The position numbers and the translations under genes were made by a program. Shown one piece after another: positions 1 to 64,000 of a stretch of 64,000 bases of DNA (position 1 is the first letter of the stretch; each line of letters begins with the position of its first letter). Source of the DNA: Devosia sp. A16 (GTDB lineage: Bacteria; Pseudomonadota; Alphaproteobacteria; Rhizobiales; Devosiaceae); NCBI RefSeq assembly GCF_001402915.1, contig NZ_CP012945.1, positions 1,002,001 to 1,066,000 on the forward strand, written 5' to 3'. The notes under the pieces are model-generated. The model was not told the DNA's origin, ran no database searches, and saw only the letters and a program-made list of their open reading frames with translations.

Positions 1-531
1 GCTATGGCCATCGCCACCTCGCTCGCGCCCAAGGTGATCGTCGCGGACGAACCCACCAGCGCGCTCGACGTGGTGGTGCAGCGCCAGGTGATGCAGACGC
101 TGGGTCGCCTGCAGGATGGGCTCGGCGCCGCCGTCGTCCTCATCGGCCACGATATGGGGCTGATCGCCCAGTTCGCCGACACGGTGGGCGTGATGTATGC
201 GGGGAGGCTGGTCGAGATCGGGCCGGTCCGCCAGATGATCGAGAGCCCCCGGCACCCCTACACGCGGCTCCTCGTCGACAGCCTCCCCGGGATCGAGGTG
301 AAGCGCGAGCTGACCGGTATCCCCGGCCTGCCGCCGCCATTGGTCGACCTGCCGCCCGGCTGCAGCTTCAACCCGCGCTGCCCGCTCGCCTTCGAGCGCT
401 GCCGGCGCGAGACACCGCTGCTGCAACAGGTGGCGCCGGGCCAGAACGCTGCCTGCCACCTCTATCCCGAGCACGCGGTGCTGCCGCCGCTGCCGCCGAT
501 GACCCGTGCCCACCAGGAGCTCCGCCCGTGA
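1..531 (+). CDS. Peptide-type ABC transporter ATP-binding protein (DppD/OppD-like), 5' truncated
   Basis: The reading frame is open from the window edge, so the N terminus with Walker A lies outside. What remains is the second half of an ABC ATPase: Walker B followed by the D-loop (VIVADEPTSALD), the H-loop histidine (LIGHDMG), and the C-terminal oligopeptide-transporter extension with its cysteines (CSFNPRCPLAFERC). That extension is typical of DppD/OppD ATPases, which power uptake of peptides and, in many soil bacteria, oligosaccharides. The stop overlaps the GTG start of the next ATPase (GTGA), so the two are translationally coupled. The permeases and binding protein should lie upstream of the window. 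Substrate cannot be told from the sequence. Confidence 0.93.
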   Translation, partial: AMAIATSLAPKVIVADEPTSALDVVVQRQVMQTLGRLQDGLGAAVVLIGHDMGLIAQFADTVGVMYAGRLVEIGPVRQMIESPRHPYTRLLVDSLPGIEVKRELTGIPGLPPPLVDLPPGCSFNPRCPLAFERCRRETPLLQQVAPGQNAACHLYPEHAVLPPLPPMTRAHQELRP

Positions 532-1574
532 CCGCACTGATTGAAATGCGCGGTGTCACCAAGACCTACGGCGCCTTTACCGCGCTCAACGACGTCACCC
601 TGTCGCTGTCGGACACCAGCCCGTCGATGACCGCGGTCGCCGGCGAAAGCGGCAGCGGCAAGACCACCCTGGCGCGGATGATGCTGGGCTTCATCAACCC
701 CTCGCAGGGCGAGGTGCTGTACCAGGGCAAGGACGTGGCCAAGATGTCCGGCGCCGAGCAGCGGCAGTTCCGCCGCGAAGTGCAACCGGTGTTCCAGGAT
801 CCGTTCGACGTGTTCAACCCGTTCTACCGGATCGACCACGTACTCGAGACCCCGGTCAGGCGCTACAAGCTGGCCGACAGCGAGGCCAAGGCCCGCGCCA
901 TGATCGAGGACGCGCTGAAGCGCGTCGGGCTCCGTCCGCAGGATACGCTCGGCCGCTTTCCGCACGAGCTGTCGGGCGGCCAGCGCCAGCGCATCATGGT
1001 GGCGCGCGCCGTGCTGCTGAGGCCAAGGCTCATCGTCGCCGACGAGCCGGTATCGATGGTCGATGCGTCGCTGCGCGCCACCATCCTCGACGAGCTGAAA
1101 ACGCTCAACCGCGAGCTCGGCATCTCGATCGTCTACATTACGCACGACCTGACCACCGCCTTCCAGATCTGCGACAACATCCTGATCCTCTATCGCGGCA
1201 ACGTCTCGGAGGCCGGCGCGGTGGAGCGGGTGATCGGGGCGCCCAAGCATCCCTACTCGCAACTGCTGGTCTCCTCGATCCCGCTGCCGGACCTGTCGAA
1301 GGCCTGGGGCGGCGAGGAGATTCCCGTTTCGGAGGCCTCGGCCGCCCGGGCCAATCCCGGCTGCAAATTCGCGCCGCGCTGTCCGCATGTCATGGAGATG
1401 TGCTGGGACAACCTGCCGCCCAAATACGTCCCCGACAGCCAGCGGCTCGCCACCTGTTTCCTCTACCGCGACGCCCCGGTCTCGGCGAGCGACGACGTCG
1501 CCTCGGCGTTCCGGCCGCCCAACCACGGAGTGCTTTCAGGAAAAGTTGCAGACTTTTCCGGTTCGAAAGCGTGA
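528..1574 (+). CDS. Peptide-type ABC transporter ATP-binding protein (DppF/OppF-like)
   Basis: A complete 348-residue ATPase, the partner of the preceding one. It shows Walker A (GESGSGKTT near residue 40), the signature LSGGQRQRI, Walker B with DEPVSMVDA and the H-loop THDLTTA. The C terminus carries the OppF-type cysteine extension (CKFAPRCPHVMEMC). The start is GTG, overlapping the upstream stop by four bases. The sequence is a close relative of the ATPase at 29715-30581, which belongs to a second transporter of the same class in this window. It acts on the cytoplasmic face of the membrane. The aldo-keto reductase 51 bases downstream may be in the same transcript. Confidence 0.94.
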   Translation: MTALIEMRGVTKTYGAFTALNDVTLSLSDTSPSMTAVAGESGSGKTTLARMMLGFINPSQGEVLYQGKDVAKMSGAEQRQFRREVQPVFQDPFDVFNPFYRIDHVLETPVRRYKLADSEAKARAMIEDALKRVGLRPQDTLGRFPHELSGGQRQRIMVARAVLLRPRLIVADEPVSMVDASLRATILDELKTLNRELGISIVYITHDLTTAFQICDNILILYRGNVSEAGAVERVIGAPKHPYSQLLVSSIPLPDLSKAWGGEEIPVSEASAARANPGCKFAPRCPHVMEMCWDNLPPKYVPDSQRLATCFLYRDAPVSASDDVASAFRPPNHGVLSGKVADFSGSKA

Positions 1575-1625
1575 CCATCAAAGACACCTCACCGCCACGG
1601 CCCCCTAATTTTCGTCCCCAACCGA

Positions 1626-2663
1626 TTGCCCATGACCATGACCATCAAGCTCACCGACCGGCATCGCGTCGGCGCCACCAGCCTCGAACTGCCGCCCATG
1701 GGGTTCGGCGCCGCCCATCTGGGCGGCATGTACCACCGCGTTTCCGGCGAGACCGCGCACGCAACGCTCAAGGCCGCCTGGGATGGCGGCGTGCGCTATT
1801 TCGACACCGCGCCGTTCTACGGTCGCGGCCTCAGCGAGCACCGGGTCGGCGACTTCCTCATCGACCAGCCGCGCGACCAGTTCCTGCTCACCACCAAGGT
1901 CGGCCGCTACTTCCGCCGACCGGTCGACCCTAAAACTTTCGACCGCACGCCGTGGGGCGGCGGGCTCAACATGGAGATCGTCTGGGACTATTCCTATGAT
2001 GGGGTGATGCGCGCCTATGAGCAGAGCCTGTTGCGGCTCGGCCTCGACAGCGTCGATGCGCTGCTGATCCATGACCCCGAGGCCTCGCTGGCCAGCAACC
2101 CCGATGGCCCCCGCATGGAGGACATGGTGCGCAGCGGCATCAAGGCGCTCGAGGAACTGAAGGCCTCCGGCCAGATCAAGGCCATCGGCATGGGGCTCAA
2201 CGCCGCTCCCTCGCTGATGACCTTCGCGCCGCAGGTGCCGCTCGATTTCTGCATCGTCGCCATGCCCTACACCCTGCTAGACCAGTCGGCGCTCGGCACC
2301 GGGCTGAAGCGCTGCCTCGACAACAACATCTCGGTGATCATCGGCGCGCCCTATGCCTCGGGCATCCTCGCCACCGGCCCCGGCCCCAACGCCCGCTACG
2401 GCTATGGCATCGCCTCGGAGGAGGTGCAGGACAAGGTCCGCCGCATCCAGCAGATCTGCGCCAACCACGGCGTGTCGCTGCAGGCGGCCGCACTGCAGTT
2501 CCCGCTGGCGCATCCGACGGTGGTCTCGGTGATCCCCGGCGGCGCGAGGCCGGAGGAAGTCACCAGCAATATCGCCTATCTGCAGGAGGCGATCCCGACC
2601 GCGTTCTGGGCCGAACTCCAGGCCGCGGGACTGATCGACGCGGCCGCGCCGGTGCCTGTGTGA
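1626..2663 (+). CDS. Aldo/keto reductase, D-threo-aldose 1-dehydrogenase-like
   Basis: A 345-residue aldo/keto reductase with the full catalytic tetrad: Asp60 and Tyr65 in FDTAPFYG, Lys91 in TTKVG and His149 in LLIHD. The opening GFGAAHLGGMY, the Y(D/S) segments and the length fit the subgroup that includes D-threo-aldose 1-dehydrogenase (L-fucose/D-arabinose dehydrogenase) and pyridoxal dehydrogenase. Such enzymes oxidise the aldose at C1 to the lactone with NAD(P). Here it sits downstream of the transporter ATPases and next to the D-arabinan-type locus, so D-arabinose oxidation is a reasonable inference, not shown. An alternative start is ATG 1632; neither has a clear ribosome binding site. 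Confidence 0.85.
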   Translation: MPMTMTIKLTDRHRVGATSLELPPMGFGAAHLGGMYHRVSGETAHATLKAAWDGGVRYFDTAPFYGRGLSEHRVGDFLIDQPRDQFLLTTKVGRYFRRPVDPKTFDRTPWGGGLNMEIVWDYSYDGVMRAYEQSLLRLGLDSVDALLIHDPEASLASNPDGPRMEDMVRSGIKALEELKASGQIKAIGMGLNAAPSLMTFAPQVPLDFCIVAMPYTLLDQSALGTGLKRCLDNNISVIIGAPYASGILATGPGPNARYGYGIASEEVQDKVRRIQQICANHGVSLQAAALQFPLAHPTVVSVIPGGARPEEVTSNIAYLQEAIPTAFWAELQAAGLIDAAAPVPV

Positions 2664-2713
2664 TTGACGCCGAACTCTCAGTCGTCCCTGTCCAGGAAGG
2701 GGCCGGTCGGCAC

Positions 2714-2864
2714 TGTGCTGACTGCACGACCCCTCCCCCAGCCCCTCCCCTCAAGGGGGAGGGGAGCAGGGGAGAGAGCCTGCGCTGGTGTGATGAAGCA
2801 CGATCTCTCGCCTCCCTCCCCCTTGAGGGGAGGGATTGAGGGAGGGGGTGGTGCAGTCAGCACA
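2714..2864. repeat. Large palindromic intergenic repeat, copy 1
   Basis: A long imperfect inverted repeat filling the gap between the aldo-keto reductase and the DUF4185 gene. Two copies of the core palindrome CCTCCCCTCAAGGGGGAGG face each other around a unique centre. The outer arms, TGTGCTGACTGCAC at 2714-2727 and its exact complement at 2851-2864, are specific to this locus. It lies between the 3' ends of two convergent genes and could act as a bidirectional terminator or mRNA stabiliser. Confidence 0.85.
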
Positions 2865-2926
2865 ATGCTGCGTCACCACCGTCCAGGCGAACCTCGATCG
2901 GGGCGAGGCTGGAAGTCACAGACGCC

Positions 2927-3979
2927 TCACCGCGGCGTCAGCACCGCCTTCATGATGTAGGTATTGTACGGGCCGAACTGGCTCATGACGAACCAGAACG
3001 TCAGTCCATCCGCCGAAATCCAGGACGGGGTCATGTAGGCGCCATAGGCCTGCGCATAGTCCGAACCGCGTGCCAGCACCTGCGGCGCCGACCACGGCCC
3101 TTCCGGGCGTTCGGCGAAGCGCAGCTCGATCGCCTGCGACAGCTCGTTGAGCGTCGAATACATCCAGAGCCTGATGCCGGGATTCCACACCAGCGAACCT
3201 TCGCCGACGCCGGGCTTGATCACCTCTGTCGCCTGGGCCCGGTCGCTCACCCAGCCGCTGCCGTCGAAATACTCCCAGGCTTTGGTGTCGAGCACCTTGT
3301 CGGCGGCGACACGGCCGACCCGCGCGCCCGAGAACCGCCCGCAGGGCGTGCCGATGGCATAGACATACTTGCCGCCCTCGTTGCCCAGTCCTGGCTGGGC
3401 CGAGAGCGCCAGCATGTTGAAGCTCGACTTGAAGCTGCCGAACTCGTCGGGGCCGGGGCTCCAGGTCTTGCCGCCATCCGTCGACGAGATGAAGCGCGAC
3501 CAGTTGCACAGCCACACGCCACCCATCGAGGAGAAGCCGTTCACCGACATGTAGTGCAGGTAAAGCGTATCGCCGACCGTCACCAGGGCGGTCGGGATCT
3601 TGGTCTGCTCACCCTTGAACGCCTCCTGGTGCGCGCCCCTGGCGATCTCCACTGCCTTGCCGTCTTCGCCCCTAACCCAGTCGTCGATGACGATGCCATC
3701 CGAGGCATCGTGGTCCGCCGTGAAGGCGAGAACATTGGAGCGCCAGTTCGGCCCGAAGCGGATGCAGGCATTGTCGTTCCAGCCGAAGGTGTCGCCGAAG
3801 GCGAGAACGATCTTGCCGTCGATCTCGGCCATGGTGCCAAGATCGGTGCCGCAGATGTCGGGGCCTTTCATCGGCGCCGGTGCGTTGGGTCCGGTGAGGG
3901 CTTTCACCTTTTCGGAAGTGACGCTGTAGTCGGTGGCGAGGGCTGGGGTGATGGCGGAGAGCAGGGTCAGAGCCGCCAT
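2927..3979 (-). CDS. Exported DUF4185 protein, GH183-type endo-D-arabinanase candidate
   Basis: From ATG 3979 the product is 350 residues with a cleavable signal sequence (MAALTLLSAITPALA). The mature part is one DUF4185 domain, with the early acidic motif FGDTFGWNDN near residue 61 and repeated aromatic strands suggesting a beta-propeller. DUF4185 includes CAZy family GH183, reported as endo-D-arabinanases that cut mycobacterial arabinogalactan and lipoarabinomannan. As the only exported hydrolase of this operon it would make oligosaccharides for the transporters. The frame stays open to an ATG at 4156 that overlaps the upstream stop (ATGA), but that extension runs through palindromic repeat copy 2 and puts the signal sequence in the middle. 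GTG 4009 is another possible start. The start is therefore uncertain; the family call is good, the exact activity inferred. Confidence 0.82.
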   Translation of the reverse strand: MAALTLLSAITPALATDYSVTSEKVKALTGPNAPAPMKGPDICGTDLGTMAEIDGKIVLAFGDTFGWNDNACIRFGPNWRSNVLAFTADHDASDGIVIDDWVRGEDGKAVEIARGAHQEAFKGEQTKIPTALVTVGDTLYLHYMSVNGFSSMGGVWLCNWSRFISSTDGGKTWSPGPDEFGSFKSSFNMLALSAQPGLGNEGGKYVYAIGTPCGRFSGARVGRVAADKVLDTKAWEYFDGSGWVSDRAQATEVIKPGVGEGSLVWNPGIRLWMYSTLNELSQAIELRFAERPEGPWSAPQVLARGSDYAQAYGAYMTPSWISADGLTFWFVMSQFGPYNTYIMKAVLTPR

Positions 3980-4000
3980 CAGGCTCCGTGCGGAAAGAGC

Positions 4001-4105
4001 ACCCCCCACCCTGTCCCTCCCCCGCAAGGGGGGAGGAGACGCCAACACTGACGCCGGTGAGGGCGTCTCCCTCCCCCTTGCGGGGAGGGGACAGGGGTGG
4101 GGGTA
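4001..4105. repeat. Large palindromic repeat, copy 2 (in the 5' region of the DUF4185 gene)
   Basis: Two facing arms: CCCACCCTGTCCCTCCCCCG on the left and its complement around 4080-4104 on the right, each with a core CTCCCCCTTGCGGGGAG-type palindrome. They enclose a short centre. It sits between the ATPase stop (4153) and the probable DUF4185 start (3979) and keeps the DUF4185 frame open. In mRNA it would form a large hairpin just before the signal-peptide codons. Confidence 0.85.
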
Positions 4106-4152
4106 TTCTTCCCGCGCCGGCCCGTCAGTCACATCGCTCCAACGCATCAGCA

Positions 4153-5271
<1,119 letters not shown>

Positions 5272-5273
5272 CG

Positions 5274-7841
5274 TCAGCCTCCCAGCGTCAGGTCTGCGGT
5301 GTCACCCGCGCCAAGCCTGCGGTCGATACGGGCGGTGCTGCCGGCAAAGCTCAGCGTCGCGAGGTCGAGCTTGCCATAGCGCACTTCGAGACGGACCCGG
5401 TTGCCGCTGCGGCTCACCACCCCCCAGCCCTCGCCCACCGACCAGAACCAGCTGCCATCGCCGCTGTCCTTCGGCGCAAAGCCGATTTCGCCCTTGGTGA
5501 GGTCGTAGCTGAAGCCGGACCAGGCATTGACCAGCGCGAAGCTCGACATCGAGCGGGCATAGTAGCTGCCGCACTCGATCTCGTTCCACGGGTTGCGCCG
5601 ATGCCCGTCATGACGGGCCCGCGCCGTGCGGACAATGCTGAGCCCTTCCTCGGTGAGGCCGCGATAGATCAGGTGCGAAGCGAGCATGTATTCGAGCCCG
5701 GTCCACACCTCTTCCGAATAGGGCGCCGGCACCGCCGGCTTGGTGGTGCCCTCGGGCCAGGTGGCGATCAGCACGCCGCCTTCGTCCTCATAGGCATAGA
5801 CCCGGCAGGGGTTGAAGTGCCCCTTGAGGTCGGGCCGGTAGTTGTGGCGATAGGCCGAGGCGAGCGCCGTCTTCACCTTGTCCGGGTCGAGGAAGCTGCC
5901 GAGCCCGGCGAGGTCGGCATGCCACTGCCCGAGGATCTGGTCGGTCGCGCAGCCGTCGTTGAACTGGTACTTCATTTCGCCGTACTCGTCCGACCAGTAC
6001 GTTTCCATGAAGCCGTCGGCGATCACCCCGACCTTACCCACGGCATGGTCGAACTTCTCGATCAGCGCCTTGTCGCCGAGATCGGTCTTCTGGATGAAGT
6101 AGTCGCCGTTGAAAAGCTCGCGATTGAGGTAGTCGGCGCCCGCCTGCCCCATCCGGTCGAGCTCGGCGGCAAACTTCGAATCCCCCGCCGCACGGCCCAT
6201 TTCGGCGCCGGCCTTCAGCGCCGCCACATACATGGTCGAGAGCCAGGAGTTGGGCCCGAACAGCTCCATGTCGAGCGTGTGGTGCTGCCGGCCCCAGAGG
6301 ATGCCGGTCCGCTCCGGATCCCACTGGTCCGGATTGTCGGCCGACCAGGCATATTCGAGCGCGGCGCGCACCTTGGGCCAGTAACGCTTCAGCCAGTCGG
6401 TATCGCCTGAAATCTTCCAGTCCCGATAGGTCTTGATGATCGAGCCGAACTGGCCGTCGGCACAGGGGTTCAAGGGAAAGAAGGCCGAACCGAGCGGGAT
6501 GATTTGCCGGAAGGTCAGCCCGCCATTGGGCAGCTGGTTATAGGTGTAGTCGGTCTCCCGCAGCGTCCGCTCGAGCCCCGGGAACAGGTAGGGCAGCGTC
6601 TGCTGGTAGTTCCACACATGCGTGCACGAACCCTCGCAGCTGCCCTCGTTGGTGAACTGGCCTTCCCAGGCCCAGAGCTCGCCATTCTCGAGCCGCAGCA
6701 CCGTCGCGGTGCGGAGGATGCTCATCGTGCCCTGCACAGCATCGATGATGTCGACCGGCAGCGAAGTGCCGAACAGCGTGTCGCGGAAAGCGAAGGTCGG
6801 AGCGCGGAGCTCATCCCAGCGCGCGAAGGCTTCGGCCAGCACGGCAGCGGAGTTCTGCCACTGACTGGCATAGTAGTTGCGCCAGGTGCCGGTCTCGCCA
6901 TCGACGGCGTTGGGCCGCCAGTAGACCTGCCCGACCGGAAAGTGCCAGCTGATGGCAAAGCGGATGGTCCTGCTCTCCCCCGGCGCCACCGTGACACGGG
7001 CGGCGAGCGTGCCGTGCTCGGGTTGGTCGAACATGTTGCGGTTGAGCCGCGGCTTGTCGTAGTGCCGCTCGGGCAACCGGCCCGCCCGCGCGAACTCGCG
7101 CCAGAACAGGTTGAGATCGTCGAACCACTGGCCACGAAAGTGATAGTCGAGATGGTCGACATCTTCGGCATCGGTGGCGATCGAGACGTCGCCCGTCTGC
7201 CAGTCGGGCAGCTCGTCCGCAGCCGTCAGCAGCAGCGTCTTCACCCCGCCCGCCTCGGCATAGCTGTGCCGGCCGTTCTGGCAGCCATGGTTCCCGAGCG
7301 TGCCGCCGATGGTGTAGTCGACAGGCACGGTGCCGGTATTGGTCACCTCGATTTCGAACATCGCCGCCGGCAGCGAGGAATCGCGCTCATTGGTCGGAAT
7401 GAACGGGCTCCAGGCGGTGAGCTTCACCGTACCGGGGAACGTCGCGTCATGGAACGCCACCTCGGCCACCGGGAAGGTGCCGGTGAAGGTCGTCGCCTCG
7501 AAATGCGGTACGCCCGCCAGCGTATTGCGGTTGGCGCCCCAGCCGAAGCCGTCGAAGAATTTCCGCGTCGTCGGCGATCCCGTCGGCAACCCTTCATAGG
7601 GCCCGTTGAGCACCCGCGCATCGAGCAGCTCGCCCCCGGCCTCGGCCTTGATGGCGAAGTGGCTGTAGCCGTTGAAGCTCTGCAGCCCGGGCCGGTTGCG
7701 GATCGACCAGTCGACCAGCCGGCCGCTGCCCGAGAGCGCGAGGCCACCGGCACCGATGCCGCCGAGCGGGAAAGCGATGTGGCGCGCGCGGTCGCCTTCG
7801 TAGGTGAAACGCTTGTCGGTGTTGGTCATCTGAAAATCCAT
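5274..7841 (-). CDS. GH116 glycoside hydrolase (DUF608 family)
   Basis: An 855-residue GH116 enzyme. The N-terminal beta-sandwich domain opens with the family motif AFPLGGIGAGGLALSGSG (residues 23-40). The C-terminal (alpha/alpha)6 catalytic domain starts near residue 370. By analogy with characterised GH116 enzymes the nucleophile is probably Glu403 in CEGSCTHVWNY and the acid/base Asp634 in TDQILGQWH. No signal peptide is seen, so it should be cytoplasmic and act on imported oligosaccharides. GH116 is known for beta-glucosidase, glucosylceramidase, beta-xylosidase and an exo-beta-D-arabinofuranosidase. The DUF4185 and GH172 neighbours favour the last, as an inference. Start may be ATG 7841 or 7829; it lies three bases after the permease gene. 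Confidence 0.9.
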   Translation of the reverse strand: MDFQMTNTDKRFTYEGDRARHIAFPLGGIGAGGLALSGSGRLVDWSIRNRPGLQSFNGYSHFAIKAEAGGELLDARVLNGPYEGLPTGSPTTRKFFDGFGWGANRNTLAGVPHFEATTFTGTFPVAEVAFHDATFPGTVKLTAWSPFIPTNERDSSLPAAMFEIEVTNTGTVPVDYTIGGTLGNHGCQNGRHSYAEAGGVKTLLLTAADELPDWQTGDVSIATDAEDVDHLDYHFRGQWFDDLNLFWREFARAGRLPERHYDKPRLNRNMFDQPEHGTLAARVTVAPGESRTIRFAISWHFPVGQVYWRPNAVDGETGTWRNYYASQWQNSAAVLAEAFARWDELRAPTFAFRDTLFGTSLPVDIIDAVQGTMSILRTATVLRLENGELWAWEGQFTNEGSCEGSCTHVWNYQQTLPYLFPGLERTLRETDYTYNQLPNGGLTFRQIIPLGSAFFPLNPCADGQFGSIIKTYRDWKISGDTDWLKRYWPKVRAALEYAWSADNPDQWDPERTGILWGRQHHTLDMELFGPNSWLSTMYVAALKAGAEMGRAAGDSKFAAELDRMGQAGADYLNRELFNGDYFIQKTDLGDKALIEKFDHAVGKVGVIADGFMETYWSDEYGEMKYQFNDGCATDQILGQWHADLAGLGSFLDPDKVKTALASAYRHNYRPDLKGHFNPCRVYAYEDEGGVLIATWPEGTTKPAVPAPYSEEVWTGLEYMLASHLIYRGLTEEGLSIVRTARARHDGHRRNPWNEIECGSYYARSMSSFALVNAWSGFSYDLTKGEIGFAPKDSGDGSWFWSVGEGWGVVSRSGNRVRLEVRYGKLDLATLSFAGSTARIDRRLGAGDTADLTLGG

Positions 7842-7844
7842 GGG

Positions 7845-8699
7845 TCAGGCCCGGATGCCTGAGAAGGTGACGCCCTCGATCACCATCTTCTGGGCGACGA
7901 GGAAGAGGAGAACGACGGGGAGGATGGCCATGCTCATGGCGGCCATCACCACCGAGAGGTTGCCCTGGCTCATGTAGCCGCGCAGCAGGTCCATCGCGAT
8001 CGGCAGGGTCATCGAATCCTGCGAGGTGATCAGCGCCCGCGGCTGGAAATAGGCGTTCCACGCCCCGGTGAAGGTGATGATGGCAAGCGCCCCGAGGGCC
8101 GGCATCAGCTGCGGCAGCGAGATGCGCCAGAAGATCTTGAAGTAGCCGGCGCCATCCATCAGCGCCGCTTCCTCCAGCTCCTTGGGTTGCGAGCGCAGGA
8201 ACTGGCGCAGCATGAACACCCCGAAGCTCGAGGTCAGCCCCATCAGCACCAGGCCCAGCGGGTTGTTGAGCAGCCCGAGCTTGGCATAGCCCAGGTAGAT
8301 CGGCAGGATCGTCACCTGCGCCGGGAACATCAGCCCGATCAGCATGACGAAGAACAGGCTGTCGCGGCCGGGGAACCTGAGCCGTGCATAGGCAAAGGCG
8401 GCGAGCGTGCAGGTGACGAGCTGGCCGATGGTTACCAGCACCGCCACATAGAGGCTGTTCCAGTAGATTTTCAGGAACGGCACCGACGAGGCCAGCACGG
8501 TCTGATAGTTGCTGACATCGAAGCTGGGCGGAAAGAAGCTCGGCGGCATCTTGTAGGCCTCGGCCGCCGGCCGGAACGACATCGAGAACAGCCAGAAGAA
8601 CGGCATCAGCATCAGGATGCCCATCAGCAGCAGCACCGCGATGATGGCGCGATCGACCCATTTCTTGGCTTCGCGGGTCTGCATGGATCTGGTCTGCAT
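7845..8699 (-). CDS. Sugar ABC transporter permease, MalG type
   Basis: A 284-residue inner-membrane permease with six predicted membrane segments. The cytoplasmic EAA loop (KELEEAALMDGAGYFKIFWRI) that docks with the ATPase lies around residues 175-195. The N-terminal segment ILMLMPFFWLFSMSFRP is typical of MalG-type CUT1 permeases. It pairs with the MalF-type permease four bases upstream and is followed by the GH116 gene after three bases, so it is in mid-operon. The first codons repeat a short phrase (MQTRSMQTR), so translation may begin at the second ATG, 8684. Substrate is probably an oligosaccharide that the GH116 enzyme then cuts. Confidence 0.93.
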   Translation of the reverse strand: MQTRSMQTREAKKWVDRAIIAVLLLMGILMLMPFFWLFSMSFRPAAEAYKMPPSFFPPSFDVSNYQTVLASSVPFLKIYWNSLYVAVLVTIGQLVTCTLAAFAYARLRFPGRDSLFFVMLIGLMFPAQVTILPIYLGYAKLGLLNNPLGLVLMGLTSSFGVFMLRQFLRSQPKELEEAALMDGAGYFKIFWRISLPQLMPALGALAIITFTGAWNAYFQPRALITSQDSMTLPIAMDLLRGYMSQGNLSVVMAAMSMAILPVVLLFLVAQKMVIEGVTFSGIRA

Positions 8700-8703
8700 G
8701 GCC

Positions 8704-9738
8704 CTACTCCCGCACCCAACGGCGCGAGCCGATGATCTGGATGATGGTGATGATGAGCACGAGGATCATCATGATGACGCTGACCGCGGCGGCATAGCCG
8801 AGCTCGAAGCTGCCGAACGCCTCGTCGACCAGGTAGATCGACAGCGAGCGGGTGGAATCGCCCGGGCCGCCGCCGGTGAGGATCATGATCGACTCGAACA
8901 CCTGCAGCGCCCCGATCGAGGCGAACACGATGCAGAAGAACAGCACCGGCGAAATGAACGGCAGCGTGATGCGGCTGAACCGCCGCCAGGGCGAGGCGCC
9001 GTCCATCGATGCCGCATCCATGATCGGCTTGGGCACGCCCTGCAGCGCCGCAATCAGGATGATCATGAAGAAGCCGGTGTTCTTCCACACATCCATGATG
9101 ACGATCGAGGTCATCGCGAATTTCGATGAGCTGAGCCACGGCACCTGCCCGATGCCGAGCTGGGCCAGGTAGTAATTGATGACGCCGAAATCGACGCTGT
9201 AGAAATAGCTCCACACCACCGCCACAAACGCCGCCGAGATGATCACCGGCAGGAAGAAGGCAAGGCGGAAGAAGTAGAGCAGCACCGTCGGCATCGCCCG
9301 GTTCAGCGCCAGCGCCAGGATCAGCCCGACCGCCACGTTGAAGCTCACCGCGAGGAAGGCGAAACGCAGCGTGTTCCAGAAGATCTCGAGCGAGCGCGGC
9401 TCGGTGAGGAAGCGCACATAGTTCTCGAACCCCACCCAGTCGGCGCCGAAGCTGATGTCGTAATAGGTGAAGCTGAGGATGATGGTGATGGCGACCGGCG
9501 CCAGGACGAACGCCGCATAGAGCACGATCGAGGGCAGGACGAAGACGTAGCCCGCCTGCATCTGCGCCTTGCGGAGGTCGGAAATCCTGCGCTTGCGGCC
9601 ACCCCCACCCTTGATCCCTCCCCACAAGGGGGAGGGAGACGCAGGAACCGAAGCAGTGGTGCCGTCGCCTCCCTCCCCCTTGTGGGGAGGGACTGAGGGT
9701 GGGGGTGGCCCCAAGCGCGATGGTTCAGATTGATGCAT
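8704..9738 (-). CDS. Sugar ABC transporter permease, MalF type, with repeat-encoded N terminus
   Basis: The 344-residue frame encodes a MalF-type permease. Membrane segments begin at AGYVFVLPSIVLYAAFVLAP and an EAA loop (DAASMDGASPWRRFSRITLP) is present. The unusual part is residues 10-46, rich in Pro, Gly and Ser, which are translated from palindromic repeat copy 3 (9597-9710). After the repeat there is no good start codon before the first membrane segment: the only ATG there is immediately next to it. ATG 9738, with GAGAAG about nine bases upstream, is the best start. So the repeat is probably translated as a cytoplasmic N-terminal tail. It lies between the binding-protein gene and the second permease in the GH116 operon. 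Confidence 0.9.
   Translation of the reverse strand: MHQSEPSRLGPPPPSVPPHKGEGGDGTTASVPASPSPLWGGIKGGGGRKRRISDLRKAQMQAGYVFVLPSIVLYAAFVLAPVAITIILSFTYYDISFGADWVGFENYVRFLTEPRSLEIFWNTLRFAFLAVSFNVAVGLILALALNRAMPTVLLYFFRLAFFLPVIISAAFVAVVWSYFYSVDFGVINYYLAQLGIGQVPWLSSSKFAMTSIVIMDVWKNTGFFMIILIAALQGVPKPIMDAASMDGASPWRRFSRITLPFISPVLFFCIVFASIGALQVFESIMILTGGGPGDSTRSLSIYLVDEAFGSFELGYAAAVSVIMMILVLIITIIQIIGSRRWVRE
9597..9710. repeat. Large palindromic repeat, copy 3 (within a permease reading frame)
   Basis: A near-perfect inverted repeat: outer arms GGCCACCCCCACCC and GGGTGGGGGTGGCC, inner palindromes CCTCCCCACAAGGGGGAGG and CCTCCCCCTTGTGGGGAGG. The centre is about 35 bases. It falls inside the open frame of the MalF-type permease and keeps that frame open. 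Confidence 0.87.
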
Positions 9739-9818
9739 CCGCGAACTTCTCGGTTTGATACCAGGAGAAATGCCCGCGCCGCACCCGAAGGTTACGGCGC
9801 GGGCAGTCCGGGGGAGGA

Positions 9819-11072
9819 CTACTGGGTGACGCGCTTGATGCGCTCGAACGAGCGGGTCAGTTCCTGGTCCGCCTTGGCGACGGCATCGGGAATGGTCATC
9901 TCGTCGGTCATGATGGCGTTGAAATAGCGCATGAAGATCTGGTCGACTTCCTGGAAGTTGGCCGGCGACGGCACCGCATGCGTGGTCGGCAGCGTCTCGT
10001 AGTAGAGCGGTGCCGAGGGCGGGAACTTGAGGAAATTCTCGGTCTCCGCCGCCGACTTGCGGCCCGGCACGGCGCCGCCCAGGTCACCTTCGGCGACCTG
10101 CGTCTCGTAGCTCAGGAGTTCGGTGACCAGGGCTTCGGCGAGCTTGACGTTCTTGGCCTTGGAGGAAATGCCATAGGCGCCGAAACCGATGACCGTATCG
10201 TTGTTCACCTTGCCCGGCTGCACCGCGATATCCATGTCGAGCTTCGACGCAATGGCGTTCTGCACGATCCAGTGGCCGCGCGAGATCATGGCGATCTGGC
10301 CGGCGAAAAACTGGTTCTCGACGCCCTCCTGCCCCGGCACCGGCGAGACCTTCTTGACGTGCACCAGGTCGTAGAGGAACTGCAGCGTCTCGGCGACCTT
10401 GGGGTCCTTCATGTTGGAAGCCGACCAGTCGGCCGTGACCGGCGAGGTGCCGTTCGAGAGGAACCACGGCATCAGCCCGAAGAAGAAGGCCGGCACTTCA
10501 TAGCCGAACTGGGTGACGTTGCCGTTGGCATCGCGCTTGGTCAGCTTCTCGGCAATGGCGGCGAACTCGTCCCACGTCCAGGTCTTGCTGGGCGTTTCGA
10601 TACCGGCCTCGGCGAAGAGCGCGCGGTTGTAGTTCGTCATGATGTTGTTCCAGGTCGAGGGGATGAAATAGGTCTTCCCCTTGTACTTGGTCAGGTCGAA
10701 CAGCTTGGCGTCGAAGTCGGAGAAATCGCCCGAGGCGATGAAGTCGTCGAGGGGCAGGAACAGGTCGCGCGCCGCAAAGCTCTGCAGCGTCTCGACCGCC
10801 GTGTGATAGACGTCATACTGCTCGCCGGCATTGTACTGCTGCAGCACGCGCGAGACGAAATCGCCCCAGCCGCCGCCCACCGCATCGACGCCGATCTCGA
10901 CCTCGACATTGGGGTATTTCTGGTTGAAGCGGGCCACCGCGTCCTGCGTCGACTTGAGCTGCGCCTCGCCGCCGAAGGTCATCAGCCTCAGCTTCCCGGC
11001 TTCGTCGGACTGGGCCAGCGCCGGTGACACCAGCCCGGCCGTGAGCAGCAGAGCCGCCAGCAATTTCTTCAT
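9819..11072 (-). CDS. Sugar ABC transporter substrate-binding protein (extracellular, family 1)
   Basis: A 417-residue periplasmic binding protein. It starts at ATG 11072 directly after GGAGGGACGAG and opens with a Sec signal peptide (MKKLLAALLLTAGLVSPALA). The mature part begins with the usual strand-helix pattern LRLMTFGG...QDAVARFNQKYPNVEVE of MalE-like family 1 proteins. The frame stays open upstream to 11165 but has no second signal. It is the first gene of the operon that continues with two permeases, GH116, the ATPase and DUF4185, and is divergent from the LacI regulator at 11362. It likely captures the oligosaccharides released by the exported enzyme. Confidence 0.94.
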   Translation of the reverse strand: MKKLLAALLLTAGLVSPALAQSDEAGKLRLMTFGGEAQLKSTQDAVARFNQKYPNVEVEIGVDAVGGGWGDFVSRVLQQYNAGEQYDVYHTAVETLQSFAARDLFLPLDDFIASGDFSDFDAKLFDLTKYKGKTYFIPSTWNNIMTNYNRALFAEAGIETPSKTWTWDEFAAIAEKLTKRDANGNVTQFGYEVPAFFFGLMPWFLSNGTSPVTADWSASNMKDPKVAETLQFLYDLVHVKKVSPVPGQEGVENQFFAGQIAMISRGHWIVQNAIASKLDMDIAVQPGKVNNDTVIGFGAYGISSKAKNVKLAEALVTELLSYETQVAEGDLGGAVPGRKSAAETENFLKFPPSAPLYYETLPTTHAVPSPANFQEVDQIFMRYFNAIMTDEMTIPDAVAKADQELTRSFERIKRVTQ

Positions 11073-11289
11073 CTCGTCCCTCCTCTGTCCGGCGTTTCGA
11101 CAAAGCTTCGCCGGCGCTGGATCACGGCATTTTCGCCGCGTCCCGTGTTGAAAAGCCGCCCGCACTCGGAAAGCCGCCCAAATCCGGCGTCCGATCTCAG
11201 AGTGCTGTGATTACACCTTTGTTTTTGTTCAGGTATTTCTCCCGCCGCGGGGTGATCCCCGTCTTCTGGCGGATGCGACCGTAACAGTT

Positions 11290-11324
11290 GTGAATGGATT
11301 TGCAAATGCATTCACAAATCCATT
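11290..11324. promoter_or_regulatory. Palindromic operator candidate upstream of LacI gene
   Basis: Bases 11290-11315 form a 26-base palindrome centred on TTTGCAAA with one mismatched pair. It begins with GTGAATG and ends with CATTCAC. Overlapping it, AATGGATTTG (11293-11302) and CAAATCCATT (11315-11324) form a second, 10-base perfect inverted repeat. The cluster lies 38 bases before the LacI start, in the divergent gap to the binding-protein gene. LacI-family proteins bind such palindromes, so this is a likely auto-regulatory and operon operator. Binding is inferred. Confidence 0.6.
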
Positions 11325-11361
11325 TGCATGCATCTTTCGTTTGGTGCTAGCCGTTGCCGCC

Positions 11362-12366
11362 ATGAGCACGATCTCCAAGGTTGCCGAACGGGCGGGGGTG
11401 TCGCGGACCACGGTCTCGCACGTCATCAACCACGCCAATCGGGTGTCCAAGCCGCTGCGCGAAAAGGTGCAGGCGGCAATCGACGAGCTCGGCTATTCGC
11501 CCAACCCGCAGGCCAAGAGCCTGAGGACCGGGCGCACCAACCTCATCGCCATGCTGATCCCCGATATCGGCAACCCGTTCTACACCGAGATGGTGAAGGC
11601 GGCGCAGGCGGCGCTCGAGGAAGCCGGGCTCGATGCGCTGATCTACAATACCGACGTGCCGGGCGGAAACTGGCAGACGCATGGCCGCGATTACCTGCGC
11701 CAGCTCAACCGCAAACGCGTCGATGGGCTGCTCGTCGGCGATTTCGCGCTGCACGGCATCACCGAGGAACTGCTCAAGCTCGATACGCCCACGGTGTTCA
11801 TCGGCCACCTCGCCAACCAGGCCGTCGACAGCGTCAAGATCGACGATTTCGGCGGCGGCTACATGGTGGGCGAGCACCTGGCACGGCAGGGCCACAAGCA
11901 CGTGGTGCAGGTGACCGGCCCGGAATTCTTCGACTCCGCCATGGCGCGCGCCGATGGCTTCGAGCAGGCGCTCAAGGACAACAAGGTCCGCTTCACCCGG
12001 AAGCAGCGCTACCACGGCAGCTACCTGCCGCCTTCCGGCCGCGAGGCGGCGCAGTGGATTGCGAGCCTCACCGGCTCCGACAAGCCCAGCGCCGTGTTCG
12101 TCGGCAATTACCTGATGGCGATGGGCCTTCTGGCCGAGTTCCACGACCAGGGGGTTCGCGTCCCCCAGGACATCGCCGTCGCCATTTTCGGCGACCTGCC
12201 GCAGCTCGAATATGTGAGGCCCAACCTCACCCGGGCTGGCGAGAATCCCGGCGCGCTGGCGAGGCGTGCCGTGGAAATGCTGCTCGAACGCCTCAACGGC
12301 AAGTTCGACGGGCCGCCGCGCACCGAGGTCATTCCCTGTGCGCTGCGCATCTTCGAGTCGGCCTAG
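11362..12366 (+). CDS. LacI-family transcriptional regulator
   Basis: A 334-residue LacI/GalR regulator. The N terminus MSTISKVAERAGVSRTTVSHVINHA is the usual helix-turn-helix, followed by the hinge (PNPQAKSLRTGRT) and a periplasmic-binding-protein-like sugar-sensing domain. ATG 11362 puts the helix-turn-helix at the very N terminus, as expected; the longer frame from 11290 would run through the operator. It is divergent from the GH116 operon and upstream of the second transporter with the GH172 gene, so it probably controls both. The effector is likely a sugar released from the imported substrate. Confidence 0.93.
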   Translation: MSTISKVAERAGVSRTTVSHVINHANRVSKPLREKVQAAIDELGYSPNPQAKSLRTGRTNLIAMLIPDIGNPFYTEMVKAAQAALEEAGLDALIYNTDVPGGNWQTHGRDYLRQLNRKRVDGLLVGDFALHGITEELLKLDTPTVFIGHLANQAVDSVKIDDFGGGYMVGEHLARQGHKHVVQVTGPEFFDSAMARADGFEQALKDNKVRFTRKQRYHGSYLPPSGREAAQWIASLTGSDKPSAVFVGNYLMAMGLLAEFHDQGVRVPQDIAVAIFGDLPQLEYVRPNLTRAGENPGALARRAVEMLLERLNGKFDGPPRTEVIPCALRIFESA

Positions 12367-12449
12367 CCGACCAGGACAAACTTGACGCGGCCGTTTCGGG
12401 GGAGGTGGCCGGTCCGGACGACAACACCAAAACTCCAGGGAGGAGTGAG

Positions 12450-13790
12450 ATGACCACTACGTCCAACATGCCGTCGGGATGGTCCCGCCGGTCGATCCTC
12501 AAGGGCGGCGCCGCACTCGGCGCAGCCGGCCTCACCATGCCCTTCATGGGCCAGGCGTTCGCCCAGGACAACACCCTCAGCTTCTGGCAGTTCTATGCGC
12601 CGGGCGGCGACGTGAAGCCGCAGGTCGACTGGTTCGTCAAGATGGTGGCCGACTGGAACGCCACCCAGTCCGAACAGGTGGCGCTCGAATATGTGGTGGG
12701 CTCCGAATATATCGGCGGCACCAAGCTCGCGACCTCCTTCGCCTCGGGCCAGGGCCCGGACATCTTCATCATCTCGCCCGGCGATTTCCTGCGTTACTAC
12801 AATGGCGGCGTGCTGCAGGACCTGACTCCGGCGATCGAGGAAGCGGCGCGCGCCGATTTCCCCGAGAGCGTCATCGCCAACCGGATGGTCGACGGCAAGA
12901 TCTACGGCGTGCCGATGGAAGTCGAGCCGATGGCCTTCTACTACTCGGTCAAGGCCTTCGAGGAGGCCGGGCTCAACGAGAACGACGTGCCCCAGTCCTG
13001 GGACCAGTTGCTCGAAATCGGCAAGAAGCTGACCACCGCCGAACGCTATGGCGTGCTGTTCGAGACCAACCCCGGCTACTACCAGAACTTCACCTGGTAC
13101 CCCTTCATGTGGCAGGGCGGCGGCGAGTTCCAGTCGGCAGAGGGCAAGTCGGCCTTCGACTCCCCCGCGACGGTCCAGGCGCTGAAGCTCTGGCAGGATG
13201 CGGTCAACTCCGGCGCCGCACCGCGCCAGATGCTCGGCGGCGGCGGCGGCGACATCGTCGCCAACCTGGGCTCGGGCTACTGCGCCATGCAGAATGTCGG
13301 CATCTGGGGCATCTCGGCGATGGACAACAACGCCCCCGACGTTCCCTACGGCATCTTCAAGCTGCCGGTGCCGACCGGCGGCAAATACGTCACCGTCGGT
13401 GGCGGCTGGGCCTTCGTCGCCAATTCCAAGGGCAAGAACCCGGAAGCGGCGGCCAAGTTCATCGCCTGGGCGCTCGCCTCGATGGCGCCGGATTCGGTTC
13501 AGCGCGTCGTCGACTGGTGTACGGTGGCCAAGTCCGACATGCCGCCGCGCAACTCGGCGCTGACGGCCGGCGGCGATGCCTTCAACAAGGGCAATATGGG
13601 GATCTTCGGCACCCAGATCCATCCCGGCACCCGGGCCGAACCGCGGGTGCCGCCGGAGGTCTACAAGATCATCTCCGACGCCATCCAGCAGACCCAGCTC
13701 GGCGGCGCCGACCCGCAGGCGACGGCTACCGCCGCCAGCCAGCAGCTCGACGCCTTCCTCGCCTCCTATAGCGGCGCGCCGATCCTGTGA
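12450..13790 (+). CDS. Sugar ABC transporter substrate-binding protein, Tat-exported
   Basis: A 446-residue family 1 binding protein. ATG 12450 follows GGGAGGAGTGAG closely. The N terminus has a twin-arginine signal (SRRSILKGGAALGAAG) ending at AFAQD, so it is probably exported folded. The mature protein has the typical extended-sugar site layout. It comes 83 bases after the LacI gene and before two permeases and the GH172 gene. No ATPase is encoded in this operon, so it may share the UgpC-type ATPase at 4153-5271. Confidence 0.94.
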   Translation: MTTTSNMPSGWSRRSILKGGAALGAAGLTMPFMGQAFAQDNTLSFWQFYAPGGDVKPQVDWFVKMVADWNATQSEQVALEYVVGSEYIGGTKLATSFASGQGPDIFIISPGDFLRYYNGGVLQDLTPAIEEAARADFPESVIANRMVDGKIYGVPMEVEPMAFYYSVKAFEEAGLNENDVPQSWDQLLEIGKKLTTAERYGVLFETNPGYYQNFTWYPFMWQGGGEFQSAEGKSAFDSPATVQALKLWQDAVNSGAAPRQMLGGGGGDIVANLGSGYCAMQNVGIWGISAMDNNAPDVPYGIFKLPVPTGGKYVTVGGGWAFVANSKGKNPEAAAKFIAWALASMAPDSVQRVVDWCTVAKSDMPPRNSALTAGGDAFNKGNMGIFGTQIHPGTRAEPRVPPEVYKIISDAIQQTQLGGADPQATATAASQQLDAFLASYSGAPIL

Positions 13791-13820
13791 CGGCATCGAT
13801 GACGGCTATGCGCACCTCTT

Positions 13821-13979
13821 GCCTTCTCCCCTTGTGGGAGAAGGTGGCGCGCAGCGCCGGATGAGGGGGCCGCGTAACGAAGTGTAGCGCGCTCGGAGCA
13901 TAGCGACGAGCGACCGAGTGCGCGGAGAGAACCCCTCATCCGCCCTTCGGGCACCTTCTCCCACAAGGGGGAGAAGGCG
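13821..13979. repeat. Large palindromic repeat, copy 4
   Basis: It fills most of the gap between the binding-protein gene and the first permease. The core palindrome here is CCTTCTCCCCTTGTGGGAGAAGG, seen on the left at 13822-13844 and inverted near 13954-13977. Between them are the matching ATGAGGGG/CCCCTCAT arms and a central GCGCTCGG/CCGAGTGCGC hairpin. A large hairpin placed behind a binding-protein gene could stabilise that part of the message, as REP elements do behind malE in E. coli. Confidence 0.85.
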
Positions 13980-14055
13980 TCCGGCTCAAATGCCAGTGCC
14001 TCATCAAATGCGATTGACTCTCCTCCGTGGAGGGGAGCCAACCAAGGATAGACCA

Positions 14056-14994
14056 GTGACCGAAATCACCACCACGGCGGCGGGCGGCAGGCCGGCTGCC
14101 ATCCGGCTCACCACGAAGCAGCGCGAGGCCATTGCCGGCGTGCTGTTCGTCGCACCCGACGCCATCGGCCTGATGCTGTTCATCGGCCTGCCGATGCTGC
14201 TGGCGCTCGGCATTTCGGTGTTCGAGGTCGACGGCTTCGGCGGCTTCAAGTTCGTCGGGCTCGCCAACTATTCGAAGATGTGGGTCGACCCGCTGTTCTG
14301 GTCGTCGCTGCGCGTCACCGCGCAGTTCACCGTCATGCTGGTGCCCCTGCTCTACGTCACCGGCCTCGGTCTCGCGCTGCTGGTGCAGCGGACCAGCAAG
14401 TTCAACACCATCATGCGTTCGATGTTCTTCGCCCCGCAGATGGTCAGCCTCGTCGTCGTGGCGCTGGTCTGGCAGCTGATGGTGGTCGACAAGCTCGGCG
14501 TGCTCACCCGCTTTGCCGCTTCGATCGGGCTGGGCGGCATCTCGTTCCTCGGCGATCCGAACCTGGCGCTGTTCACCGTAACGCTCGCCGCGGTGTGGTT
14601 CCTGATGGGCTTTTACATGCTGATCTTCCTCGGCGGCCTGCAGGACATCCCCAAGGAATATTACGAGGCGGCGCGCATCGATGGCGCCAGCGCCACCCAG
14701 AGCTTCTGGTTCATCACCCTGCCGCTGCTGCGGCCCACCAGCTTCTTCGTGCTGCTGGTCTCGGCCGTCGCCGCCATCACCGGCGCGCAGGCCTTCGACC
14801 TGATCTACGTGATGACCCGCGGCGGGCCGGCGAACTCGACGGCGCTTCTCATCAGCTACATCTACCAGCAGGCCTTCCAGTATTCCGCCTTCGGCTATGC
14901 CGCGGCGCTGGCGACGCTGCTCGTCGTGCTGCTGATGGCGGTCACGGTGTTCTTCTTCCTCCTCACCCGCGGCGGACGGTTCGACTATGAGTGA
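14056..14994 (+). CDS. Sugar ABC transporter permease, MalF type
   Basis: A 312-residue CUT1 permease. GTG 14056 with AAGGA seven bases upstream is the best start; the longer open frame runs back through the palindromic repeat. Membrane segments start at GVLFVAPDAIGLMLFIGLP, and the EAA loop (YYEAARIDGASATQSFWFI) lies in the last third. It is the second gene of the GH172 operon and forms a heterodimer with the MalG-type permease at 15217. It probably transports an oligosaccharide that GH172 then degrades. Confidence 0.93.
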   Translation: MTEITTTAAGGRPAAIRLTTKQREAIAGVLFVAPDAIGLMLFIGLPMLLALGISVFEVDGFGGFKFVGLANYSKMWVDPLFWSSLRVTAQFTVMLVPLLYVTGLGLALLVQRTSKFNTIMRSMFFAPQMVSLVVVALVWQLMVVDKLGVLTRFAASIGLGGISFLGDPNLALFTVTLAAVWFLMGFYMLIFLGGLQDIPKEYYEAARIDGASATQSFWFITLPLLRPTSFFVLLVSAVAAITGAQAFDLIYVMTRGGPANSTALLISYIYQQAFQYSAFGYAAALATLLVVLLMAVTVFFFLLTRGGRFDYE

Positions 14995-15063
14995 TTTCGC
15001 GACGACGCTTCGGTTGATGGCACACGGCCGCAACGCCGCTGACAGGCCGGTGCGGGAAACGTA

Positions 15064-15166
15064 CCCCCTCCCCTGTCCCCTCCCCGCAAGGGGGAGGGAG
15101 ACGCAAACTCCGACGCCAGTGTTTTGGTCTCCTCCCCCCTTGCGGGGGAGGGACAGGGTGGGGGGT
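15064..15166. repeat. Large palindromic repeat, copy 5
   Basis: Lies in the 222-base gap between two permease genes of the same operon. Arms CCCCCTCCCCTGTCCCCTCC and the complementary GGGACAGGGTGGGGGG run inward to the core palindromes CCTCCCCGCAAGGGGGAGG and CTCCCCCCTTGCGGGGGAG. The centre is about 30 bases. Within the transcript it would separate the two permease coding regions. Confidence 0.85.
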
Positions 15167-15216
15167 CCTCTGTGCGTGCCGAACCATCCCCACGCCCCGC
15201 ACCTGAGAGCAACCCC

Positions 15217-16050
15217 ATGAGCAACCTCTCCCGTTCGCAGGCGAACGTCGTCCGGCTGGTCTGGATGCTGGTGACAGTGGTGCTTGCGGTGATGGCGATC
15301 TTCCCGCTGCTCTACATGCTGTCGATCGCCTTCAAGGGCCCGACCGAGGTGTTCAAGTCGAACCTGATTCCTACGAAGCCCGTGCTCGACAACTTCGTCT
15401 ACGTACTGACCGAGGTGCCGTTCTGGCGCTACCTGATCAACACCTTCGTCATCTCGGCGGTGGTGACGGTGGTCGCCTTGTTCTTCCACACCATGGCCGG
15501 CTACGCCCTGGCGCGGCTGAAGTTCCCGGGGCGCGAGGTGGTGTTCCTCGCCATGTTCTCGACGTTCCTGGTGTCGCTGCCGGTGATCATCGTTCCGCTG
15601 TTCATCCTGGTGCGCTCGATGGGCATGCTGAACTCCTATGCCGGGCTGATCATCCCGGCGATCTTCAACGCCTTCGGCATCTTCCTCCTCCGCCAGTACT
15701 ACCTGTCGCTGCCCAAGGAACTGGAGGAGGCCGCGGTGATCGACGGCGCCGGCTACTGGCGCATCTACACCAGCGTCATCCTGCCGCTCAGCCGGCCGAT
15801 CATCGCGGCGCTGGCCATCCTGTTCTTCCTCGCCAACTGGAATTCGTTCCTGTGGCCCCTCACCGTCGCCTCCGACCCGAACCTCTGGGTCGTGCAGGTG
15901 GCCATCGCCAACTTCAAGAGCCAGTACGCCGCCAGCTGGAACTACACCATGGCCGCCTCGACCATCGTCGCGGTGCCGATGCTGGTGCTGTTCGTGATCT
16001 TCCAGCGCCAGATCATGGACTCGATCAAGACCTCCGGCCTCAAGGGCTGA
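15217..16050 (+). CDS. Sugar ABC transporter permease, MalG type
   Basis: A 277-residue permease starting at ATG 15217 (MSNLSRSQAN). It has six predicted membrane segments and the EAA loop KELEEAAVIDGAGYWRIYTS. The frame is open upstream through the repeat, but those codons are repeat sequence and a conserved-length MalG-type protein starts here. It completes the second sugar transporter of the locus and is followed 30 bases later by the GH172 gene. Confidence 0.93.
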   Translation: MSNLSRSQANVVRLVWMLVTVVLAVMAIFPLLYMLSIAFKGPTEVFKSNLIPTKPVLDNFVYVLTEVPFWRYLINTFVISAVVTVVALFFHTMAGYALARLKFPGREVVFLAMFSTFLVSLPVIIVPLFILVRSMGMLNSYAGLIIPAIFNAFGIFLLRQYYLSLPKELEEAAVIDGAGYWRIYTSVILPLSRPIIAALAILFFLANWNSFLWPLTVASDPNLWVVQVAIANFKSQYAASWNYTMAASTIVAVPMLVLFVIFQRQIMDSIKTSGLKG

Positions 16051-16080
16051 ACCACCCCCTCCTCACCAACGGATTTCGAC

Positions 16081-17211
16081 ATGACTGCTTTCAACGGCTT
16101 AGGCGTCAACCTCTCGAACCTCTATCGGCTGTCCCCGGCCAAGACCCGCTCGATCTCGCCCGAGAACTTCACCGGCGAGAAGGGCAGGGGCGGCATGGCC
16201 ATCGAAGGCACCGGCGCGGTGCACGCCAAGGGGCTCGGCCCCAATGGCAACGGCCAGGGCTGGAAGGTTTCGCCCTCGATCCGGATCGAGCCGGGCGAGA
16301 CCCGCGTCCTCGCCGACATCAAGGGCATGGGCGCCATCCAGCAGATCTGGCTGACCACGGCGAACCTGCGCTGGCGCAGCCTGATCATCCGCATGTGGTG
16401 GGACGACCAGGAGAACCCCTCGGTCGAGGCGCCGCTCGGCGACTTCTTCTGCATGGGCTGGGGCCAGTTCGCCCAGATCAACTCGCTCGCCGTCTGCGTG
16501 AACCCCGGCCGCGCCTTCAACTGCTACTGGGAAATGCCGTTCCGCAAGGCGGCCCGCATCGAGATCGAGAACACCGATCCCGACGATTTCGGCATCATCT
16601 ACTACCAGGTCAACTACACCCTGACCGAGGTGCCCGAGGACGCCGCCTATTTCCACGCCAAGTTCCGCCGCACCAACCCCCTGCCCTACGGCACCGACTA
16701 CACCATTCTCGACGGCATCAAGGGTCGAGGCCACTATGTCGGAACCTACATGGCCTGGGGCGTGAACAATTCCGGCTGGTGGGGCGAAGGCGAGATCAAG
16801 TTCTTCATGGATGGGGACAAGGAGTTCCCCACCATCTGCGGCACCGGTACGGAGGACTATTTCTGCGGCGCCTATAACTTCGACGGCGGCGTGGTCGATG
16901 CCACCATGGACAGCCGCTATCGCGAGTTCTCCACCCCCTATGCCGGCCTGCCGCAGGTGCTTCGGCCCGACGGCACCTATCGCAGCCAGACCCGCTTCGG
17001 CATGTATCGCTGGCACCTCAATGACCCGATCCGCTTCGAGAGCGACCTCAAGGTCACCATCCAGGCACTGGGCTGGCGCACCGAGAACCGCAACACCCGC
17101 CGCTACCTGCCGCTGCAGGACGACATCGCGTCCGTCGCCTTCTGGTACCAGACCCTGCCGACCGCCCCGTTCGAGGCGCTGCCCGGTCGGGATTATCTCG
17201 AGGTGATCTGA
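16081..17211 (+). CDS. GH172 (DUF2961) glycoside hydrolase, exo-D-arabinofuranosidase candidate
   Basis: A 376-residue protein covered by one DUF2961 domain, CAZy family GH172. The family hallmark CGTGTEDYFCGAY is at residues 253-265, and an upstream acidic strand WWGEGEIKFF at 233-242. Two glutamates in these motifs (236 or 238, and 258) match the catalytic pair described for this family. Known GH172 activities are alpha-D-fructofuranosidase/difructose dianhydride I synthase and exo-alpha-D-arabinofuranosidase. No signal peptide is present, so it should act in the cytoplasm on sugars imported by the two transporters. Its neighbours, DUF4185 and GH116, favour D-arabinofuranoside as substrate. 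Confidence 0.88.
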   Translation: MTAFNGLGVNLSNLYRLSPAKTRSISPENFTGEKGRGGMAIEGTGAVHAKGLGPNGNGQGWKVSPSIRIEPGETRVLADIKGMGAIQQIWLTTANLRWRSLIIRMWWDDQENPSVEAPLGDFFCMGWGQFAQINSLAVCVNPGRAFNCYWEMPFRKAARIEIENTDPDDFGIIYYQVNYTLTEVPEDAAYFHAKFRRTNPLPYGTDYTILDGIKGRGHYVGTYMAWGVNNSGWWGEGEIKFFMDGDKEFPTICGTGTEDYFCGAYNFDGGVVDATMDSRYREFSTPYAGLPQVLRPDGTYRSQTRFGMYRWHLNDPIRFESDLKVTIQALGWRTENRNTRRYLPLQDDIASVAFWYQTLPTAPFEALPGRDYLEVI

Positions 17212-17225
17212 GGGATTGGCCGCAA

Positions 17226-17361
17226 GGCCGGAGCGGGCTGCCCCCACCCTCAATCCCTCCCCGCAAGGGGGAGGGAGACGCGAACTGAGATGCTAGTGCG
17301 AGGGTCTCCCTCCCCCTTGCGGGGAGGAGGGGACAGGGGTGGGGGTCAGCCCGCTCCGGCC
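17226..17361. repeat. Large palindromic repeat, copy 6
   Basis: Fills the gap between the convergent GH172 and transglycosylase genes. Locus-specific outer arms GGCCGGAGCGGGCTG (17226-17240) and CAGCCCGCTCCGGCC (17347-17361) are exact complements. Inside them are the common arms CCCCCACCC...CCTCCCCGCAAGGGGGAGG and their inverse. It may serve both genes as a terminator hairpin. Confidence 0.87.
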
Positions 17362-17381
17362 GTCGAGCTTAGCACCGCCGC

Positions 17382-18602
17382 TCAGCTCAACGCCTTCAGC
17401 AGATTCCCCGACACGTGCCCGTCCGGCAGCAGCCCGGCGCGGGTCTGCCAGTCGATCACCGCGGCGCGGGTCTTCGGGCCGATCTCGCCATCGGGCTTGC
17501 CGATGTCGTAGCCCTTCTTGAGCAGCCGCGCCTGCACCTGCTTGCGTCCATCGGCGTTGAGCGCGGTGTCGTTCGGCCAGGGCGTCATGAAGCCCTTGCC
17601 GCCGATGATGCGGTCGGCGAGGTGGCCCACCGCCAGCGCATAGCTGTCGGAGTTGTTGTAGCGCTTGATCACCCCGAAATTCGGCAGCACGGCGAATACC
17701 GGGCCGTTGCCGCCCATCGGCATGTAGAGCCGCGCCGTGTCGCTGTCGCGCGGGAACGGCTTGCCGTTGGCGCGGCTGACGCCGACCCCGCGCCAGTCGC
17801 CCAGGCTCGCCGTCACCCCCTGCCAGACGTTCTGGTAGTTGAAGTCGCGTGCGAGCTTTACCTCGTAACCCCAGGTTTCTCCTGGCCGCCACCCGAACGA
17901 CTTCAAGTAGTTTGCGATCGAGGCCTGCGCGTCGGGCACCGAACCCCAGATATCCTTGTGGCCATCGCCCTTGAAGTCGACGGCGTACTTCATGAAGCTC
18001 GACGGCATGAACTGCGGCAGCCCCATGGCCCCGGCCCACGAGCCGACCATGTCCTTGGCGCGTACGTGCCCGCCTTCAAGGATCTCGAGCGAGGTGACCA
18101 GTTCGCTGCCGAAGAAATCGGCGCGATAGCCGCTATAGGCGAGCGTCGCCAGCGCATGCACCGTGTTGGTGCCGCCCAGGAACCCGCCGAAATTGGTTTC
18201 GATACCCCAGATGGCGAGAATGATCTCGCCCTGCACGCCATAGCGCTCGCTCACGGCCTTGAGCGTCTTGGCCCACTCGCCGCGCATCTCGTGGCCGGTG
18301 CCGATGCGCGTGTCGCTGACCCGCTTGTTGACGTAGTCGGCGGCCGTGGAGACGAATTCGGGCTGCTTCTTGCTGAGTTCGATCACCGAGCCGATCGGCT
18401 TGAAGTCGCCCATCGCGATATCGAAGACCCGCTTCGATACGCCCCGCGCCTTGGCCCGCTGCCAGGTCTGGTCGACGAAGCCACCGACGCTGGCGAAAGC
18501 CGGCGTGAACGCCGCCGAAGCGATCAGCGCCGCGGCGCCGATACCAAAACTACGACGGGAAATAGAGAATTCGACGGACTTGTTTACGCGGTACATGAAC
18601 AC
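17382..18602 (-). CDS. Lytic murein transglycosylase, MltB type
   Basis: A 406-residue exported enzyme that cleaves peptidoglycan glycan strands with formation of 1,6-anhydro ends. The N terminus has a Tat-like signal (SRRSFGIGAAALIASAA, then AFA). The SLT_2/MltB catalytic domain spans about residues 40-330, with catalytic Glu135 in IWGIETNFGG and the downstream AGAMGLPQFMPSSF motif. A peptidoglycan-binding type 1 domain is at the C terminus. There is no lipobox, so it is predicted to be soluble in the periplasm. It stands alone and converges with the sugar-uptake operon. Confidence 0.92.
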   Translation of the reverse strand: MFMYRVNKSVEFSISRRSFGIGAAALIASAAFTPAFASVGGFVDQTWQRAKARGVSKRVFDIAMGDFKPIGSVIELSKKQPEFVSTAADYVNKRVSDTRIGTGHEMRGEWAKTLKAVSERYGVQGEIILAIWGIETNFGGFLGGTNTVHALATLAYSGYRADFFGSELVTSLEILEGGHVRAKDMVGSWAGAMGLPQFMPSSFMKYAVDFKGDGHKDIWGSVPDAQASIANYLKSFGWRPGETWGYEVKLARDFNYQNVWQGVTASLGDWRGVGVSRANGKPFPRDSDTARLYMPMGGNGPVFAVLPNFGVIKRYNNSDSYALAVGHLADRIIGGKGFMTPWPNDTALNADGRKQVQARLLKKGYDIGKPDGEIGPKTRAAVIDWQTRAGLLPDGHVSGNLLKALS

Positions 18603-18772
18603 GCCTCTGCACTAGAGGTGGGGCCCGGATGGAACGCTGGGCCAATCTGCCGGCACACGGAGCCGACGGTTTATCTCCATTCTCCGCAACGAAATTAAGA
18701 TCGCGTTACCTACGTCTTCGCAATCTCGTGATCGAGCTCGAGCGAGGGTCGCGACGAGGCAGCGACGACCGG

Positions 18773-19792
18773 CTATCCGGCCGCGCGCACCGGCCCGATC
18801 GAGCCGCGGCTGATCAGCGGGCACTCGATTTTCACCCGGCGCGGCGACGCGGCGGGCAGTTGCTCGTCGAGCAGCGTACCCACGGCCCAGCGCGCCATCT
18901 CCTCGTGCGGCAGCACCATGGTCGACAGCGGCGGGTCCATGTACTTGCTGGTCTCTTCGTCGTCGAAGCCGACCACCGACATGTCGTCAGGCACCCGCAA
19001 CCCTCGCGTCCGGAGCGCCGCATAGGCCCCCATCGCCATACGGTCGTTGAAGGCGAAGATCGCCGTCGGCGGCTCCGGCAGGTCCAGCAGCCTTGCCGTC
19101 AGCTCGCGCCCACCATGGATGGTCCAGCCGCCGCGCATGATCAGCTCTTCGTCGATCGGCACATCCCACGAGGCCAGCGCCTGCCGATAGCCGCGTTCGC
19201 GGTCGTCGGCGGCCTCGATCCAGCTTTCCCCCGCCAGGTGCGCGATGCGGCGGTGGCCGGCTCGCAGCAGCGCCTCGGTGGCCGCGTAGCCGCCGGTGAT
19301 GTCCGCCGGCACCACCGAAGGGTAGTCGCGTTTGGTATCGTAGCAGTTGAGCAGCACGGTCGGCACGTCGCGCAGCCGTTCCGGCACCTCGACGGGCCGG
19401 GTAATGAGACTGGCATAGAGCACGCCGATGATCCGGTTGCTCAGCAGCAGGTCGAGCGCGAGGCTTTCGAGCTTGGGGTCGGAGCGCGTCGAGAAGGTGG
19501 CGACCACCACATCCTGCAGCGCGGCTTCCTCGCGGGCCCCTTCGATGAACGGGGTGGCGAACGGCGTGGTGCTGATCTCATCGAGCAGCAGCCCGATGAC
19601 CCGCGTCCGGTTCTCCGGCACATGATGCTGCGGCCCCTTGCGATAGCCCAGCGCATCGGCCGCTTCGAGCACCCTGAGCCGCGTCGCCTCGGCAATCCGT
19701 GCGTTCGGGACCCGGTTGAGGACGAGCGACACAGTGGCCTGCGAGACCCCCGCACGCTCTCCGATTTCGATCATGGTCGGCCGCTTTGCCAT
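18773..19792 (-). CDS. LacI-family transcriptional regulator of the GH2 gene
   Basis: A 339-residue LacI/GalR regulator: helix-turn-helix IEIGERAGVSQATVSLVLNRV at the N terminus, hinge YRKGPQHH, then the sugar-binding domain. It is divergent from the GH2 gene, with two palindromic operator candidates in the 157-base gap. It most likely represses the GH2 gene and its own gene in the absence of a glycoside inducer. Start ATG 19792 gives the expected short N terminus. Confidence 0.92.
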   Translation of the reverse strand: MAKRPTMIEIGERAGVSQATVSLVLNRVPNARIAEATRLRVLEAADALGYRKGPQHHVPENRTRVIGLLLDEISTTPFATPFIEGAREEAALQDVVVATFSTRSDPKLESLALDLLLSNRIIGVLYASLITRPVEVPERLRDVPTVLLNCYDTKRDYPSVVPADITGGYAATEALLRAGHRRIAHLAGESWIEAADDRERGYRQALASWDVPIDEELIMRGGWTIHGGRELTARLLDLPEPPTAIFAFNDRMAMGAYAALRTRGLRVPDDMSVVGFDDEETSKYMDPPLSTMVLPHEEMARWAVGTLLDEQLPAASPRRVKIECPLISRGSIGPVRAAG

Positions 19793-19852
19793 GACGTCTC
19801 CGGCAGGTTCGGCAGAGCATTAGCAGCCCCGATGCCCCGGCGGCAACACGGC

Positions 19853-19869
19853 TGCTAAACTCATTAGCA
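19853..19869. promoter_or_regulatory. LacI operator candidate O1
   Basis: The 17-base sequence TGCTAA-N5-TTAGCA is a perfect inverted repeat of two six-base half-sites. It shares the GCTAA/TTAGC half-sites with O2 at 19919-19934. A further single half-site GCATTAGCA is at 19817-19825. All lie between the divergent LacI and GH2 genes, so they are probably bound by that LacI protein. Confidence 0.6.
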
Positions 19870-19918
19870 TTCCGAACATCTTGCCAGGCTGAAACAAAGC
19901 CGCTAGCCATGACGGCCT

Positions 19919-19934
19919 GCTAATAATTATTAGC
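19919..19934. promoter_or_regulatory. LacI operator candidate O2
   Basis: GCTAATAATTATTAGC is a perfect 16-base palindrome ending 15 bases before the GH2 ATG at 19950. A weak promoter-like pair, TTGCCA at 19881 and TAGCCA at 19904 with 17 bases between, would place the transcription start at about O2. A repressor bound here would block transcription of the GH2 gene directly. The promoter assignment is inference. Confidence 0.65.
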
Positions 19935-19949
19935 GTGAGGGAGAAAGAG

Positions 19950-22691
19950 ATGATCGGCGAAACTGGAGCCAGGGTCGGCGCGGACGCACGCGAGGAAATT
20001 TCGCTCGACGGCGCGTGGCGCTTCCGCCTCGACGGCCACGGCGACTGGCGCAACGCGACGGTCCCCGGCCCCTGGCAGGCTGAATTCGCCGACCTGCGTC
20101 ACGCGATCGGCAAGGCCATCTATGCCCGGCAGCTGTCGATCCCGGCGGCCTGGCAGGGGCGCGAGATCGCCCTCCGCTTCGGCGCGGTGAACTATTTCTC
20201 CGAAGTCCGCCTCAATGGTCGCGTGCTCGGGACGCATGAGGGCGGCTACCTGCCCTTCGAGTTGGTGATCCCCGAGGATACCCCGACCGAAAGCGCGCTT
20301 GAAGTCCACGTCACCCTGCCCAGCGGCGACGCCGACGCCTACCCCGACTATCCGTTCGGCGAGATCCCGCACGGCAAGCAGAGCTGGTACGGGCCGCTGG
20401 GCGGCATCTGGCAGTCAGTGAAGCTGATCGCGCGCGACCGACGGCACGTTGCCCACGTGGCGATCGACGCCAACCCCGACAGCGGTGAAGTCGCGCTGGG
20501 GCTGACGCTTTCGGCCGCCGCGGCGGGAGCCACGGTGCGCGCCACGGTGGGCAGCGTCACCGCCGAGACCACCGGCACCTCGCTGACCCTGCAGTTGAGC
20601 TCCCCAGCCCTGTGGTCGCCAGAGGCACCGAACCTCCATGCACTGAAGCTCGAACTGCTTGCCGGCGGTGAAGTCGTCGACACCACGACGCACCGCTTCG
20701 GCTTCCGCAAGATCGAGACCCGCGACGGCAAGTTCTTCCTCAACGGTGAACCGCTCTACCTGCGGGGGGCGCTCGACCAGGACTACTATCCCGACGGCAT
20801 CTGCACCCCGCCGTCGCTCGGCTTCATCGAGGATCAGCTGAAAAAGGCCAAGCATCTGGGCCTCAACCTGCTGCGCGTCCACATCAAGGTGCCCGACCCG
20901 CGTTACTACGAAGCCGCCGACCGGCTGGGCGTGCTGATCTGGACCGAGATTCCCAACGTGCAGTATTTCAGCGCCGCCGCCGCGCAGCGCCTGCGCGACA
21001 CCATGGCCGGCATCATCGCCCGCGACGGCAACCATCCCTCGATCATCGCCTGGACCATCATCAACGAAGACTGGGGCACGCGGCTGGTCGAAAACGCCGA
21101 CCATCGCCAGTGGCTCAAGGACACCTATGACTGGCTGAAACAAAGGGATCCGCGCCGCCTCGTCGTCGACAACTCGGCCTGCATTCCCAACTTCCACGTC
21201 AAGACAGACATCAACGACTATCACTATTACCGCTCGGTCCCGGAGCGCCGCGCCGAGTGGGAGAAGCTGACCGAGGAATTCGCCAGCGCCGCCGACTGGA
21301 CCTGGTCACCCCATGGCGACGGCGAGCGGCGCGGCGACGAGCCGCTGGTGGTCTCCGAGTTCGGCGTCTGGGGCCTGCCGCATCCCGACCAGGTGAAAAC
21401 CGCGGCCGGCGAAGAGCCCTGGTGGGCCGAGACCGGCGGCAACTGGGGCGATGGCGCGGCCTACCCGCACGGCATCCAGAACCGCTTCCAGACCTACCAC
21501 CTCGACCGGGTGTTCGAGAGCTTCGGCGACTTCATCACCGCTGTGCAGTGGTACCAGTTCGCCAACCTCAAATACGAGATCGAGTCGATGCGCGCCCATG
21601 CGCCGATCCAAGGCTATGTCATCACCGAGATGACGGATGTGCACTGGGAGGCCAACGGCCTGCTCGACATCAACCGCAACCCGCGCGCCTTCCACGATCG
21701 CTTCGCCGAGATCAACACCGACACGGTGATCGTGCCGCAGCTCGAGCATCATGCGGTGACCTCGGGCCAGAGCATCGCGTTGCGCCTCAAGGTTGCGACG
21801 GGTGGCAAGGCGATACCATCAGGTGCGACGCTCAGCTGGTCGGTCGATGGCGCAAGCGGCAGGCTAGATGTGCCCGCCACCGAGGGCCTCGCGGTCGCCG
21901 ACCTCGGCACCACCACGATCACGCTGGGCGGCGATGCCCGTGTCGCTTCGATCGCACTACGGCTCGAAGCAGGCGGCAAGCTCCTCGCGAGGAACGAAAT
22001 CCAGGTCTCGGTCTACGGCAAGCGCACGGCCGCCTCGGTCAAGATCGCCGCGGCCAGCGCCGAACTCGCGGCCTACGCCAAGGGACTTGGCTATGCGATG
22101 ACCTCGGATGCGGCAGCCGCCGACCTGATCCTCGCTCATGCGCTCGACGCCACCGACATCGAGGCGATGCGCCGCGGCGCGCGCTACCTGGTGCTCGCCG
22201 ACGGCTCGGTGGAGACGCATCGGAACCTCAGGACCGATCCGCCGCGCGCCGAGCCGCCGACCATGCCGGCCGGCAAGGAACGGGCACGCCACCTCGGCGC
22301 CGAAACGCAGCTGCCCAATATCGGCCTGGTGCTGCGCGACGGCACGCTGTGGCGTGGCGACTGGATCGCCAACTTTTCCTGGATCAGGCGCAACGGCGCC
22401 TTTGCCGCCCTGCCCGGCGGCCCGTTGCTCGACCTCTCGTTCGACCGCGTCGTACCGCACCACGTGCTGACCGGCTTCCGGTCCTGGGAATACGAGGGGT
22501 TGATCGATGCCGGAGTGGTCATCGGCTGGATCAACAAGCCGGCCGCCACCATCGCCCGCCGCCGCGTCGGCAGGGGCGGCCTGGTGGTCACCACCTTCCG
22601 TCTGCTGGGCGATGCACCGGGCGCCGATCCCGTGGCCGCTGCGCTGTTCGACGGCCTCGTCGCCACCGTAGCAAAGCTTGCGGTCGATTGA
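19950..22691 (+). CDS. GH2 glycoside hydrolase (beta-galactosidase/beta-glucuronidase family)
   Basis: A 913-residue GH2 enzyme. Domain order is the jelly-roll sugar-binding domain (about 15-180), an immunoglobulin-like domain (about 180-275), then the TIM barrel (about 280-600). The acid/base glutamate is in WTIINEDWG and the nucleophile probably in PLVVSEFGVWG. The C-terminal 300 residues add further beta-domains. There is no signal peptide, so it is intracellular. ATG 19950 has GAGGGA upstream; an in-frame GTG at 19935 overlaps the operator and is less likely. The substrate (beta-galactoside, beta-mannoside or beta-glucuronide) cannot be told from sequence. Confidence 0.9.
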   Translation: MIGETGARVGADAREEISLDGAWRFRLDGHGDWRNATVPGPWQAEFADLRHAIGKAIYARQLSIPAAWQGREIALRFGAVNYFSEVRLNGRVLGTHEGGYLPFELVIPEDTPTESALEVHVTLPSGDADAYPDYPFGEIPHGKQSWYGPLGGIWQSVKLIARDRRHVAHVAIDANPDSGEVALGLTLSAAAAGATVRATVGSVTAETTGTSLTLQLSSPALWSPEAPNLHALKLELLAGGEVVDTTTHRFGFRKIETRDGKFFLNGEPLYLRGALDQDYYPDGICTPPSLGFIEDQLKKAKHLGLNLLRVHIKVPDPRYYEAADRLGVLIWTEIPNVQYFSAAAAQRLRDTMAGIIARDGNHPSIIAWTIINEDWGTRLVENADHRQWLKDTYDWLKQRDPRRLVVDNSACIPNFHVKTDINDYHYYRSVPERRAEWEKLTEEFASAADWTWSPHGDGERRGDEPLVVSEFGVWGLPHPDQVKTAAGEEPWWAETGGNWGDGAAYPHGIQNRFQTYHLDRVFESFGDFITAVQWYQFANLKYEIESMRAHAPIQGYVITEMTDVHWEANGLLDINRNPRAFHDRFAEINTDTVIVPQLEHHAVTSGQSIALRLKVATGGKAIPSGATLSWSVDGASGRLDVPATEGLAVADLGTTTITLGGDARVASIALRLEAGGKLLARNEIQVSVYGKRTAASVKIAAASAELAAYAKGLGYAMTSDAAAADLILAHALDATDIEAMRRGARYLVLADGSVETHRNLRTDPPRAEPPTMPAGKERARHLGAETQLPNIGLVLRDGTLWRGDWIANFSWIRRNGAFAALPGGPLLDLSFDRVVPHHVLTGFRSWEYEGLIDAGVVIGWINKPAATIARRRVGRGGLVVTTFRLLGDAPGADPVAAALFDGLVATVAKLAVD

Positions 22692-22797
22692 ATGTCCCCG
22701 CAGCGGAACGCTCCCGGCGAACGGCCGCATAACGGCGCCGTCGGCATAGCCGGCGCGCTCGTCGTCTGACAATGTGATCGCGCCCGCGCGGCCAGGG

Positions 22798-22813
22798 TTA
22801 AGGAGTGCTTAAC
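22798..22813 (+). promoter_or_regulatory. CtrA box (TTAA-N7-TTAAC)
   Basis: TTAAGGAGTGCTTAAC matches the full CtrA consensus TTAA-N7-TTAAC. It lies 44 bases before the diguanylate cyclase ATG. The same bases are part of a perfect 8-base inverted repeat, GGGTTAAG at 22795-22802 and CTTAACCC at 22808-22815. CtrA is the master cell-cycle regulator of alphaproteobacteria, so the downstream gene may be under cell-cycle control. Binding is inferred from consensus. Confidence 0.6.
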
Positions 22814-22856
22814 CCGCTTCGACAACGATATCACTGGCAACGGGGATCGCTGCGCG

Positions 22857-24101
22857 ATGGGTCTGGCACTTCTCACCGACGAGGCGTTCGAGCCTGCCGC
22901 GGACCACCAGCGGCTGGCGGCGCTCGAGCGCTACGACGTGCTCGATACCGGCCGCGAAGAGGCCTTCGATCGGATCGCGCGGTTGATCAAGCTGGCCCTC
23001 GGCGTCGAAGTGGGCATCGTCTCGCTCATGGACGCGCACCGGCAATGGTACAAGGCAGTCGATGGCTTCTCGACCGATGAAGTGCCGTTGCAGAGCGCCT
23101 TCTGCAAGCACCTGCTGGTCGACCCCACCCCGATCGTCGTGCCCGACGCGACGCTCGACGAGCGCTTTCGCGACAACCCCTATGTCAAGGGCGACCCGCA
23201 TGTGCGCTTCTATGCCGGGGCGCCGCTGACCACCAGCGACGGCTTCCATATCGGCTCGGTCTGCGCCATCGACTCCGCCGTTCGCAGTTTCGGCCCGCGC
23301 GAAAAGGCCATCCTTACCGAACTGGCGCATGTCGCCATGAACGAACTGGAGTTGCGGCGCCTCGCCGCGACCGATGCCCTGACCGGGGTTTCGAGTCGGC
23401 GCGCCTTCAAGGACGAAGCCGGCAAATTCGTCGCCCTCGCCCGCCGCCATCGCAGCGCGCTCAGTTGCATTGCGCTCGATCTCGACCACTTCAAGTCGGT
23501 CAACGATACCTATGGCCACGCCGCCGGCGACCAGGTGCTTGCCGCCGTATCGCGGCTGGTCGGCGAGCAGTTGCGCCGCACCGACCTGTTCGGCCGCCTC
23601 GGCGGCGAGGAGTTCGCGGTGCTGCTGCCGCATACCGACCAGCACCGCGCCTGGGAAGCGGCCGAGAAGTTGCGCGCCGCGATCCGGACGCTGAAGATCC
23701 CCGGCAGCCACCCGCCGATCGCGGTGAGCGCCAGCCTGGGCATCGCCAGCCTCGATCCGGTGGGCGACGATGTCGACAGCCTGCTGCAAAAGGCCGACGA
23801 GGCGCTCTATGCCGCCAAGCGGGGCGGCCGCAACCGCAGCGCCGTCTGGCAGCCTGCCGGCACCACGGTGCAGGCCGAACGCCGTCGCGTGCTCAAGGCC
23901 GGCCGCCTCATCTTCATGAACCGCCACGCGGTAGCCGACTGCACCGTGCGCGCGTTGTGGGAGAACGGCGCCGAACTGCTGCTGAGTTCGACGCGCGATA
24001 TCCCCGACGCCTTCACCTTGCAGATCCGCTCCGACGCTGTCGAATGGGCCTGTGAAGTCACCGGCCGAACCGAGCAGCGGCTCATCGTCCGCTTCGTCTG
24101 A
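22857..24101 (+). CDS. Diguanylate cyclase with GAF, GGDEF and PilZ-like domains
   Basis: A 414-residue cytoplasmic signalling enzyme. A GAF sensor domain covers about residues 20-165. The GGDEF domain (about 170-325) has the active motif GGEEF at 249-253 and an intact inhibitory site RRTD at 240-243, five residues before it. It should make cyclic di-GMP from GTP with product inhibition. The last 80 residues look like a PilZ domain: an RRR cluster near the start and DCTVRALWENGAEL where PilZ has D-x-S-x-x-G. The serine of that motif is replaced by tryptophan, so c-di-GMP binding is doubtful. No neighbour is co-transcribed. Confidence 0.9.
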   Translation: MGLALLTDEAFEPAADHQRLAALERYDVLDTGREEAFDRIARLIKLALGVEVGIVSLMDAHRQWYKAVDGFSTDEVPLQSAFCKHLLVDPTPIVVPDATLDERFRDNPYVKGDPHVRFYAGAPLTTSDGFHIGSVCAIDSAVRSFGPREKAILTELAHVAMNELELRRLAATDALTGVSSRRAFKDEAGKFVALARRHRSALSCIALDLDHFKSVNDTYGHAAGDQVLAAVSRLVGEQLRRTDLFGRLGGEEFAVLLPHTDQHRAWEAAEKLRAAIRTLKIPGSHPPIAVSASLGIASLDPVGDDVDSLLQKADEALYAAKRGGRNRSAVWQPAGTTVQAERRRVLKAGRLIFMNRHAVADCTVRALWENGAELLLSSTRDIPDAFTLQIRSDAVEWACEVTGRTEQRLIVRFV

Positions 24102-24803
24102 CACGCCGGCTGTCGCACGTGCCGCGAGGGACGAGAATCCCGGCCTCATGCACGCCGATGTTACCGATCGCACATTATTTTTGCGCGTTGATACACAGAC
24201 TTGGTAAAACCAAAAAAAGTCCCGCACATTCAAAGCGCTTCGAGATGTCGAGCGAATTTCCTGCGCGAGGGGCGCTTCGAACTACCATTCCAGCTGTTGA
24301 CTCAACCCCCACGCGCGTCTAACGCTTGAGAATATTGGGAGAAAAGCCGGGCGCTCTGGAGGGAGTTGCCGGTTCCATGGGGGAGACGCCAAGCCAATGC
24401 CGCAGGGCAAGATCTGACTGTCCGATGGACGGGAAAAGCGAGACGCCAGGCATAGCGTAGCGGTGGCCCGACCATAGGCCGCCGTCGGACTATGCTGCGC
24501 CGTAACCGCCCAATCGGGCGCGGCGCGACAGCGAAGGCTCGCAGGACCCGGTCCGATCTTCCAGCAGGAGATCGGCGGACAGAGCAGACCACCCGAGGCA
24601 ATGATGGGACGACCGGTGCGCATAGCGCGTCCGCGTTGTCCCGGCCAGGCCGAACGCCCGCTCCCAGGACATGATCGCAGGATAACAAGATTATCTTGAG
24701 GAGGTGTGGGGCGTAACCGGGTCCATGGGACCCACAATTCAAACATCGGTCGCCGACAAGGCGACGCTTTGCTTTCGTCGACAGTCAAGGGAGACTCTGT
24801 CAC
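24102..24803. other. 702-base gap without a recognised gene
   Basis: Between the diguanylate cyclase and the peptide-type binding protein. No frame here has a convincing start, ribosome site or recognisable product on either strand. Bases 24160-24250 are AT-richer than the rest and hold a small TTGGT-AAA-ACCAA inverted repeat (about 24202-24214) followed by an A run. This part is the likeliest site of the promoter for the downstream operon. The remainder, 24260-24700, is GC-rich and could be a degraded gene or a long leader. Confidence 0.5.
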
Positions 24804-26600
24804 ATGGTCAAACGTAGAACAATCACAGCGGCACTGCTGGCGCTCGGCGTCATGGCATCGCCGCTGGCAGCGCTGGCGCAAAGCCCGCTCGCTGCCACAG
24901 CGCCAAAGGAAATCGCTCCGGCGACTCCGCTTCCGGATGTGCCGCGCAACCAGACCGTGGTTCTGGGCTGGGGCGTCGCGCTGTCGTCGCCGATCGGCGT
25001 CACCAATCCGTGGGCGCTCCCCGGCTATACCCACCAGGAAGGCAATGCCTTCATGTGGGAGCCGCTGATGTACTTCGCCATCTTCAAGGGCGAGTACGTT
25101 CCGTGGCTGGCCGACAGCATGGAATATACCGACGACACCTTCACCGCGCTCGAGATCAAGCTGAACAAGGACGCCAAGTGGTCTGACGGCACCCCCGTCA
25201 CCGCCAAGGACGTCAAGTTCACCTTCGATGGCCAGCTGAACAATAACAAGCTGCCCTACAACGCGCACTTCACCCAGTTCGTCTCGTCCACCGACATCGT
25301 CGACGACCTGACCGTGAAGGTGAACTTCAAGGCCCCGGCCCCGCGCTTCAAGTTCGAGGTGCTGACCGAGAAGTTCGATACCGGTATCCCGATCGTGCCG
25401 GCCGACTGGCTGTCCAAGCAGCCCGACGTCAACATGGCGCCCGGCAGCATCGATATCCCGCACTCGGGCCCGTATGACCTGAAGGCGTGGAACGCTAACC
25501 AGAAGATCTTCGACTACCGTCCGGACTGGTGGGCGGTCAAAGCCGGCCGCATCGCCGAGCCGGCCGTCAAGCGCGTCATCATCGCCAACATCACCGGCGT
25601 CTCGATGGACACCGTCGCCCAGCGCGTCGTGAACAACGAGTTCGACTCCGCCCTCGACATGCGCTCCTCGGTTATCGGCAACATCCTTGCCCAGAACCCG
25701 GAGATCACCACGCATACCGGTTCGGAATCGCCGTTCGGCTATCTCGACTGGTGGCCGAACTCGCTGTGGATGAACACCCAGCTGGAGCCGTACAACGACC
25801 CCAACATCCGTCGTGCCATGAGCCTCGTCATCAACCGCGATGTCATCAACGACATCCTGTATGAAGGCGCTCCGATCGCGACCATCTATCCGTTCCCGCT
25901 CTACCCGAACCTGCAGGCCTTTGCCGACTCGCCCGCCGTCAAGGCGCTCGAGGAGCAGTACCAGCCGCGCCTGTTCGACCCCGAGCAGAGCGGCAAGCTG
26001 ATGACCGAAGCCGGTTACACCATGAACGGCGACGGCCTATGGGAGAAGGATGGCAAGACCATCGACGCCACCATCCAGGGCTTCGAAGGCATCCACTCCG
26101 ACATCGTGCCGATCCTGGTCGAAATGCTTCGCCAGGGCGGCTTCGACGCCGCGATCAACTTCGGCCCCGATGCCTACCAGAACATGGCGGACGGCAAGGC
26201 CGGCCTCTACATGTTCGGCCACGGCGCATCGCTCTACGACCCGTTCGAGGCTCTGAACCTCTTCCACGGCAAGTACAGCGAAGCCATCGGCACATCGGCC
26301 GGCAACAACCGGTTCTCGCGCTACAAGAACCCCGAGTACGACGAAATCCTCGACTCGATCGCCCCGCTCTCGTCGGACGATCCGAAGTTCCAGGAAGGCG
26401 CCGCCAAGGCTCTGGGCATCTACTGGCGCGATACGATCGATATTCCGATCATCCAGTGGCTGCACCGCATCGCCTACAACCAGCACTACTGGAAGAACTG
26501 GCCGACCGCCGCCAACCCCGCAATGGGCACCAACGGCGCGTTCTGGGCTCACACTGGCCTCCTGGTCATCACCTCGCTGCAGCCGACCGGCGCGCAGTAA
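24804..26600 (+). CDS. Peptide-type ABC transporter substrate-binding protein (family 5)
   Basis: A 598-residue periplasmic binding protein of solute-binding family 5. The signal peptide is MVKRRTITAALLALGVMASP, with cleavage after ALAQ. Family features include LEIKLNKDAKWSDGTPVTAKDVKFTF near residue 112 and conserved C-terminal aromatic segments. The class transports peptides, but members in soil alphaproteobacteria and Thermotogales often bind oligosaccharides. The downstream genes of this operon are sugar-acid and sugar enzymes, which supports a glycan substrate. It is the first gene of the operon. Confidence 0.93.
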   Translation: MVKRRTITAALLALGVMASPLAALAQSPLAATAPKEIAPATPLPDVPRNQTVVLGWGVALSSPIGVTNPWALPGYTHQEGNAFMWEPLMYFAIFKGEYVPWLADSMEYTDDTFTALEIKLNKDAKWSDGTPVTAKDVKFTFDGQLNNNKLPYNAHFTQFVSSTDIVDDLTVKVNFKAPAPRFKFEVLTEKFDTGIPIVPADWLSKQPDVNMAPGSIDIPHSGPYDLKAWNANQKIFDYRPDWWAVKAGRIAEPAVKRVIIANITGVSMDTVAQRVVNNEFDSALDMRSSVIGNILAQNPEITTHTGSESPFGYLDWWPNSLWMNTQLEPYNDPNIRRAMSLVINRDVINDILYEGAPIATIYPFPLYPNLQAFADSPAVKALEEQYQPRLFDPEQSGKLMTEAGYTMNGDGLWEKDGKTIDATIQGFEGIHSDIVPILVEMLRQGGFDAAINFGPDAYQNMADGKAGLYMFGHGASLYDPFEALNLFHGKYSEAIGTSAGNNRFSRYKNPEYDEILDSIAPLSSDDPKFQEGAAKALGIYWRDTIDIPIIQWLHRIAYNQHYWKNWPTAANPAMGTNGAFWAHTGLLVITSLQPTGAQ

Positions 26601-26615
26601 AGTCGACCAACGACA

Positions 26616-26643
26616 TCGGGGTGCGCGTCCGCGCGCACTCCTC
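26616..26643 (+). other. Hairpin between binding-protein and permease genes
   Basis: GTGCGCG-TCCG-CGCGCAC forms a 7-base perfect stem at 26621-26638, with weaker pairing outside it. It sits 20 bases after the binding-protein stop, without a T run. It may protect the upstream message from decay and lower downstream expression; this is inference from position. Confidence 0.4.
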
Positions 26644-26766
26644 CCCAAGCGGGATCAGGACGTCGGAGACCTCTCCGGCTCGATCTCGCCAAACACCAAG
26701 ACGTAGAGCCGGCCGCGATGCGCCAAGCGTCGTCCCGCTCTGATCCACCGCGCCGGAGTTGACCGA

Positions 26767-27765
26767 GTGAACTTCAAGCTGATTGCCAAGCGCCTCTCTT
26801 TCCTGGTTCTGGTCATCTGGGCCGCATCCACGATCGTTTTCTTCATCCCCCGCCTCAGTCCCCGCAACGCCATCCGTGAGCGCTTCGCCGAACTGGCGCG
26901 TTCCGGCGGCTTCGCTCCGGGCGACATCGAAAAGCTCATCGCCAACATGAACGAGCAGTTCGGTCTCGATAAGCCGCTGCTCGAGCAGTACTGGAACTAT
27001 CTGGGCAACATCGTCCGCATGGATTTCGGCTATTCGCTGAACCGCTATCCGGCGACCGTCACCGACATCATCGCGCAGGCCCTGCCCTGGACCTTCTTCC
27101 TGCTGCTGGTGACCACCATTCTCAGCTTCGTCATCGGCAACCTGCTGGGCGCCATCTCGGCCTGGCCCAAGGCGCCGCGCTGGCTGCGCGGCATCGCTAC
27201 CCCGTTCGTGCTGCTGACCGGCGTGCCGCCGGTGATCATGGGCGTGCTGCTGCTGTTCTTCATCGGCTTCCGGCTGAAGCTCCTGCCGCTGGGCGGCGCC
27301 TACTCGATCGGCGTGGTGCCCAACTGGTCGTTCGACTTCGCCCTCGACCTGCTGCGCCACCAGTTGCTGCCGGGCCTGGCGCTGATCCTAGGTTCGGTCG
27401 GCGGCTGGGTGCTGTCGATGCGCGGCATGGGCGTCACCATCCAGGGCGAGGACTATGTGAACTTCGCCGAGCACAAGGGCCTGACCGGAGGTCGCATCTT
27501 CCGCGACTATTACCTGAGGAACACCTTGCTGCCGCAGGTGACCGGCCTCGCGCTGGCGCTCGGCACGGTGGTGACCTCGGCCATCATCGTCGAGGGCCTT
27601 TTCGGCCTGCCGGGTCTCGGCACGGTGCTCAACAACGCCATCCGCGCCAACGATTTCCCCGTCATCTACGGCATCGTGCTGTTCATCACCATCGCCATCG
27701 CCGTGCTGATGGCGGTGCTGGAGTTCATCTACCCGCTGCTCGACCCGCGCGTGCGTAACCAGTAG
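26767..27765 (+). CDS. Peptide-type ABC transporter permease, DppB type
   Basis: A 332-residue inner-membrane permease. It has the N-terminal membrane helix (LSFLVLVIWAASTIVFFIPRL) and the long periplasmic loop of DppB-type proteins. The cytoplasmic coupling loop is followed by the conserved end motif VEGLFGLPGLGTVLNNAI. The start is GTG 26767. It follows the binding protein by 166 bases and precedes the DppC-type partner by 11 bases. Confidence 0.94.
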   Translation: MNFKLIAKRLSFLVLVIWAASTIVFFIPRLSPRNAIRERFAELARSGGFAPGDIEKLIANMNEQFGLDKPLLEQYWNYLGNIVRMDFGYSLNRYPATVTDIIAQALPWTFFLLLVTTILSFVIGNLLGAISAWPKAPRWLRGIATPFVLLTGVPPVIMGVLLLFFIGFRLKLLPLGGAYSIGVVPNWSFDFALDLLRHQLLPGLALILGSVGGWVLSMRGMGVTIQGEDYVNFAEHKGLTGGRIFRDYYLRNTLLPQVTGLALALGTVVTSAIIVEGLFGLPGLGTVLNNAIRANDFPVIYGIVLFITIAIAVLMAVLEFIYPLLDPRVRNQ

Positions 27766-27776
27766 GAACCGGACAA

Positions 27777-28684
27777 TTGACCACAATCGTTGCAACTTCG
27801 GCGCCCGAAGCGGCGGTCCAGCAGCCCGGAAGATTGACCCTCCTGCTGCGCTATTTCAACCGCAACCGGGGCCTCGCCGTCGGCCTGATCATCCTCATCG
27901 CGCTGGTGCTGTTCACCGTCATCGGCCTGATGACCATCAATCCCAAGCAGGCCTACCCGCTGTCGGTGGCGACCAAGCAGCCGCCGAGCCTCAAATATCC
28001 GTTCGGCACCGACTTCTTCGGCCGCAACCTCCTCGCCGCGATGGTGGTGGGCATGTGGCAGACCGCCGTCATCGGCGTCATCGCCGGGGGCCTCGGCACC
28101 CTGATCGGCGTCGTCCTTGGCTTCACCTCCGCCTATTTCGGCGGCTGGATCGACTCCACCATCCGCACCATCTGCCAGATCCTGACGCCGATCCCGGTGC
28201 TGCTGATCCAGGTCGTGGTCGCCGGTTCCCTCGACAAGCGCGACGTCACCATCGTCACCATGGCGCTGATCGTGGTGATGCTCGCCTGGATGGGCCCCAC
28301 CCTGGTGATCCGCGCCCAGGTGCTGACCATGAAGGAACGACAGTTCGTGGCGGTCGCCAAGCTCTCCGGCGTCAGCGACATCGCCATCATCTTCAAGGAG
28401 ATCCTGCCCAACCTCTTGCCGTTCATTGCCGCGGCCTTCGTTGGCCAGGTGTTCTCGGCGGTGTTCGCCTCGTTCTACCTCGCGGTGCTCGGCCTCGGCC
28501 CGCTGCGTGAGCCGCTCTTGGGCAACATCATCTGGGCGGCGCAGCTGCAGGGCGCCTTCTTCAACGGCTGGTGGTGGTGGCCGATCGGCCCCTCGATCGC
28601 GATGATCCTGATCCTGGGCTCGCTCGCCCTCATCAATATGGGCCTCGACGAACTGGCCAACCCGCGCGTGCGGCGGACGGAGTA

Positions 28685-28685
<1 letters not shown>
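27777..28685 (+). CDS. Peptide-type ABC transporter permease, DppC type
   Basis: A 302-residue permease with a start at TTG 27777 preceded by GGAACCGG. The N-terminal cytoplasmic tail leads into the first helix (GLAVGLIILIALVLFTVIGL). The conserved YPFGTDFFGRNLLAAM segment typical of DppC/OppC follows near residue 63. The final codon overlaps the next gene by one base (TAATG), so coupling with the ATPase gene is likely. Confidence 0.93.
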
Positions 28686-29710
<1,025 letters not shown>

Positions 29711-29714
29711 ACCC

Positions 29715-30581
29715 ATGTCCAATCTTCTGGAAATCCGCAACGTCACCAAGGTCTACCAGCGCGGCCTGTTGTCCTCGCACGCCAAGATCGCGCTCAAGGA
29801 GTTCAACCTGACGCTGAAGGAGGATGATCCGACCATCCTCACCGTCGCCGGCGAGTCCGGTTCGGGCAAGACCACGCTCGCCATGCTGGTGCTGGGCTTC
29901 ATCACCCCCACCACCGGCGAGATCCTCTATCGCGGCAAGAACATCACGACGCTGCGCGGCGCTGATCGCATGGCCTATCGCCGCGAGGTGCAGGCAGTGT
30001 TTCAGGACCCGTTCGCGGTGTTCAACCCGTTCTACACCGTCGACCACCTGCTGACCGTGCCGATCAGGCAGTTCAAGCTGGCCAAATCCGGTAAGGACGC
30101 GCGCAACAGGATGGACGAAGCGCTGACCGCGGTGGGCCTGCGCCCCGAGGATGTGCTCGGCCGTTTCCCGCACCAGCTGTCGGGCGGCCAGCGCCAGCGC
30201 ATCAATGTCGCCCGCGCCCTGCTGCTGAAGCCCAAACTGCTGATCGCCGACGAGCCGGTCTCGATGGTCGATGCGTCGCTGCGCGCCAACATCCTCGAAT
30301 CGCTGAAGAACCTGCATCGCGACCATGGCGTGACCATCATCTACATCACGCACGACCTCACTACCGCCTACCACGTGGCCGACACCATCACGGTGCTCTA
30401 TCGCGGCGACGTGGTGGAGAAGGGCGATGTGGAGACGGTGATCCGCAACCCGCAGCACGCCTATACGAGGCTGCTGGTCGACTCGATTCCGTGGCCCAAC
30501 CTCGATCAGAAATGGGGCCAGCATTCGGTCCGCTCCAAGGAGTCGCAGGCCGAGTTCAGCGCCAACGCGTCGACGCCCTAG
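29715..30581 (+). CDS. Peptide-type ABC transporter ATP-binding protein, DppF type
   Basis: A 288-residue ATPase from ATG 29715. Walker A GESGSGKTT, signature LSGGQRQRINVARA, Walker B LIADEPVSMVDA and the H-loop THDLTTAY are all present. It is shorter than the homologue at 528-1574 because the C-terminal cysteine extension is missing: the protein stops after the segment SIPWPNL. It completes a five-gene importer (24804-30581). Confidence 0.93.
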   Translation: MSNLLEIRNVTKVYQRGLLSSHAKIALKEFNLTLKEDDPTILTVAGESGSGKTTLAMLVLGFITPTTGEILYRGKNITTLRGADRMAYRREVQAVFQDPFAVFNPFYTVDHLLTVPIRQFKLAKSGKDARNRMDEALTAVGLRPEDVLGRFPHQLSGGQRQRINVARALLLKPKLLIADEPVSMVDASLRANILESLKNLHRDHGVTIIYITHDLTTAYHVADTITVLYRGDVVEKGDVETVIRNPQHAYTRLLVDSIPWPNLDQKWGQHSVRSKESQAEFSANASTP

Positions 30582-30629
30582 CGTGCCTCTACAGGGCCTG
30601 CCCCGCAGGGGCGGGCTGCAACTCATAAC

Positions 30630-30652
30630 GCCGGCCGTTTGCAGCGGCCGGC
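30630..30652 (+). other. GC-rich hairpin between the ABC operon and the dehydratase gene
   Basis: GCCGGCCG-N7-CGGCCGGC forms an 8-base perfect stem 48 bases after the DppF-type stop and 58 bases before the dehydratase start. It has no T run, so it is a weak candidate for a terminator and perhaps a message-stability element. Confidence 0.4.
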
Positions 30653-30710
30653 ACAGTTACGTCCACCGCGGCCCGATATTTGCCGCACCAACTTTCGAGA
30701 TCGTATCGAC

Positions 30711-31676
30711 ATGCTAGAGATCGCCGAGGTCATCCCTCCGAAATATTCTCCCGTCTGGAAGCTCGCCAAGCAGTGCGGGGTCGATCTGGCGGTCGCCGGC
30801 CTGCCCTTCGACAGCCTCCAGGCCAATGAGCGGGTGTCTTCGCTCTCGGCGCTGTCGCGCATGAAGGATGAGTACGAGAAGGGCGGCTACGAGATCCGCG
30901 TCATCGAGGCGCGCCCGCCGCTGAACCTCGCCAAGCGCGGCCTCGAGGGCCGCGACGCCGAGATCGACGTGGTCTGCGAGCTGATCACCAACATGGGCAA
31001 GCTCGGCATCCCGGTCTGGTGTTACGAGTGGATGACCGATTTCAACTGGGTGCGCACCAACATGGCGTATCCCAGCCGCGGCGGCTCTGTGGTGACGGCG
31101 TTCGATGCCAACGACGTGCCCGACAGCATCACCTCGAACCCGCCGGTCTCGGAAGAAAAGCTCTGGGAGACGCTGGAATATTTCCTGCGCCGCGTGCTGC
31201 CGGTGGCCGAGAAGGCCGGCGTCAAGCTCTCCATGCACCCCGACGACCCGCCGATCACCCCGATCAAGGGCGTCAGCCGCATCATGCGCACGGTGCCGAA
31301 CTTCCAGCGCCTCGTCGACATGCTGCCGTCCGACTACAACACCATCACGCTCTGCCAGGGCAACTTCACCCTGATGACCGACGACCTGCCCAAGGTGATC
31401 CGCGGCTTCGGCAAGAAGAAGATCAGCTTCGTGCACTTCCGCGACGTCGAGGGCGTGCCGACCAGCTTCCACGAAACCTGGCACGACGCCGGCAAGACCG
31501 ACATGCTCGCCACCATGCGCGCCTACAAGGACATCGATTTCGACGGCGTGCTGCGCCCCGACCATGTCCCCACGGTCGAGGGCGACAGCAACGAGAACGC
31601 CGGCTACTCCGCCTTCGGCCGCCTCTATGCCATCGGCTATATCCGCGGCCTCCACGAAGCCGTCTATTCGAGTTGA
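30711..31676 (+). CDS. Mannonate dehydratase-like protein (UxuA family)
   Basis: A 321-residue TIM-barrel protein of the UxuA/xylose isomerase-like superfamily. Metal-site and active-site motifs typical of UxuA are seen: MHPDDPP near residue 177, LCQGNF near 216, FVHFRDVEG near 237 and LRPDHVP near 280. UxuA removes water from D-mannonate to give 2-keto-3-deoxygluconate. At 321 residues it is shorter than E. coli UxuA (about 394), so the substrate may be a related sugar acid. The gene follows the peptide-type importer and precedes an epimerase/dehydratase, fitting a hexuronate or aldonate route. Confidence 0.83.
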   Translation: MLEIAEVIPPKYSPVWKLAKQCGVDLAVAGLPFDSLQANERVSSLSALSRMKDEYEKGGYEIRVIEARPPLNLAKRGLEGRDAEIDVVCELITNMGKLGIPVWCYEWMTDFNWVRTNMAYPSRGGSVVTAFDANDVPDSITSNPPVSEEKLWETLEYFLRRVLPVAEKAGVKLSMHPDDPPITPIKGVSRIMRTVPNFQRLVDMLPSDYNTITLCQGNFTLMTDDLPKVIRGFGKKKISFVHFRDVEGVPTSFHETWHDAGKTDMLATMRAYKDIDFDGVLRPDHVPTVEGDSNENAGYSAFGRLYAIGYIRGLHEAVYSS

Positions 31677-31686
31677 GACTGACGCC

Positions 31687-32517
31687 ATGAAGATCGCACT
31701 TACCGGTTCATCCGGCGGCATCGGCCGCGCCATCATCACCGAGGCGCGCAAACAGGGTCACGACCTGGTCTGCATCGACCGCGTCGCGGCGCCCGAGACC
31801 GAAGAGACCAAGGACCTGCATTTCATCCAGGCCGACATGGATGAGTATGAAAAGCTCGTTGCCGCCTTTGCCGGCTGCGACGCGCTGATCCACATGGCCG
31901 CCATCCCCTCGCCGGGCCGGCACCCTGACCATGTCGTCCACAACAACAACGTGGTGGGCAGCTACAATGCGCTGCAGGCCGCAGTCGACAACGGCATCAT
32001 GCGCATCTGCCAGGCCAGTAGCGTAAACGCCATCGGCCATTCCTACAGCCGCGATCCGCATTACGACTACCTGCCGATCGACGAGGAGCACGCCAACTAT
32101 TCCGAGGAGCCTTACAGCCTTTCGAAATGGATCTGCGAACAGCAGGCCGATGCCTTCGCCCGCCGCTGGGACGATATCTCGATCGCCTCGATGCGCTTCC
32201 ACTGGGTGGTGCCGGAGCGCGAACTGGCGGCCCGCAACTTCACCCCCAACGCGCCTTCGCCGAAAAAGCACCTCTTCGCCTATACCCGGTTCGACGCGGC
32301 GGCGCGGGCGTGCCTCTTGAGCATCGAAGGCAAGTTCAGGGGGCACGAAGTGTTCTACATCGTGGCCCCCGACACCACGCTCGACATGCCAAGCCTCGAG
32401 GCGGCGGAGAAGTTCTTCCCCGGCATCCCGATCAAGGGCGATCTCAGCGGCCGCAAGGCCTTCTTCAATTCGTCCAAAGCCGAGCGCATTCTCGGCTGGA
32501 AGCACGACCAGTCGTAA
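31687..32517 (+). CDS. NAD-dependent epimerase/dehydratase family protein
   Basis: A 276-residue extended short-chain dehydrogenase. The N-terminal nucleotide-binding motif is TGSSGGIGRA, the catalytic serine region is QASSVNAIG and the Tyr/Lys pair is in YSLSK. It is close in size and fold to uronate dehydrogenases and to small NDP-sugar epimerases. Ten bases separate it from the dehydratase gene. Oxidation of an imported uronic acid or related sugar is likely, but the substrate is not resolved. Confidence 0.82.
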   Translation: MKIALTGSSGGIGRAIITEARKQGHDLVCIDRVAAPETEETKDLHFIQADMDEYEKLVAAFAGCDALIHMAAIPSPGRHPDHVVHNNNVVGSYNALQAAVDNGIMRICQASSVNAIGHSYSRDPHYDYLPIDEEHANYSEEPYSLSKWICEQQADAFARRWDDISIASMRFHWVVPERELAARNFTPNAPSPKKHLFAYTRFDAAARACLLSIEGKFRGHEVFYIVAPDTTLDMPSLEAAEKFFPGIPIKGDLSGRKAFFNSSKAERILGWKHDQS

Positions 32518-32525
32518 CCTCTGCG

Positions 32526-32541
32526 GCGGGCTAACGCCCGC
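32526..32541 (+). other. Short hairpin after the epimerase gene
   Basis: GCGGGC-TAAC-GCCCGC, a 6-base perfect stem with a four-base loop, nine bases after the stop codon. There is no T run. It may be a weak terminator or a stability element between this gene and the PQQ dehydrogenase. Confidence 0.4.
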
Positions 32542-32631
32542 ACGACGGTGAGTTCATTAGGATCGGTCCACCCGGACCCAATCCGCTCGGCTGCGGGTTG
32601 GGTCGCCGATTCATTTCCTCGGAGGAACGCC

Positions 32632-34491
32632 ATGAGACTTTTCGCAACGTTCGCCCTTGCCGCGCTGATCGCCGGCACCGTTGGTCCCGCCCTGGCGCAA
32701 GGCGCGCCGGACACGGCGGTCACCGGCACCAAGCAGTTCGAGATGAAGGAGCTGACCAACGGTCTCGAGGGGCCATGGGAGATCACCTGGGGGCCGGATG
32801 ACTGGCTGTGGGTGACCGAACGCGTCGGTGGCAGGATCACGCGCGTCAACCCGACCGATGGCACCAAGCAGGTGGCGATCGATATCGAGGAGGTCTCGCC
32901 CCCCGGCGGCCAGGACGGCCTGCTCGGCATGGCGCTCGACCCCGGCCTGCTCAAGGATACCGGCAATGATTACGTCTACGCGGCCTATACCTACGTGGAC
33001 AAATCGCTGCCCAAGCATGACTGGGTCAAGGACCCGTTCAGCCCTTATGCCAACCTCTTCGCCAAGATCGTTCGGCTTAGCTACGACAAGGCTGCCGGGA
33101 CGCTGAGCGACCCGCAGGTGATCATTGCCGGCATGCCCGGCCAGAACGACCACAATTCCGGCCGGCTGAAGTTCGGCCCCGACGGCAAGCTCTACTACAC
33201 CATTGGCGATGGCGGTAAGGGCCAGCTCGGCAACTGGTGCATTCCGATCGAGGCGCAGCGCCTGCCGACCGCCGACGAAGTCTCGGCCAAGAACTGGGTC
33301 GCCTACCAGGGCAAGTCGCTGCGGCTCAATCTCGACGGTTCGATCCCCGAGGACAACCCCGAGATCGAGGGCGTCAAGAGCCATGTCTTCACCTATGGCC
33401 ACCGCAACATGCAGGGCATCGACTTCGGGCCTGACGGCACGCTCTATGCGTCCGAGCAGGGGCCCAAGACCGATGACGAAGTCAATGTGCTGGTCGGCGG
33501 CGACAATTACGGCTGGCCGCATGTCGTCGGCTTCAAGGACGACAAGGCCTACCAGATGGCCCGCTGGGACCTCGCGACCACGCCCTGCGCCCAGCTGACC
33601 TTCTCCGACATCACCATCGATCCTTCGGTGCCGGTCGAGGACGAAACCGCCTGGCCCGGCCAGCAGCATGACCCGCTGGCGACGCTCTTCACCGTCCCCA
33701 GCGACTGGGATTTCACCGACCCGGCCTGCGGCGGCATCGACTTCATCTGCTGGCCGACCGTCGCCACCTCGTCGATGCAGGCTTACTTCCCCAAGCCGGG
33801 CGAAGGCATTCCCGGCTGGGAGAACTCGCTGCTCGTCACCACACTGAAGCGCGGCTCGATCTATCGCATCCCGCTCAGCGCCGACGGCAAATCCGCCGCC
33901 GGGCCGATCGAGCGCTACTTCCAGTCCGAGAACCGGCTGCGCGACATGGCGCTGAGCCCCGACATGAAGACCATGTACGTGGCGACCGATGTCAGCGGCC
34001 TCGTCGGCACCATGAGCGGTGGCGCCGGCACGACCCTGCAGAACCCCGGCGCCATCCTCGTCTACACCTATAAGGGCGAGGGCGACGGCAGCGCTGCGGC
34101 AGCGCCGAGCGAGGCAGCCCCGGCTGCCGAGGCGGCGACGAGCACCGCCGCGGCCGGCGCGCCGGCGAGCTTCACGGCGGAGCAGGCGGCGCGCGGCAAG
34201 ACCGCCTACGATGCCAACTGCGTCTCCTGCCACGGCCCCGATCTGATCAGCGCCAATTATGGCCCGCCGCTCGCCGGGCCGTATTTCGAAGGCAAATGGG
34301 TCGGCCAGAGTGTCGCTGCGCTCTACACCCACGTGCATGACCGCATGCCGCCGTCGCGGCCGGGCCAGTTGGGCGATGAGACCTACGCCGATCTCGTCGC
34401 CTACATCCTCTCGGTCAACGGCCTCGCAGCCGGCGACACGGAACTGCCGGCCGATGTCAGCAAGCTCAAGGCGATGACAATCGTCAAGTAG
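32632..34491 (+). CDS. PQQ-dependent sugar dehydrogenase fused to cytochrome c
   Basis: A 619-residue exported protein. A signal peptide (MRLFATFALAALIAGT, ending ALAQ) leads to a glucose/sorbosone dehydrogenase-type beta-propeller up to about residue 480. Propeller motifs include PGQNDHNSGRLKFGPDGKLY and GHRNMQGIDFGPDG. An Ala-rich linker of about 30 residues joins it to a C-terminal cytochrome c domain. Its haem motif CVSCH is at 530-534, and DRMPPSRPGQL carries the probable axial methionine. It would oxidise a sugar in the periplasm and pass electrons to the respiratory chain. Start ATG 32632 follows GGAGGAACGCC. The fusion fits the operon's sugar-acid enzymes. Confidence 0.9.
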   Translation: MRLFATFALAALIAGTVGPALAQGAPDTAVTGTKQFEMKELTNGLEGPWEITWGPDDWLWVTERVGGRITRVNPTDGTKQVAIDIEEVSPPGGQDGLLGMALDPGLLKDTGNDYVYAAYTYVDKSLPKHDWVKDPFSPYANLFAKIVRLSYDKAAGTLSDPQVIIAGMPGQNDHNSGRLKFGPDGKLYYTIGDGGKGQLGNWCIPIEAQRLPTADEVSAKNWVAYQGKSLRLNLDGSIPEDNPEIEGVKSHVFTYGHRNMQGIDFGPDGTLYASEQGPKTDDEVNVLVGGDNYGWPHVVGFKDDKAYQMARWDLATTPCAQLTFSDITIDPSVPVEDETAWPGQQHDPLATLFTVPSDWDFTDPACGGIDFICWPTVATSSMQAYFPKPGEGIPGWENSLLVTTLKRGSIYRIPLSADGKSAAGPIERYFQSENRLRDMALSPDMKTMYVATDVSGLVGTMSGGAGTTLQNPGAILVYTYKGEGDGSAAAAPSEAAPAAEAATSTAAAGAPASFTAEQAARGKTAYDANCVSCHGPDLISANYGPPLAGPYFEGKWVGQSVAALYTHVHDRMPPSRPGQLGDETYADLVAYILSVNGLAAGDTELPADVSKLKAMTIVK

Positions 34492-34505
34492 CGGTCAAAT
34501 GAATG

Positions 34506-34538
34506 GAGCCGTCCGGCAGATGGTCCGCCGGACGGCTC
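34506..34538 (+). terminator. Terminator-like hairpin after the PQQ dehydrogenase gene
   Basis: GAGCCGTCCGGC and GCCGGACGGCTC form a perfect 12-base stem around a 9-base loop, starting 14 bases after the stop codon. No clear T run follows, so termination would be Rho-assisted or the hairpin acts in message stability. Confidence 0.5.
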
Positions 34539-34671
34539 AAGTGAGGCCCGGACACCATCGCAACGGCGCCTTCCCGTTTGATGAAGCGGTTGCCGCCGAG
34601 TCTCATCTAATTTGACGACGATCAGAGGTTGTTCGGGGCCTGCAGCGCCACGGCATACTCGGTCGCCTGTT

Positions 34672-34796
34672 GCCCCACCCCCTCCCATCCTCCCCCATCA
34701 AGGGGGAGGTGCTGGGCTGGTGGATGCGGTTGGATGGTGCCTGACGCACCAGACGACACCTCCCCCCTTGTGGGGGAGGATGGGAGGGGGGTGGGC
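34672..34796. repeat. Large palindromic repeat, copy 7
   Basis: In the 348-base gap between the convergent PQQ dehydrogenase and PbpC genes, which otherwise holds only the hairpin at 34506-34538. Outer arms CCCCACCCCCTCCCATCCTC and the complementary GGATGGGAGGGGGGTGGG enclose core palindromes CCTCCCCCATCAAGGGGGAGG-like and their inverse. The centre is about 50 bases. Confidence 0.85.
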
Positions 34797-34839
34797 CGCA
34801 GGCGCAGCCTTCCGGGCGAGCCCCTGGCGGCCCCGCCCC

Positions 34840-36966
34840 CTAATCCAGGAACACCTTCACCGAGTCCGAGCGTCCTTCGGCATCCACCACCGACAGCGTC
34901 ACGAAGCCCGGCCCATCCGGCCGCCAGCTGTTCTGCCTTGCGAACGCCGAGCGCCCGAACGGCGCGCCGTTGGCGAAGAAGGTGAAGGGCGGCACGCCGT
35001 TGCGCACCTTGACGATCAGCGGCGCCTCGTTGCCCGAGGCGAGCCCCAGGTCGACATCGACGCCGTCGGCCGGATAGGCGATCTGCGGCGCCGCATCGCG
35101 TTTCACCTTCTGCTCGTCAGGATGGCGGAAGCGGCGCAGCGGCAGGGGCAGTTCGGAGTTGGAGGCAAAGATCGTGCCCGGCGGCGCATCGCGCAGCGGC
35201 ACGGTCTTCTCGGCCAGCCGGTCGAAGGCCTCGAACAGGATCGGCGCCGCCGCACGGATGCCGGTAATGCCGGGGATCTGCGAGTTGTCGGGCCGGCCGA
35301 CCCACACCCCGATCACGGTCTTGCCGTCAAAGCCGATGGCCCAGGCGTCGCGATAGCCGTAGGAGGTGCCGGTCTTGTAGGCGATGCGTCCAGCCGAACC
35401 GTTGAGCGGCGGCGGCACGTCGGCGAGGATATTGGCGACATACCAGGCAGCGATCGGGTCGAGCACCGGCGCCGGCGTCTCGGTTTCCTCGACCACCGGC
35501 TTCACCCCGTCGCGCAGCACCACGGGCGTGCCGCCCCGGCCGATCGCGGCGTAGATCGACACCAGGTCGCGCAGCGTCAAGCCGACGCCACCGAGCCCCA
35601 CCGCGAGGCTTGGCGCCGTGTCGGCGGGCAGCCGCGCCGCCGCATGCGCCCGCTTGATCCGCGCCACCAGCCGCGCCGGGCCGACCGCATCGAGCACCAC
35701 CACGGCGGGGATATTCAGCGACTCGGTCAGAGCCTGCCGGATCGACACCGTGCCGCGGTTGAAGCCGTCGAAATTGACCGGTACATAGCCGTTGAACGCC
35801 GTCGGCCGATCTTCGATCAGGCTCTCGGGATGGGCGAGGCCGAGCTCGAACGCCAGTCCGTAGATCAGCGGCTTGAGGGTCGAGCCGGGTGAGCGCACGG
35901 CCTCGGTCATATCGACATAGCCGGCGCTCTCGGTGTTGAACAAGCCGGCCGAGCCGACCGACGCGAGGATATTGCCGGTCTGCTGGTCGGCGACGACGAT
36001 CGCCACCGAGAGTTTCGAGCCCAGCTGCGCCGCCCGATCGGCGCCCAGCCGCTCGAGCTTGCCTTGGAGCGTCCTGTCGATGGTGAGTTCGATCCGCCGT
36101 GCATTGGGGTGCGCCTTGACCGCCGCCTCGGCGAGATGCGCCGCGAACATCGGGAACTCGCGTCGCGCCTTGGGCATCGGCTCGAGCTTGGCCGCCTCGG
36201 CCTCCTCGGCGCTGATCACCCGGGCGCCGACCATGCGGTCGAGCACCAGGTTGCGTGCCGCCCGCGCGACCTCGACGTCGCGGTCCGGCCGACGGGCTTC
36301 CGGCGATTGCGGCAGCGCCACCAGCAGCGCGCATTCCGCCGTGGTGAGCCGCCCCGGCTCCTTGCCGAAATAGGCGAGGCTCGCCGCACGGATCCCCTCG
36401 ATATTGCCGCCATAGGGCGCCAGCGTCAGGTAGAGCGTGAGGATGTCGTCCTTGCTGAGGGAGCGCTCCAGCATGTCGGCATGCACCATCTGGCGCAGCT
36501 TGCCGGCAATGTTGCGGGTCGGCTCGCCGCCGATCAGCCGCGCCACCTGCATGGTGAGGGTGGAGCCACCCGAGACGATCCGCCCTGCCCCGGCATATTG
36601 CACCGCGGCGCGCAGCATCGAGGGCCAATCGATGCCCTGGTGTTCGTTGAAATGCTGGTCCTCGTAGGCCAGCAGCATGTCGATGAAGCGCCGGTCGACC
36701 TCGGCAATGGTCACGGGCAGGCGCCAGCGGCCATTGGCCGTGGTGAAGGGCCTGAGCAACAGGCCGGCGTTGTCGACCACCGCGGTCGACACGGGCACCG
36801 CCGACACCACCGGAGTGGGCGGCAGCGTGGCGCGGATATCGCGCAGCACGGCCAGCCCATATTGGCTACCGACCAGCGCCACGCCGGCCAGCACGATCAG
36901 CGTCGCAGTAAAGAGCCCCGGCGCGCGGAAGCGCCGAGGCTCAGGTTTCTGTGCGGCCCTGCTCAT
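34840..36966 (-). CDS. pbpC: Penicillin-binding protein 1C
   Basis: A 708-residue bifunctional peptidoglycan synthase. A single N-terminal membrane anchor (residues 16-40) is followed by the glycosyltransferase domain, with EDQHFNEHQGIDW and the GGSTLTMQVARL motif. The transpeptidase domain has SPGSTLKPLIYG with the S-x-x-K serine, and a YKTGTSYGYRDAWAIGFDG K-T-G motif. The C-terminal BiPBP_C domain is typical of PBP1C. The ATG overlaps the stop of the alpha-2-macroglobulin gene (ATGA), the same pairing as yfhM-pbpC in enterobacteria. The pair is thought to guard and repair the cell wall. Confidence 0.95.
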   Translation of the reverse strand: MSRAAQKPEPRRFRAPGLFTATLIVLAGVALVGSQYGLAVLRDIRATLPPTPVVSAVPVSTAVVDNAGLLLRPFTTANGRWRLPVTIAEVDRRFIDMLLAYEDQHFNEHQGIDWPSMLRAAVQYAGAGRIVSGGSTLTMQVARLIGGEPTRNIAGKLRQMVHADMLERSLSKDDILTLYLTLAPYGGNIEGIRAASLAYFGKEPGRLTTAECALLVALPQSPEARRPDRDVEVARAARNLVLDRMVGARVISAEEAEAAKLEPMPKARREFPMFAAHLAEAAVKAHPNARRIELTIDRTLQGKLERLGADRAAQLGSKLSVAIVVADQQTGNILASVGSAGLFNTESAGYVDMTEAVRSPGSTLKPLIYGLAFELGLAHPESLIEDRPTAFNGYVPVNFDGFNRGTVSIRQALTESLNIPAVVVLDAVGPARLVARIKRAHAAARLPADTAPSLAVGLGGVGLTLRDLVSIYAAIGRGGTPVVLRDGVKPVVEETETPAPVLDPIAAWYVANILADVPPPLNGSAGRIAYKTGTSYGYRDAWAIGFDGKTVIGVWVGRPDNSQIPGITGIRAAAPILFEAFDRLAEKTVPLRDAPPGTIFASNSELPLPLRRFRHPDEQKVKRDAAPQIAYPADGVDVDLGLASGNEAPLIVKVRNGVPPFTFFANGAPFGRSAFARQNSWRPDGPGFVTLSVVDAEGRSDSVKVFLD

Positions 36967-39900
36967 GGCCCGGTCGTGCCGACCTCGATCTGGCCCGCGT
37001 CGGTATTGGCGCGCAGCTCCGGCCGGTACATGTCCTCGACCGTGGCGCCCGGCATCACGAAGCTGCCCGGCGATACGGCACGCACCATATAGGCGGTGGT
37101 GACGCTGCTGGCCGCCGAGGTGAAGCGGAAGGCGGCGACGAACTGGTCGGTGCGCGATTCCACATGCGCCGGCGTATCGACGGTGAGCCAGCTGAGATCG
37201 GCGACGCCCGAGCCCTGCAGCAGGTCGGGGTTCTCGATCTCGAACCCGGCCGGCAGCGGATCGGCCACCACATACTGGCCCGAGCCCAGTTGCGTCGGCT
37301 GCGTCGTCAGCACCACCACGAAGCGATCGTTCTGGTGGATGTTGCTGAGGTCGGCCACTTCGCCATTGGGCAGGTAGTAGTCGCGCTGGATGGTGAAGCC
37401 GTTGGAGCTCGCCGCCGGCGGGGTCGCCGGGATGGCGGTGACGGTCACCTTCATCTCGGTCGGACGGTTGCCGTTATTGACGATCTCCACCGGCTGGCTG
37501 TCGAACGCCTCCTGGTCGTAGCGGCGATAGACGGTGCCCTTGAGCGGGTCGCCATCGATCGTCACCGAACCATCGCCGGCCTCACGGGCCAGCGCCGAGG
37601 CCGCCACCAGGGTCCACGCATCCTCCTGGGTGGAGGTCCAGCGGGCCTGGTCGCGCAGCGTCGCGAGCTTGCTCGTCAGTTCGCCGATATCGACACCCGA
37701 CGGCGTGAACTCGGCGGCGAGTGCGAGCACTCCGGCCGTATCGCGCAGCTGGCTGCCATAGTCGTTGCGGTACTTGGCCCGATCCTCGCGTGCCCTAAGG
37801 TCCTCGACCGCCGCCTGGAAGGCGGTGGCCGCCCGGGTCCGGTCGCCATAGAGGGCGAGCGCGGCGCCGAGCTGGGCCTTGGCGAGGGGCGAGCCGAAGG
37901 CGCTGAGGCGCGCCTCGAGGTAGTAGCGCAGGTCGCCGATGGCGGCCCGGCCGGCGCGCGCCAGATCGTAGAGCGCGAAGGCCACGTCCTCGCCGCCGAC
38001 CGTGAAGTCGGTGGCATAGGACACCTGGTTGCCGAGGTTGTCGAGCGCCCGGGTCATCGCCAGATCCGGCACGTCGTAGCCTTCCGCCTTGGCGCGGAGC
38101 AGGAACTCGGTGACGTAGGAGTCGAGCCACAGGTCGGTGCCGTCATAGGGCCCCCAGAGGCCGAAACCGCCGCTGGAGGTCTGCTTGGCGAGCAGGTTCT
38201 TGATCGCGTCCTTGACCCGCTGGGTGATCGCTTCGTCGTCGCCCAGACCGATCATCGAGGCGACTTCGTTGAGATAGAGCAGCGGCAGGGCCCGGCTCGA
38301 GGTCTGCTCGGCACAGCCATAGGGGTAGCGGTCGAGCTGCATCAGCAGCCCCGGCACGTCGAGGCGGGCAATCGGGCCCACCGCGAGCGTCAGCTCCCCG
38401 GTATGCGGCACCATGTCGGCGAAGAAGCTCTTGTCGAGCGTCTGCCTGGCGCCCACGTCCAGCGGGATCAGCTGGCTGGTGGTCACCGGTGCGCTGGCGG
38501 CGCGGACCCCGAGCGTCAGCTCCTTGGTCTGCGTCGTGCCATCGGGCGCAGTGACGATCACCCTGAGCGTCTGGTCGCCGATCGCCGTGCCGGTAAGGCT
38601 GAGGTTGAGCGCGGTGCGCTCGCCGGTCGGCAGGTCGACCGACGTCTCGGCCGCATCGGTCGAGAGCCCGGTGCCCGTGTCGAGCGCCACCTTGTAGGTG
38701 CCCGGCGTTCCGGCGACGTTGTTGACCTCGACCAGCAGCCGCGATGTATCGTCGAGACGGAGGAACCGCGGCGGGCTCAGGTTCACCACCACTGGATCCC
38801 GCACGATCACGTCGGCGGAACCGTGGCCCACGGCGCCGGCGCTCCACGCCATCGCCATCAGCCGCACCGTGCCGTTGAAATCCGGCATGTCGAAGCTGAT
38901 CGTCGCGGTGCCGTCGGCCCCCACTTCGACGATGCCCGAGTGCAGCGCCACCAGCACGGTGGTCGCCGGCGGCGTGCCGAGGCGCGAGGCGCCCTCGTCA
39001 CCGCCGGTGCGGAACGCGCCGGGCGTGCCCTGCATCGGGTCGATCAGCTGGCCATAGAGGTCGCGCACCTCGACGCCGAGCTGGCGCTGGCCGAAGAACC
39101 AGCCATCCGGATCCGGCACCTGGAACTTGGTGAGGTTGAGGATGCCGAGGTCCACTGCCGCAACCGCCACGTAGGCCTTGTCGCCCGGCTTGACGTTGCC
39201 GAGTTTCACCGTGGTGGTGAACGCTTGGCGCGGCAGCGCTTCCTTGGGCGCATCGAGGCTCAGGTCGAGCTTCAGGTCGCCCGGCTCGACATCGGCGAAA
39301 GCGAGGCCGAGCGCGCGCGCCGGCATCCGCTTGGCTTCGGCGCTGGCCGGACGATAGAGCATCGCCGTCACATAGGCGCCAGGACCCCAGTCATCGGTGA
39401 CTTCGAGCGGCACGGTAGTACCGCCTTCCGGCACCTCGACCGCCTTCATGTCGATGATGCGATCGTCGACCACCATCACCAGCGCAGTGCCGGCGAACTG
39501 CGGATCGAGCTTCAGGTTGGCCGTCTCGCCCTTGCGATAGGCCGGCTTGTCGAGCGCGACGGACAGGGTGTCCGGCGTGTCGGAACCGGCTTCCGGATAA
39601 TAGTAGCCGGCATAGAACTCGTAGCTGGTCGAGGTCGCGCCTTCGCCGGTGCTCGAGATTTCGAGCCGGTACTGGCCCCAGCTGACCGGGGCGCCGATGG
39701 CGACCGGGCCGGAGGCCTGGGCGTCGACCGTGCCGTTGGCCACCTGACGGGTGGTGGTGACGGCTTCCCATTTCCAGGTGCCGCTGTTGCGGTACCACTG
39801 GTAGGTCGTCTCCACCCGCGACAGCGACCATTCGAGGCCGGCCTCGTCGGCGGTTGCGCCGTCGGGCGCCACCGCGATCACGTCGAACGACGCTTCGCTG

Positions 39901-42452
39901 CCTTCGGCCAGGCCGCTGGCATCGCCGAAGCGCGGCTTCACACCGATGCGGGTGACGTCGGCCAGCACCGGGCGGGTGAGGCTGCGCTCGATCGCCCGGC
40001 CATTGCTGTCGACGAGACGCAGGATCAGTTGCGCCTCGAGCGGCCGCGTCGTCGCCTGCGGCGCGCTGACCGTGACCTCGGCCGTGACATTGCCGGATTC
40101 GTCGGTGGTGCCGACGACCCCCAGCGGCTCGCGCGAGGTTTCGAACGTGTCATCGAGCCGGCCGAACGTGTAACCCGGATAGGCCGGCAGCGAGGCCACC
40201 GGCCGCAGCACCGCATCGGCCTCGACCGCGAGGTCGGGCGCCGTTGCGCCATAGAGGTACTTGGCGGTCACCTCGACCGGCGTCACTGCATCGGTGGCGA
40301 TCGGCCCATCGGCCGCGCTGATCTCGAAGGCGAGCCGCTCGGGCTCGAAATCCTCGACGAGGAACCCGACCGTGCTCAGCGCCTCGGCCTTGGGATCGGC
40401 ATAGAGCCGCATCGTCCAGGAGCCGCGCATGGCTTCGGGGTCGAGCGTCACGGCGCTGAAATAGCCACCGGCGCCGGCGTCGTTGACGAGTTCGGTGCTC
40501 GAGATCACTCCGTCCGGACGCTGCACTTCCAGCGTCAGCGGCAGGTCGGTCACCGCCTTGGCGTGCACGTCGCGGAGGATGGCGGTGAGGAACACCGTCT
40601 CGCCCGGGCGATAGACCCCGCGCTCGGTGGTGGCGAAAAGGTCGAGCGGGCCCGGCGACGGCCGGCCCTCGACGCCGCGATCGGTGAGATCGAACGCCGC
40701 CTTGGAGACGTCGAGGAACGCGTAGTCCCCGCCATCGGTCTCGGTGGTGATGAGCTGCGGCGCCCGGCCGCCTTCACCGCGCGACAGGCCCGGGGCGAAA
40801 TCGGCCCGACCCTGCGCGTCGGTCACCGCTTCGCCGAGGATCTCGTTGTTGACCGCGACCAGCTTTACCTTGGCGTTGGCCACCGGCTGCGCACTGGTGA
40901 GCGAGCGCACGAAGGCGTGGACGCCGTCATCGCCCGAGACCGTGGTCAGCCCCAGGTCGGTGACGATGAACCACTGCGTCGCGACTTCCTTCCAGTATTC
41001 CTGCTCGACGCCATCGACCTTGGCGGTCACCACATAGGCGCCCGGCTGCAGGTCCTTGATCACCTCGGCGACCGGGATGGCGGTCACCGTCATGGCGTTG
41101 GGCGCGCCCTGCGCCAGGTCGACCTGGCCTTCCCAGGTCTTCTCGCCGGTCGAGTTGGCGATATCTTCGGCCGAATAGCCGTCCAGCGTGCGCTGGAAGA
41201 TGCCCTGGCGCACCGCGGTGGCAATCGAGCGATCGCCGATCCGGTAGATCACCACATCGGCGGTCTTGGCGTTCACCGAGGTGATCGGCAGGCCGCCGCC
41301 GAGCCCGGCGGGCATCACATAGGCATTGTTGGCAAAGCCGACGAACGGCGCGCGATCGGGCACATAGAGGTCGAGCTCGACATCGGAGCGGAGCTCTTCG
41401 CCATTGGCCGAAGGCAGCCCGGCGCGCAGCTTGATGTGATAGCGCCGGCCATGCTCGACGCCGGTGATGCAGATCTGGCTCTGTTCGGTTTCGACCGCCA
41501 CGGTGGGCGCATTATCGACCACCACATAGCTCGAAAGATCCGTGTTGCCCGAGGGCAGCGAGTCCGAGAACACCGCGCAGATGCGGGGGTTGGCGGCTTC
41601 GGCATCGACCTGGTTGGACGTGACGCGGAAGCCGTGCTCGGCGACCGCCTTTTCGAGCGCCGCTTCGCGCGTCGCATCGTCGACCAGGTTGAGGCTGGCG
41701 CGATAGGTGGCAATGGTCTCGCGCCACATTTCGCGACGCGACAGAGCGAGCGCCAGCGCACCCAGCGCATCGGCGCGCTCGGCCACGGTCTCGGACAGCA
41801 TCAGCGCGTTCATCGCCGCATAGGACGAGTTGACCGCAAGGTCATAAACGCCGTTGCCGGCCGCCGCCTCGATCACCATCCGCGCTTCGCCTTCGGCCGC
41901 GAGCTTCAGCCACACCGAGGGGTCGTTCCTGTTGATCGCCAGCGCCTGGCGGTAGGAGACCATGGCGGCCGAGGGGTTGGACTGCGCCGCGGCTTCGTCA
42001 CCGGCGGCCACCAAGTCTGCATAGCTCACATCCGGCGGCGGCGGATCGGTCTGCGGCAGGCTGGTCGCCATATAGCGGGCCGAATCGACCAGGTCCTGCG
42101 CCGGGAACGGCAGTTCGCTCAGCCGCGCTTCGACCGTCTCGGCCAGCGGCGGGGTGAAGTCGACGCGACCGGACGTGGCGCCCTTGAACGCCGTCTCGGG
42201 GCCGACATCGCCCTTGAGGAAGCACCACTTGGCTTTTTCGTTGTAGGTGAAGGCGCGGCAGATCTTGTCGTCGGTACAGGCGGCCGAACAGGCGTCGACA
42301 CCGACATCCTTCAGCACCGAATAGTCGAAGCCGGGAAGGTCGGTGCCAGGGAGCAGCGTGATGTTGCGATCGGCCGCGTGCACCGGACTGAGGGCAAGGG
42401 TTCCGGCCACGACAAGCCACCAGATCGACCGAAAAAGCCGCTGCATTCCCAA
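36963..42452 (-). CDS. Alpha-2-macroglobulin family protein with PAN domain
   Basis: A very large exported protein of 1829 residues. The signal peptide (IWWLVVAGTLALSPVHA) has no lipobox cysteine, so unlike E. coli YfhM it is probably soluble in the periplasm. A PAN/Apple-like cysteine domain comes next (CSAACTDDKICRAFTYN, about 50-110), then a helical repeat region to about 230 and the MG-type beta domains. The thioester motif is YGCAEQTSS with Cys at about 1380, inside the alpha/alpha toroid. It is expected to trap proteases covalently. It is translationally coupled to pbpC. An alternative start is ATG 42446. Confidence 0.93.
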   Translation of the reverse strand: MGMQRLFRSIWWLVVAGTLALSPVHAADRNITLLPGTDLPGFDYSVLKDVGVDACSAACTDDKICRAFTYNEKAKWCFLKGDVGPETAFKGATSGRVDFTPPLAETVEARLSELPFPAQDLVDSARYMATSLPQTDPPPPDVSYADLVAAGDEAAAQSNPSAAMVSYRQALAINRNDPSVWLKLAAEGEARMVIEAAAGNGVYDLAVNSSYAAMNALMLSETVAERADALGALALALSRREMWRETIATYRASLNLVDDATREAALEKAVAEHGFRVTSNQVDAEAANPRICAVFSDSLPSGNTDLSSYVVVDNAPTVAVETEQSQICITGVEHGRRYHIKLRAGLPSANGEELRSDVELDLYVPDRAPFVGFANNAYVMPAGLGGGLPITSVNAKTADVVIYRIGDRSIATAVRQGIFQRTLDGYSAEDIANSTGEKTWEGQVDLAQGAPNAMTVTAIPVAEVIKDLQPGAYVVTAKVDGVEQEYWKEVATQWFIVTDLGLTTVSGDDGVHAFVRSLTSAQPVANAKVKLVAVNNEILGEAVTDAQGRADFAPGLSRGEGGRAPQLITTETDGGDYAFLDVSKAAFDLTDRGVEGRPSPGPLDLFATTERGVYRPGETVFLTAILRDVHAKAVTDLPLTLEVQRPDGVISSTELVNDAGAGGYFSAVTLDPEAMRGSWTMRLYADPKAEALSTVGFLVEDFEPERLAFEISAADGPIATDAVTPVEVTAKYLYGATAPDLAVEADAVLRPVASLPAYPGYTFGRLDDTFETSREPLGVVGTTDESGNVTAEVTVSAPQATTRPLEAQLILRLVDSNGRAIERSLTRPVLADVTRIGVKPRFGDASGLAEGSEASFDVIAVAPDGATADEAGLEWSLSRVETTYQWYRNSGTWKWEAVTTTRQVANGTVDAQASGPVAIGAPVSWGQYRLEISSTGEGATSTSYEFYAGYYYPEAGSDTPDTLSVALDKPAYRKGETANLKLDPQFAGTALVMVVDDRIIDMKAVEVPEGGTTVPLEVTDDWGPGAYVTAMLYRPASAEAKRMPARALGLAFADVEPGDLKLDLSLDAPKEALPRQAFTTTVKLGNVKPGDKAYVAVAAVDLGILNLTKFQVPDPDGWFFGQRQLGVEVRDLYGQLIDPMQGTPGAFRTGGDEGASRLGTPPATTVLVALHSGIVEVGADGTATISFDMPDFNGTVRLMAMAWSAGAVGHGSADVIVRDPVVVNLSPPRFLRLDDTSRLLVEVNNVAGTPGTYKVALDTGTGLSTDAAETSVDLPTGERTALNLSLTGTAIGDQTLRVIVTAPDGTTQTKELTLGVRAASAPVTTSQLIPLDVGARQTLDKSFFADMVPHTGELTLAVGPIARLDVPGLLMQLDRYPYGCAEQTSSRALPLLYLNEVASMIGLGDDEAITQRVKDAIKNLLAKQTSSGGFGLWGPYDGTDLWLDSYVTEFLLRAKAEGYDVPDLAMTRALDNLGNQVSYATDFTVGGEDVAFALYDLARAGRAAIGDLRYYLEARLSAFGSPLAKAQLGAALALYGDRTRAATAFQAAVEDLRAREDRAKYRNDYGSQLRDTAGVLALAAEFTPSGVDIGELTSKLATLRDQARWTSTQEDAWTLVAASALAREAGDGSVTIDGDPLKGTVYRRYDQEAFDSQPVEIVNNGNRPTEMKVTVTAIPATPPAASSNGFTIQRDYYLPNGEVADLSNIHQNDRFVVVLTTQPTQLGSGQYVVADPLPAGFEIENPDLLQGSGVADLSWLTVDTPAHVESRTDQFVAAFRFTSAASSVTTAYMVRAVSPGSFVMPGATVEDMYRPELRANTDAGQIEVGTTGP

Positions 42453-42584
42453 ACCCCTATCGTCGCTAATAACTGACCCACCCTATGATGACTGGGGCTG
42501 AACGACAAATGAATGACGGGGGGATAATCCTCTCCATCTGTCGCCGAGGGCCAGTGGGTTGGCCACGGTGCAGACACCACCACA

Positions 42585-42668
42585 GGTGTCATCCCAGCGA
42601 AAGCTGGGACCCAACTCGCCGCCCGCGCAGGTGGATAAATGGGTCCCAGCTTTCGCTGGGATGACACC
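42585..42668. repeat. Perfect 29-base inverted repeat with nested hairpins
   Basis: Left arm 42585-42613 and right arm 42640-42668 are exact reverse complements, separated by 26 bases. Each arm also folds on itself as TCCCAGC-GAAA-GCTGGGA. This sequence type, GTCATCCCAGCGAAAGCTGGG, is a common dispersed repeat in alphaproteobacteria. It differs from the CCTCCCC family found elsewhere in the window. It lies upstream of the alpha-2-macroglobulin gene. Confidence 0.85.
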
Positions 42669-42714
42669 GAGTCTTGGGTCACTCCAGCGGCAAAGCCCCG
42701 GCCTCTCCGTCATC

Positions 42715-42790
42715 TCCCCCCTTGCGGGGGAGAATGGAATTTCTTGGGCTTAGCCTCTTCGCTAAGCCTTAGAAATTCCAAGAGGGGGGA
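42715..42790. repeat. Hairpin downstream of nasA
   Basis: TGGAATTTCT (42735-42744) pairs with AGAAATTCCA (42771-42780). GGCTTAGC (42747-42754) pairs with GCTAAGCC (42761-42768) around a CTCTTC loop. TCCCCCC and GGGGGGA flank it at 42715 and 42784. It lies 35 bases beyond the nasA stop on the minus strand. A role as terminator of the nitrate operon is possible, though no T run follows. The rest of the 372-base gap holds the 29-base repeat and no gene. Confidence 0.6.
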
Positions 42791-42824
42791 CGTTTTGGGG
42801 CACCGACTCTCCCCGCCATCCGCC

Positions 42825-45458
42825 CTACTCCGCCGCCTCCAGCCTGTTCACCTCGATGATCCCGCCAATCTCCGCCCGGCACGAGCCGCAGTTCGTCCCG
42901 GCCTTCAGCGCTGTGCCGATTGCCTCGACGCTGTGGCAGCCGCCGCGGGCAGCTTCGGCGATCTGGTTGGCGCCGACCCCGAAGCAGGCGCAGACGATCG
43001 GGCCCGGATCCGGCCGGTCTGCGCCGGGCCGACCGGCGAGGATATCGGCGCGCCGTGGCGGCGCGATCGTCTCGGTCAAGAGCGACACTGCCCATTGCCG
43101 CGACACCAGCACCGGGTCGGGCGACAGATAGAGCGCGAAACTCAGTTGGCCGCCCTCGAACAGGGCGAGGCTCTGCCTGCCGCTGGCCTTGTCGGCAATA
43201 CTCAGCAGTTCGACCTCCCCACCCACGCCGAACGCCGCGCCGGCCCACGCCACCCAGTCCTCCGGCTCGCTGATGAAGGCCAACTCCGCCCGCCAGCCGC
43301 CCGGTGTCTCGGCGATCGCCCAATAATCCGCCCCGCCGAACGCCGGTCGCACCCGGCTGACGGCAAAGCCATAGCGCCGGGCCAGGGCCGGCTCGGCCGC
43401 CACCATTGCCGATTTGAGCGCCGGCTGTCCCGACTGCGGGTCGGTCTGCCCGCCCACCAATGCATCGATACGGCCCTGCGCCGAGAACCGGTCGGTCCAG
43501 TGCATCGGCACGAACACCGAGCCCTTCTGCTGCCGCTCAGTCACCAGCGCCCGCACCAGCACGCTGCCGTGGCGGTTCTCGAGCCGCACCAGGCTGGCGT
43601 GCCGGATGCCCTTTTCCGCGGCATCCTCGGGATGCAGTTCGGCGAACGGCTCCGCCATATGGGCCGAGAGCCGCGCCGCCTTGCCGGTGCGTGTCATGGT
43701 GTGCCAGTGGTCGCGCACCCGGCCGGTGTTGAGCACCAGCATGCCCGGGGGCGGCACCAGTGGCGGCGGAGGCACCACCGCAACGAAGCGCGCCCGGGTA
43801 TCGGGGGTGAAGAACCGGGCATCGGCGAACATCCGCGCCGTGCCGCGCACTGCGCGCACCGGCCACTGCACCGGCTGGAGCCCGTCATAGTCGGCATGGA
43901 CCAAGCCGCTCAGGTCGAAATCGCGACTACCGTCATTCTCGAACCCCGAAAGCGCCGCATGCTCGGCAAAGATCTCGGCCGGCCGCTGATAGCCGAACGC
44001 CTCCGCATGGCCCATCCGGCGCGCCACCTGCGTGACGATCCACCAGTCCGGCTTGGCTTCCCCTGGCGCCCTCAGAAATGGCCGCTGCCGCGAGATCCGG
44101 CGCTCCGAATTGGTGACCGTGCCGTCCTTTTCGCCCCAGCCCGCCGCGGGCAGCCGCACATGGGCTTCCACCGCCGTATCGGTCGCGGCATTCATGTCCG
44201 ACACCACGACGAACGGACAGGCCCGGATCGCCGCCCGCACCGTGTCGGCCTTGGGCATCGAATCCACCGGGTTGGTCGCCATGATCCACAGCGCCTTCAC
44301 CTTGCCCCGGGCGATCGCCTCGAACAGCTCGACCGCCTTCAGCCCCGGCTTCTCCGCCACCCGCTCCGAGCGCCAGAACCGCTTCACCCGGTCGATATTG
44401 GCGAGTTCGAAATCCATATGCGCCGCGAGCATGTTGGCGAGCCCGCCGACCTCGCGCCCGCCCATCGCATTGGGCTGGCCGGTCACCGAGAACGGCCCCA
44501 TCCCCGGCATGCCGATCCGGCCGGTCGCGAGGTGCACGTTGACGATGGCGTTGACCTTGTCGGTGCCGGTCGCCGACTGGTTCACCCCTTGCGAATAGAC
44601 CGTCACCGTCCGTGTCGTCTCGGCGAACCAATCGTAGAACACCGCGATGTCGCGCAGGCTGAGCCCGGTGGCCTCCGCCACCCGCTCGAGGCTCCAGCTG
44701 CGCGCCGCGCCGAGCGCCGCGCCGAACCCGTTGCTGCTCTCGGCGATGAACTCGGCATCGACGGCGTTCCGCTCGGCCAGCGATTTGAGCAGTCCGACAA
44801 ACAGCGCGGTATCGCCATCCGGCTTGATCGCGAGGTGCAGGTCGGCCTGGTCGGCGGTGGTCGTGCGCCTGGGGTCGATCAGCACGATCCGCATTCCCGG
44901 CCGCTCGGCCTTGGCCTTGACGATCCGCTGGTACAGCACCGGATGGCACCAGCTGAGGTTGGAGCCGACGAGGATGATCAGGTCGGCGAGCTCGAGATCC
45001 TCGTAATTGCCCGGCACCGTGTCCGAGCCGAAGGCCCGCTTGTGCCCGGCCACCGACGAGGCCATGCAGAGCCGCGAGTTGGTGTCGATATTGCCCGAGC
45101 CGATAAAGCCCTTCATCAGCTTGTTGGCGACGTAATAGTCCTCGGTGAGCAGCTGGCCGGAGCCATAAATGGCCACCGAGTCCGGCCCATCCTGAGCGAT
45201 GGTCGTGGCAAACGTCTTCGCCACGAGGTCGAGCGCCTCGTCCCAGCTCGCCCGCTCGCCGCCGATCTCGGGATGGAGCAGCCGCCCATCCAGCGACAGC
45301 GTCTCGCCCAGCGCCGAGCCCTTCGAGCAAAGCCGCCCGAAATTGGCCGGATGCTCGGGATCGCCTGATATCGTCACCGTGCCATCCGGCTGCGGCGTCG
45401 CCAGCACCCCGCAGCCGACGCCGCAATAGGGGCAGGTGGTGCGGACAGTGTCACGCAT
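42825..45458 (-). CDS. nasA: Assimilatory nitrate reductase catalytic subunit
   Basis: An 877-residue molybdopterin enzyme that reduces nitrate to nitrite in the cytoplasm. The N terminus carries the [4Fe-4S] cysteines (CPYCGVGC at 9-16, plus CSKG). The Mo-bis-MGD domains follow, with SRLCMASSVAGHK and the GQPNAMGGREVGG region, then the dinucleotide-binding domain. The C terminus has an extra BFD-like [2Fe-2S] domain, CACFGVG near residue 815 and CGSCRAE near 860, as in Klebsiella NasA. It is the last gene of the nitrate operon, separated from nirD by a palindromic repeat. Confidence 0.95.
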   Translation of the reverse strand: MRDTVRTTCPYCGVGCGVLATPQPDGTVTISGDPEHPANFGRLCSKGSALGETLSLDGRLLHPEIGGERASWDEALDLVAKTFATTIAQDGPDSVAIYGSGQLLTEDYYVANKLMKGFIGSGNIDTNSRLCMASSVAGHKRAFGSDTVPGNYEDLELADLIILVGSNLSWCHPVLYQRIVKAKAERPGMRIVLIDPRRTTTADQADLHLAIKPDGDTALFVGLLKSLAERNAVDAEFIAESSNGFGAALGAARSWSLERVAEATGLSLRDIAVFYDWFAETTRTVTVYSQGVNQSATGTDKVNAIVNVHLATGRIGMPGMGPFSVTGQPNAMGGREVGGLANMLAAHMDFELANIDRVKRFWRSERVAEKPGLKAVELFEAIARGKVKALWIMATNPVDSMPKADTVRAAIRACPFVVVSDMNAATDTAVEAHVRLPAAGWGEKDGTVTNSERRISRQRPFLRAPGEAKPDWWIVTQVARRMGHAEAFGYQRPAEIFAEHAALSGFENDGSRDFDLSGLVHADYDGLQPVQWPVRAVRGTARMFADARFFTPDTRARFVAVVPPPPLVPPPGMLVLNTGRVRDHWHTMTRTGKAARLSAHMAEPFAELHPEDAAEKGIRHASLVRLENRHGSVLVRALVTERQQKGSVFVPMHWTDRFSAQGRIDALVGGQTDPQSGQPALKSAMVAAEPALARRYGFAVSRVRPAFGGADYWAIAETPGGWRAELAFISEPEDWVAWAGAAFGVGGEVELLSIADKASGRQSLALFEGGQLSFALYLSPDPVLVSRQWAVSLLTETIAPPRRADILAGRPGADRPDPGPIVCACFGVGANQIAEAARGGCHSVEAIGTALKAGTNCGSCRAEIGGIIEVNRLEAAE

Positions 45459-45467
45459 CGAGGCTGA

Positions 45468-45599
45468 AACCCCTCATCCGGCGCTGCGCGCCACCTTCTC
45501 CCCGACGGGGAGAAGAACAGAGCGCCGACTGCGCAGTCGGGTATTCCTCTCCCCGTCGGGGAGAGGGTGGACCGGCGAAGCCGGGACGGGTGAGGGGTT
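45468..45599. repeat. Large palindromic repeat, copy 8 (nirD-nasA gap)
   Basis: Outer arms AACCCCTCATCC and GGGTGAGGGGTT, inner palindromes CTTCTCCCCGACGGGGAGAAG and CTCTCCCCGTCGGGGAGAG. The centre contains a perfect 16-base palindrome CCGACTGCGCAGTCGG (45525-45540). This is a GACG-loop variant of the family. It lies between nirD and nasA in the same transcript and slightly overlaps the nasA start region. Confidence 0.85.
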
Positions 45600-45614
45600 G
45601 GGAGCCACGATGCC

Positions 45615-45953
45615 CTACTCCGCCGCCATCAGCATCACCTCGGCCGCCATGAAGATGCGGCCCTCGACCACGTTCACCGCAAAGGTCCTGACCCGTCCCT
45701 CGTCGGCGCCCTGCGCCTCGCCGGTTTCCAGCGAGAACACCCAGTTGTGCAGCGGACAGGTGACCTGCGCCCCGTGCACGATCCCTTCGCTGAGCGGCCC
45801 GCCCTTGTGCGGGCAGCGGTTCTCGATGGCGTAGACATGGTTCTCGGCCGTGCGGAACACCGCGATCTTCCCCGCCGGGGTGTTGACGCACCGCGCACCG
45901 CGCAGCGGAATCTGCTCGAGCCGTCCGATCTCGACCCAGTCGTTCATATCCAT
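45615..45953 (-). CDS. nirD: Nitrite reductase (NADH) small subunit
   Basis: A 112-residue Rieske-type protein. The [2Fe-2S] ligands are in NRCPHKGGPL (about 46) and TCPLHNWVF (about 65). It is the small subunit of assimilatory nitrite reductase. ATG 45953 overlaps the nirB stop (TGATG). ATG 45947 is an alternative. Confidence 0.93.
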   Translation of the reverse strand: MDMNDWVEIGRLEQIPLRGARCVNTPAGKIAVFRTAENHVYAIENRCPHKGGPLSEGIVHGAQVTCPLHNWVFSLETGEAQGADEGRVRTFAVNVVEGRIFMAAEVMLMAAE

Positions 45954-48403
45954 CACTCCGCCGCCTGCGGCACGCCGAACTCCGCCAGCGCGGCGAACTC
46001 GTGCGCGTCCTTGCCGTTGACCCGCTCTTCCCACGGATCCACCTGGGCGAATTTCTGGCTGAACACGAAGCGGTCGTAGTAGAAACGGCGCTTCTCGCGG
46101 TCGGTGACGATGGCCGCCTCGATCGAGTCCATCCCCACCCGCTTCAGCCACTTGTACATGCGCTCGAGGTAGCGCCCCTGCTCGCGATAGAGCTGGGTCA
46201 AGGCGGCGATGATCTCGATCGCCTCGTCCTCGCTGCCGGCGTGGCAGAGCGGCTCGGTACCCTTGATGTCGAGCCCGGCGGCGCCGGCAAAGACGATGTC
46301 GTACCCGCTGTCGACGCAGATCACCCCGACATCCTTGCAGGTCGCCTCGGCGCAGTTGCGCGGGCAGCCAGACACCGCCATCTTCACCTTGGCCGGGGTC
46401 CAGCTGCCCCACATGAACTTCTCGAGCCTGATGCCGAGCCCGGTCGAATCCTGGGTGCCGAACCGGCACCAGTCGGAGCCGACGCAGGTCTTCACGGTTC
46501 TGAGCCCCTTGGCATAGGCAGCGCCCGAAACCATGCCGGCGGCGTTGAGGTCGGCCCAGACCCCCGGCAGATCCTCCTTCTTCACCCCGAGCAGGTCGAT
46601 GCGCTGCCCGCCGGTGACCTTGACGGCCGGAATCCGGAACTTGTCGGCGACATCGGCAATGGCGCGCAGCTCGTTCGGGCTGGTCATGCCGCCCCACATG
46701 CGCGGCACCACCGAGTAGGTGCCATCCTTCTGGATATTGGCGTGCACCCGCTCGTTGATGAAGCGCGACTGCCCATCGTCCTCGTATTCGCCGGGCCAGG
46801 TTGCGATCATGTAGTAGTTCAGCGCCGGCCGGCACTTGGCGCAGCCGCACGAGGTCTTCCACTCGAGTTCCTGCATCAGTTGCGGGATCGAGCGCAGCTC
46901 TTTCGCCACGATCAGCCGGCGCACGTCGTCATGGCCGAGATCGGTGCATTTGCACATCGGCTGCACGGCGGCGGGGTTGTAGCTGTCGCCCAGCGTCAGC
47001 AGCAGCAGCTTTTCGACGAGGCCAGTGCACGAGCCGCAGCTCGCCGAGGCCTTGGTATGGGTGCGGACATCGTCGAGCGAGGTCAGCCCCCTGGCGGTGA
47101 TGGCGCCGGTGATCTTCGACTTGCATATGCCGTTGCAGCCGCAGATCTCTGCCTCATCCGGCAAGGCTGCAACGGCCGCCGTAGGGTCCAGCGGGGCACC
47201 ACCCTGGTAGTTCTGGCCGAAGATCAGCGTGTCGCGCATTTCGCGGGTATCGACGTTGCGCTTCAGCAGGTCGTAGAACCATGGCCCGTCGCCGGTATCG
47301 CCGTAGAGCACGGTGCCGATGATCCGGTCGTCCTTGAGGATCAGCCGCTTGTAGACACCCGCTCCGGCATCGCGCAGCACGATCTCCTCGCGGTCGTCGC
47401 CCTCGGCGAAATCCCCTGCCGAGTAGAGGTTGACGCCGGTGACCTTGAGCCGGGTCGCCGTGGCCACCGGAGTAAAGGACGCCTGTTCGTCGCCGCAGAG
47501 CTGCGCGGCAAGGACATTGGCCATGTCGTAGAGCGGCGCCACCAGCCCGAAGGTCGCCCCGTTCACCTCGACGCATTCGCCCAGCGCATAGATCGAAGGG
47601 TCCGAGGTGCGCATCTGTGCGTCGACCACGATGCCGCGATTGACGGCGAGCTCGGCGCTTCGGGCCAGCGCCACGTTCGGCCGGATGCCGACCGCCATGA
47701 CCACAAGGTCCGCCGGGACCGCCGAACCATCGGCGAACTCGACGCCGCTGACCCGCTTGTCGCCGAGGATCTGCTTGGTATTGGCCGAGGTCATCACCTT
47801 GATGCCCCGCGCCTTCATCGACTCCCCGAGCAGGTAGCCCGCCGCCGGGTCGAGCTGGCGCTCCATCAGCGTCGGCATCACGTGCACCACCGTCACGTCC
47901 ATGCCCTGCTCGTTGAGCCCGGCCGCCGCCTCGAGACCCAGCAGGCCGCCGCCGATCACCACCGCCCGGCCCTTCGATTTGGCGGCCAGCATCATGACGT
48001 TGACGTCGTCGAGGTCCCGATAGGTGACCACGCCCGCGAGGTTCGCCCCCGGCACGGGGATGATGAACGGCACCGAACCGGTGGCGATCACCAGCTTGTC
48101 GTAGCTCTCGGTGATGCCGTTGACCGAGGTCACGGTCTTATTGACCCGGTCGATGGTCTCGACCTTGCAGCCCTTGTAGAGGGTGATGCCGTGCTGGATG
48201 TACCAGGCGTCGCCATGGATCACGATGTCGTCGAACGTCTTCTCGCCCGAGAGCACGGGCGAGAGCATGATGCGGTCGTAATTGACCCGCGGCTCGGCGT
48301 TGAAGATCACCACCTCGTAGCGGTCGGGATCGGTCTCGAACAGCTTCTCCAGCGCCCGCCCGGGCGCCATGCCGTTGCCGATGATGACGAGCTTTTCTTT
48401 CAC
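45953..48403 (-). CDS. nirB: Nitrite reductase (NADH) large subunit
   Basis: An 816-residue NAD(P)H nitrite reductase that reduces nitrite to ammonium. The N-terminal FAD/NAD domain (VIIGNGMAPGRAL) is followed by the BFD-like [2Fe-2S] cysteines (CGCNGICKSKI and CGSCTGL). The sirohaem/[4Fe-4S] domain then has CVGSDWCRFGT and CPRNCAEATCKDVG. GTG 48403 is the preferred start, with GGAGACGG upstream. The frame is open to 48526, but that part is the palindromic repeat copy 9. Confidence 0.95.
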   Translation of the reverse strand: MKEKLVIIGNGMAPGRALEKLFETDPDRYEVVIFNAEPRVNYDRIMLSPVLSGEKTFDDIVIHGDAWYIQHGITLYKGCKVETIDRVNKTVTSVNGITESYDKLVIATGSVPFIIPVPGANLAGVVTYRDLDDVNVMMLAAKSKGRAVVIGGGLLGLEAAAGLNEQGMDVTVVHVMPTLMERQLDPAAGYLLGESMKARGIKVMTSANTKQILGDKRVSGVEFADGSAVPADLVVMAVGIRPNVALARSAELAVNRGIVVDAQMRTSDPSIYALGECVEVNGATFGLVAPLYDMANVLAAQLCGDEQASFTPVATATRLKVTGVNLYSAGDFAEGDDREEIVLRDAGAGVYKRLILKDDRIIGTVLYGDTGDGPWFYDLLKRNVDTREMRDTLIFGQNYQGGAPLDPTAAVAALPDEAEICGCNGICKSKITGAITARGLTSLDDVRTHTKASASCGSCTGLVEKLLLLTLGDSYNPAAVQPMCKCTDLGHDDVRRLIVAKELRSIPQLMQELEWKTSCGCAKCRPALNYYMIATWPGEYEDDGQSRFINERVHANIQKDGTYSVVPRMWGGMTSPNELRAIADVADKFRIPAVKVTGGQRIDLLGVKKEDLPGVWADLNAAGMVSGAAYAKGLRTVKTCVGSDWCRFGTQDSTGLGIRLEKFMWGSWTPAKVKMAVSGCPRNCAEATCKDVGVICVDSGYDIVFAGAAGLDIKGTEPLCHAGSEDEAIEIIAALTQLYREQGRYLERMYKWLKRVGMDSIEAAIVTDREKRRFYYDRFVFSQKFAQVDPWEERVNGKDAHEFAALAEFGVPQAAE

Positions 48404-48442
48404 TGAACCGTCTCCAAGATTGATCGCAGAAGTGTCGCGATC

Positions 48443-48553
48443 GGCTCCCCTCCCCCTTGAGGGGAGGGGTGGGGGTGGGGGTGGCGAGGGGGACCTCGTT
48501 GGTGACTGAACCACCCCCTCCCTCAATCCCTCCCCTCAAGGGGGGAGGGAAGC
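48443..48553. repeat. Large palindromic repeat, copy 9 (nrtD-nirB gap)
   Basis: Facing arms: CTCCCCTCCCCCTTGAGGGG at 48445 on the left and CCTCCCCTCAAGGGGGGAGG at about 48529 on the right, with GGGGGTGGGGGTGG and CCACCCCCTCCC-type inner stretches. It separates the transport genes from the reductase genes and would form a hairpin in the common transcript. Confidence 0.83.
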
Positions 48554-48573
48554 CGTTCGGCGCATCCTGCGAG

Positions 48574-49368
48574 CTATGCCGCCTCGACGAAGCGATGCCG
48601 CTCGTAGAGGAATTTCAGCACCGCCTCGCGGCACTTGAGGTAACCCCGGTCGCCCGCCAGCTCGAGCCGCCTGCGCGGTCGGCCGAGCGGCACCTCCAGC
48701 ACCTCGCCGATCCGCGCCGCAGGGCCATTGGTCATCATCACGATGCGGTCACTCAGCAGCACCGCTTCATCCACGTCGTGGGTGATCATGATCATGGTGT
48801 TGTGGAGCCGGCCGTGGATCTCCATCACCGCATCCTGCAGGTGCGCCCGGGTCAGCGCATCGAGCGCTCCGAACGGTTCGTCGAGCAGCAGGATCTTGGG
48901 CTCCATGGCCAGCGCCCGGGCAATGCCGACGCGCTGCTTCATGCCGCCCGAAATCTCCGCCGGCCGCTTGTCGCGGGCATGCCCCATCTGCACCAGGTCG
49001 AGATTGTGCATGATCCAGGCATGCCGCTCGGCCTTGGACTTGCGCGCCCCGAACACCTTGGCGACCGCCAGGTTGACGTTCTCGTAGACCGTCAGCCAGG
49101 GCAGCAGCGAGTGGTTCTGGAACACCACCGCCCGCTCCGGTCCCGGCTCGGACACGGTCTTGTCTTCGAGGAAGATGGCCCCCGAGCTGACCTCGGTCAG
49201 TCCGGCGATCAGGTTGAGCAAGGTGGATTTGCCGCAGCCCGAGTGGCCGATGATCGAAATCACCTCGCCTTGCGCGATCTCCAGCGAAATGTCCTTGAGC
49301 ACCTCCGAGGTGACCCCGTTCCGCTCGAAGCTCTTCTCGACGTGATCGATCTTGAGATAGCCTGCCAT
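48574..49368 (-). CDS. nrtD: Nitrate ABC transporter ATP-binding protein
   Basis: A 264-residue ATPase of the nitrate/taurine class. It shows Walker A GHSGCGKST, the signature ISGGMKQRVGIARA, Walker B ILLLDEPFGALDA and the H-loop ITHDVDEAV. It comes 12 bases after the permease. It lacks the NrtC-type fused binding domain, so it is a stand-alone ATPase, probably working as a homodimer. Confidence 0.92.
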   Translation of the reverse strand: MAGYLKIDHVEKSFERNGVTSEVLKDISLEIAQGEVISIIGHSGCGKSTLLNLIAGLTEVSSGAIFLEDKTVSEPGPERAVVFQNHSLLPWLTVYENVNLAVAKVFGARKSKAERHAWIMHNLDLVQMGHARDKRPAEISGGMKQRVGIARALAMEPKILLLDEPFGALDALTRAHLQDAVMEIHGRLHNTMIMITHDVDEAVLLSDRIVMMTNGPAARIGEVLEVPLGRPRRRLELAGDRGYLKCREAVLKFLYERHRFVEAA

Positions 49369-49380
49369 GGTTTGCGTCCC

Positions 49381-50265
49381 TCAGTTCGCGGCCGTGCCGC
49401 GGGTGATGAAGGCGCCGAAGCCGGCAACCAGGCGGTCGAGCATGAAGCCGACCACGCCGATATAGACCAGCGCCACGATGATGTCGGGCAGGCGCGACGA
49501 GTTCCACGCATCCCAGATGAAGAAGCCGATCCCCACGCCGCCGGTGAGCATTTCCGCCGCGACGATGGCAAGCCAGCTGAGCCCGATCCCGATCCGCAAG
49601 CCGGTGAAGATGTAGGGCGCCGCCGCCGGCACCATCACCTTGAAGAAGAACTCGATCGGGTTGAGCCGAAGGATCGCCGCGACGTTGCGGTAGTCGTTCG
49701 GGATGTTTCGCACCCCCACCGCGGTATTGATGATCACCGGCCAGATGGCGGTGATGAAGATGACGAAGATCGCCGACGGATGGCTGTCGCGGAACGCCGC
49801 CAGCGACAGCGGCAGCCAGGCCAGCGGCGGCACGGTGCGAAGAATCTGGAAGATCGGGTCGAGCCCGCGCATGGCCCAGACCGATTGCCCGATGAATGCC
49901 CCGACCGCCACGCCGACCAGCGCGGCAAGCCCGAAGCCGACGGCGACCCGCTGCAGCGAGGCGAACACCCGCCAGGCGAGTCCGATATCGCCATTGCCGT
50001 AGTCGAAGAACGGGTTCCAGATCAGCTCGCCCGCCTGCTCCCACACCACTGTCGGCGGCGGCAGCGACGCTCCCGGCGTCGAGCAGGCGATCTGCCAGAC
50101 CAGCAGGATCAGCAGCACGACGATGAGGGGCGGCACCACGGAGCGCGCGACGCTCCTCGTCAGCTTGTTGAGGTCAGCCTTGCGGCCGGCCGGTTGCGCT
50201 GGAAAGGCGAACACCTTCGCCTTTCGGCTCGGGGCGACGGTTTCGAACTGGGCCTCTGCACTCAT
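49381..50265 (-). CDS. nrtB: Nitrate ABC transporter permease
   Basis: A 294-residue inner-membrane permease of the SsuC/NrtB class. Its cytoplasmic N terminus leads into six predicted membrane helices, with the EAA-like loop GVRNIPNDYRNVAAILRLNP in the middle. It is placed between the binding protein and the ATPase of the nitrate operon. Confidence 0.92.
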   Translation of the reverse strand: MSAEAQFETVAPSRKAKVFAFPAQPAGRKADLNKLTRSVARSVVPPLIVVLLILLVWQIACSTPGASLPPPTVVWEQAGELIWNPFFDYGNGDIGLAWRVFASLQRVAVGFGLAALVGVAVGAFIGQSVWAMRGLDPIFQILRTVPPLAWLPLSLAAFRDSHPSAIFVIFITAIWPVIINTAVGVRNIPNDYRNVAAILRLNPIEFFFKVMVPAAAPYIFTGLRIGIGLSWLAIVAAEMLTGGVGIGFFIWDAWNSSRLPDIIVALVYIGVVGFMLDRLVAGFGAFITRGTAAN

Positions 50266-50352
50266 GATCGCGGGGTCCGTACTGGATGAGGGAAAAAGGT
50301 GGCGCCGAGCCGGGGCTTGGCCCGGCGCCAGTCAGGGGACTTCAGCTCGACG

Positions 50353-51654
50353 TCAGCCGAGTGCGGTAATCGCAAGGCTCTCGAGGTAAGCGGACGGGTT
50401 CTCGGGATCGAACACCTTGCCGTCGAAGAAGGTCTCGGGTCCGCGCGAGCTGGAGGTCGGGATGTCGGCCGCCGCGACGCCCAGCGTCTTGGCCGCATCG
50501 CGCCAGAGGTCTTCGCGGTTCACCTGGTCGACCAGCGCCTTCACGTCGGTTTCGGCCGGCAGGTAGCCCCAGCGGATATCCTCGGTGAGGAACCACGCAT
50601 CGTGGCTCTTGAACGGGTAGGAGGCGTGGTTCTTCCAGAACTTCATCTCGAGCCCGGTGGCGGTCACGACCCGGCCATTGCCGTAGTTGATGTCGCCCTT
50701 GAGCCGGCCCAGCACATCGGCCGGCGGCACGTTGAACCAGCCGCGCTTGCCCAGGATCTGGCTCAGCTCCTCCTTGTTGGCCATGTCGTCGGCCCATTGC
50801 GCCGCCTCCATCACCGCCATCAGGATGGCGCGGGTGGCGACCGGGTTCTTCTCGATGAAGTCGTTCCTGAGCCCCAGCGCCTTTTCCGGGTGGCCCTTCC
50901 AGATCTCGCCCGTCGTCGCCGCGGTAAAGCCGATCCCCTGGTTGACCAGTTGCTCGTTCCACGGCTCACCGACGCAGAACGCGTCCATGTTGCCGACCTT
51001 CATGTTCGCCACCATCTGCGGCGGCGGCACGGTGATGGTCGACACTTCGGTATTGGGGTTGATGCCGCCGGCGGCGAGCCAGTAGCGGATCCACAGGTCA
51101 TGCGTGCCGCCCGGGAAGGTCATCGCCACGGTGACCTCCTTGCCCTCGGCTTTGCGTTTGGCGAACACTTCCTTCAGCGGCGAGCTGTCGAGGCCGACGC
51201 CGACGTCCTTGTAGGCCTGCGCCACCGAGATCGCCTGACTGTCGAGATTGAGCCGCGCCACGATCGACATCGGCAGCGGCACGTTGTTCTGCGTCACCTT
51301 GCCGGTCGAGATCAGGTAGGGCATCGGCGTCAGGATATGCGCCCCGTCGATACCGTTGGCGGCGCCGCCCAGCACCAGGTTATCGCGCGTCGCGCCCCAG
51401 CTCGCGTGCTTCAGTACCTCGACATCCGGCACGCCATGCTTGGCGAACAAGCCCTTCTCCTTGGCGATGATCAGCGCCGAAGCATCGGTCAACGCGATGA
51501 AGCCCAGCTTGGCGCCGGTGACTTCGGGACCGGCGCCCTGCGCGAAGGCGCCTGAGGGAAAAAGCGTCTTGGCCGCAACCAGGGTCGCCGCGGTTGCGGT
51601 GCCCGCGAGGAACGTCCGGCGGTTGAGGAGGGAGGTGGTGGTCGATCTGTTCAT
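50353..51654 (-). CDS. nrtA: Nitrate ABC transporter substrate-binding protein, Tat-exported
   Basis: A 433-residue periplasmic binding protein of the NrtA/CmpA family that captures nitrate or nitrite. ATG 51654 follows GGAGAG by a few bases. The N terminus has a twin-arginine signal (LLNRRTFLAGTATAATLVAA). The frame stays open upstream to 51873, but those codons cover the leader terminator and are not translated. It is the first gene of the operon and is preceded by the regulatory leader described separately. Confidence 0.94.
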   Translation of the reverse strand: MNRSTTTSLLNRRTFLAGTATAATLVAAKTLFPSGAFAQGAGPEVTGAKLGFIALTDASALIIAKEKGLFAKHGVPDVEVLKHASWGATRDNLVLGGAANGIDGAHILTPMPYLISTGKVTQNNVPLPMSIVARLNLDSQAISVAQAYKDVGVGLDSSPLKEVFAKRKAEGKEVTVAMTFPGGTHDLWIRYWLAAGGINPNTEVSTITVPPPQMVANMKVGNMDAFCVGEPWNEQLVNQGIGFTAATTGEIWKGHPEKALGLRNDFIEKNPVATRAILMAVMEAAQWADDMANKEELSQILGKRGWFNVPPADVLGRLKGDINYGNGRVVTATGLEMKFWKNHASYPFKSHDAWFLTEDIRWGYLPAETDVKALVDQVNREDLWRDAAKTLGVAAADIPTSSSRGPETFFDGKVFDPENPSAYLESLAITALG

Positions 51655-51712
51655 CAGGTCTCTCCGTTGCTGCGATCCGCCGGCGGCCAGAAGTGCGCTT
51701 GGCCCCAGAACG

Positions 51713-51773
51713 AAAAAGCTGCCAGCAGGAGATGCGCGCTGGTCGGGAGACCAGTGGCGTTCCTGTTGGCAGC
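51713..51773 (-). terminator. Intrinsic terminator in the nrtA leader
   Basis: Read on the minus strand, GCTGCCA-A-CAGGA pairs with TCCTG-C-TGGCAGC: 7 plus 5 base pairs with one A/C mismatch. TTTTT (51717-51713) follows at once. Inside the loop is a second perfect hairpin, CTGGTC-TCCC-GACCAG. It lies 58 bases before the nrtA start, so it would stop transcription unless relieved by an antiterminator, for which NasT is the obvious candidate. Confidence 0.72.
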
Positions 51774-51788
51774 CTTGCCTGTCTGGGA

Positions 51789-51806
51789 GCGCCCATCGTT
51801 GGACGC
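51789..51806 (-). ncRNA. ANTAR-type hexaloop hairpin in the nrtA leader
   Basis: On the minus strand GCGTCC-AACGAT-GGGCGC forms a 6-pair stem (one G-U) closed by C-G, with the six-base loop AACGAT. A at loop position 1 and G at position 4 match the ANTAR protein recognition rule. It lies upstream of the terminator in the nrtA leader, and an ANTAR regulator (nasT) is encoded in the same cluster. The expected partner hairpin upstream is less clear; a CGCGA-TAT-TCGCG stem is present near the transcript 5' end. Confidence 0.6.
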
Positions 51807-51841
51807 CGGACGATCGCGAATATCGCGTTCGGAGAATGCAA

Positions 51842-51857
51842 TGCACGCGCCGTGCCA
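51842..51857 (-). promoter_or_regulatory. Sigma-54-type promoter for the nitrate operon
   Basis: On the minus strand TGGCACG-N4-GTGCA places GG and GC exactly 10 bases apart, as in -24/-12 promoters. It matches the consensus TGGCACG-N4-TTGCA except for the first T of the -12 box. The start would be near 51831, just before the leader hairpins. Nitrogen assimilation genes are commonly sigma-54 and NtrC dependent. Confidence 0.62.
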
Positions 51858-52069
51858 AACTGGTCGGCGGCAAGAAGTGTCGCTATTTCAGGTGGTTAAA
51901 TGCATCATCCGAAATGTCGCAGGCATGGAGCTTGCCCAACAAGAATCCATATCGGGTCGCAAATGCATAAATATTAGGCATTCTCAATATTGGCCTACGT
52001 GATAAGCAAGCCGGAGAACTCAGGTTGAGGAAGTGGTACTGGGGAGCTCAGTCGCCGAGCCGGCGCGGG
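51858..52069. other. Upstream region of the nitrate leader
   Basis: No gene is seen. Bases 51895-52000 are AT-rich, including AATATTAGGC and CAATATTGGC, and would suit enhancer binding upstream of a sigma-54 promoter. No clear NtrC site was recognised. Confidence 0.4.
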
Positions 52070-52179
52070 CTGACCCCCACCTGTCCCCTCCCCCTGAAAC
52101 AGGAGGAGGGAGACGTCAGCCTCGATAGCGGTGAGAGGGTCTCCCTCCCCTTTCTTAGGGGGAGGGGACAGGGGGGTCG
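52070..52179. repeat. Large palindromic repeat, copy 10
   Basis: Lies after the nasS stop. Arms CCCCCACCTGTCCCCTCCCC and GGGGAGGGGACAGGGGGGTC face each other. The core palindrome is partly decayed (CTGAAACAGG on the left, CTTTCTTAGG on the right), so this copy looks older than the others. Confidence 0.78.
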
Positions 52180-52208
52180 GCAACCACCGAGCCTGAGGAT
52201 GGAAACCG

Positions 52209-53420
52209 TCAACCCACTCGTTGCGCCGCGAGATACGCCTCGACCTGGTCAGGATCGAACCGCACCCCATCGAAGAATCCATCCGCCCCAAGCACCAACA
52301 TCCCCGTCGTCGCCGCCACCTCGGTCGGCCTCGCCAGCAGCCCCTCGACCTTGCTGTCGGCGACCGGCATGGGCACCCCGAGCGGCGCCAGCGCCGAGCG
52401 ATAGATATCGGGCCGGAAGGTCATCGCCGCGGCCCGCGCCCGGTCGGCGGTGTGCTCGACTTCGCCCCAGCGCACCATCTGGCTGTAAAACCACGCCGCG
52501 TGGCTGGTCCATGGGAAGTTTGCCGCCCCGGCATAGGGCACGAAATGCTCCGGCACACGCGCCGCGACCCCGCCGCCAATGTCGAACTGCCCGCTCAGCG
52601 CCGGCAGGATCCGCTCCGCCGGCAGTCCCAGATAATGCGGCGCCGCCATGATGTCGGCGATCTCGGCATGGTTGGCGCTCTCGCCGCACCACACCGCCGC
52701 GTGGTGCACGGCCCGGATCAGCCCGGCAACGATCTCGCTATTGGCCTCGGCCCAGTGCGCCCGCATGCCGATCACCTTGTCGGGGCTCGACCGCCAGATC
52801 GAGGCTTTCACCGTGGCGATATGCGCCCCGGCAGTCTTGACCCCGACAGTGTTCCACGGCTCGCCGACGCAATAGCCGTCGATGCCGCCCGAGCCCAGCG
52901 CCTCGGGCAGCAGCGGCGGCGGCAGCACCACGATCTCGATGTCGCGATCCGGCACGACACCGCTGGCCATGAGCCAGTAGCGCAGCTCGTAATTGTGCGA
53001 CGAGGTCTGGTGCACCACGCCGAAGCGGAGCTTGCGCTCGGCGGCCCGCACCACCTTGGCCAGCGCCGCGCCGACCGGCCCTGCCTCCAGTGTCGTCGGC
53101 GCTCCGGCATCGGCCATTCTCCCCCAGAGCTCCGCGCTCACCGTCACGCCGTTATTGCCCAGCCCCAGCATCATCGGGGTGATCATTGGCACCGAGAGCG
53201 GATTCAGCCCCAGCGTCGCCGCGATCGGCATCGGCGCCAGCATCTGGGCGAAATCGAAGTGCCCCAAAGCCGCGCGGTCGCGGATATTGGCCCACGAGCT
53301 CTCCTTGACCAGGTGCAGGTCCAGCCCCTCGGCGGCCGCAAAGCCTTTCTCGCGCGCCAGCACCAGCAGCACGCTATCGAGCAGGGGCAGGAAACCGGCG
53401 GAAAGGGCGATGAGCGACAT
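52209..53420 (-). CDS. nasS: Nitrate sensor protein NasS
   Basis: A 403-residue relative of the nitrate-binding protein NrtA, but with no signal peptide, so it is cytoplasmic. It opens directly with LIALSAGFLPLLDSVLLVLA and shows the NrtA-type motifs FAQMLAPMPIA and GYCVGEPWN. NasS binds nitrate or nitrite and otherwise holds NasT inactive. The gene lies two bases after nasT. Confidence 0.9.
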   Translation of the reverse strand: MSLIALSAGFLPLLDSVLLVLAREKGFAAAEGLDLHLVKESSWANIRDRAALGHFDFAQMLAPMPIAATLGLNPLSVPMITPMMLGLGNNGVTVSAELWGRMADAGAPTTLEAGPVGAALAKVVRAAERKLRFGVVHQTSSHNYELRYWLMASGVVPDRDIEIVVLPPPLLPEALGSGGIDGYCVGEPWNTVGVKTAGAHIATVKASIWRSSPDKVIGMRAHWAEANSEIVAGLIRAVHHAAVWCGESANHAEIADIMAAPHYLGLPAERILPALSGQFDIGGGVAARVPEHFVPYAGAANFPWTSHAAWFYSQMVRWGEVEHTADRARAAAMTFRPDIYRSALAPLGVPMPVADSKVEGLLARPTEVAATTGMLVLGADGFFDGVRFDPDQVEAYLAAQRVG

Positions 53421-53422
53421 GA

Positions 53423-54019
53423 CTATTCCTCCGGACCGAGCAGGCTGTCGGCCGTCACCAGGCTCTGGGCAATGTCGACGATGCGGCGGTTCTGGTTCAT
53501 CGCGGTCTTGCGCAGCAGCGCATAGGCCGCCGCCTCCCCCAGCCCGCGTGTGCGGTTGAGGATCGCCTTGGCCTGATCGATGACCTTGCGATCCTCGAGT
53601 TCGCTGCGCGCCTGCTCGAGCTCCCGCGTCAATCGCGCAAAGGCGTTGAAGCGGCTGACCGCCATGTCGAGGATCGGCTTGACCCGCTCCTTTTTCAGCC
53701 CGTCCACCACATAGGCCGAGACCCCTGCCTCCACCGCCGCCTCGATCGCCGCAGCGTCGGAGCGGTCGACGAACATGGCGATCGGCTTGCGCAGCGCCCG
53801 GCTCAACGTGAAGAAATGTTCGAGCCGGTCGCGGTTGGGGTTCTCAAGGTCGATCACCACCACGTCGGGCATGTCGCCCTCGATGACCCGCGCCACCTCG
53901 TTGATCTCGTTGACCACAGTGACCCGCGCGTGCCCGGCCTCGCGCAACCCGTCCTCGATGATCGAGGCGCGGATGCGGTTCTCGTCGATCACCAGTATGG
54001 CGAGATCCTGCAGCGGCAT
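53423..54019 (-). CDS. nasT: ANTAR-domain antiterminator NasT
   Basis: A 198-residue response-regulator-like protein. The N-terminal receiver-like domain (ILVIDENRIRAS, then VVVIDLENPNRD) is followed by a coiled segment and the ANTAR RNA-binding domain at about 130-190 (LEDRKVIDQAKAILNRTRGL, then AAYALLRKTAM). In NasS-NasT systems the free protein binds leader hairpins and prevents termination. Its likely target is the nrtA leader 1.6 kb downstream. ATG 54019 is preferred because the domain starts at once. A longer frame reaches ATG 54070, with GGGCAGGG in front, and cannot be excluded. Confidence 0.9.
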   Translation of the reverse strand: MPLQDLAILVIDENRIRASIIEDGLREAGHARVTVVNEINEVARVIEGDMPDVVVIDLENPNRDRLEHFFTLSRALRKPIAMFVDRSDAAAIEAAVEAGVSAYVVDGLKKERVKPILDMAVSRFNAFARLTRELEQARSELEDRKVIDQAKAILNRTRGLGEAAAYALLRKTAMNQNRRIVDIAQSLVTADSLLGPEE

Positions 54020-54161
54020 GATGGAGTTATCGGCATGTTCGATCTGCACAAGCAAGCATCGGTTTTGCATCCCTGCCCATCATTTCAGCGGCGATTTCTG
54101 AATTCCATTTGACTTAATAAATTCGGCGTCACAGTCTCTCCTCCAGCCTAGGAGGGACGCC

Positions 54162-55310
54162 TTGGGCCTCAGGGGGACGAACCAGGAATTCGGACGGCCG
54201 TACAACCGGCGCATCGTCCTTGAAGCCATCCGCGCGACCGGCCCGACCACCCGCGGCCGCATCGCGGCGGAAGTCGGCCTTACCGTACAGACCGTTTCCA
54301 CCATCATCCGCGAGCTCGAGGAGCAGGGCTATATCCTCTCCAATCGCGAGGAGCCGCGCGGTCGCGGCGTGCCGCCGACGACGCTGCGGCTCAACCCCGA
54401 GGGCGGCTATGCCATCGGCATCCACCTCACCCCGCTGGGCCTCGATGCGGCGCTGATCAACCTCGCCGGCGATGTCATCGGAGCGTCCCATCGCGATGTT
54501 TCCCATGCCACTCCCGACCGGGCCTTTGCGCTGATCGGCGCCATGCTCGCCGAACTCCGTGCCTTGAGGCCCGAGGTGCGCATGCTCGGCGTCGGCCTGG
54601 CGCTGCCCGGCCCGTTCGACGTGGACTCGATGAGCTTCGTCGGCCCCACCACCATGGCCGGCTGGGGCAATGTCCGTGTGCGCGAGCGGCTCGCCGAAGT
54701 GAGCGGCATGCCCGCCTTCATCGAGGCCGACATGGCCGCCGCCGCGCACGGCGAACGGCTTTACGGGCACGGCGCCGAGTTCGCCGATTTCTACTACCTG
54801 TTCTTCGGCGTCGGCCTTGGCGGCGTCATGGTGCATGACGGCGCGGCCCTGCGCGGCGCCTGGGGCAATGCCGGCGAGATCGGCCATATGCCCGTCGTCC
54901 CCGATGGCGAGCCCTGCCCGTGCGGCAATGCCGGCTGCCTCGAGCGCTACGTGTCGCTCGAAGCCTTCGGCCGCCGCGGCCTTGGCGAAGCCGCCTATGC
55001 CGACGCCATCCGCCCGCAACTGCGCGCCGCGCTGATCACCATCGAAAACCTGTTCGATCCCGAAACCATCATTCTCGGCGGCCTCGCCCCGCCGTCGCTT
55101 GCCGCCGAACTGGCGCGCGCCGTCGCCGACCTCCCCAACTCGGTCGCCGCCCGCCGCGACCGCAAGGCGCCGCGGCTTATCGTCTCCAATGGCGGCCCAC
55201 ACACCGTGCTGCGCGGCGCCGCGGCGCTCGCCGTCGCCGGCGTGCTGTCCCCACGCTTCGGCCAGCTCTTCGCCCCCGGATACGCCCAGCTCAAGGGACT
55301 TGCCGCATGA
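54162..55310 (+). CDS. ROK-family transcriptional regulator
   Basis: A 382-residue ROK protein. An N-terminal winged helix (residues 12-65, TTRGRIAAEVGLTVQTVSTI) is fused to the sugar-kinase-like domain. The zinc-site motif is CPCGNAGCLE near 250, and an ExGH-type segment NAGEIGHMP precedes it. The kinase phosphate motif is weak, so it is probably a repressor rather than a kinase. TTG 54162 follows AGGAGGGACGCC. It is the first gene of the ribose-type transport operon, with ATGA overlap into the ATPase gene. Confidence 0.88.
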   Translation: MGLRGTNQEFGRPYNRRIVLEAIRATGPTTRGRIAAEVGLTVQTVSTIIRELEEQGYILSNREEPRGRGVPPTTLRLNPEGGYAIGIHLTPLGLDAALINLAGDVIGASHRDVSHATPDRAFALIGAMLAELRALRPEVRMLGVGLALPGPFDVDSMSFVGPTTMAGWGNVRVRERLAEVSGMPAFIEADMAAAAHGERLYGHGAEFADFYYLFFGVGLGGVMVHDGAALRGAWGNAGEIGHMPVVPDGEPCPCGNAGCLERYVSLEAFGRRGLGEAAYADAIRPQLRAALITIENLFDPETIILGGLAPPSLAAELARAVADLPNSVAARRDRKAPRLIVSNGGPHTVLRGAAALAVAGVLSPRFGQLFAPGYAQLKGLAA

Positions 55311-56077
55311 CCAGCTTCGCGCCCCTGCTCGTCCTCGATGACATCAAGAAGAACTACGGCGCCATCGAAGCGCTGAAGGGCATCAGCTTCACCATCGGCA
55401 AGGGCGAGGTGGTGGCGCTGCTCGGTGACAACGGCGCCGGCAAGTCGACCCTGGTCAAGATCATTGCCGGCGGGCTCGAGCCCAGCGGCGGCAGGATGCT
55501 GTTCGAGGGTCGCGACTTCCTCGCCAGATCTCCTTCCGAAGCCAAGGCCGCCGGCATCGAGACGGTTTACCAGGATCTGTCGCTCGCCACCAATGTCGAT
55601 GTCGTCGCCAACTTCTTCATGGGCCGCGAACTCACCAGACGCGTATTCGGCATGCCGGTGCTCGACGAAAAGGCGATGGAGGCCGTGGTTGCGAAGGCGC
55701 TGGCCAGCGCCGGCACGAAGATCCCGTCGCTGCGCACCAAGGTGGAGCACCTGTCGGGGGGCCAGCGCCAGGCTATCGAGCTCAACCGCTTCGTGCACTG
55801 GGGCGGTAAGCTCGTGCTGCTCGACGAACCCTTCGCGGCGCTCGGCGTCGAACAGACCCGCCGCGGCCTCGAGATGATCCGCGCCGTCGCCAAGCAGGGC
55901 ATCGGCGTCGTCATCATCACCCACATCATGCAGCAGGCCTTCCAGGTCGCCGACCGGATCGTGGTGATCCGCCAGGGCGTAGTGGCCGGGGATGTTGCAA
56001 CCAAGGATACGAGCCCCGATGCGGTGGTCAACATGATCACCGGGGAAACCCTGGCCGCTGCCGGAGCGGCTGGCTGA
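55307..56077 (+). CDS. Sugar ABC transporter ATP-binding protein, ribose (CUT2) type, single domain
   Basis: A 256-residue ATPase from ATG 55307, overlapping the ROK stop. Walker A is GDNGAGKST and Walker [13 protein letters not shown]. The signature is [16 protein letters not shown]2 ATPases such as RbsA usually have two ATPase domains in about 500 residues; this one has a single domain, like FrcA of Sinorhizobium. It would act as a homodimer on the CUT2 permease at 57388. Confidence 0.92.
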
Positions 56078-56115
56078 GGGGAAACAGGGAAATCCGGCAC
56101 CAAGGAGCGAACGAA

Positions 56116-57156
56116 ATGAAGCGAATACTTCTGTCCGTCTTCGGCGTTCTGGCAGTGGCGCTCGCCCTGCTGACGCCGGCCTTCGCCCAGACCAAAGGCA
56201 AGGTCTATTACCTCGTACCCACCCTGCTCGACGAGTTCCAGACCGGTTCGGTCTCGGCGCTGGAAATGTTCCTCAAGCAGGTCGGCTACGAGATGCAGAC
56301 GCTCAACGCCGACAACAAGACCGACGTGCAGCAAAGCCAGATGAACGACGTCATCGCGCTGAAGCCGGCAGCCATCATCCTCGCCGCCGTCGATTTCAAC
56401 GCGCTCAAGCCCTCGATCGAGGCTGCCATGGCCGCCGGCATCCCGGTGGTCGAGTTCGACCGCCAGATCACCTCGACCCCGTCCGCTTTCACCTCGGTCG
56501 CCGGCACCATCGAGATCGGCCATGTCGCCGCCGATGTGGTCGAAGGGCTGCTGACCAAGAAATACGGCTCGGTGAAGGGCAAGATCCTGCAGGTTCTGGG
56601 CGACCCCGGCGACCCCTACACCCTCGACATCCAGAAGGGCTTTGAAGAGAAGATGGCGGCTTACCCCGACGTCAAGATCATCTCGCTGCCCGCCATGCAG
56701 TGGGAAGCCAGCAATGCCGGCACCATCGTCTCCGACCAGTTGCTCGCCAACCCCGACATCGACCTGATCTTCAACCACGCCGCGCACCTGTCGGTGGCCG
56801 CCGCCGCCTCGCTCGAAGCAGCCGGCAAGAAGCCGGGCGATATCCTGATGCTGTCCTCGAACGGCGCCCCGGTCGGCCTCGACCTGATCCGCAAGGGCTG
56901 GATGCAGGCCGAAGTGGAGCAGCCGCTCTACGCCCAGGCCGCCGCCGTCGCCATGTTCATGGACAAGATCGTCAACCACCAGGAGATCAAGGCCGGCGAG
57001 TATGACGTGCTCGGCCTGAAGTCGACCCTGACGATCGAAGCTTGGGGCCCCAACATCAAGATTCCGGGCGCCGCCATCACACTGGAGAACGTCGACAACC
57101 CGGCCTTCTGGGGCAACATGAAGCCCCCGACCGAGACCATCAAGTCGGTGGAATAG
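56116..57156 (+). CDS. Sugar ABC transporter substrate-binding protein, ribose type
   Basis: A 346-residue periplasmic binding protein of family 4/peripla_BP_4. The signal peptide is [22 protein letters not shown]. Family features include the early DEFQTG segment and [11 protein letters not shown] near residue 115. The sugar is not identifiable. It is followed by palindromic repeat copy 11, then the permease. Confidence 0.92.
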
Positions 57157-57165
57157 GCACCGAAG

Positions 57166-57358
57166 TTGCAGTCGGGCACCCTCCCCCTCGCGGGGAGGGT
57201 AGTGAAGCCAGGAGCGAAAGCGACTTGGCGGAACTGGGGTGGGGGGCGCCCCGAGCCGGGACCGTGCCAGCTTCGCACCCCACCCAAGCTGCGCTAGCCC
57301 GCAAACGCGGCCAAGCTCCGCTAACCTCCCCGTCCAGGGGAGGGTAGCCCGACTGCAA
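57166..57358. repeat. Large palindromic repeat, copy 11
   Basis: The longest copy, 193 bases, between the binding-protein and permease genes. Locus-specific outer arms TTGCAGTCGGGC (57166-57177) and GCCCGACTGCAA (57347-57358) are exact complements. Next come the inner elements CTCCCCCTCGCGGGGAGGGT and ACCTCCCCGTCCAGGGGAGG. The centre contains AAGCGACTTGGCGG-like and AAGCTCCGCTAACC-like pieces that partly pair. Confidence 0.85.
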
Positions 57359-57387
57359 ACACCAGTTCGAAACCGAGCAATCCCAGC

Positions 57388-58383
57388 ATGAACCCCAACA
57401 CCCGCCGTACCCTCGAGTTCGTCCTCGATAACCTCGTCTGGTTCATGCTGCTGTTCGTGCTGCTGGTGTTCTCGCTCTTCGTGCCGAACTACTTCCAGCC
57501 CGGCATCTTCGCCAACATCATCGAGGCCTCCTCGGTGCTCGGCGTCATGTCTATCGGCCTGGCGCTGGTGATCATCGCCGGCCACATGGACCTCTCGGTC
57601 GAATCTGTCGCCGCGCTCGCCGCCATGGCGGTCGGCATCGTGTTCTGCTCGGCCGGCATCGGCATGGGCGTTCAGCTGTCGCCCGACTGGCTGGGCGTGC
57701 CGGTCTCGCTCATCATCGCGCTCGCCGTCGGCAGCGCCATCGGCGCGCTGAACGGGCTACTCATCGTGAAGCTGAAGATGAACGCCTTCATCGTCACCCT
57801 CGCCTCCTACATCTGGGTGCGCGGCGTGGTGCTGGCGCTCTCTGGCGGCCGCTCGGCGCAGGACCTGGCGCCTGCCATCCGCTGGTTCGGGGTGCAGCGC
57901 CTGCTCGGCCTGCCGCTCACTGCCTGGATCGCCATCCTCTGCTTCGTGGTGTTCTCGCTGATCATGGCCAAGTCGCGCTTCGGCCGTCACCTGATCATCA
58001 TCGGCGGCAACCAGAACGCCGCCTTCCGCGCCGGCATCAAGGTCGACCGCATCCTCATCACCTCGTTCGTGCTCGCCGGCGCCATCGCCGCGCTCGCCGG
58101 CTGGCTGCTCGCCATCCGCACCTCGGGCGCCACGGCAAACCTCGGCATGGGGCTGCTGTTCAACGCCTTCGCCGCGGTGGTGATCGGCGGCGTCAGCCTC
58201 AAGGGCGGGGTCGGCGCCCTGCCCGGCGTCTATGCCGGCGTGCTGCTGCTCTCGGCCATTAACACCGCCATCAACCTGATGGGCCTGCCCGCCACCTCGA
58301 CCCAGGTGATCCACGGCCTGCTCGTCCTCGCCGCCGTGCTCCTCGACACACTGAAACTCTCGATCAGGCAGAAACTCGCATGA
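57388..58383 (+). CDS. Sugar ABC transporter permease, ribose type
   Basis: A 331-residue inner-membrane permease of the RbsC/FrcB class. It has about nine predicted membrane helices and the family motif GHMDLSVESVAALAAM near residue 68. GGVSLKGGVGALPGVYAGVL is near residue 270. It overlaps the SDR gene by four bases (ATGA). Confidence 0.93.
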   Translation: MNPNTRRTLEFVLDNLVWFMLLFVLLVFSLFVPNYFQPGIFANIIEASSVLGVMSIGLALVIIAGHMDLSVESVAALAAMAVGIVFCSAGIGMGVQLSPDWLGVPVSLIIALAVGSAIGALNGLLIVKLKMNAFIVTLASYIWVRGVVLALSGGRSAQDLAPAIRWFGVQRLLGLPLTAWIAILCFVVFSLIMAKSRFGRHLIIIGGNQNAAFRAGIKVDRILITSFVLAGAIAALAGWLLAIRTSGATANLGMGLLFNAFAAVVIGGVSLKGGVGALPGVYAGVLLLSAINTAINLMGLPATSTQVIHGLLVLAAVLLDTLKLSIRQKLA

Positions 58384-59156
58384 CCAGACGACTTGAAGGC
58401 AAGACCGCGCTCGTCATCGGAGCGGCGCGCGGCATCGGCAAAGCCATTGCGGTGCGCTTCGCCGAAGAAGGCGCCAACCTGGTGATTGCGGATACCGAAC
58501 GCGAGGCCGGCGCTGCAACCGCAACCGAGCTCGGCGCGCCGTTCATCTTCACCGACATTTCGAAGCTCGCCGACGCCGAAGCTGCCGTCGCGCTGGCGCT
58601 CGAGACTTACGGCCGGCTCGATATCCTGGTCCAGAATGCCGGCATCTACCCGTGGCAGCTGCTCGAGCAAACCAGCGTCGACGATTGGGATCGCGTCATG
58701 GGGGTCAACCTGCGCGGCAGTTTCATCGCCGCCCGCGCTGCGTTGGTGCCGATGAAGGCACAGCACTATGGCCGCATCCTCTTCACCTCCTCTATCACCG
58801 GCCCGCATGTCACCAGCCCCGGCCATGGCCACTACTCGGCCACCAAAGCCGGCATCAACGGCCTGATCCGCGCCGCCGCGCTCGAATTCTCCGGCTACGG
58901 CATCACCGTCAACGGCGTCGAGCCCGGCAACATCCTCACCGAGGCGGTGCAGCAGCACCGCTCGCCCGAATTCCTCAAGTCGATGGAAGACGCCATCCCG
59001 CTCGGCCGCCTCGGCAGCACCCGCGACGTCGCCAACGCCTTCCTGTTCCTCGCCTCGGACGAAGCCAGCTACATCACCGGCACGACGATCGTGGTGGATG
59101 GCGGCCAGTTGCTGCCGGAGGGGAATGACTTCAGGATCATGCCGGATCGGGCGTGA
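58380..59156 (+). CDS. Short-chain dehydrogenase/reductase
   Basis: A 258-residue classical SDR. The cofactor motif is GAARGIGKA (14-22), followed by NAG (84-86). The catalytic residues are Ser in TSSITG and Tyr/Lys in YSATK. It would oxidise the sugar or polyol imported by the transporter of the same operon, with NAD(P). The last 207 bases are duplicated at 59661-59867. Confidence 0.9.
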   Translation: MTRRLEGKTALVIGAARGIGKAIAVRFAEEGANLVIADTEREAGAATATELGAPFIFTDISKLADAEAAVALALETYGRLDILVQNAGIYPWQLLEQTSVDDWDRVMGVNLRGSFIAARAALVPMKAQHYGRILFTSSITGPHVTSPGHGHYSATKAGINGLIRAAALEFSGYGITVNGVEPGNILTEAVQQHRSPEFLKSMEDAIPLGRLGSTRDVANAFLFLASDEASYITGTTIVVDGGQLLPEGNDFRIMPDRA

Positions 59157-59596
59157 TGCAGAAGCTGAAGTCGCTACTGCGACGGTATGCCGAGGACCCT
59201 CATCGTGCCGCCAGATGGTGGATAGGAGAACGACCAGCCGCCGATACCGGTGAGATCTGGAAGGAGATTGCCGGATACATAGGCTACCCCTCATTGCCTG
59301 TGTACCTAGGGGGTGGGCTCACATCCTTGCGTCTTTCTCAGGCCGCGCATGTTCTGGCGGTCGCCGGAACAACGAGCCTGGCATACGATAAATGGTCACC
59401 AACCGCAGCCGACGTTCTCCAAGCCGAGGACGCACTTGGCGAGTTCGACGCTGGGGCCACTTTCCTAAGCAACGGATTGTGGGAGGCCGGTCCATCAAGC
59501 TCCTGGGACCCACTTACCAATGCAACGTTCGATTGCGGAGTGATCGGGTACAACGACCGCAATGCGTTCGTTTTTTGGATCGAGGAAGAGGATTAG
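59156..59596 (+). CDS. Orphan protein of unknown function, possible immunity-type protein
   Basis: A 146-residue protein with no domain I recognise. ATG 59156 overlaps the SDR stop by one base; a GTG sits three bases earlier. The N terminus is basic and helical (KLKSLLRRYAEDPHR). The C terminus is acidic and ends IEEED, a pattern seen in small immunity proteins, but this is only a resemblance. Codon use is visibly less GC-rich than its neighbours, especially from 59281 to 59600. It lies exactly between the SDR gene and a duplicate of the SDR 3' end, which suggests acquisition by insertion or recombination. Confidence 0.7.
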   Translation: MQKLKSLLRRYAEDPHRAARWWIGERPAADTGEIWKEIAGYIGYPSLPVYLGGGLTSLRLSQAAHVLAVAGTTSLAYDKWSPTAADVLQAEDALGEFDAGATFLSNGLWEAGPSSSWDPLTNATFDCGVIGYNDRNAFVFWIEEED

Positions 59597-59654
59597 GAGC
59601 CGGTCCCTCGTTCCCAGCGGACGAGCCCCTAAAGCCCCACCACCATCACGTCGT

Positions 59655-59867
59655 ATGCCGCAGCAGCACTGCTCGCCCGAATTCCTCAAGTCGATGGACG
59701 ACGCCATCCCGCTCAGCCGCCTCGGCAGTACCCGCGACGTCGCCAATGCCTTCCTGTTCCTCGCCTCGGACGAAGCCAGCTACATCACCGGCACGACGAT
59801 CGTGGTGGATGGCGGGCAACTGCTGCCGGAGGGGAACGATTTCAGGATCATGCCGGATCGGGCTTAG
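59655..59867 (+). pseudogene. Duplicated 3' fragment of the SDR gene
   Basis: Bases 59661-59867 repeat 58950-59156 with about 13 differences in 207 positions (about 94% identity). Most changes are silent; three alter residues (R to C, E to D, G to S). The frame is intact from ATG 59655 to a TAG and encodes the last 69 residues of the SDR, which alone cannot form the cofactor or catalytic site. It is therefore a truncated remnant or a duplication scar rather than a functional gene. Confidence 0.85.
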
Positions 59868-59882
59868 GAGGGGTACTGAAGC

Positions 59883-60007
59883 AGACGGCCCCCTCCCGGC
59901 CTCCCCCATAAAGGGGGAGGTGAAGAGTCGAGGCTCTGTCTTCGATCGCGCCAAACGCTCGATGCGGCACCTCCCCCTTTATGGGGGAGGATGGGAGGGG
60001 GCCGTCT
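59883..60007. repeat. Large palindromic repeat, copy 12
   Basis: Between the SDR remnant and the convergent GNAT gene. Locus-specific outer arms AGACGGCCCCCTCCC and GGGAGGGGGCCGTCT match exactly. Inner palindromes are CCTCCCCCATAAAGGGGGAGG-like and their inverse; here the core is TTTAT/ATAAA rather than TTGCG. Confidence 0.85.
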
Positions 60008-60024
60008 CTATCGGCTCCAGCCTC

Positions 60025-60657
60025 CTAAAGCCCCATCACCATGAACGTGGTATGCCGCGGCAGCGCCGGATCCTTCAGCACCTCGAACCCGAGCTTGCGA
60101 TAGAACGTCTGCGCCCCGCGGTTCACCGGGCTCACCTGCAGGTGCATCCCCTTCGCGCCGGCGCGCCTGAGGTTTTCCATCACGTACTCCATGCCGCGCC
60201 GGCCGATCCCCCTGCCCCGTGCCTCTTCGAGCAAATCGATATGGCCGTGCGCCGGGTAACGATGCAGCACTTCGGGATAGACGAATTCCGGGTGATGGAT
60301 GGCGTAACGCGCCCAATCGCTGCCCTGCCACTGGCCTTCCTCCGGCCCCGGATCGTCGAGCCGCGCCGCCAGCGGCGGAAACCATTCCGCCGCCATCCGC
60401 GCATAAATCCCGGGCGTATCCGGCGCACCGAAAATGTAGCCGCAGACCCCGTTCGGCCCATCGACCACGAAGGCGAAATCGGGTTCGTAAACCTGGTACG
60501 GCACGGCATAGATCAGCCCGAGCAGGTCCGGATCATCCTCGCGCGCCGTCGCATCCTTCCCGGAATCCCCGGTGCGAAGGCACACCAGGTTCAGCGCCGC
60601 ATGGTCGGCGGCCAGCGCCGGCCTCAGCCGATAGCCGCCGCCGAAATCAAGCGCCAT
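60025..60657 (-). CDS. GNAT acetyltransferase-like protein, O-GlcNAcase C-terminal-domain type
   Basis: A 210-residue GNAT-fold protein from ATG 60657, overlapping the GH84 stop by 11 bases. The acetyl-CoA loop is EARGRGIGRRGMEYV near residue 145. The N-terminal part (CLRTGDSGKDAT, then DPDLLGLIYAVPY) recalls the C-terminal pseudo-acetyltransferase domain of animal O-GlcNAcases. Bacterial stand-alone relatives of that domain are known next to GH84 genes. Its acyl acceptor is unknown. The longer frame to 60711 lies inside the GH84 gene and is not preferred. Confidence 0.85.
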   Translation of the reverse strand: MALDFGGGYRLRPALAADHAALNLVCLRTGDSGKDATAREDDPDLLGLIYAVPYQVYEPDFAFVVDGPNGVCGYIFGAPDTPGIYARMAAEWFPPLAARLDDPGPEEGQWQGSDWARYAIHHPEFVYPEVLHRYPAHGHIDLLEEARGRGIGRRGMEYVMENLRRAGAKGMHLQVSPVNRGAQTFYRKLGFEVLKDPALPRHTTFMVMGL

Positions 60658-62128
60658 GCCGATAGCGTCCCTTGCCGTCGCGCGGCAGCAGCTCCTGCAC
60701 CGCCACGCCAAAGCCCTGGCGGTAGAAATTGTAGATCCGGTCCTTGTCGGGAAATTCGGCGCCGCGCGGCGGATCGCCTGCCAGCCAGTCGAGATAGGTG
60801 ACGAGATGCGTCATCTCCTCGCGCGCTTCCCACAGATAGGGATGGAAGGCGTAGAACAGGTCGCGGTTCTCGAGTTCGGTCATCCGGTTGAACAGCGCGG
60901 TGATGCGATCGCGGAACTGCACCAGCGCCTCGTGCCCGTCCTGCCAGCCGGCGTCGCGGACATCGGGCCGCTTCTGGCTCATCAGCCGTCGCGCCGATTG
61001 CAGCAGGCCCTCGACCTGCGGACCGCAGCGGAACGGCTGGTAGAACAGCTCGCCCAAGAGCCGGATTTCCTCCACCGTCAGGGTCTCGGTCTGCCCGGCA
61101 AAGGCGAGCCGGAACCGCGGCTGCCAGGCCTTCAGCGCCACCGCGAAGGCCGAGCTCTCGTCGTCCGAACCGGCGGCGAACGCCCCGGTGGTGTGCACCG
61201 GCACGAAATTGGCTTCGAACTCGTTGTTGGGGTTGGTGATGATGCCGTCGATCAGCGGCAGGATCTCGGCGTGCCGCCCGCCCAGCGGTCCGGCATGGAT
61301 GCGGCGGATATCGTAGTCGTTGGCGTGGAAATTCTCCCAGATCACCGGCTTGCGCCGGAGCACCCGGCCCACTTCGCGGAGGCTCTGCGCGGTGATGGTC
61401 TTGGAGACGATATCCGGCCCGGTCCAGAACACCCCGATCTCGGGGTCGAGCTCCGCTCCGATGGTGTTGAGATAGGCCGAACCCGGTACGTCATGCCCGG
61501 CGAACGCCCCGCAATACTCGGTCGGGCAGAACAGCACTGCCGCTCCCGGCGCCCGTTCCCGCACGTGGTGGAAAGCCTCGTTGGCGAAGTAGCTCTGTGC
61601 GGCCGCAAACGAGGGAAATGCCTTCTCGTCGACGGGCATCATGGTGCGGGGAATATCGTCGAACAGCAGCGCGAAATGCGTCACCCCGAGGTCCAGGAGC
61701 TGGTCGAGCCGGCGCTTCAGCGCCTCGAGGTCGCTTGCGTCCGAATAGACGACATCGAGACACGGGGCGATCGCCACCATGAACATGAGCTTCCGCGCGC
61801 GTGCCGCGTCGACCAGCTCCTGGAGGGCTGCGGCCTCCGCCGCGTTGTAGAGTTCGCGCCAGCGCGCCCGGATCTTGATGTCGTCCTTGGGCCCGTAGAC
61901 GAAGCAGTTCATGCCGGCATTGGCGATCCAGTCGAGCATTTCGATCCGCTGTGGCTGGCTCCAGGCCCGGCCGTAGAAGCCCTCGATCACCCCGCTGAAG
62001 AAGGTCGGCTGCCCCCGCGTGGCGCCTGTCCCGCCTCGATCCGGCTGATCGAGCAGCACATCCAGCGACCAGCCGGAAAGCCCCGGCGGGGATGCGATGA
62101 CCTTGGGGAATTCGTGAACAGTGCCCAT
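60647..62128 (-). CDS. GH84 beta-N-acetylglucosaminidase (O-GlcNAcase-like)
   Basis: A 493-residue cytoplasmic enzyme. The GH84 TIM barrel starts at about residue 44 with SGVIEGFYGRAWS. MNCFVYGPKDD is near 73 and the catalytic Asp pair is in LLFDDIP near 165. It should hydrolyse beta-N-acetylglucosaminides by substrate-assisted catalysis. No signal peptide is found, so it acts on imported sugars or internal glycans. It lies 4 bases after a MalG-type permease and overlaps the GNAT gene. Confidence 0.9.
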   Translation of the reverse strand: MGTVHEFPKVIASPPGLSGWSLDVLLDQPDRGGTGATRGQPTFFSGVIEGFYGRAWSQPQRIEMLDWIANAGMNCFVYGPKDDIKIRARWRELYNAAEAAALQELVDAARARKLMFMVAIAPCLDVVYSDASDLEALKRRLDQLLDLGVTHFALLFDDIPRTMMPVDEKAFPSFAAAQSYFANEAFHHVRERAPGAAVLFCPTEYCGAFAGHDVPGSAYLNTIGAELDPEIGVFWTGPDIVSKTITAQSLREVGRVLRRKPVIWENFHANDYDIRRIHAGPLGGRHAEILPLIDGIITNPNNEFEANFVPVHTTGAFAAGSDDESSAFAVALKAWQPRFRLAFAGQTETLTVEEIRLLGELFYQPFRCGPQVEGLLQSARRLMSQKRPDVRDAGWQDGHEALVQFRDRITALFNRMTELENRDLFYAFHPYLWEAREEMTHLVTYLDWLAGDPPRGAEFPDKDRIYNFYRQGFGVAVQELLPRDGKGRYRHGA

Positions 62129-62132
62129 CGGT

Positions 62133-62972
62133 TCAGTCCATTGCTGTTGCAGTCAGGCCGGCGATCACGTGGCGTTGCAGGATGAAATAGAGGATCAGGA
62201 TCGGCACCGTGGTGATGGTCAGGGCGCCGAACACCAGCGAATAGTCGGTGCTGTGGTAGCCCGAGAACCGCACCAGCCCGACCGGCAGGGTGCGCTGCGC
62301 ATCGTCGGTGATGAACAGCAGGGCGAACAGGAGCTCGTTCCACACGCTGATGGTGTTGAGCACCACCATGGTCAGCATGGCCGGCCACACCATCGGCACC
62401 GACACGTGCCAGAAGATTTCCCAGGTATTGGCGCCGTCGAGCCGCGCCGCTTCTTCCATGTCGGGACGGATCGAGATGAAATAGGCCCGCATCAGAAACA
62501 CCGTGAACGCCAGCTGCCAGGCCGCGCCGGGCAGGATCAGCGCCCACGGGGTGTTCAAGAGGTGCATGTCGCGCAACTGGGTGAACAGGGCGATGGCGAC
62601 CGACGGCGGCGGCAGCAGCAGCCCGATCAGCAGGATCCGGTACATCAGCTTCCGCCCCGGAAACTCCAGCCGGGTGAAGGCGAAGGCCGCGGCGGTGGCG
62701 AACAGCACGCACATGCTGACCGCCACCAGCGTGACGAACACCGAATTGAAGTAGAGCGTACCGAGCCCGCCGACCTGCCAGGCCTCGAGCAGGTTCTCCC
62801 AACGCCACTGCGCCGGCAGCGCGAAGGGCGAACGGAAGATCTCGCGGTTCGACTTGAACGACGAGTAGACCATCCAGATCGCCGGATAGAACGTCACCAG
62901 CACGATGACGCCGGCCGCCCCGAACTGCAGCCATTCGGCGGTGCTGCGTCGCCGTTCAGTAGCGCGTGACAT
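62133..62972 (-). CDS. Sugar ABC transporter permease, MalG type
   Basis: A 279-residue CUT1 permease with the EAA loop MEEAARLDGANTWEIFWHVS near residue 170. The membrane segments begin at AAGVIVLVTFYPAIW. It overlaps the upstream MalF-type permease gene by 17 bases and is followed by the GH84 gene, which suggests an amino-sugar glycoside as substrate. The ATPase is not in the window. Confidence 0.93.
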   Translation of the reverse strand: MSRATERRRSTAEWLQFGAAGVIVLVTFYPAIWMVYSSFKSNREIFRSPFALPAQWRWENLLEAWQVGGLGTLYFNSVFVTLVAVSMCVLFATAAAFAFTRLEFPGRKLMYRILLIGLLLPPPSVAIALFTQLRDMHLLNTPWALILPGAAWQLAFTVFLMRAYFISIRPDMEEAARLDGANTWEIFWHVSVPMVWPAMLTMVVLNTISVWNELLFALLFITDDAQRTLPVGLVRFSGYHSTDYSLVFGALTITTVPILILYFILQRHVIAGLTATAMD

Positions 62973-63849
62973 TGCCGCGCTCCGAAATCTTGAGGTAGCC
63001 GATCGAAATCAGCGACACCACCAGGGTCAACACCACCGTCAGCGCCACGCCATAGCCGATCTGGTTCTGGTCGAAGGCCTGCTTGATGATCCAGGTGGCC
63101 GGCACTTCCGTCGCGCCGAACGGCTGCCCGTTGGTCATGGTGAAGAACAGGTCGAACCCGGCAAAGCCGCCGGTCACCGCGAGGAGGATGCAGACGATGA
63201 CGTTCTGCTTCAGCATTGGCAGGGTGATGGCGGTGAACTGCTGCACCCCGTTGGCGCCGTCGAGCCGCGCCGCTTCATAGAGGTTGCGCGGAATGCGCCT
63301 CAGCGCCGCAAAGAAGATCACCATGTAGAAGCCGGCGTACTTCCAGCCTGAAACGATGCAGATGAAGAGCAGCGCCGTTTCCGGCTGCGCCAGCCAGGGC
63401 TGCGCCCAGTCGGCCAGGCCCATCGAGCGCAACGTCGAGTTGAGCAACCCGGTACGGTAGTCGAGCACGAACTTCCACAACACGCCCGCCGCCGACATCG
63501 ACAGCACCACCGGCGCAAAGAACATGCCGCGCATCAGCGAGAAGCCGCGCCGATCCGAGTTGAGCAGCACCGCCATCACCAGCCCGAAGGTCACTTCGAA
63601 CAGCAGCGTCGCGGCGATGTAGAGCACCACATGCACGAACGACATCAGGAACGTCGTGTCGGTCAGCGCCCGGACGAAATTGGCGATACCCGCCCAGCGC
63701 GGTGCGCTGAACCCATCCCAGAAGGTGAAGGCGTAGTAGACCGAGGCGCCCAGCGGCAGCAGCACGAAGGTCGCAAAGAGCAGCATCGCCGGCGCCGCGA
63801 ACAACAGGTTCGCGGCGCCGGTGCTGATGGGGGCCGAACGGTCTTGCAA
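62956..63849 (-). CDS. Sugar ABC transporter permease, MalF type
   Basis: A 297-residue CUT1 permease. The first membrane segment is FAAPAMLLFATFVLLPLGAS. The EAA loop is LYEAARLDGANGVQQFTAI near residue 203. It forms the channel with the MalG-type permease. The binding-protein gene ends 14 bases upstream. Confidence 0.93.
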   Translation of the reverse strand: MQDRSAPISTGAANLLFAAPAMLLFATFVLLPLGASVYYAFTFWDGFSAPRWAGIANFVRALTDTTFLMSFVHVVLYIAATLLFEVTFGLVMAVLLNSDRRGFSLMRGMFFAPVVLSMSAAGVLWKFVLDYRTGLLNSTLRSMGLADWAQPWLAQPETALLFICIVSGWKYAGFYMVIFFAALRRIPRNLYEAARLDGANGVQQFTAITLPMLKQNVIVCILLAVTGGFAGFDLFFTMTNGQPFGATEVPATWIIKQAFDQNQIGYGVALTVVLTLVVSLISIGYLKISERGNVTRY

Positions 63850-63863
63850 CTGCGGGCGCCGGC

Positions 63864-64000
63864 TTACTGCTTGCCCATGGCGGCGAGCGTTTCGTCCAGC
63901 CAGACCAGCGAGTCCTTGGCGCTCTTTTCACCCGAGGCCGCAAAGGCGGCGGCCTGGTAAAAGGCCTCGGCGACCGGCACCGGGTACTTGTTGTCCGGCG
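63864..64000 (-). CDS. Sugar ABC transporter substrate-binding protein, C-terminal fragment at window edge
   Basis: The last 45 codons of a gene that continues beyond the window. The C-terminal residues (NKYPVPVAEAFYQAAAFA, ending DETLAAMGKQ) fit the end of a family 1 sugar-binding protein. Position directly before two CUT1 permeases supports this. Confidence 0.85.
   Translation of the reverse strand, partial: PDNKYPVPVAEAFYQAAAFAASGEKSAKDSLVWLDETLAAMGKQ

What the first reader, a model, noticed from the sequence alone, without database searches (positions are those of the whole stretch)
2927..17211. Candidate D-arabinan utilisation locus in a Gram-negative bacterium
Three enzyme families reported for cleavage of mycobacterial D-arabinan are gathered around one LacI regulator: an exported DUF4185 (GH183-type, endo), a cytoplasmic GH172 (exo-alpha-D-arabinofuranosidase members) and a cytoplasmic GH116 (a member with exo-beta-D-arabinofuranosidase activity is known). 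Two ABC importers complete the path from outside to inside. Each family also has other activities; it is the combination that points to D-arabinan. I know of no description of such a locus outside actinobacteria and Bacteroidota. Seen: gene families, order, signal peptide on only one enzyme. Inferred: substrate and pathway.
Basis: partly seen in the sequence, partly recalled or inferred. Interest (0 to 1): 0.9.

Follow-up and report, generated by a model that had tools for sequence, protein, structure and literature searches.

The report
Devosia gene set for eating D-arabinan
A Gram-negative bacterium of the genus Devosia carries a compact gene set predicted to cut up, import and digest D-arabinan, a sugar polymer best known from the cell walls of tuberculosis-related bacteria; the pathway is known from other bacterial groups, so the host and the two-importer layout are what is new.

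Summary
An exported GH183 (DUF4185), a cytoplasmic GH116 and a cytoplasmic GH172 lie with two ABC importers and one MalK-type ATPase around a LacI regulator in a Devosia chromosome. The nearest solved structure of each enzyme is the matching D-arabinan enzyme of Microbacterium arabinogalactanolyticum; for GH116 and GH172 it beats glucosidase and difructose-dianhydride relatives by about 350 and 290 bits. Catalytic and most substrate-choosing residues are kept. The layout recurs in 7 of 8 Devosia genomes with GH183 (the eighth is fragmented); no full-length GH183 was found in other sampled Pseudomonadota genomes. A conserved palindromic array before LacI is a likely operator. Limits: no activity is shown; the close GH172 clade is spread over many phyla with no GH183 seen nearby. 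The source need not be mycobacteria: one Devosia is reported to make a capsular D-arabinan, and D-arabinofuranose-donor gene sets occur in 4 of 61 sampled relatives and on a Tateyamaria plasmid near a DUF4185 gene. This genome lacks DprE1, so it looks like a consumer; its beta-specific GH116 favours beta-capped, mycobacterial-type arabinan. D-arabinose breakdown may use a neighbouring oxidative gene set.

The parts
2927..4009 (-). GH183 (DUF4185), predicted exported endo-D-arabinanase; the open frame runs to 4156 through an intergenic repeat, likely start GTG 4009 or ATG 3979
4153..5271 (-). UgpC/MalK-type ABC ATPase, the only ATPase of the locus, perhaps shared by both importers (inferred)
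5274..7841 (-). GH116, predicted cytoplasmic exo-beta-D-arabinofuranosidase (ExoMA2-like; Glu393, His408, Arg445, Asp524)
7845..8699 (-). ABC permease A2
8704..9738 (-). ABC permease A1 (true start likely downstream of 9738; the ORF's 5' end reads repeat-like sequence)
   Evidence: synteny; the protein itself was not scanned against Pfam; repeat-like 5' end read by eye
9819..11072 (-). Solute-binding protein A with Sec-type signal (ORF to 11165)
11294..11328 (.). Candidate LacI operator array, GGATTTGCAAATGC at 11296-11309 plus partial repeats
11362..12366 (+). LacI-family regulator (ORF from 11290)
12450..13790 (+). Solute-binding protein B, twin-arginine-type signal (TAT_signal 20.8 bits, under its cut-off 22.7)
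13918..14994 (+). ABC permease B1 (start likely downstream)
15217..16050 (+). ABC permease B2 (ORF from 15124)
   Evidence: synteny; start; not scanned against Pfam
16081..17211 (+). GH172 (DUF2961), predicted cytoplasmic exo-alpha-D-arabinofuranosidase (ExoMA1-like; Glu236, Glu258, Asn266)
1626..2663 (+). Neighbouring aldo-keto reductase, nearest solved relatives L-galactose dehydrogenases; candidate D-arabinose dehydrogenase, not a fixed member of the locus

Best explanation
This is a D-arabinan utilisation locus. GH183 is exported and cuts alpha-D-arabinofuranan chains outside the cytoplasm. Two ABC importers carry the fragments in, one encoded with GH116 and GH183, the other with GH172. 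In the cytoplasm GH116 removes beta-D-arabinofuranosyl ends and GH172 removes alpha-D-arabinofuranosyl residues, giving D-arabinose. A LacI protein bound to an ATTTGCAAAT array between the divergent operons would release them when an arabinan sugar is present. D-arabinose is then perhaps oxidised by the neighbouring aldo-keto reductase and a lactonase-like enzyme encoded upstream of the window. The likeliest source is beta-capped arabinogalactan or lipoarabinomannan of Mycobacteriales living nearby. Shown: gene content, homology, residues, synteny, operator conservation. Inferred: activities, substrate, regulation, catabolic route, source.
For: Best PDB match of each enzyme is the corresponding D-arabinan enzyme. 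GH183 nucleophile, acid/base, third acid, its arginine partner and Tyr293 kept in 8 of 8 Devosia orthologues; GH116 Glu431/His446/Arg483/Asp557 equivalents kept in 12 of 12 homologues compared; GH172 Asn253 equivalent kept. Synteny in 7 of 8 GH183-bearing genus genomes. ATTTGCAAAT exact before LacI in 10 of 12 loci compared. One signal-bearing endo-enzyme, exo-enzymes without signal and ABC import match the pathway proposed for Microbacterium (PMC10509167).
Against: No activity shown. The GH172 clade that holds the window protein spreads over many phyla, with GH183 matched in 0 of the 80 fetched loci (one of which, L081, ends before its GH183), and 11 of 81 members lack the Asn. The four GH116 residues are also kept in homologues away from GH183, so they do not single out D-arabinan loci. 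No outer-membrane transporter among the genes scanned; the genome was not searched for one. No fucose-isomerase-type enzyme and no kinase in the locus, unlike Microbacterium. Devosia submarina makes an alpha-only D-arabinan, so the source could be Gram-negative.
Confidence: 0.72

Rival explanations
1. The locus is a D-arabinan consumer, but its main food is D-arabinan made by Gram-negative neighbours, including other Devosia and relatives, rather than by Mycobacteriales.
For: Devosia submarina makes a capsular ->2)-alpha-D-Araf-(1->5)-alpha-D-Araf-(1-> polymer. UbiA-DprE1-DprE2 sets lie in 4 of 61 sampled relatives, two of the same family. A Tateyamaria plasmid has such a set near a DUF4185 gene.
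Against: The D. submarina polymer has no beta-linked residue for the GH116 enzyme. The DprE1 proteins stay under the NCBIfam cut-off (362-417 bits, cut-off 500), so donor synthesis is itself inferred.
Confidence: 0.2
2. Turnover of the cell's own D-arabinan.
For: A member of the genus makes such a polymer.
Against: No DprE1-like protein in this genome or the 18 other genus genomes: best genus scores are about 54 bits, over one domain, against 362-396 in the four carriers. A LacI and two importers fit feeding better than wall turnover. A route without DprE1 is not excluded.
Confidence: 0.05
3. The three enzymes act on another furanoside, and the D-arabinan families meet here by shared ancestry rather than shared substrate.
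For: The GH172 clade is widespread with mixed neighbours, and 11 of 81 members lack the Asn that makes ExoMA1 arabinose-specific. A 63%-identical GH116 paralogue with its own importer lies elsewhere in the genome without GH183.
Against: The DUF4185 constructs that gave soluble protein in PMC10115798 had endo-D-arabinanase activity, and all three families meet here with the D-arabinan residues kept.
Confidence: 0.1

Closest known systems
D-arabinan utilisation locus of Microbacterium arabinogalactanolyticum, Actinobacteria (PMC10509167)
   Same: GH183 with signal, GH172 and GH116 without signal, ABC import; nearest characterised relative of each enzyme
   Different: Gram-negative host; one GH183 instead of several; two importers, each encoded with an exo-enzyme; LacI with a conserved array; no isomerase or kinase in the locus
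D-arabinan PUL of Dysgonomonas gadei, Bacteroidota (PMC10115798)
   Same: GH183 endo-enzymes with GH172, and a putative GH116, in a Gram-negative
   Different: Here ABC importers carry the fragments; the only solved D. gadei GH172 found (8ah3) is far from the window GH172 (134 bits against 437 for ExoMA1)
Tateyamaria omphalii plasmid cluster with DUF4185 and DprE1/DprE2/UbiA/GtrA-like genes (L163)
   Same: A DUF4185 protein with the same catalytic residues in an alphaproteobacterium
   Different: That gene sits among donor-synthesis and glycosyltransferase genes, not importers and exo-hydrolases
GH172 alphaFFase1 of Bifidobacterium dentium (difructose dianhydride I)
   Same: GH172 fold family
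   Different: 143 bits against 437 for ExoMA1; Gly instead of Asn at the specificity position; other side of the tree

Membership tests
GH183 (DUF4185) endo-D-arabinanase | Domain match over the curated cut-off | tested here: met
   257.8 bits, cut-off 39.5
GH183 (DUF4185) endo-D-arabinanase | Asp33 nucleophile, Asp51 acid/base, Glu243 and Arg198 of EndoMA1 | tested here: met
   window Asp105, Asp122, Glu319, Arg274; Tyr293 kept as Tyr371; Trp138 is Phe208
GH183 (DUF4185) endo-D-arabinanase | Five-bladed beta-propeller | tested here: inconclusive
   model of mean pLDDT 55.6 from 8 sequences, too poor for a fold search
GH183 (DUF4185) endo-D-arabinanase | Endo-cleavage of D-arabinan | not testable with these tools
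   needs an enzyme assay
GH172 exo-alpha-D-arabinofuranosidase (ExoMA1 type) | Closer to ExoMA1 than to alphaFFase1 | tested here: met
   437 against 143 bits; 100/99 branch, with long-branch warnings
GH172 exo-alpha-D-arabinofuranosidase (ExoMA1 type) | Asn253 that blocks fructofuranosides | tested here: met
   window Asn266; 70 of 81 in the wider clade
GH116 subfamily 4 exo-beta-D-arabinofuranosidase | Closer to ExoMA2 than to subfamily 1 beta-glucosidase | tested here: met
   429 against 81 bits; no GH116 tree was built
GH116 subfamily 4 exo-beta-D-arabinofuranosidase | Glu431, Asp557, His446, Arg483 of ExoMA2 | tested here: met
   window Glu393, Asp524, His408, Arg445, by the alignments with a chain numbering offset of 4,
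D-arabinan utilisation locus, ABC type | GH183, GH172, GH116 and ABC importer genes together | tested here: met
D-arabinan utilisation locus, ABC type | D-arabinose isomerase and kinase in the locus, as proposed for Microbacterium | tested here: not met
   none among the locus genes scanned; no Fucose_iso_C match in the genome; seven FGGY_N matches elsewhere
D-arabinan utilisation locus, ABC type | Induction by D-arabinan | not testable with these tools
   needs growth and expression experiments

The most novel reading that the evidence does not exclude
D-arabinofuranan is a common, largely overlooked glycan of Gram-negative bacteria. Alphaproteobacteria such as Devosia submarina, and perhaps the carriers of the UbiA-DprE1-DprE2 sets seen here, make it; Devosia loci like this one, together with a GH172 clade spread over many phyla, consume it. 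The mycobacterial polymer would be one case of a wider D-arabinan economy, and this locus a consumer built from two separable modules: an alpha module (LacI, importer, GH172) and a beta/endo module (importer, GH116, ATPase, GH183).
Probability: 0.25. Interest if true: 0.8.

Novelty: new variant of a known kind. Interest (0 to 1): 0.58.

Why it matters
If right, it extends D-arabinan consumption with an endo-enzyme and both kinds of exo-enzyme to Pseudomonadota, gives a distant second set of enzymes for mapping arabinogalactan and lipoarabinomannan, and supplies a LacI with a candidate operator that might become a D-arabinan sensor. It also makes an ecological question testable: do Devosia feed on the walls of Mycobacteriales or on the capsules of their own relatives?

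Tried and rejected
Self-recycling of an own arabinan: no DprE1-like protein in this genome or the 18 other genus genomes by protein search (33 of 61 genomes have some match, but only 4 are strong, 280-410 bits; the next is 54) or by profile (61 of 61 have some match, 0 reach the cut-off of 500; the same 4 score 362-396, the next 71; 10 of 14 control genomes match, 1 over the cut-off). Spread in the phylum: in 398 genomes of the phylum only the own genome is over the PF13810 cut-off, with 3 weak others; in 385 of the class 3 are over it, two of them weak and partial (G151 53.7 bits, G183 47 bits), with 3 weaker still; the samples overlap. A regulon beyond the locus: the operator pattern has two exact places in the genome, and the second is a lone site; with one mismatch there are 9 places against 3 for the backward control, and with two mismatches the window holds 4 against 3.34 expected, so only the exact array is informative. 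Of the one-mismatch sites I looked at two. Aldo-keto reductase as a fixed member: rejected, since it lies beside the block only in the own genome and G017, and 2.3 kb away in G011, though a 40-42% relative lies near GH172 in 3 of 80 loci and a lactonase relative in 2 of 80. Structure of GH183: model too poor, so no fold search was made. GH116 tree: not built. The neighbours of the wide GH172 clade gave no common theme in the 10 proteins scanned. Of seven FGGY_N proteins, six were named.
Full report
What is there. The window lies in a one-contig genome of 5,032,994 bases. The nearest named GH172 found is 98% identical, in Devosia sp. Root413D1, so I take the host to be a Devosia. Two divergent operons flank about 290 bases. 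Leftward: solute-binding protein A, two permeases, GH116, a UgpC/MalK-type ATPase, GH183. Rightward: LacI, solute-binding protein B, two permeases, GH172.

What the enzymes are. Against the PDB chains the GH183 protein finds only the endo-D-arabinanase EndoMA1 with significance (8hhv 145 bits, E 2e-41, and its mutant 8ic1; the two other rows have E 1.8). GH116 finds the exo-beta-D-arabinofuranosidase ExoMA2 (8ic6/8ic7, 429 bits) well ahead of GH116 beta-glucosidase (81 bits). GH172 finds the exo-alpha-D-arabinofuranosidase ExoMA1 (8ic8, 437 bits) ahead of 4kq7 (153), alphaFFase1 (143) and 8ah3 (134). I read the two crystal-structure sections and the discussion of PMC10509167 and compared the residues named there. 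In GH183 the nucleophile, acid/base, third acid, its arginine partner and Tyr293 are kept and Trp138 is Phe, alike in 8 of 8 Devosia orthologues. In GH116 Glu431, Asp557, His446 and Arg483 are kept; the paper gives the last two as the key difference from beta-glucosidase. They are kept in 12 of 12 homologues compared, including ones with no GH183 nearby, so they speak for subfamily 4 rather than for D-arabinan loci alone. In GH172 Asn253 is kept where alphaFFase1 has Gly299. A GH172 tree of 28 proteins puts the window protein on the ExoMA1 side of a 100/99 branch from alphaFFase1; the tool warned of long branches, ExoMA1's among them, and of an unsettled bootstrap.

How firm the unit is. PF13810 is over its cut-off in 8 of the 19 genus genomes held and in 0 of the 42 other sampled genomes of the family and order, two of which show weak partial matches; a protein search of the 19 gives the same 8 full-length matches. 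In 7 of the 8, importer A, GH116, ATPase and GH183 stand beside LacI and GH172; G004 lacks importer B; G003 has the genes on separate contigs. G014, a fragmented genome, has a 94%-identical partial GH116 without GH183. Genes beyond GH183 differ between species. The alpha part alone (LacI, importer B, GH172) occurs in G009, G013, G024, G035 and a Bauldia MAG, and a paralogous beta part (solute-binding protein, permeases, GH116 of 63% identity, ATPase) at 1,166,892 in the own genome beside another LacI-type gene. So the locus looks like two modules joined, each with its own importer.

Regulation. An array built on ATTTGCAAAT lies at 11294-11328, about 35 bases before the LacI start. The ten-base core is exact in 10 of 12 loci compared, with one mismatch in G015 and two in G013; loci with the alpha module alone have it too. 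In the whole genome the 14-base pattern is matched exactly here and at one lone site; with one mismatch there are 9 places against 3 for the control. With two mismatches the window shows no excess (4 against 3.34 expected). That the LacI binds the array is inference.

After hydrolysis. No Fucose_iso_C protein was found in the genome, which speaks against an isomerase of that family. Seven FGGY_N matches lie elsewhere; of six scanned, one is over the cut-off for FGGY pentulose kinases, so a kinase route with another isomerase stays possible. Beside the locus stands an aldo-keto reductase whose nearest solved relatives are L-galactose dehydrogenases (114 bits), and upstream of the window a Dpp-type importer, an amidohydrolase distantly like L-fucono-1,5-lactonase (87 bits, cut-off 400) and an L-rhamnose-mutarotase-like gene (81.5 bits, cut-off 99.6). 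D-arabinose, L-fucose and L-galactose share their C2-C4 configuration (recalled), so an oxidative route is plausible but unproven.

Whose arabinan? PMC8707391 (first of four parts of the text read, passages) reports that Devosia submarina makes a ->2)-alpha-D-Araf-(1->5)-alpha-D-Araf-(1-> polysaccharide. Sets of UbiA, DprE1 and DprE2 relatives, the expected donor pathway (passages of PMC11127046), occur in 4 of 61 sampled genomes, two of the same family, and DprE1 in 0 of 19 Devosia genomes; none of these proteins reaches the NCBIfam DprE1 cut-off. A Tateyamaria plasmid has such a set (DprE1-like 417 bits, cut-off 500; DprE2-like 200, cut-off 250) near a DUF4185 gene. So Gram-negative D-arabinan exists and is a possible food. 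Against it as the main food, the reported polymer is alpha-only, while terminal beta-linked Araf is attributed to mycobacterial arabinogalactan in the passages. I keep both sources open and favour beta-capped, mycobacterial-type arabinan.

Limits. In that clade 70 of 81 proteins, the window's included, have the Asn. So the GH172 clade is broader than GH183-bearing loci, and I know of no assayed member inside it. No outer-membrane transporter is evident among the genes scanned; the genome was not searched for one. In the plasmid collection GH183 relatives are at most 34% identical (15 records, mostly Rhodococcus), so no close donor of the gene was seen.

Literature. Searches for D-arabinan with DUF4185/DUF2961, GH183/GH172/GH116, Devosia with arabinofuranos, D-arabinan with Proteobacteria, GH172 and DUF4185 in the held open library showed, from titles and abstracts and the sections read, no description of such a locus in Pseudomonadota. 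PMC10115798 (sections 14, 15 and 19 and passages) mentions an active Myxococcus DUF4185 enzyme and DUF4185 plus GH172 genes in M. amalyticus. Subscription papers and supplements were not searched.

Verdict.

Noticed in passing
window 3990-4130 and 15029-15178, and many places in the genome: An intergenic repeat, readable as protein on both strands, fills the 5' end of the GH183 ORF and lies between permeases B1 and B2; one search gives 91 matches in this genome (the gene included), 78 in G011 and 92 in G012, with candidates capped.
   Followed up: partly
L163 (Tateyamaria omphalii plasmid pDOK1-4-1), 5070-20771: DprE2-, DprE1-, GtrA- and UbiA-like genes, a TMEM260-like protein and a DUF4185 gene together: a possible D-arabinan synthesis cluster that includes its own endo-D-arabinanase.
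   Followed up: partly
L199, L200, L201, L202: UbiA-, DprE1- and DprE2-like gene sets in four Hyphomicrobiales-type relatives (two of the same family): possible makers of D-arabinofuranose glycans.
   Followed up: partly
L075 5144-13545 (genome 1,162,143-1,170,544): A second GH116 module (63% identical GH116, own importer and ATPase, another LacI-type gene, palindrome ACGAAACGTTTCGA) without GH183 or GH172.
   Followed up: partly
L073 5300-13424 and L019 1717-2730: Extra GH172 paralogues (32%) in two Devosia genomes; the one in G010 groups with alphaFFase1 and lies beside a 34% GH116 and importer genes, perhaps an alpha-fructofuranoside locus (long branches).
   Followed up: no
L024 9245-10541 (G035): A weak partial DUF4185 match (32.6 bits) stands next to a second LacI that is 65% identical to the window's, about 21 kb from that genome's GH172 module.
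   Followed up: no
window 18773-31676: Beside the locus: a second LacI, a GH2 protein, a GGDEF protein, a Dpp-type importer and a UxuA (mannonate dehydratase) gene, perhaps for glucuronides.
   Followed up: no
L081-L160: The GH172 clade of the window protein, 64-98% identical, spans Chloroflexota, Latescibacterota, Armatimonadota, Planctomycetota, Bradyrhizobium and others with no GH183 seen near it: a widespread group without an assayed member known to me.
   Followed up: partly
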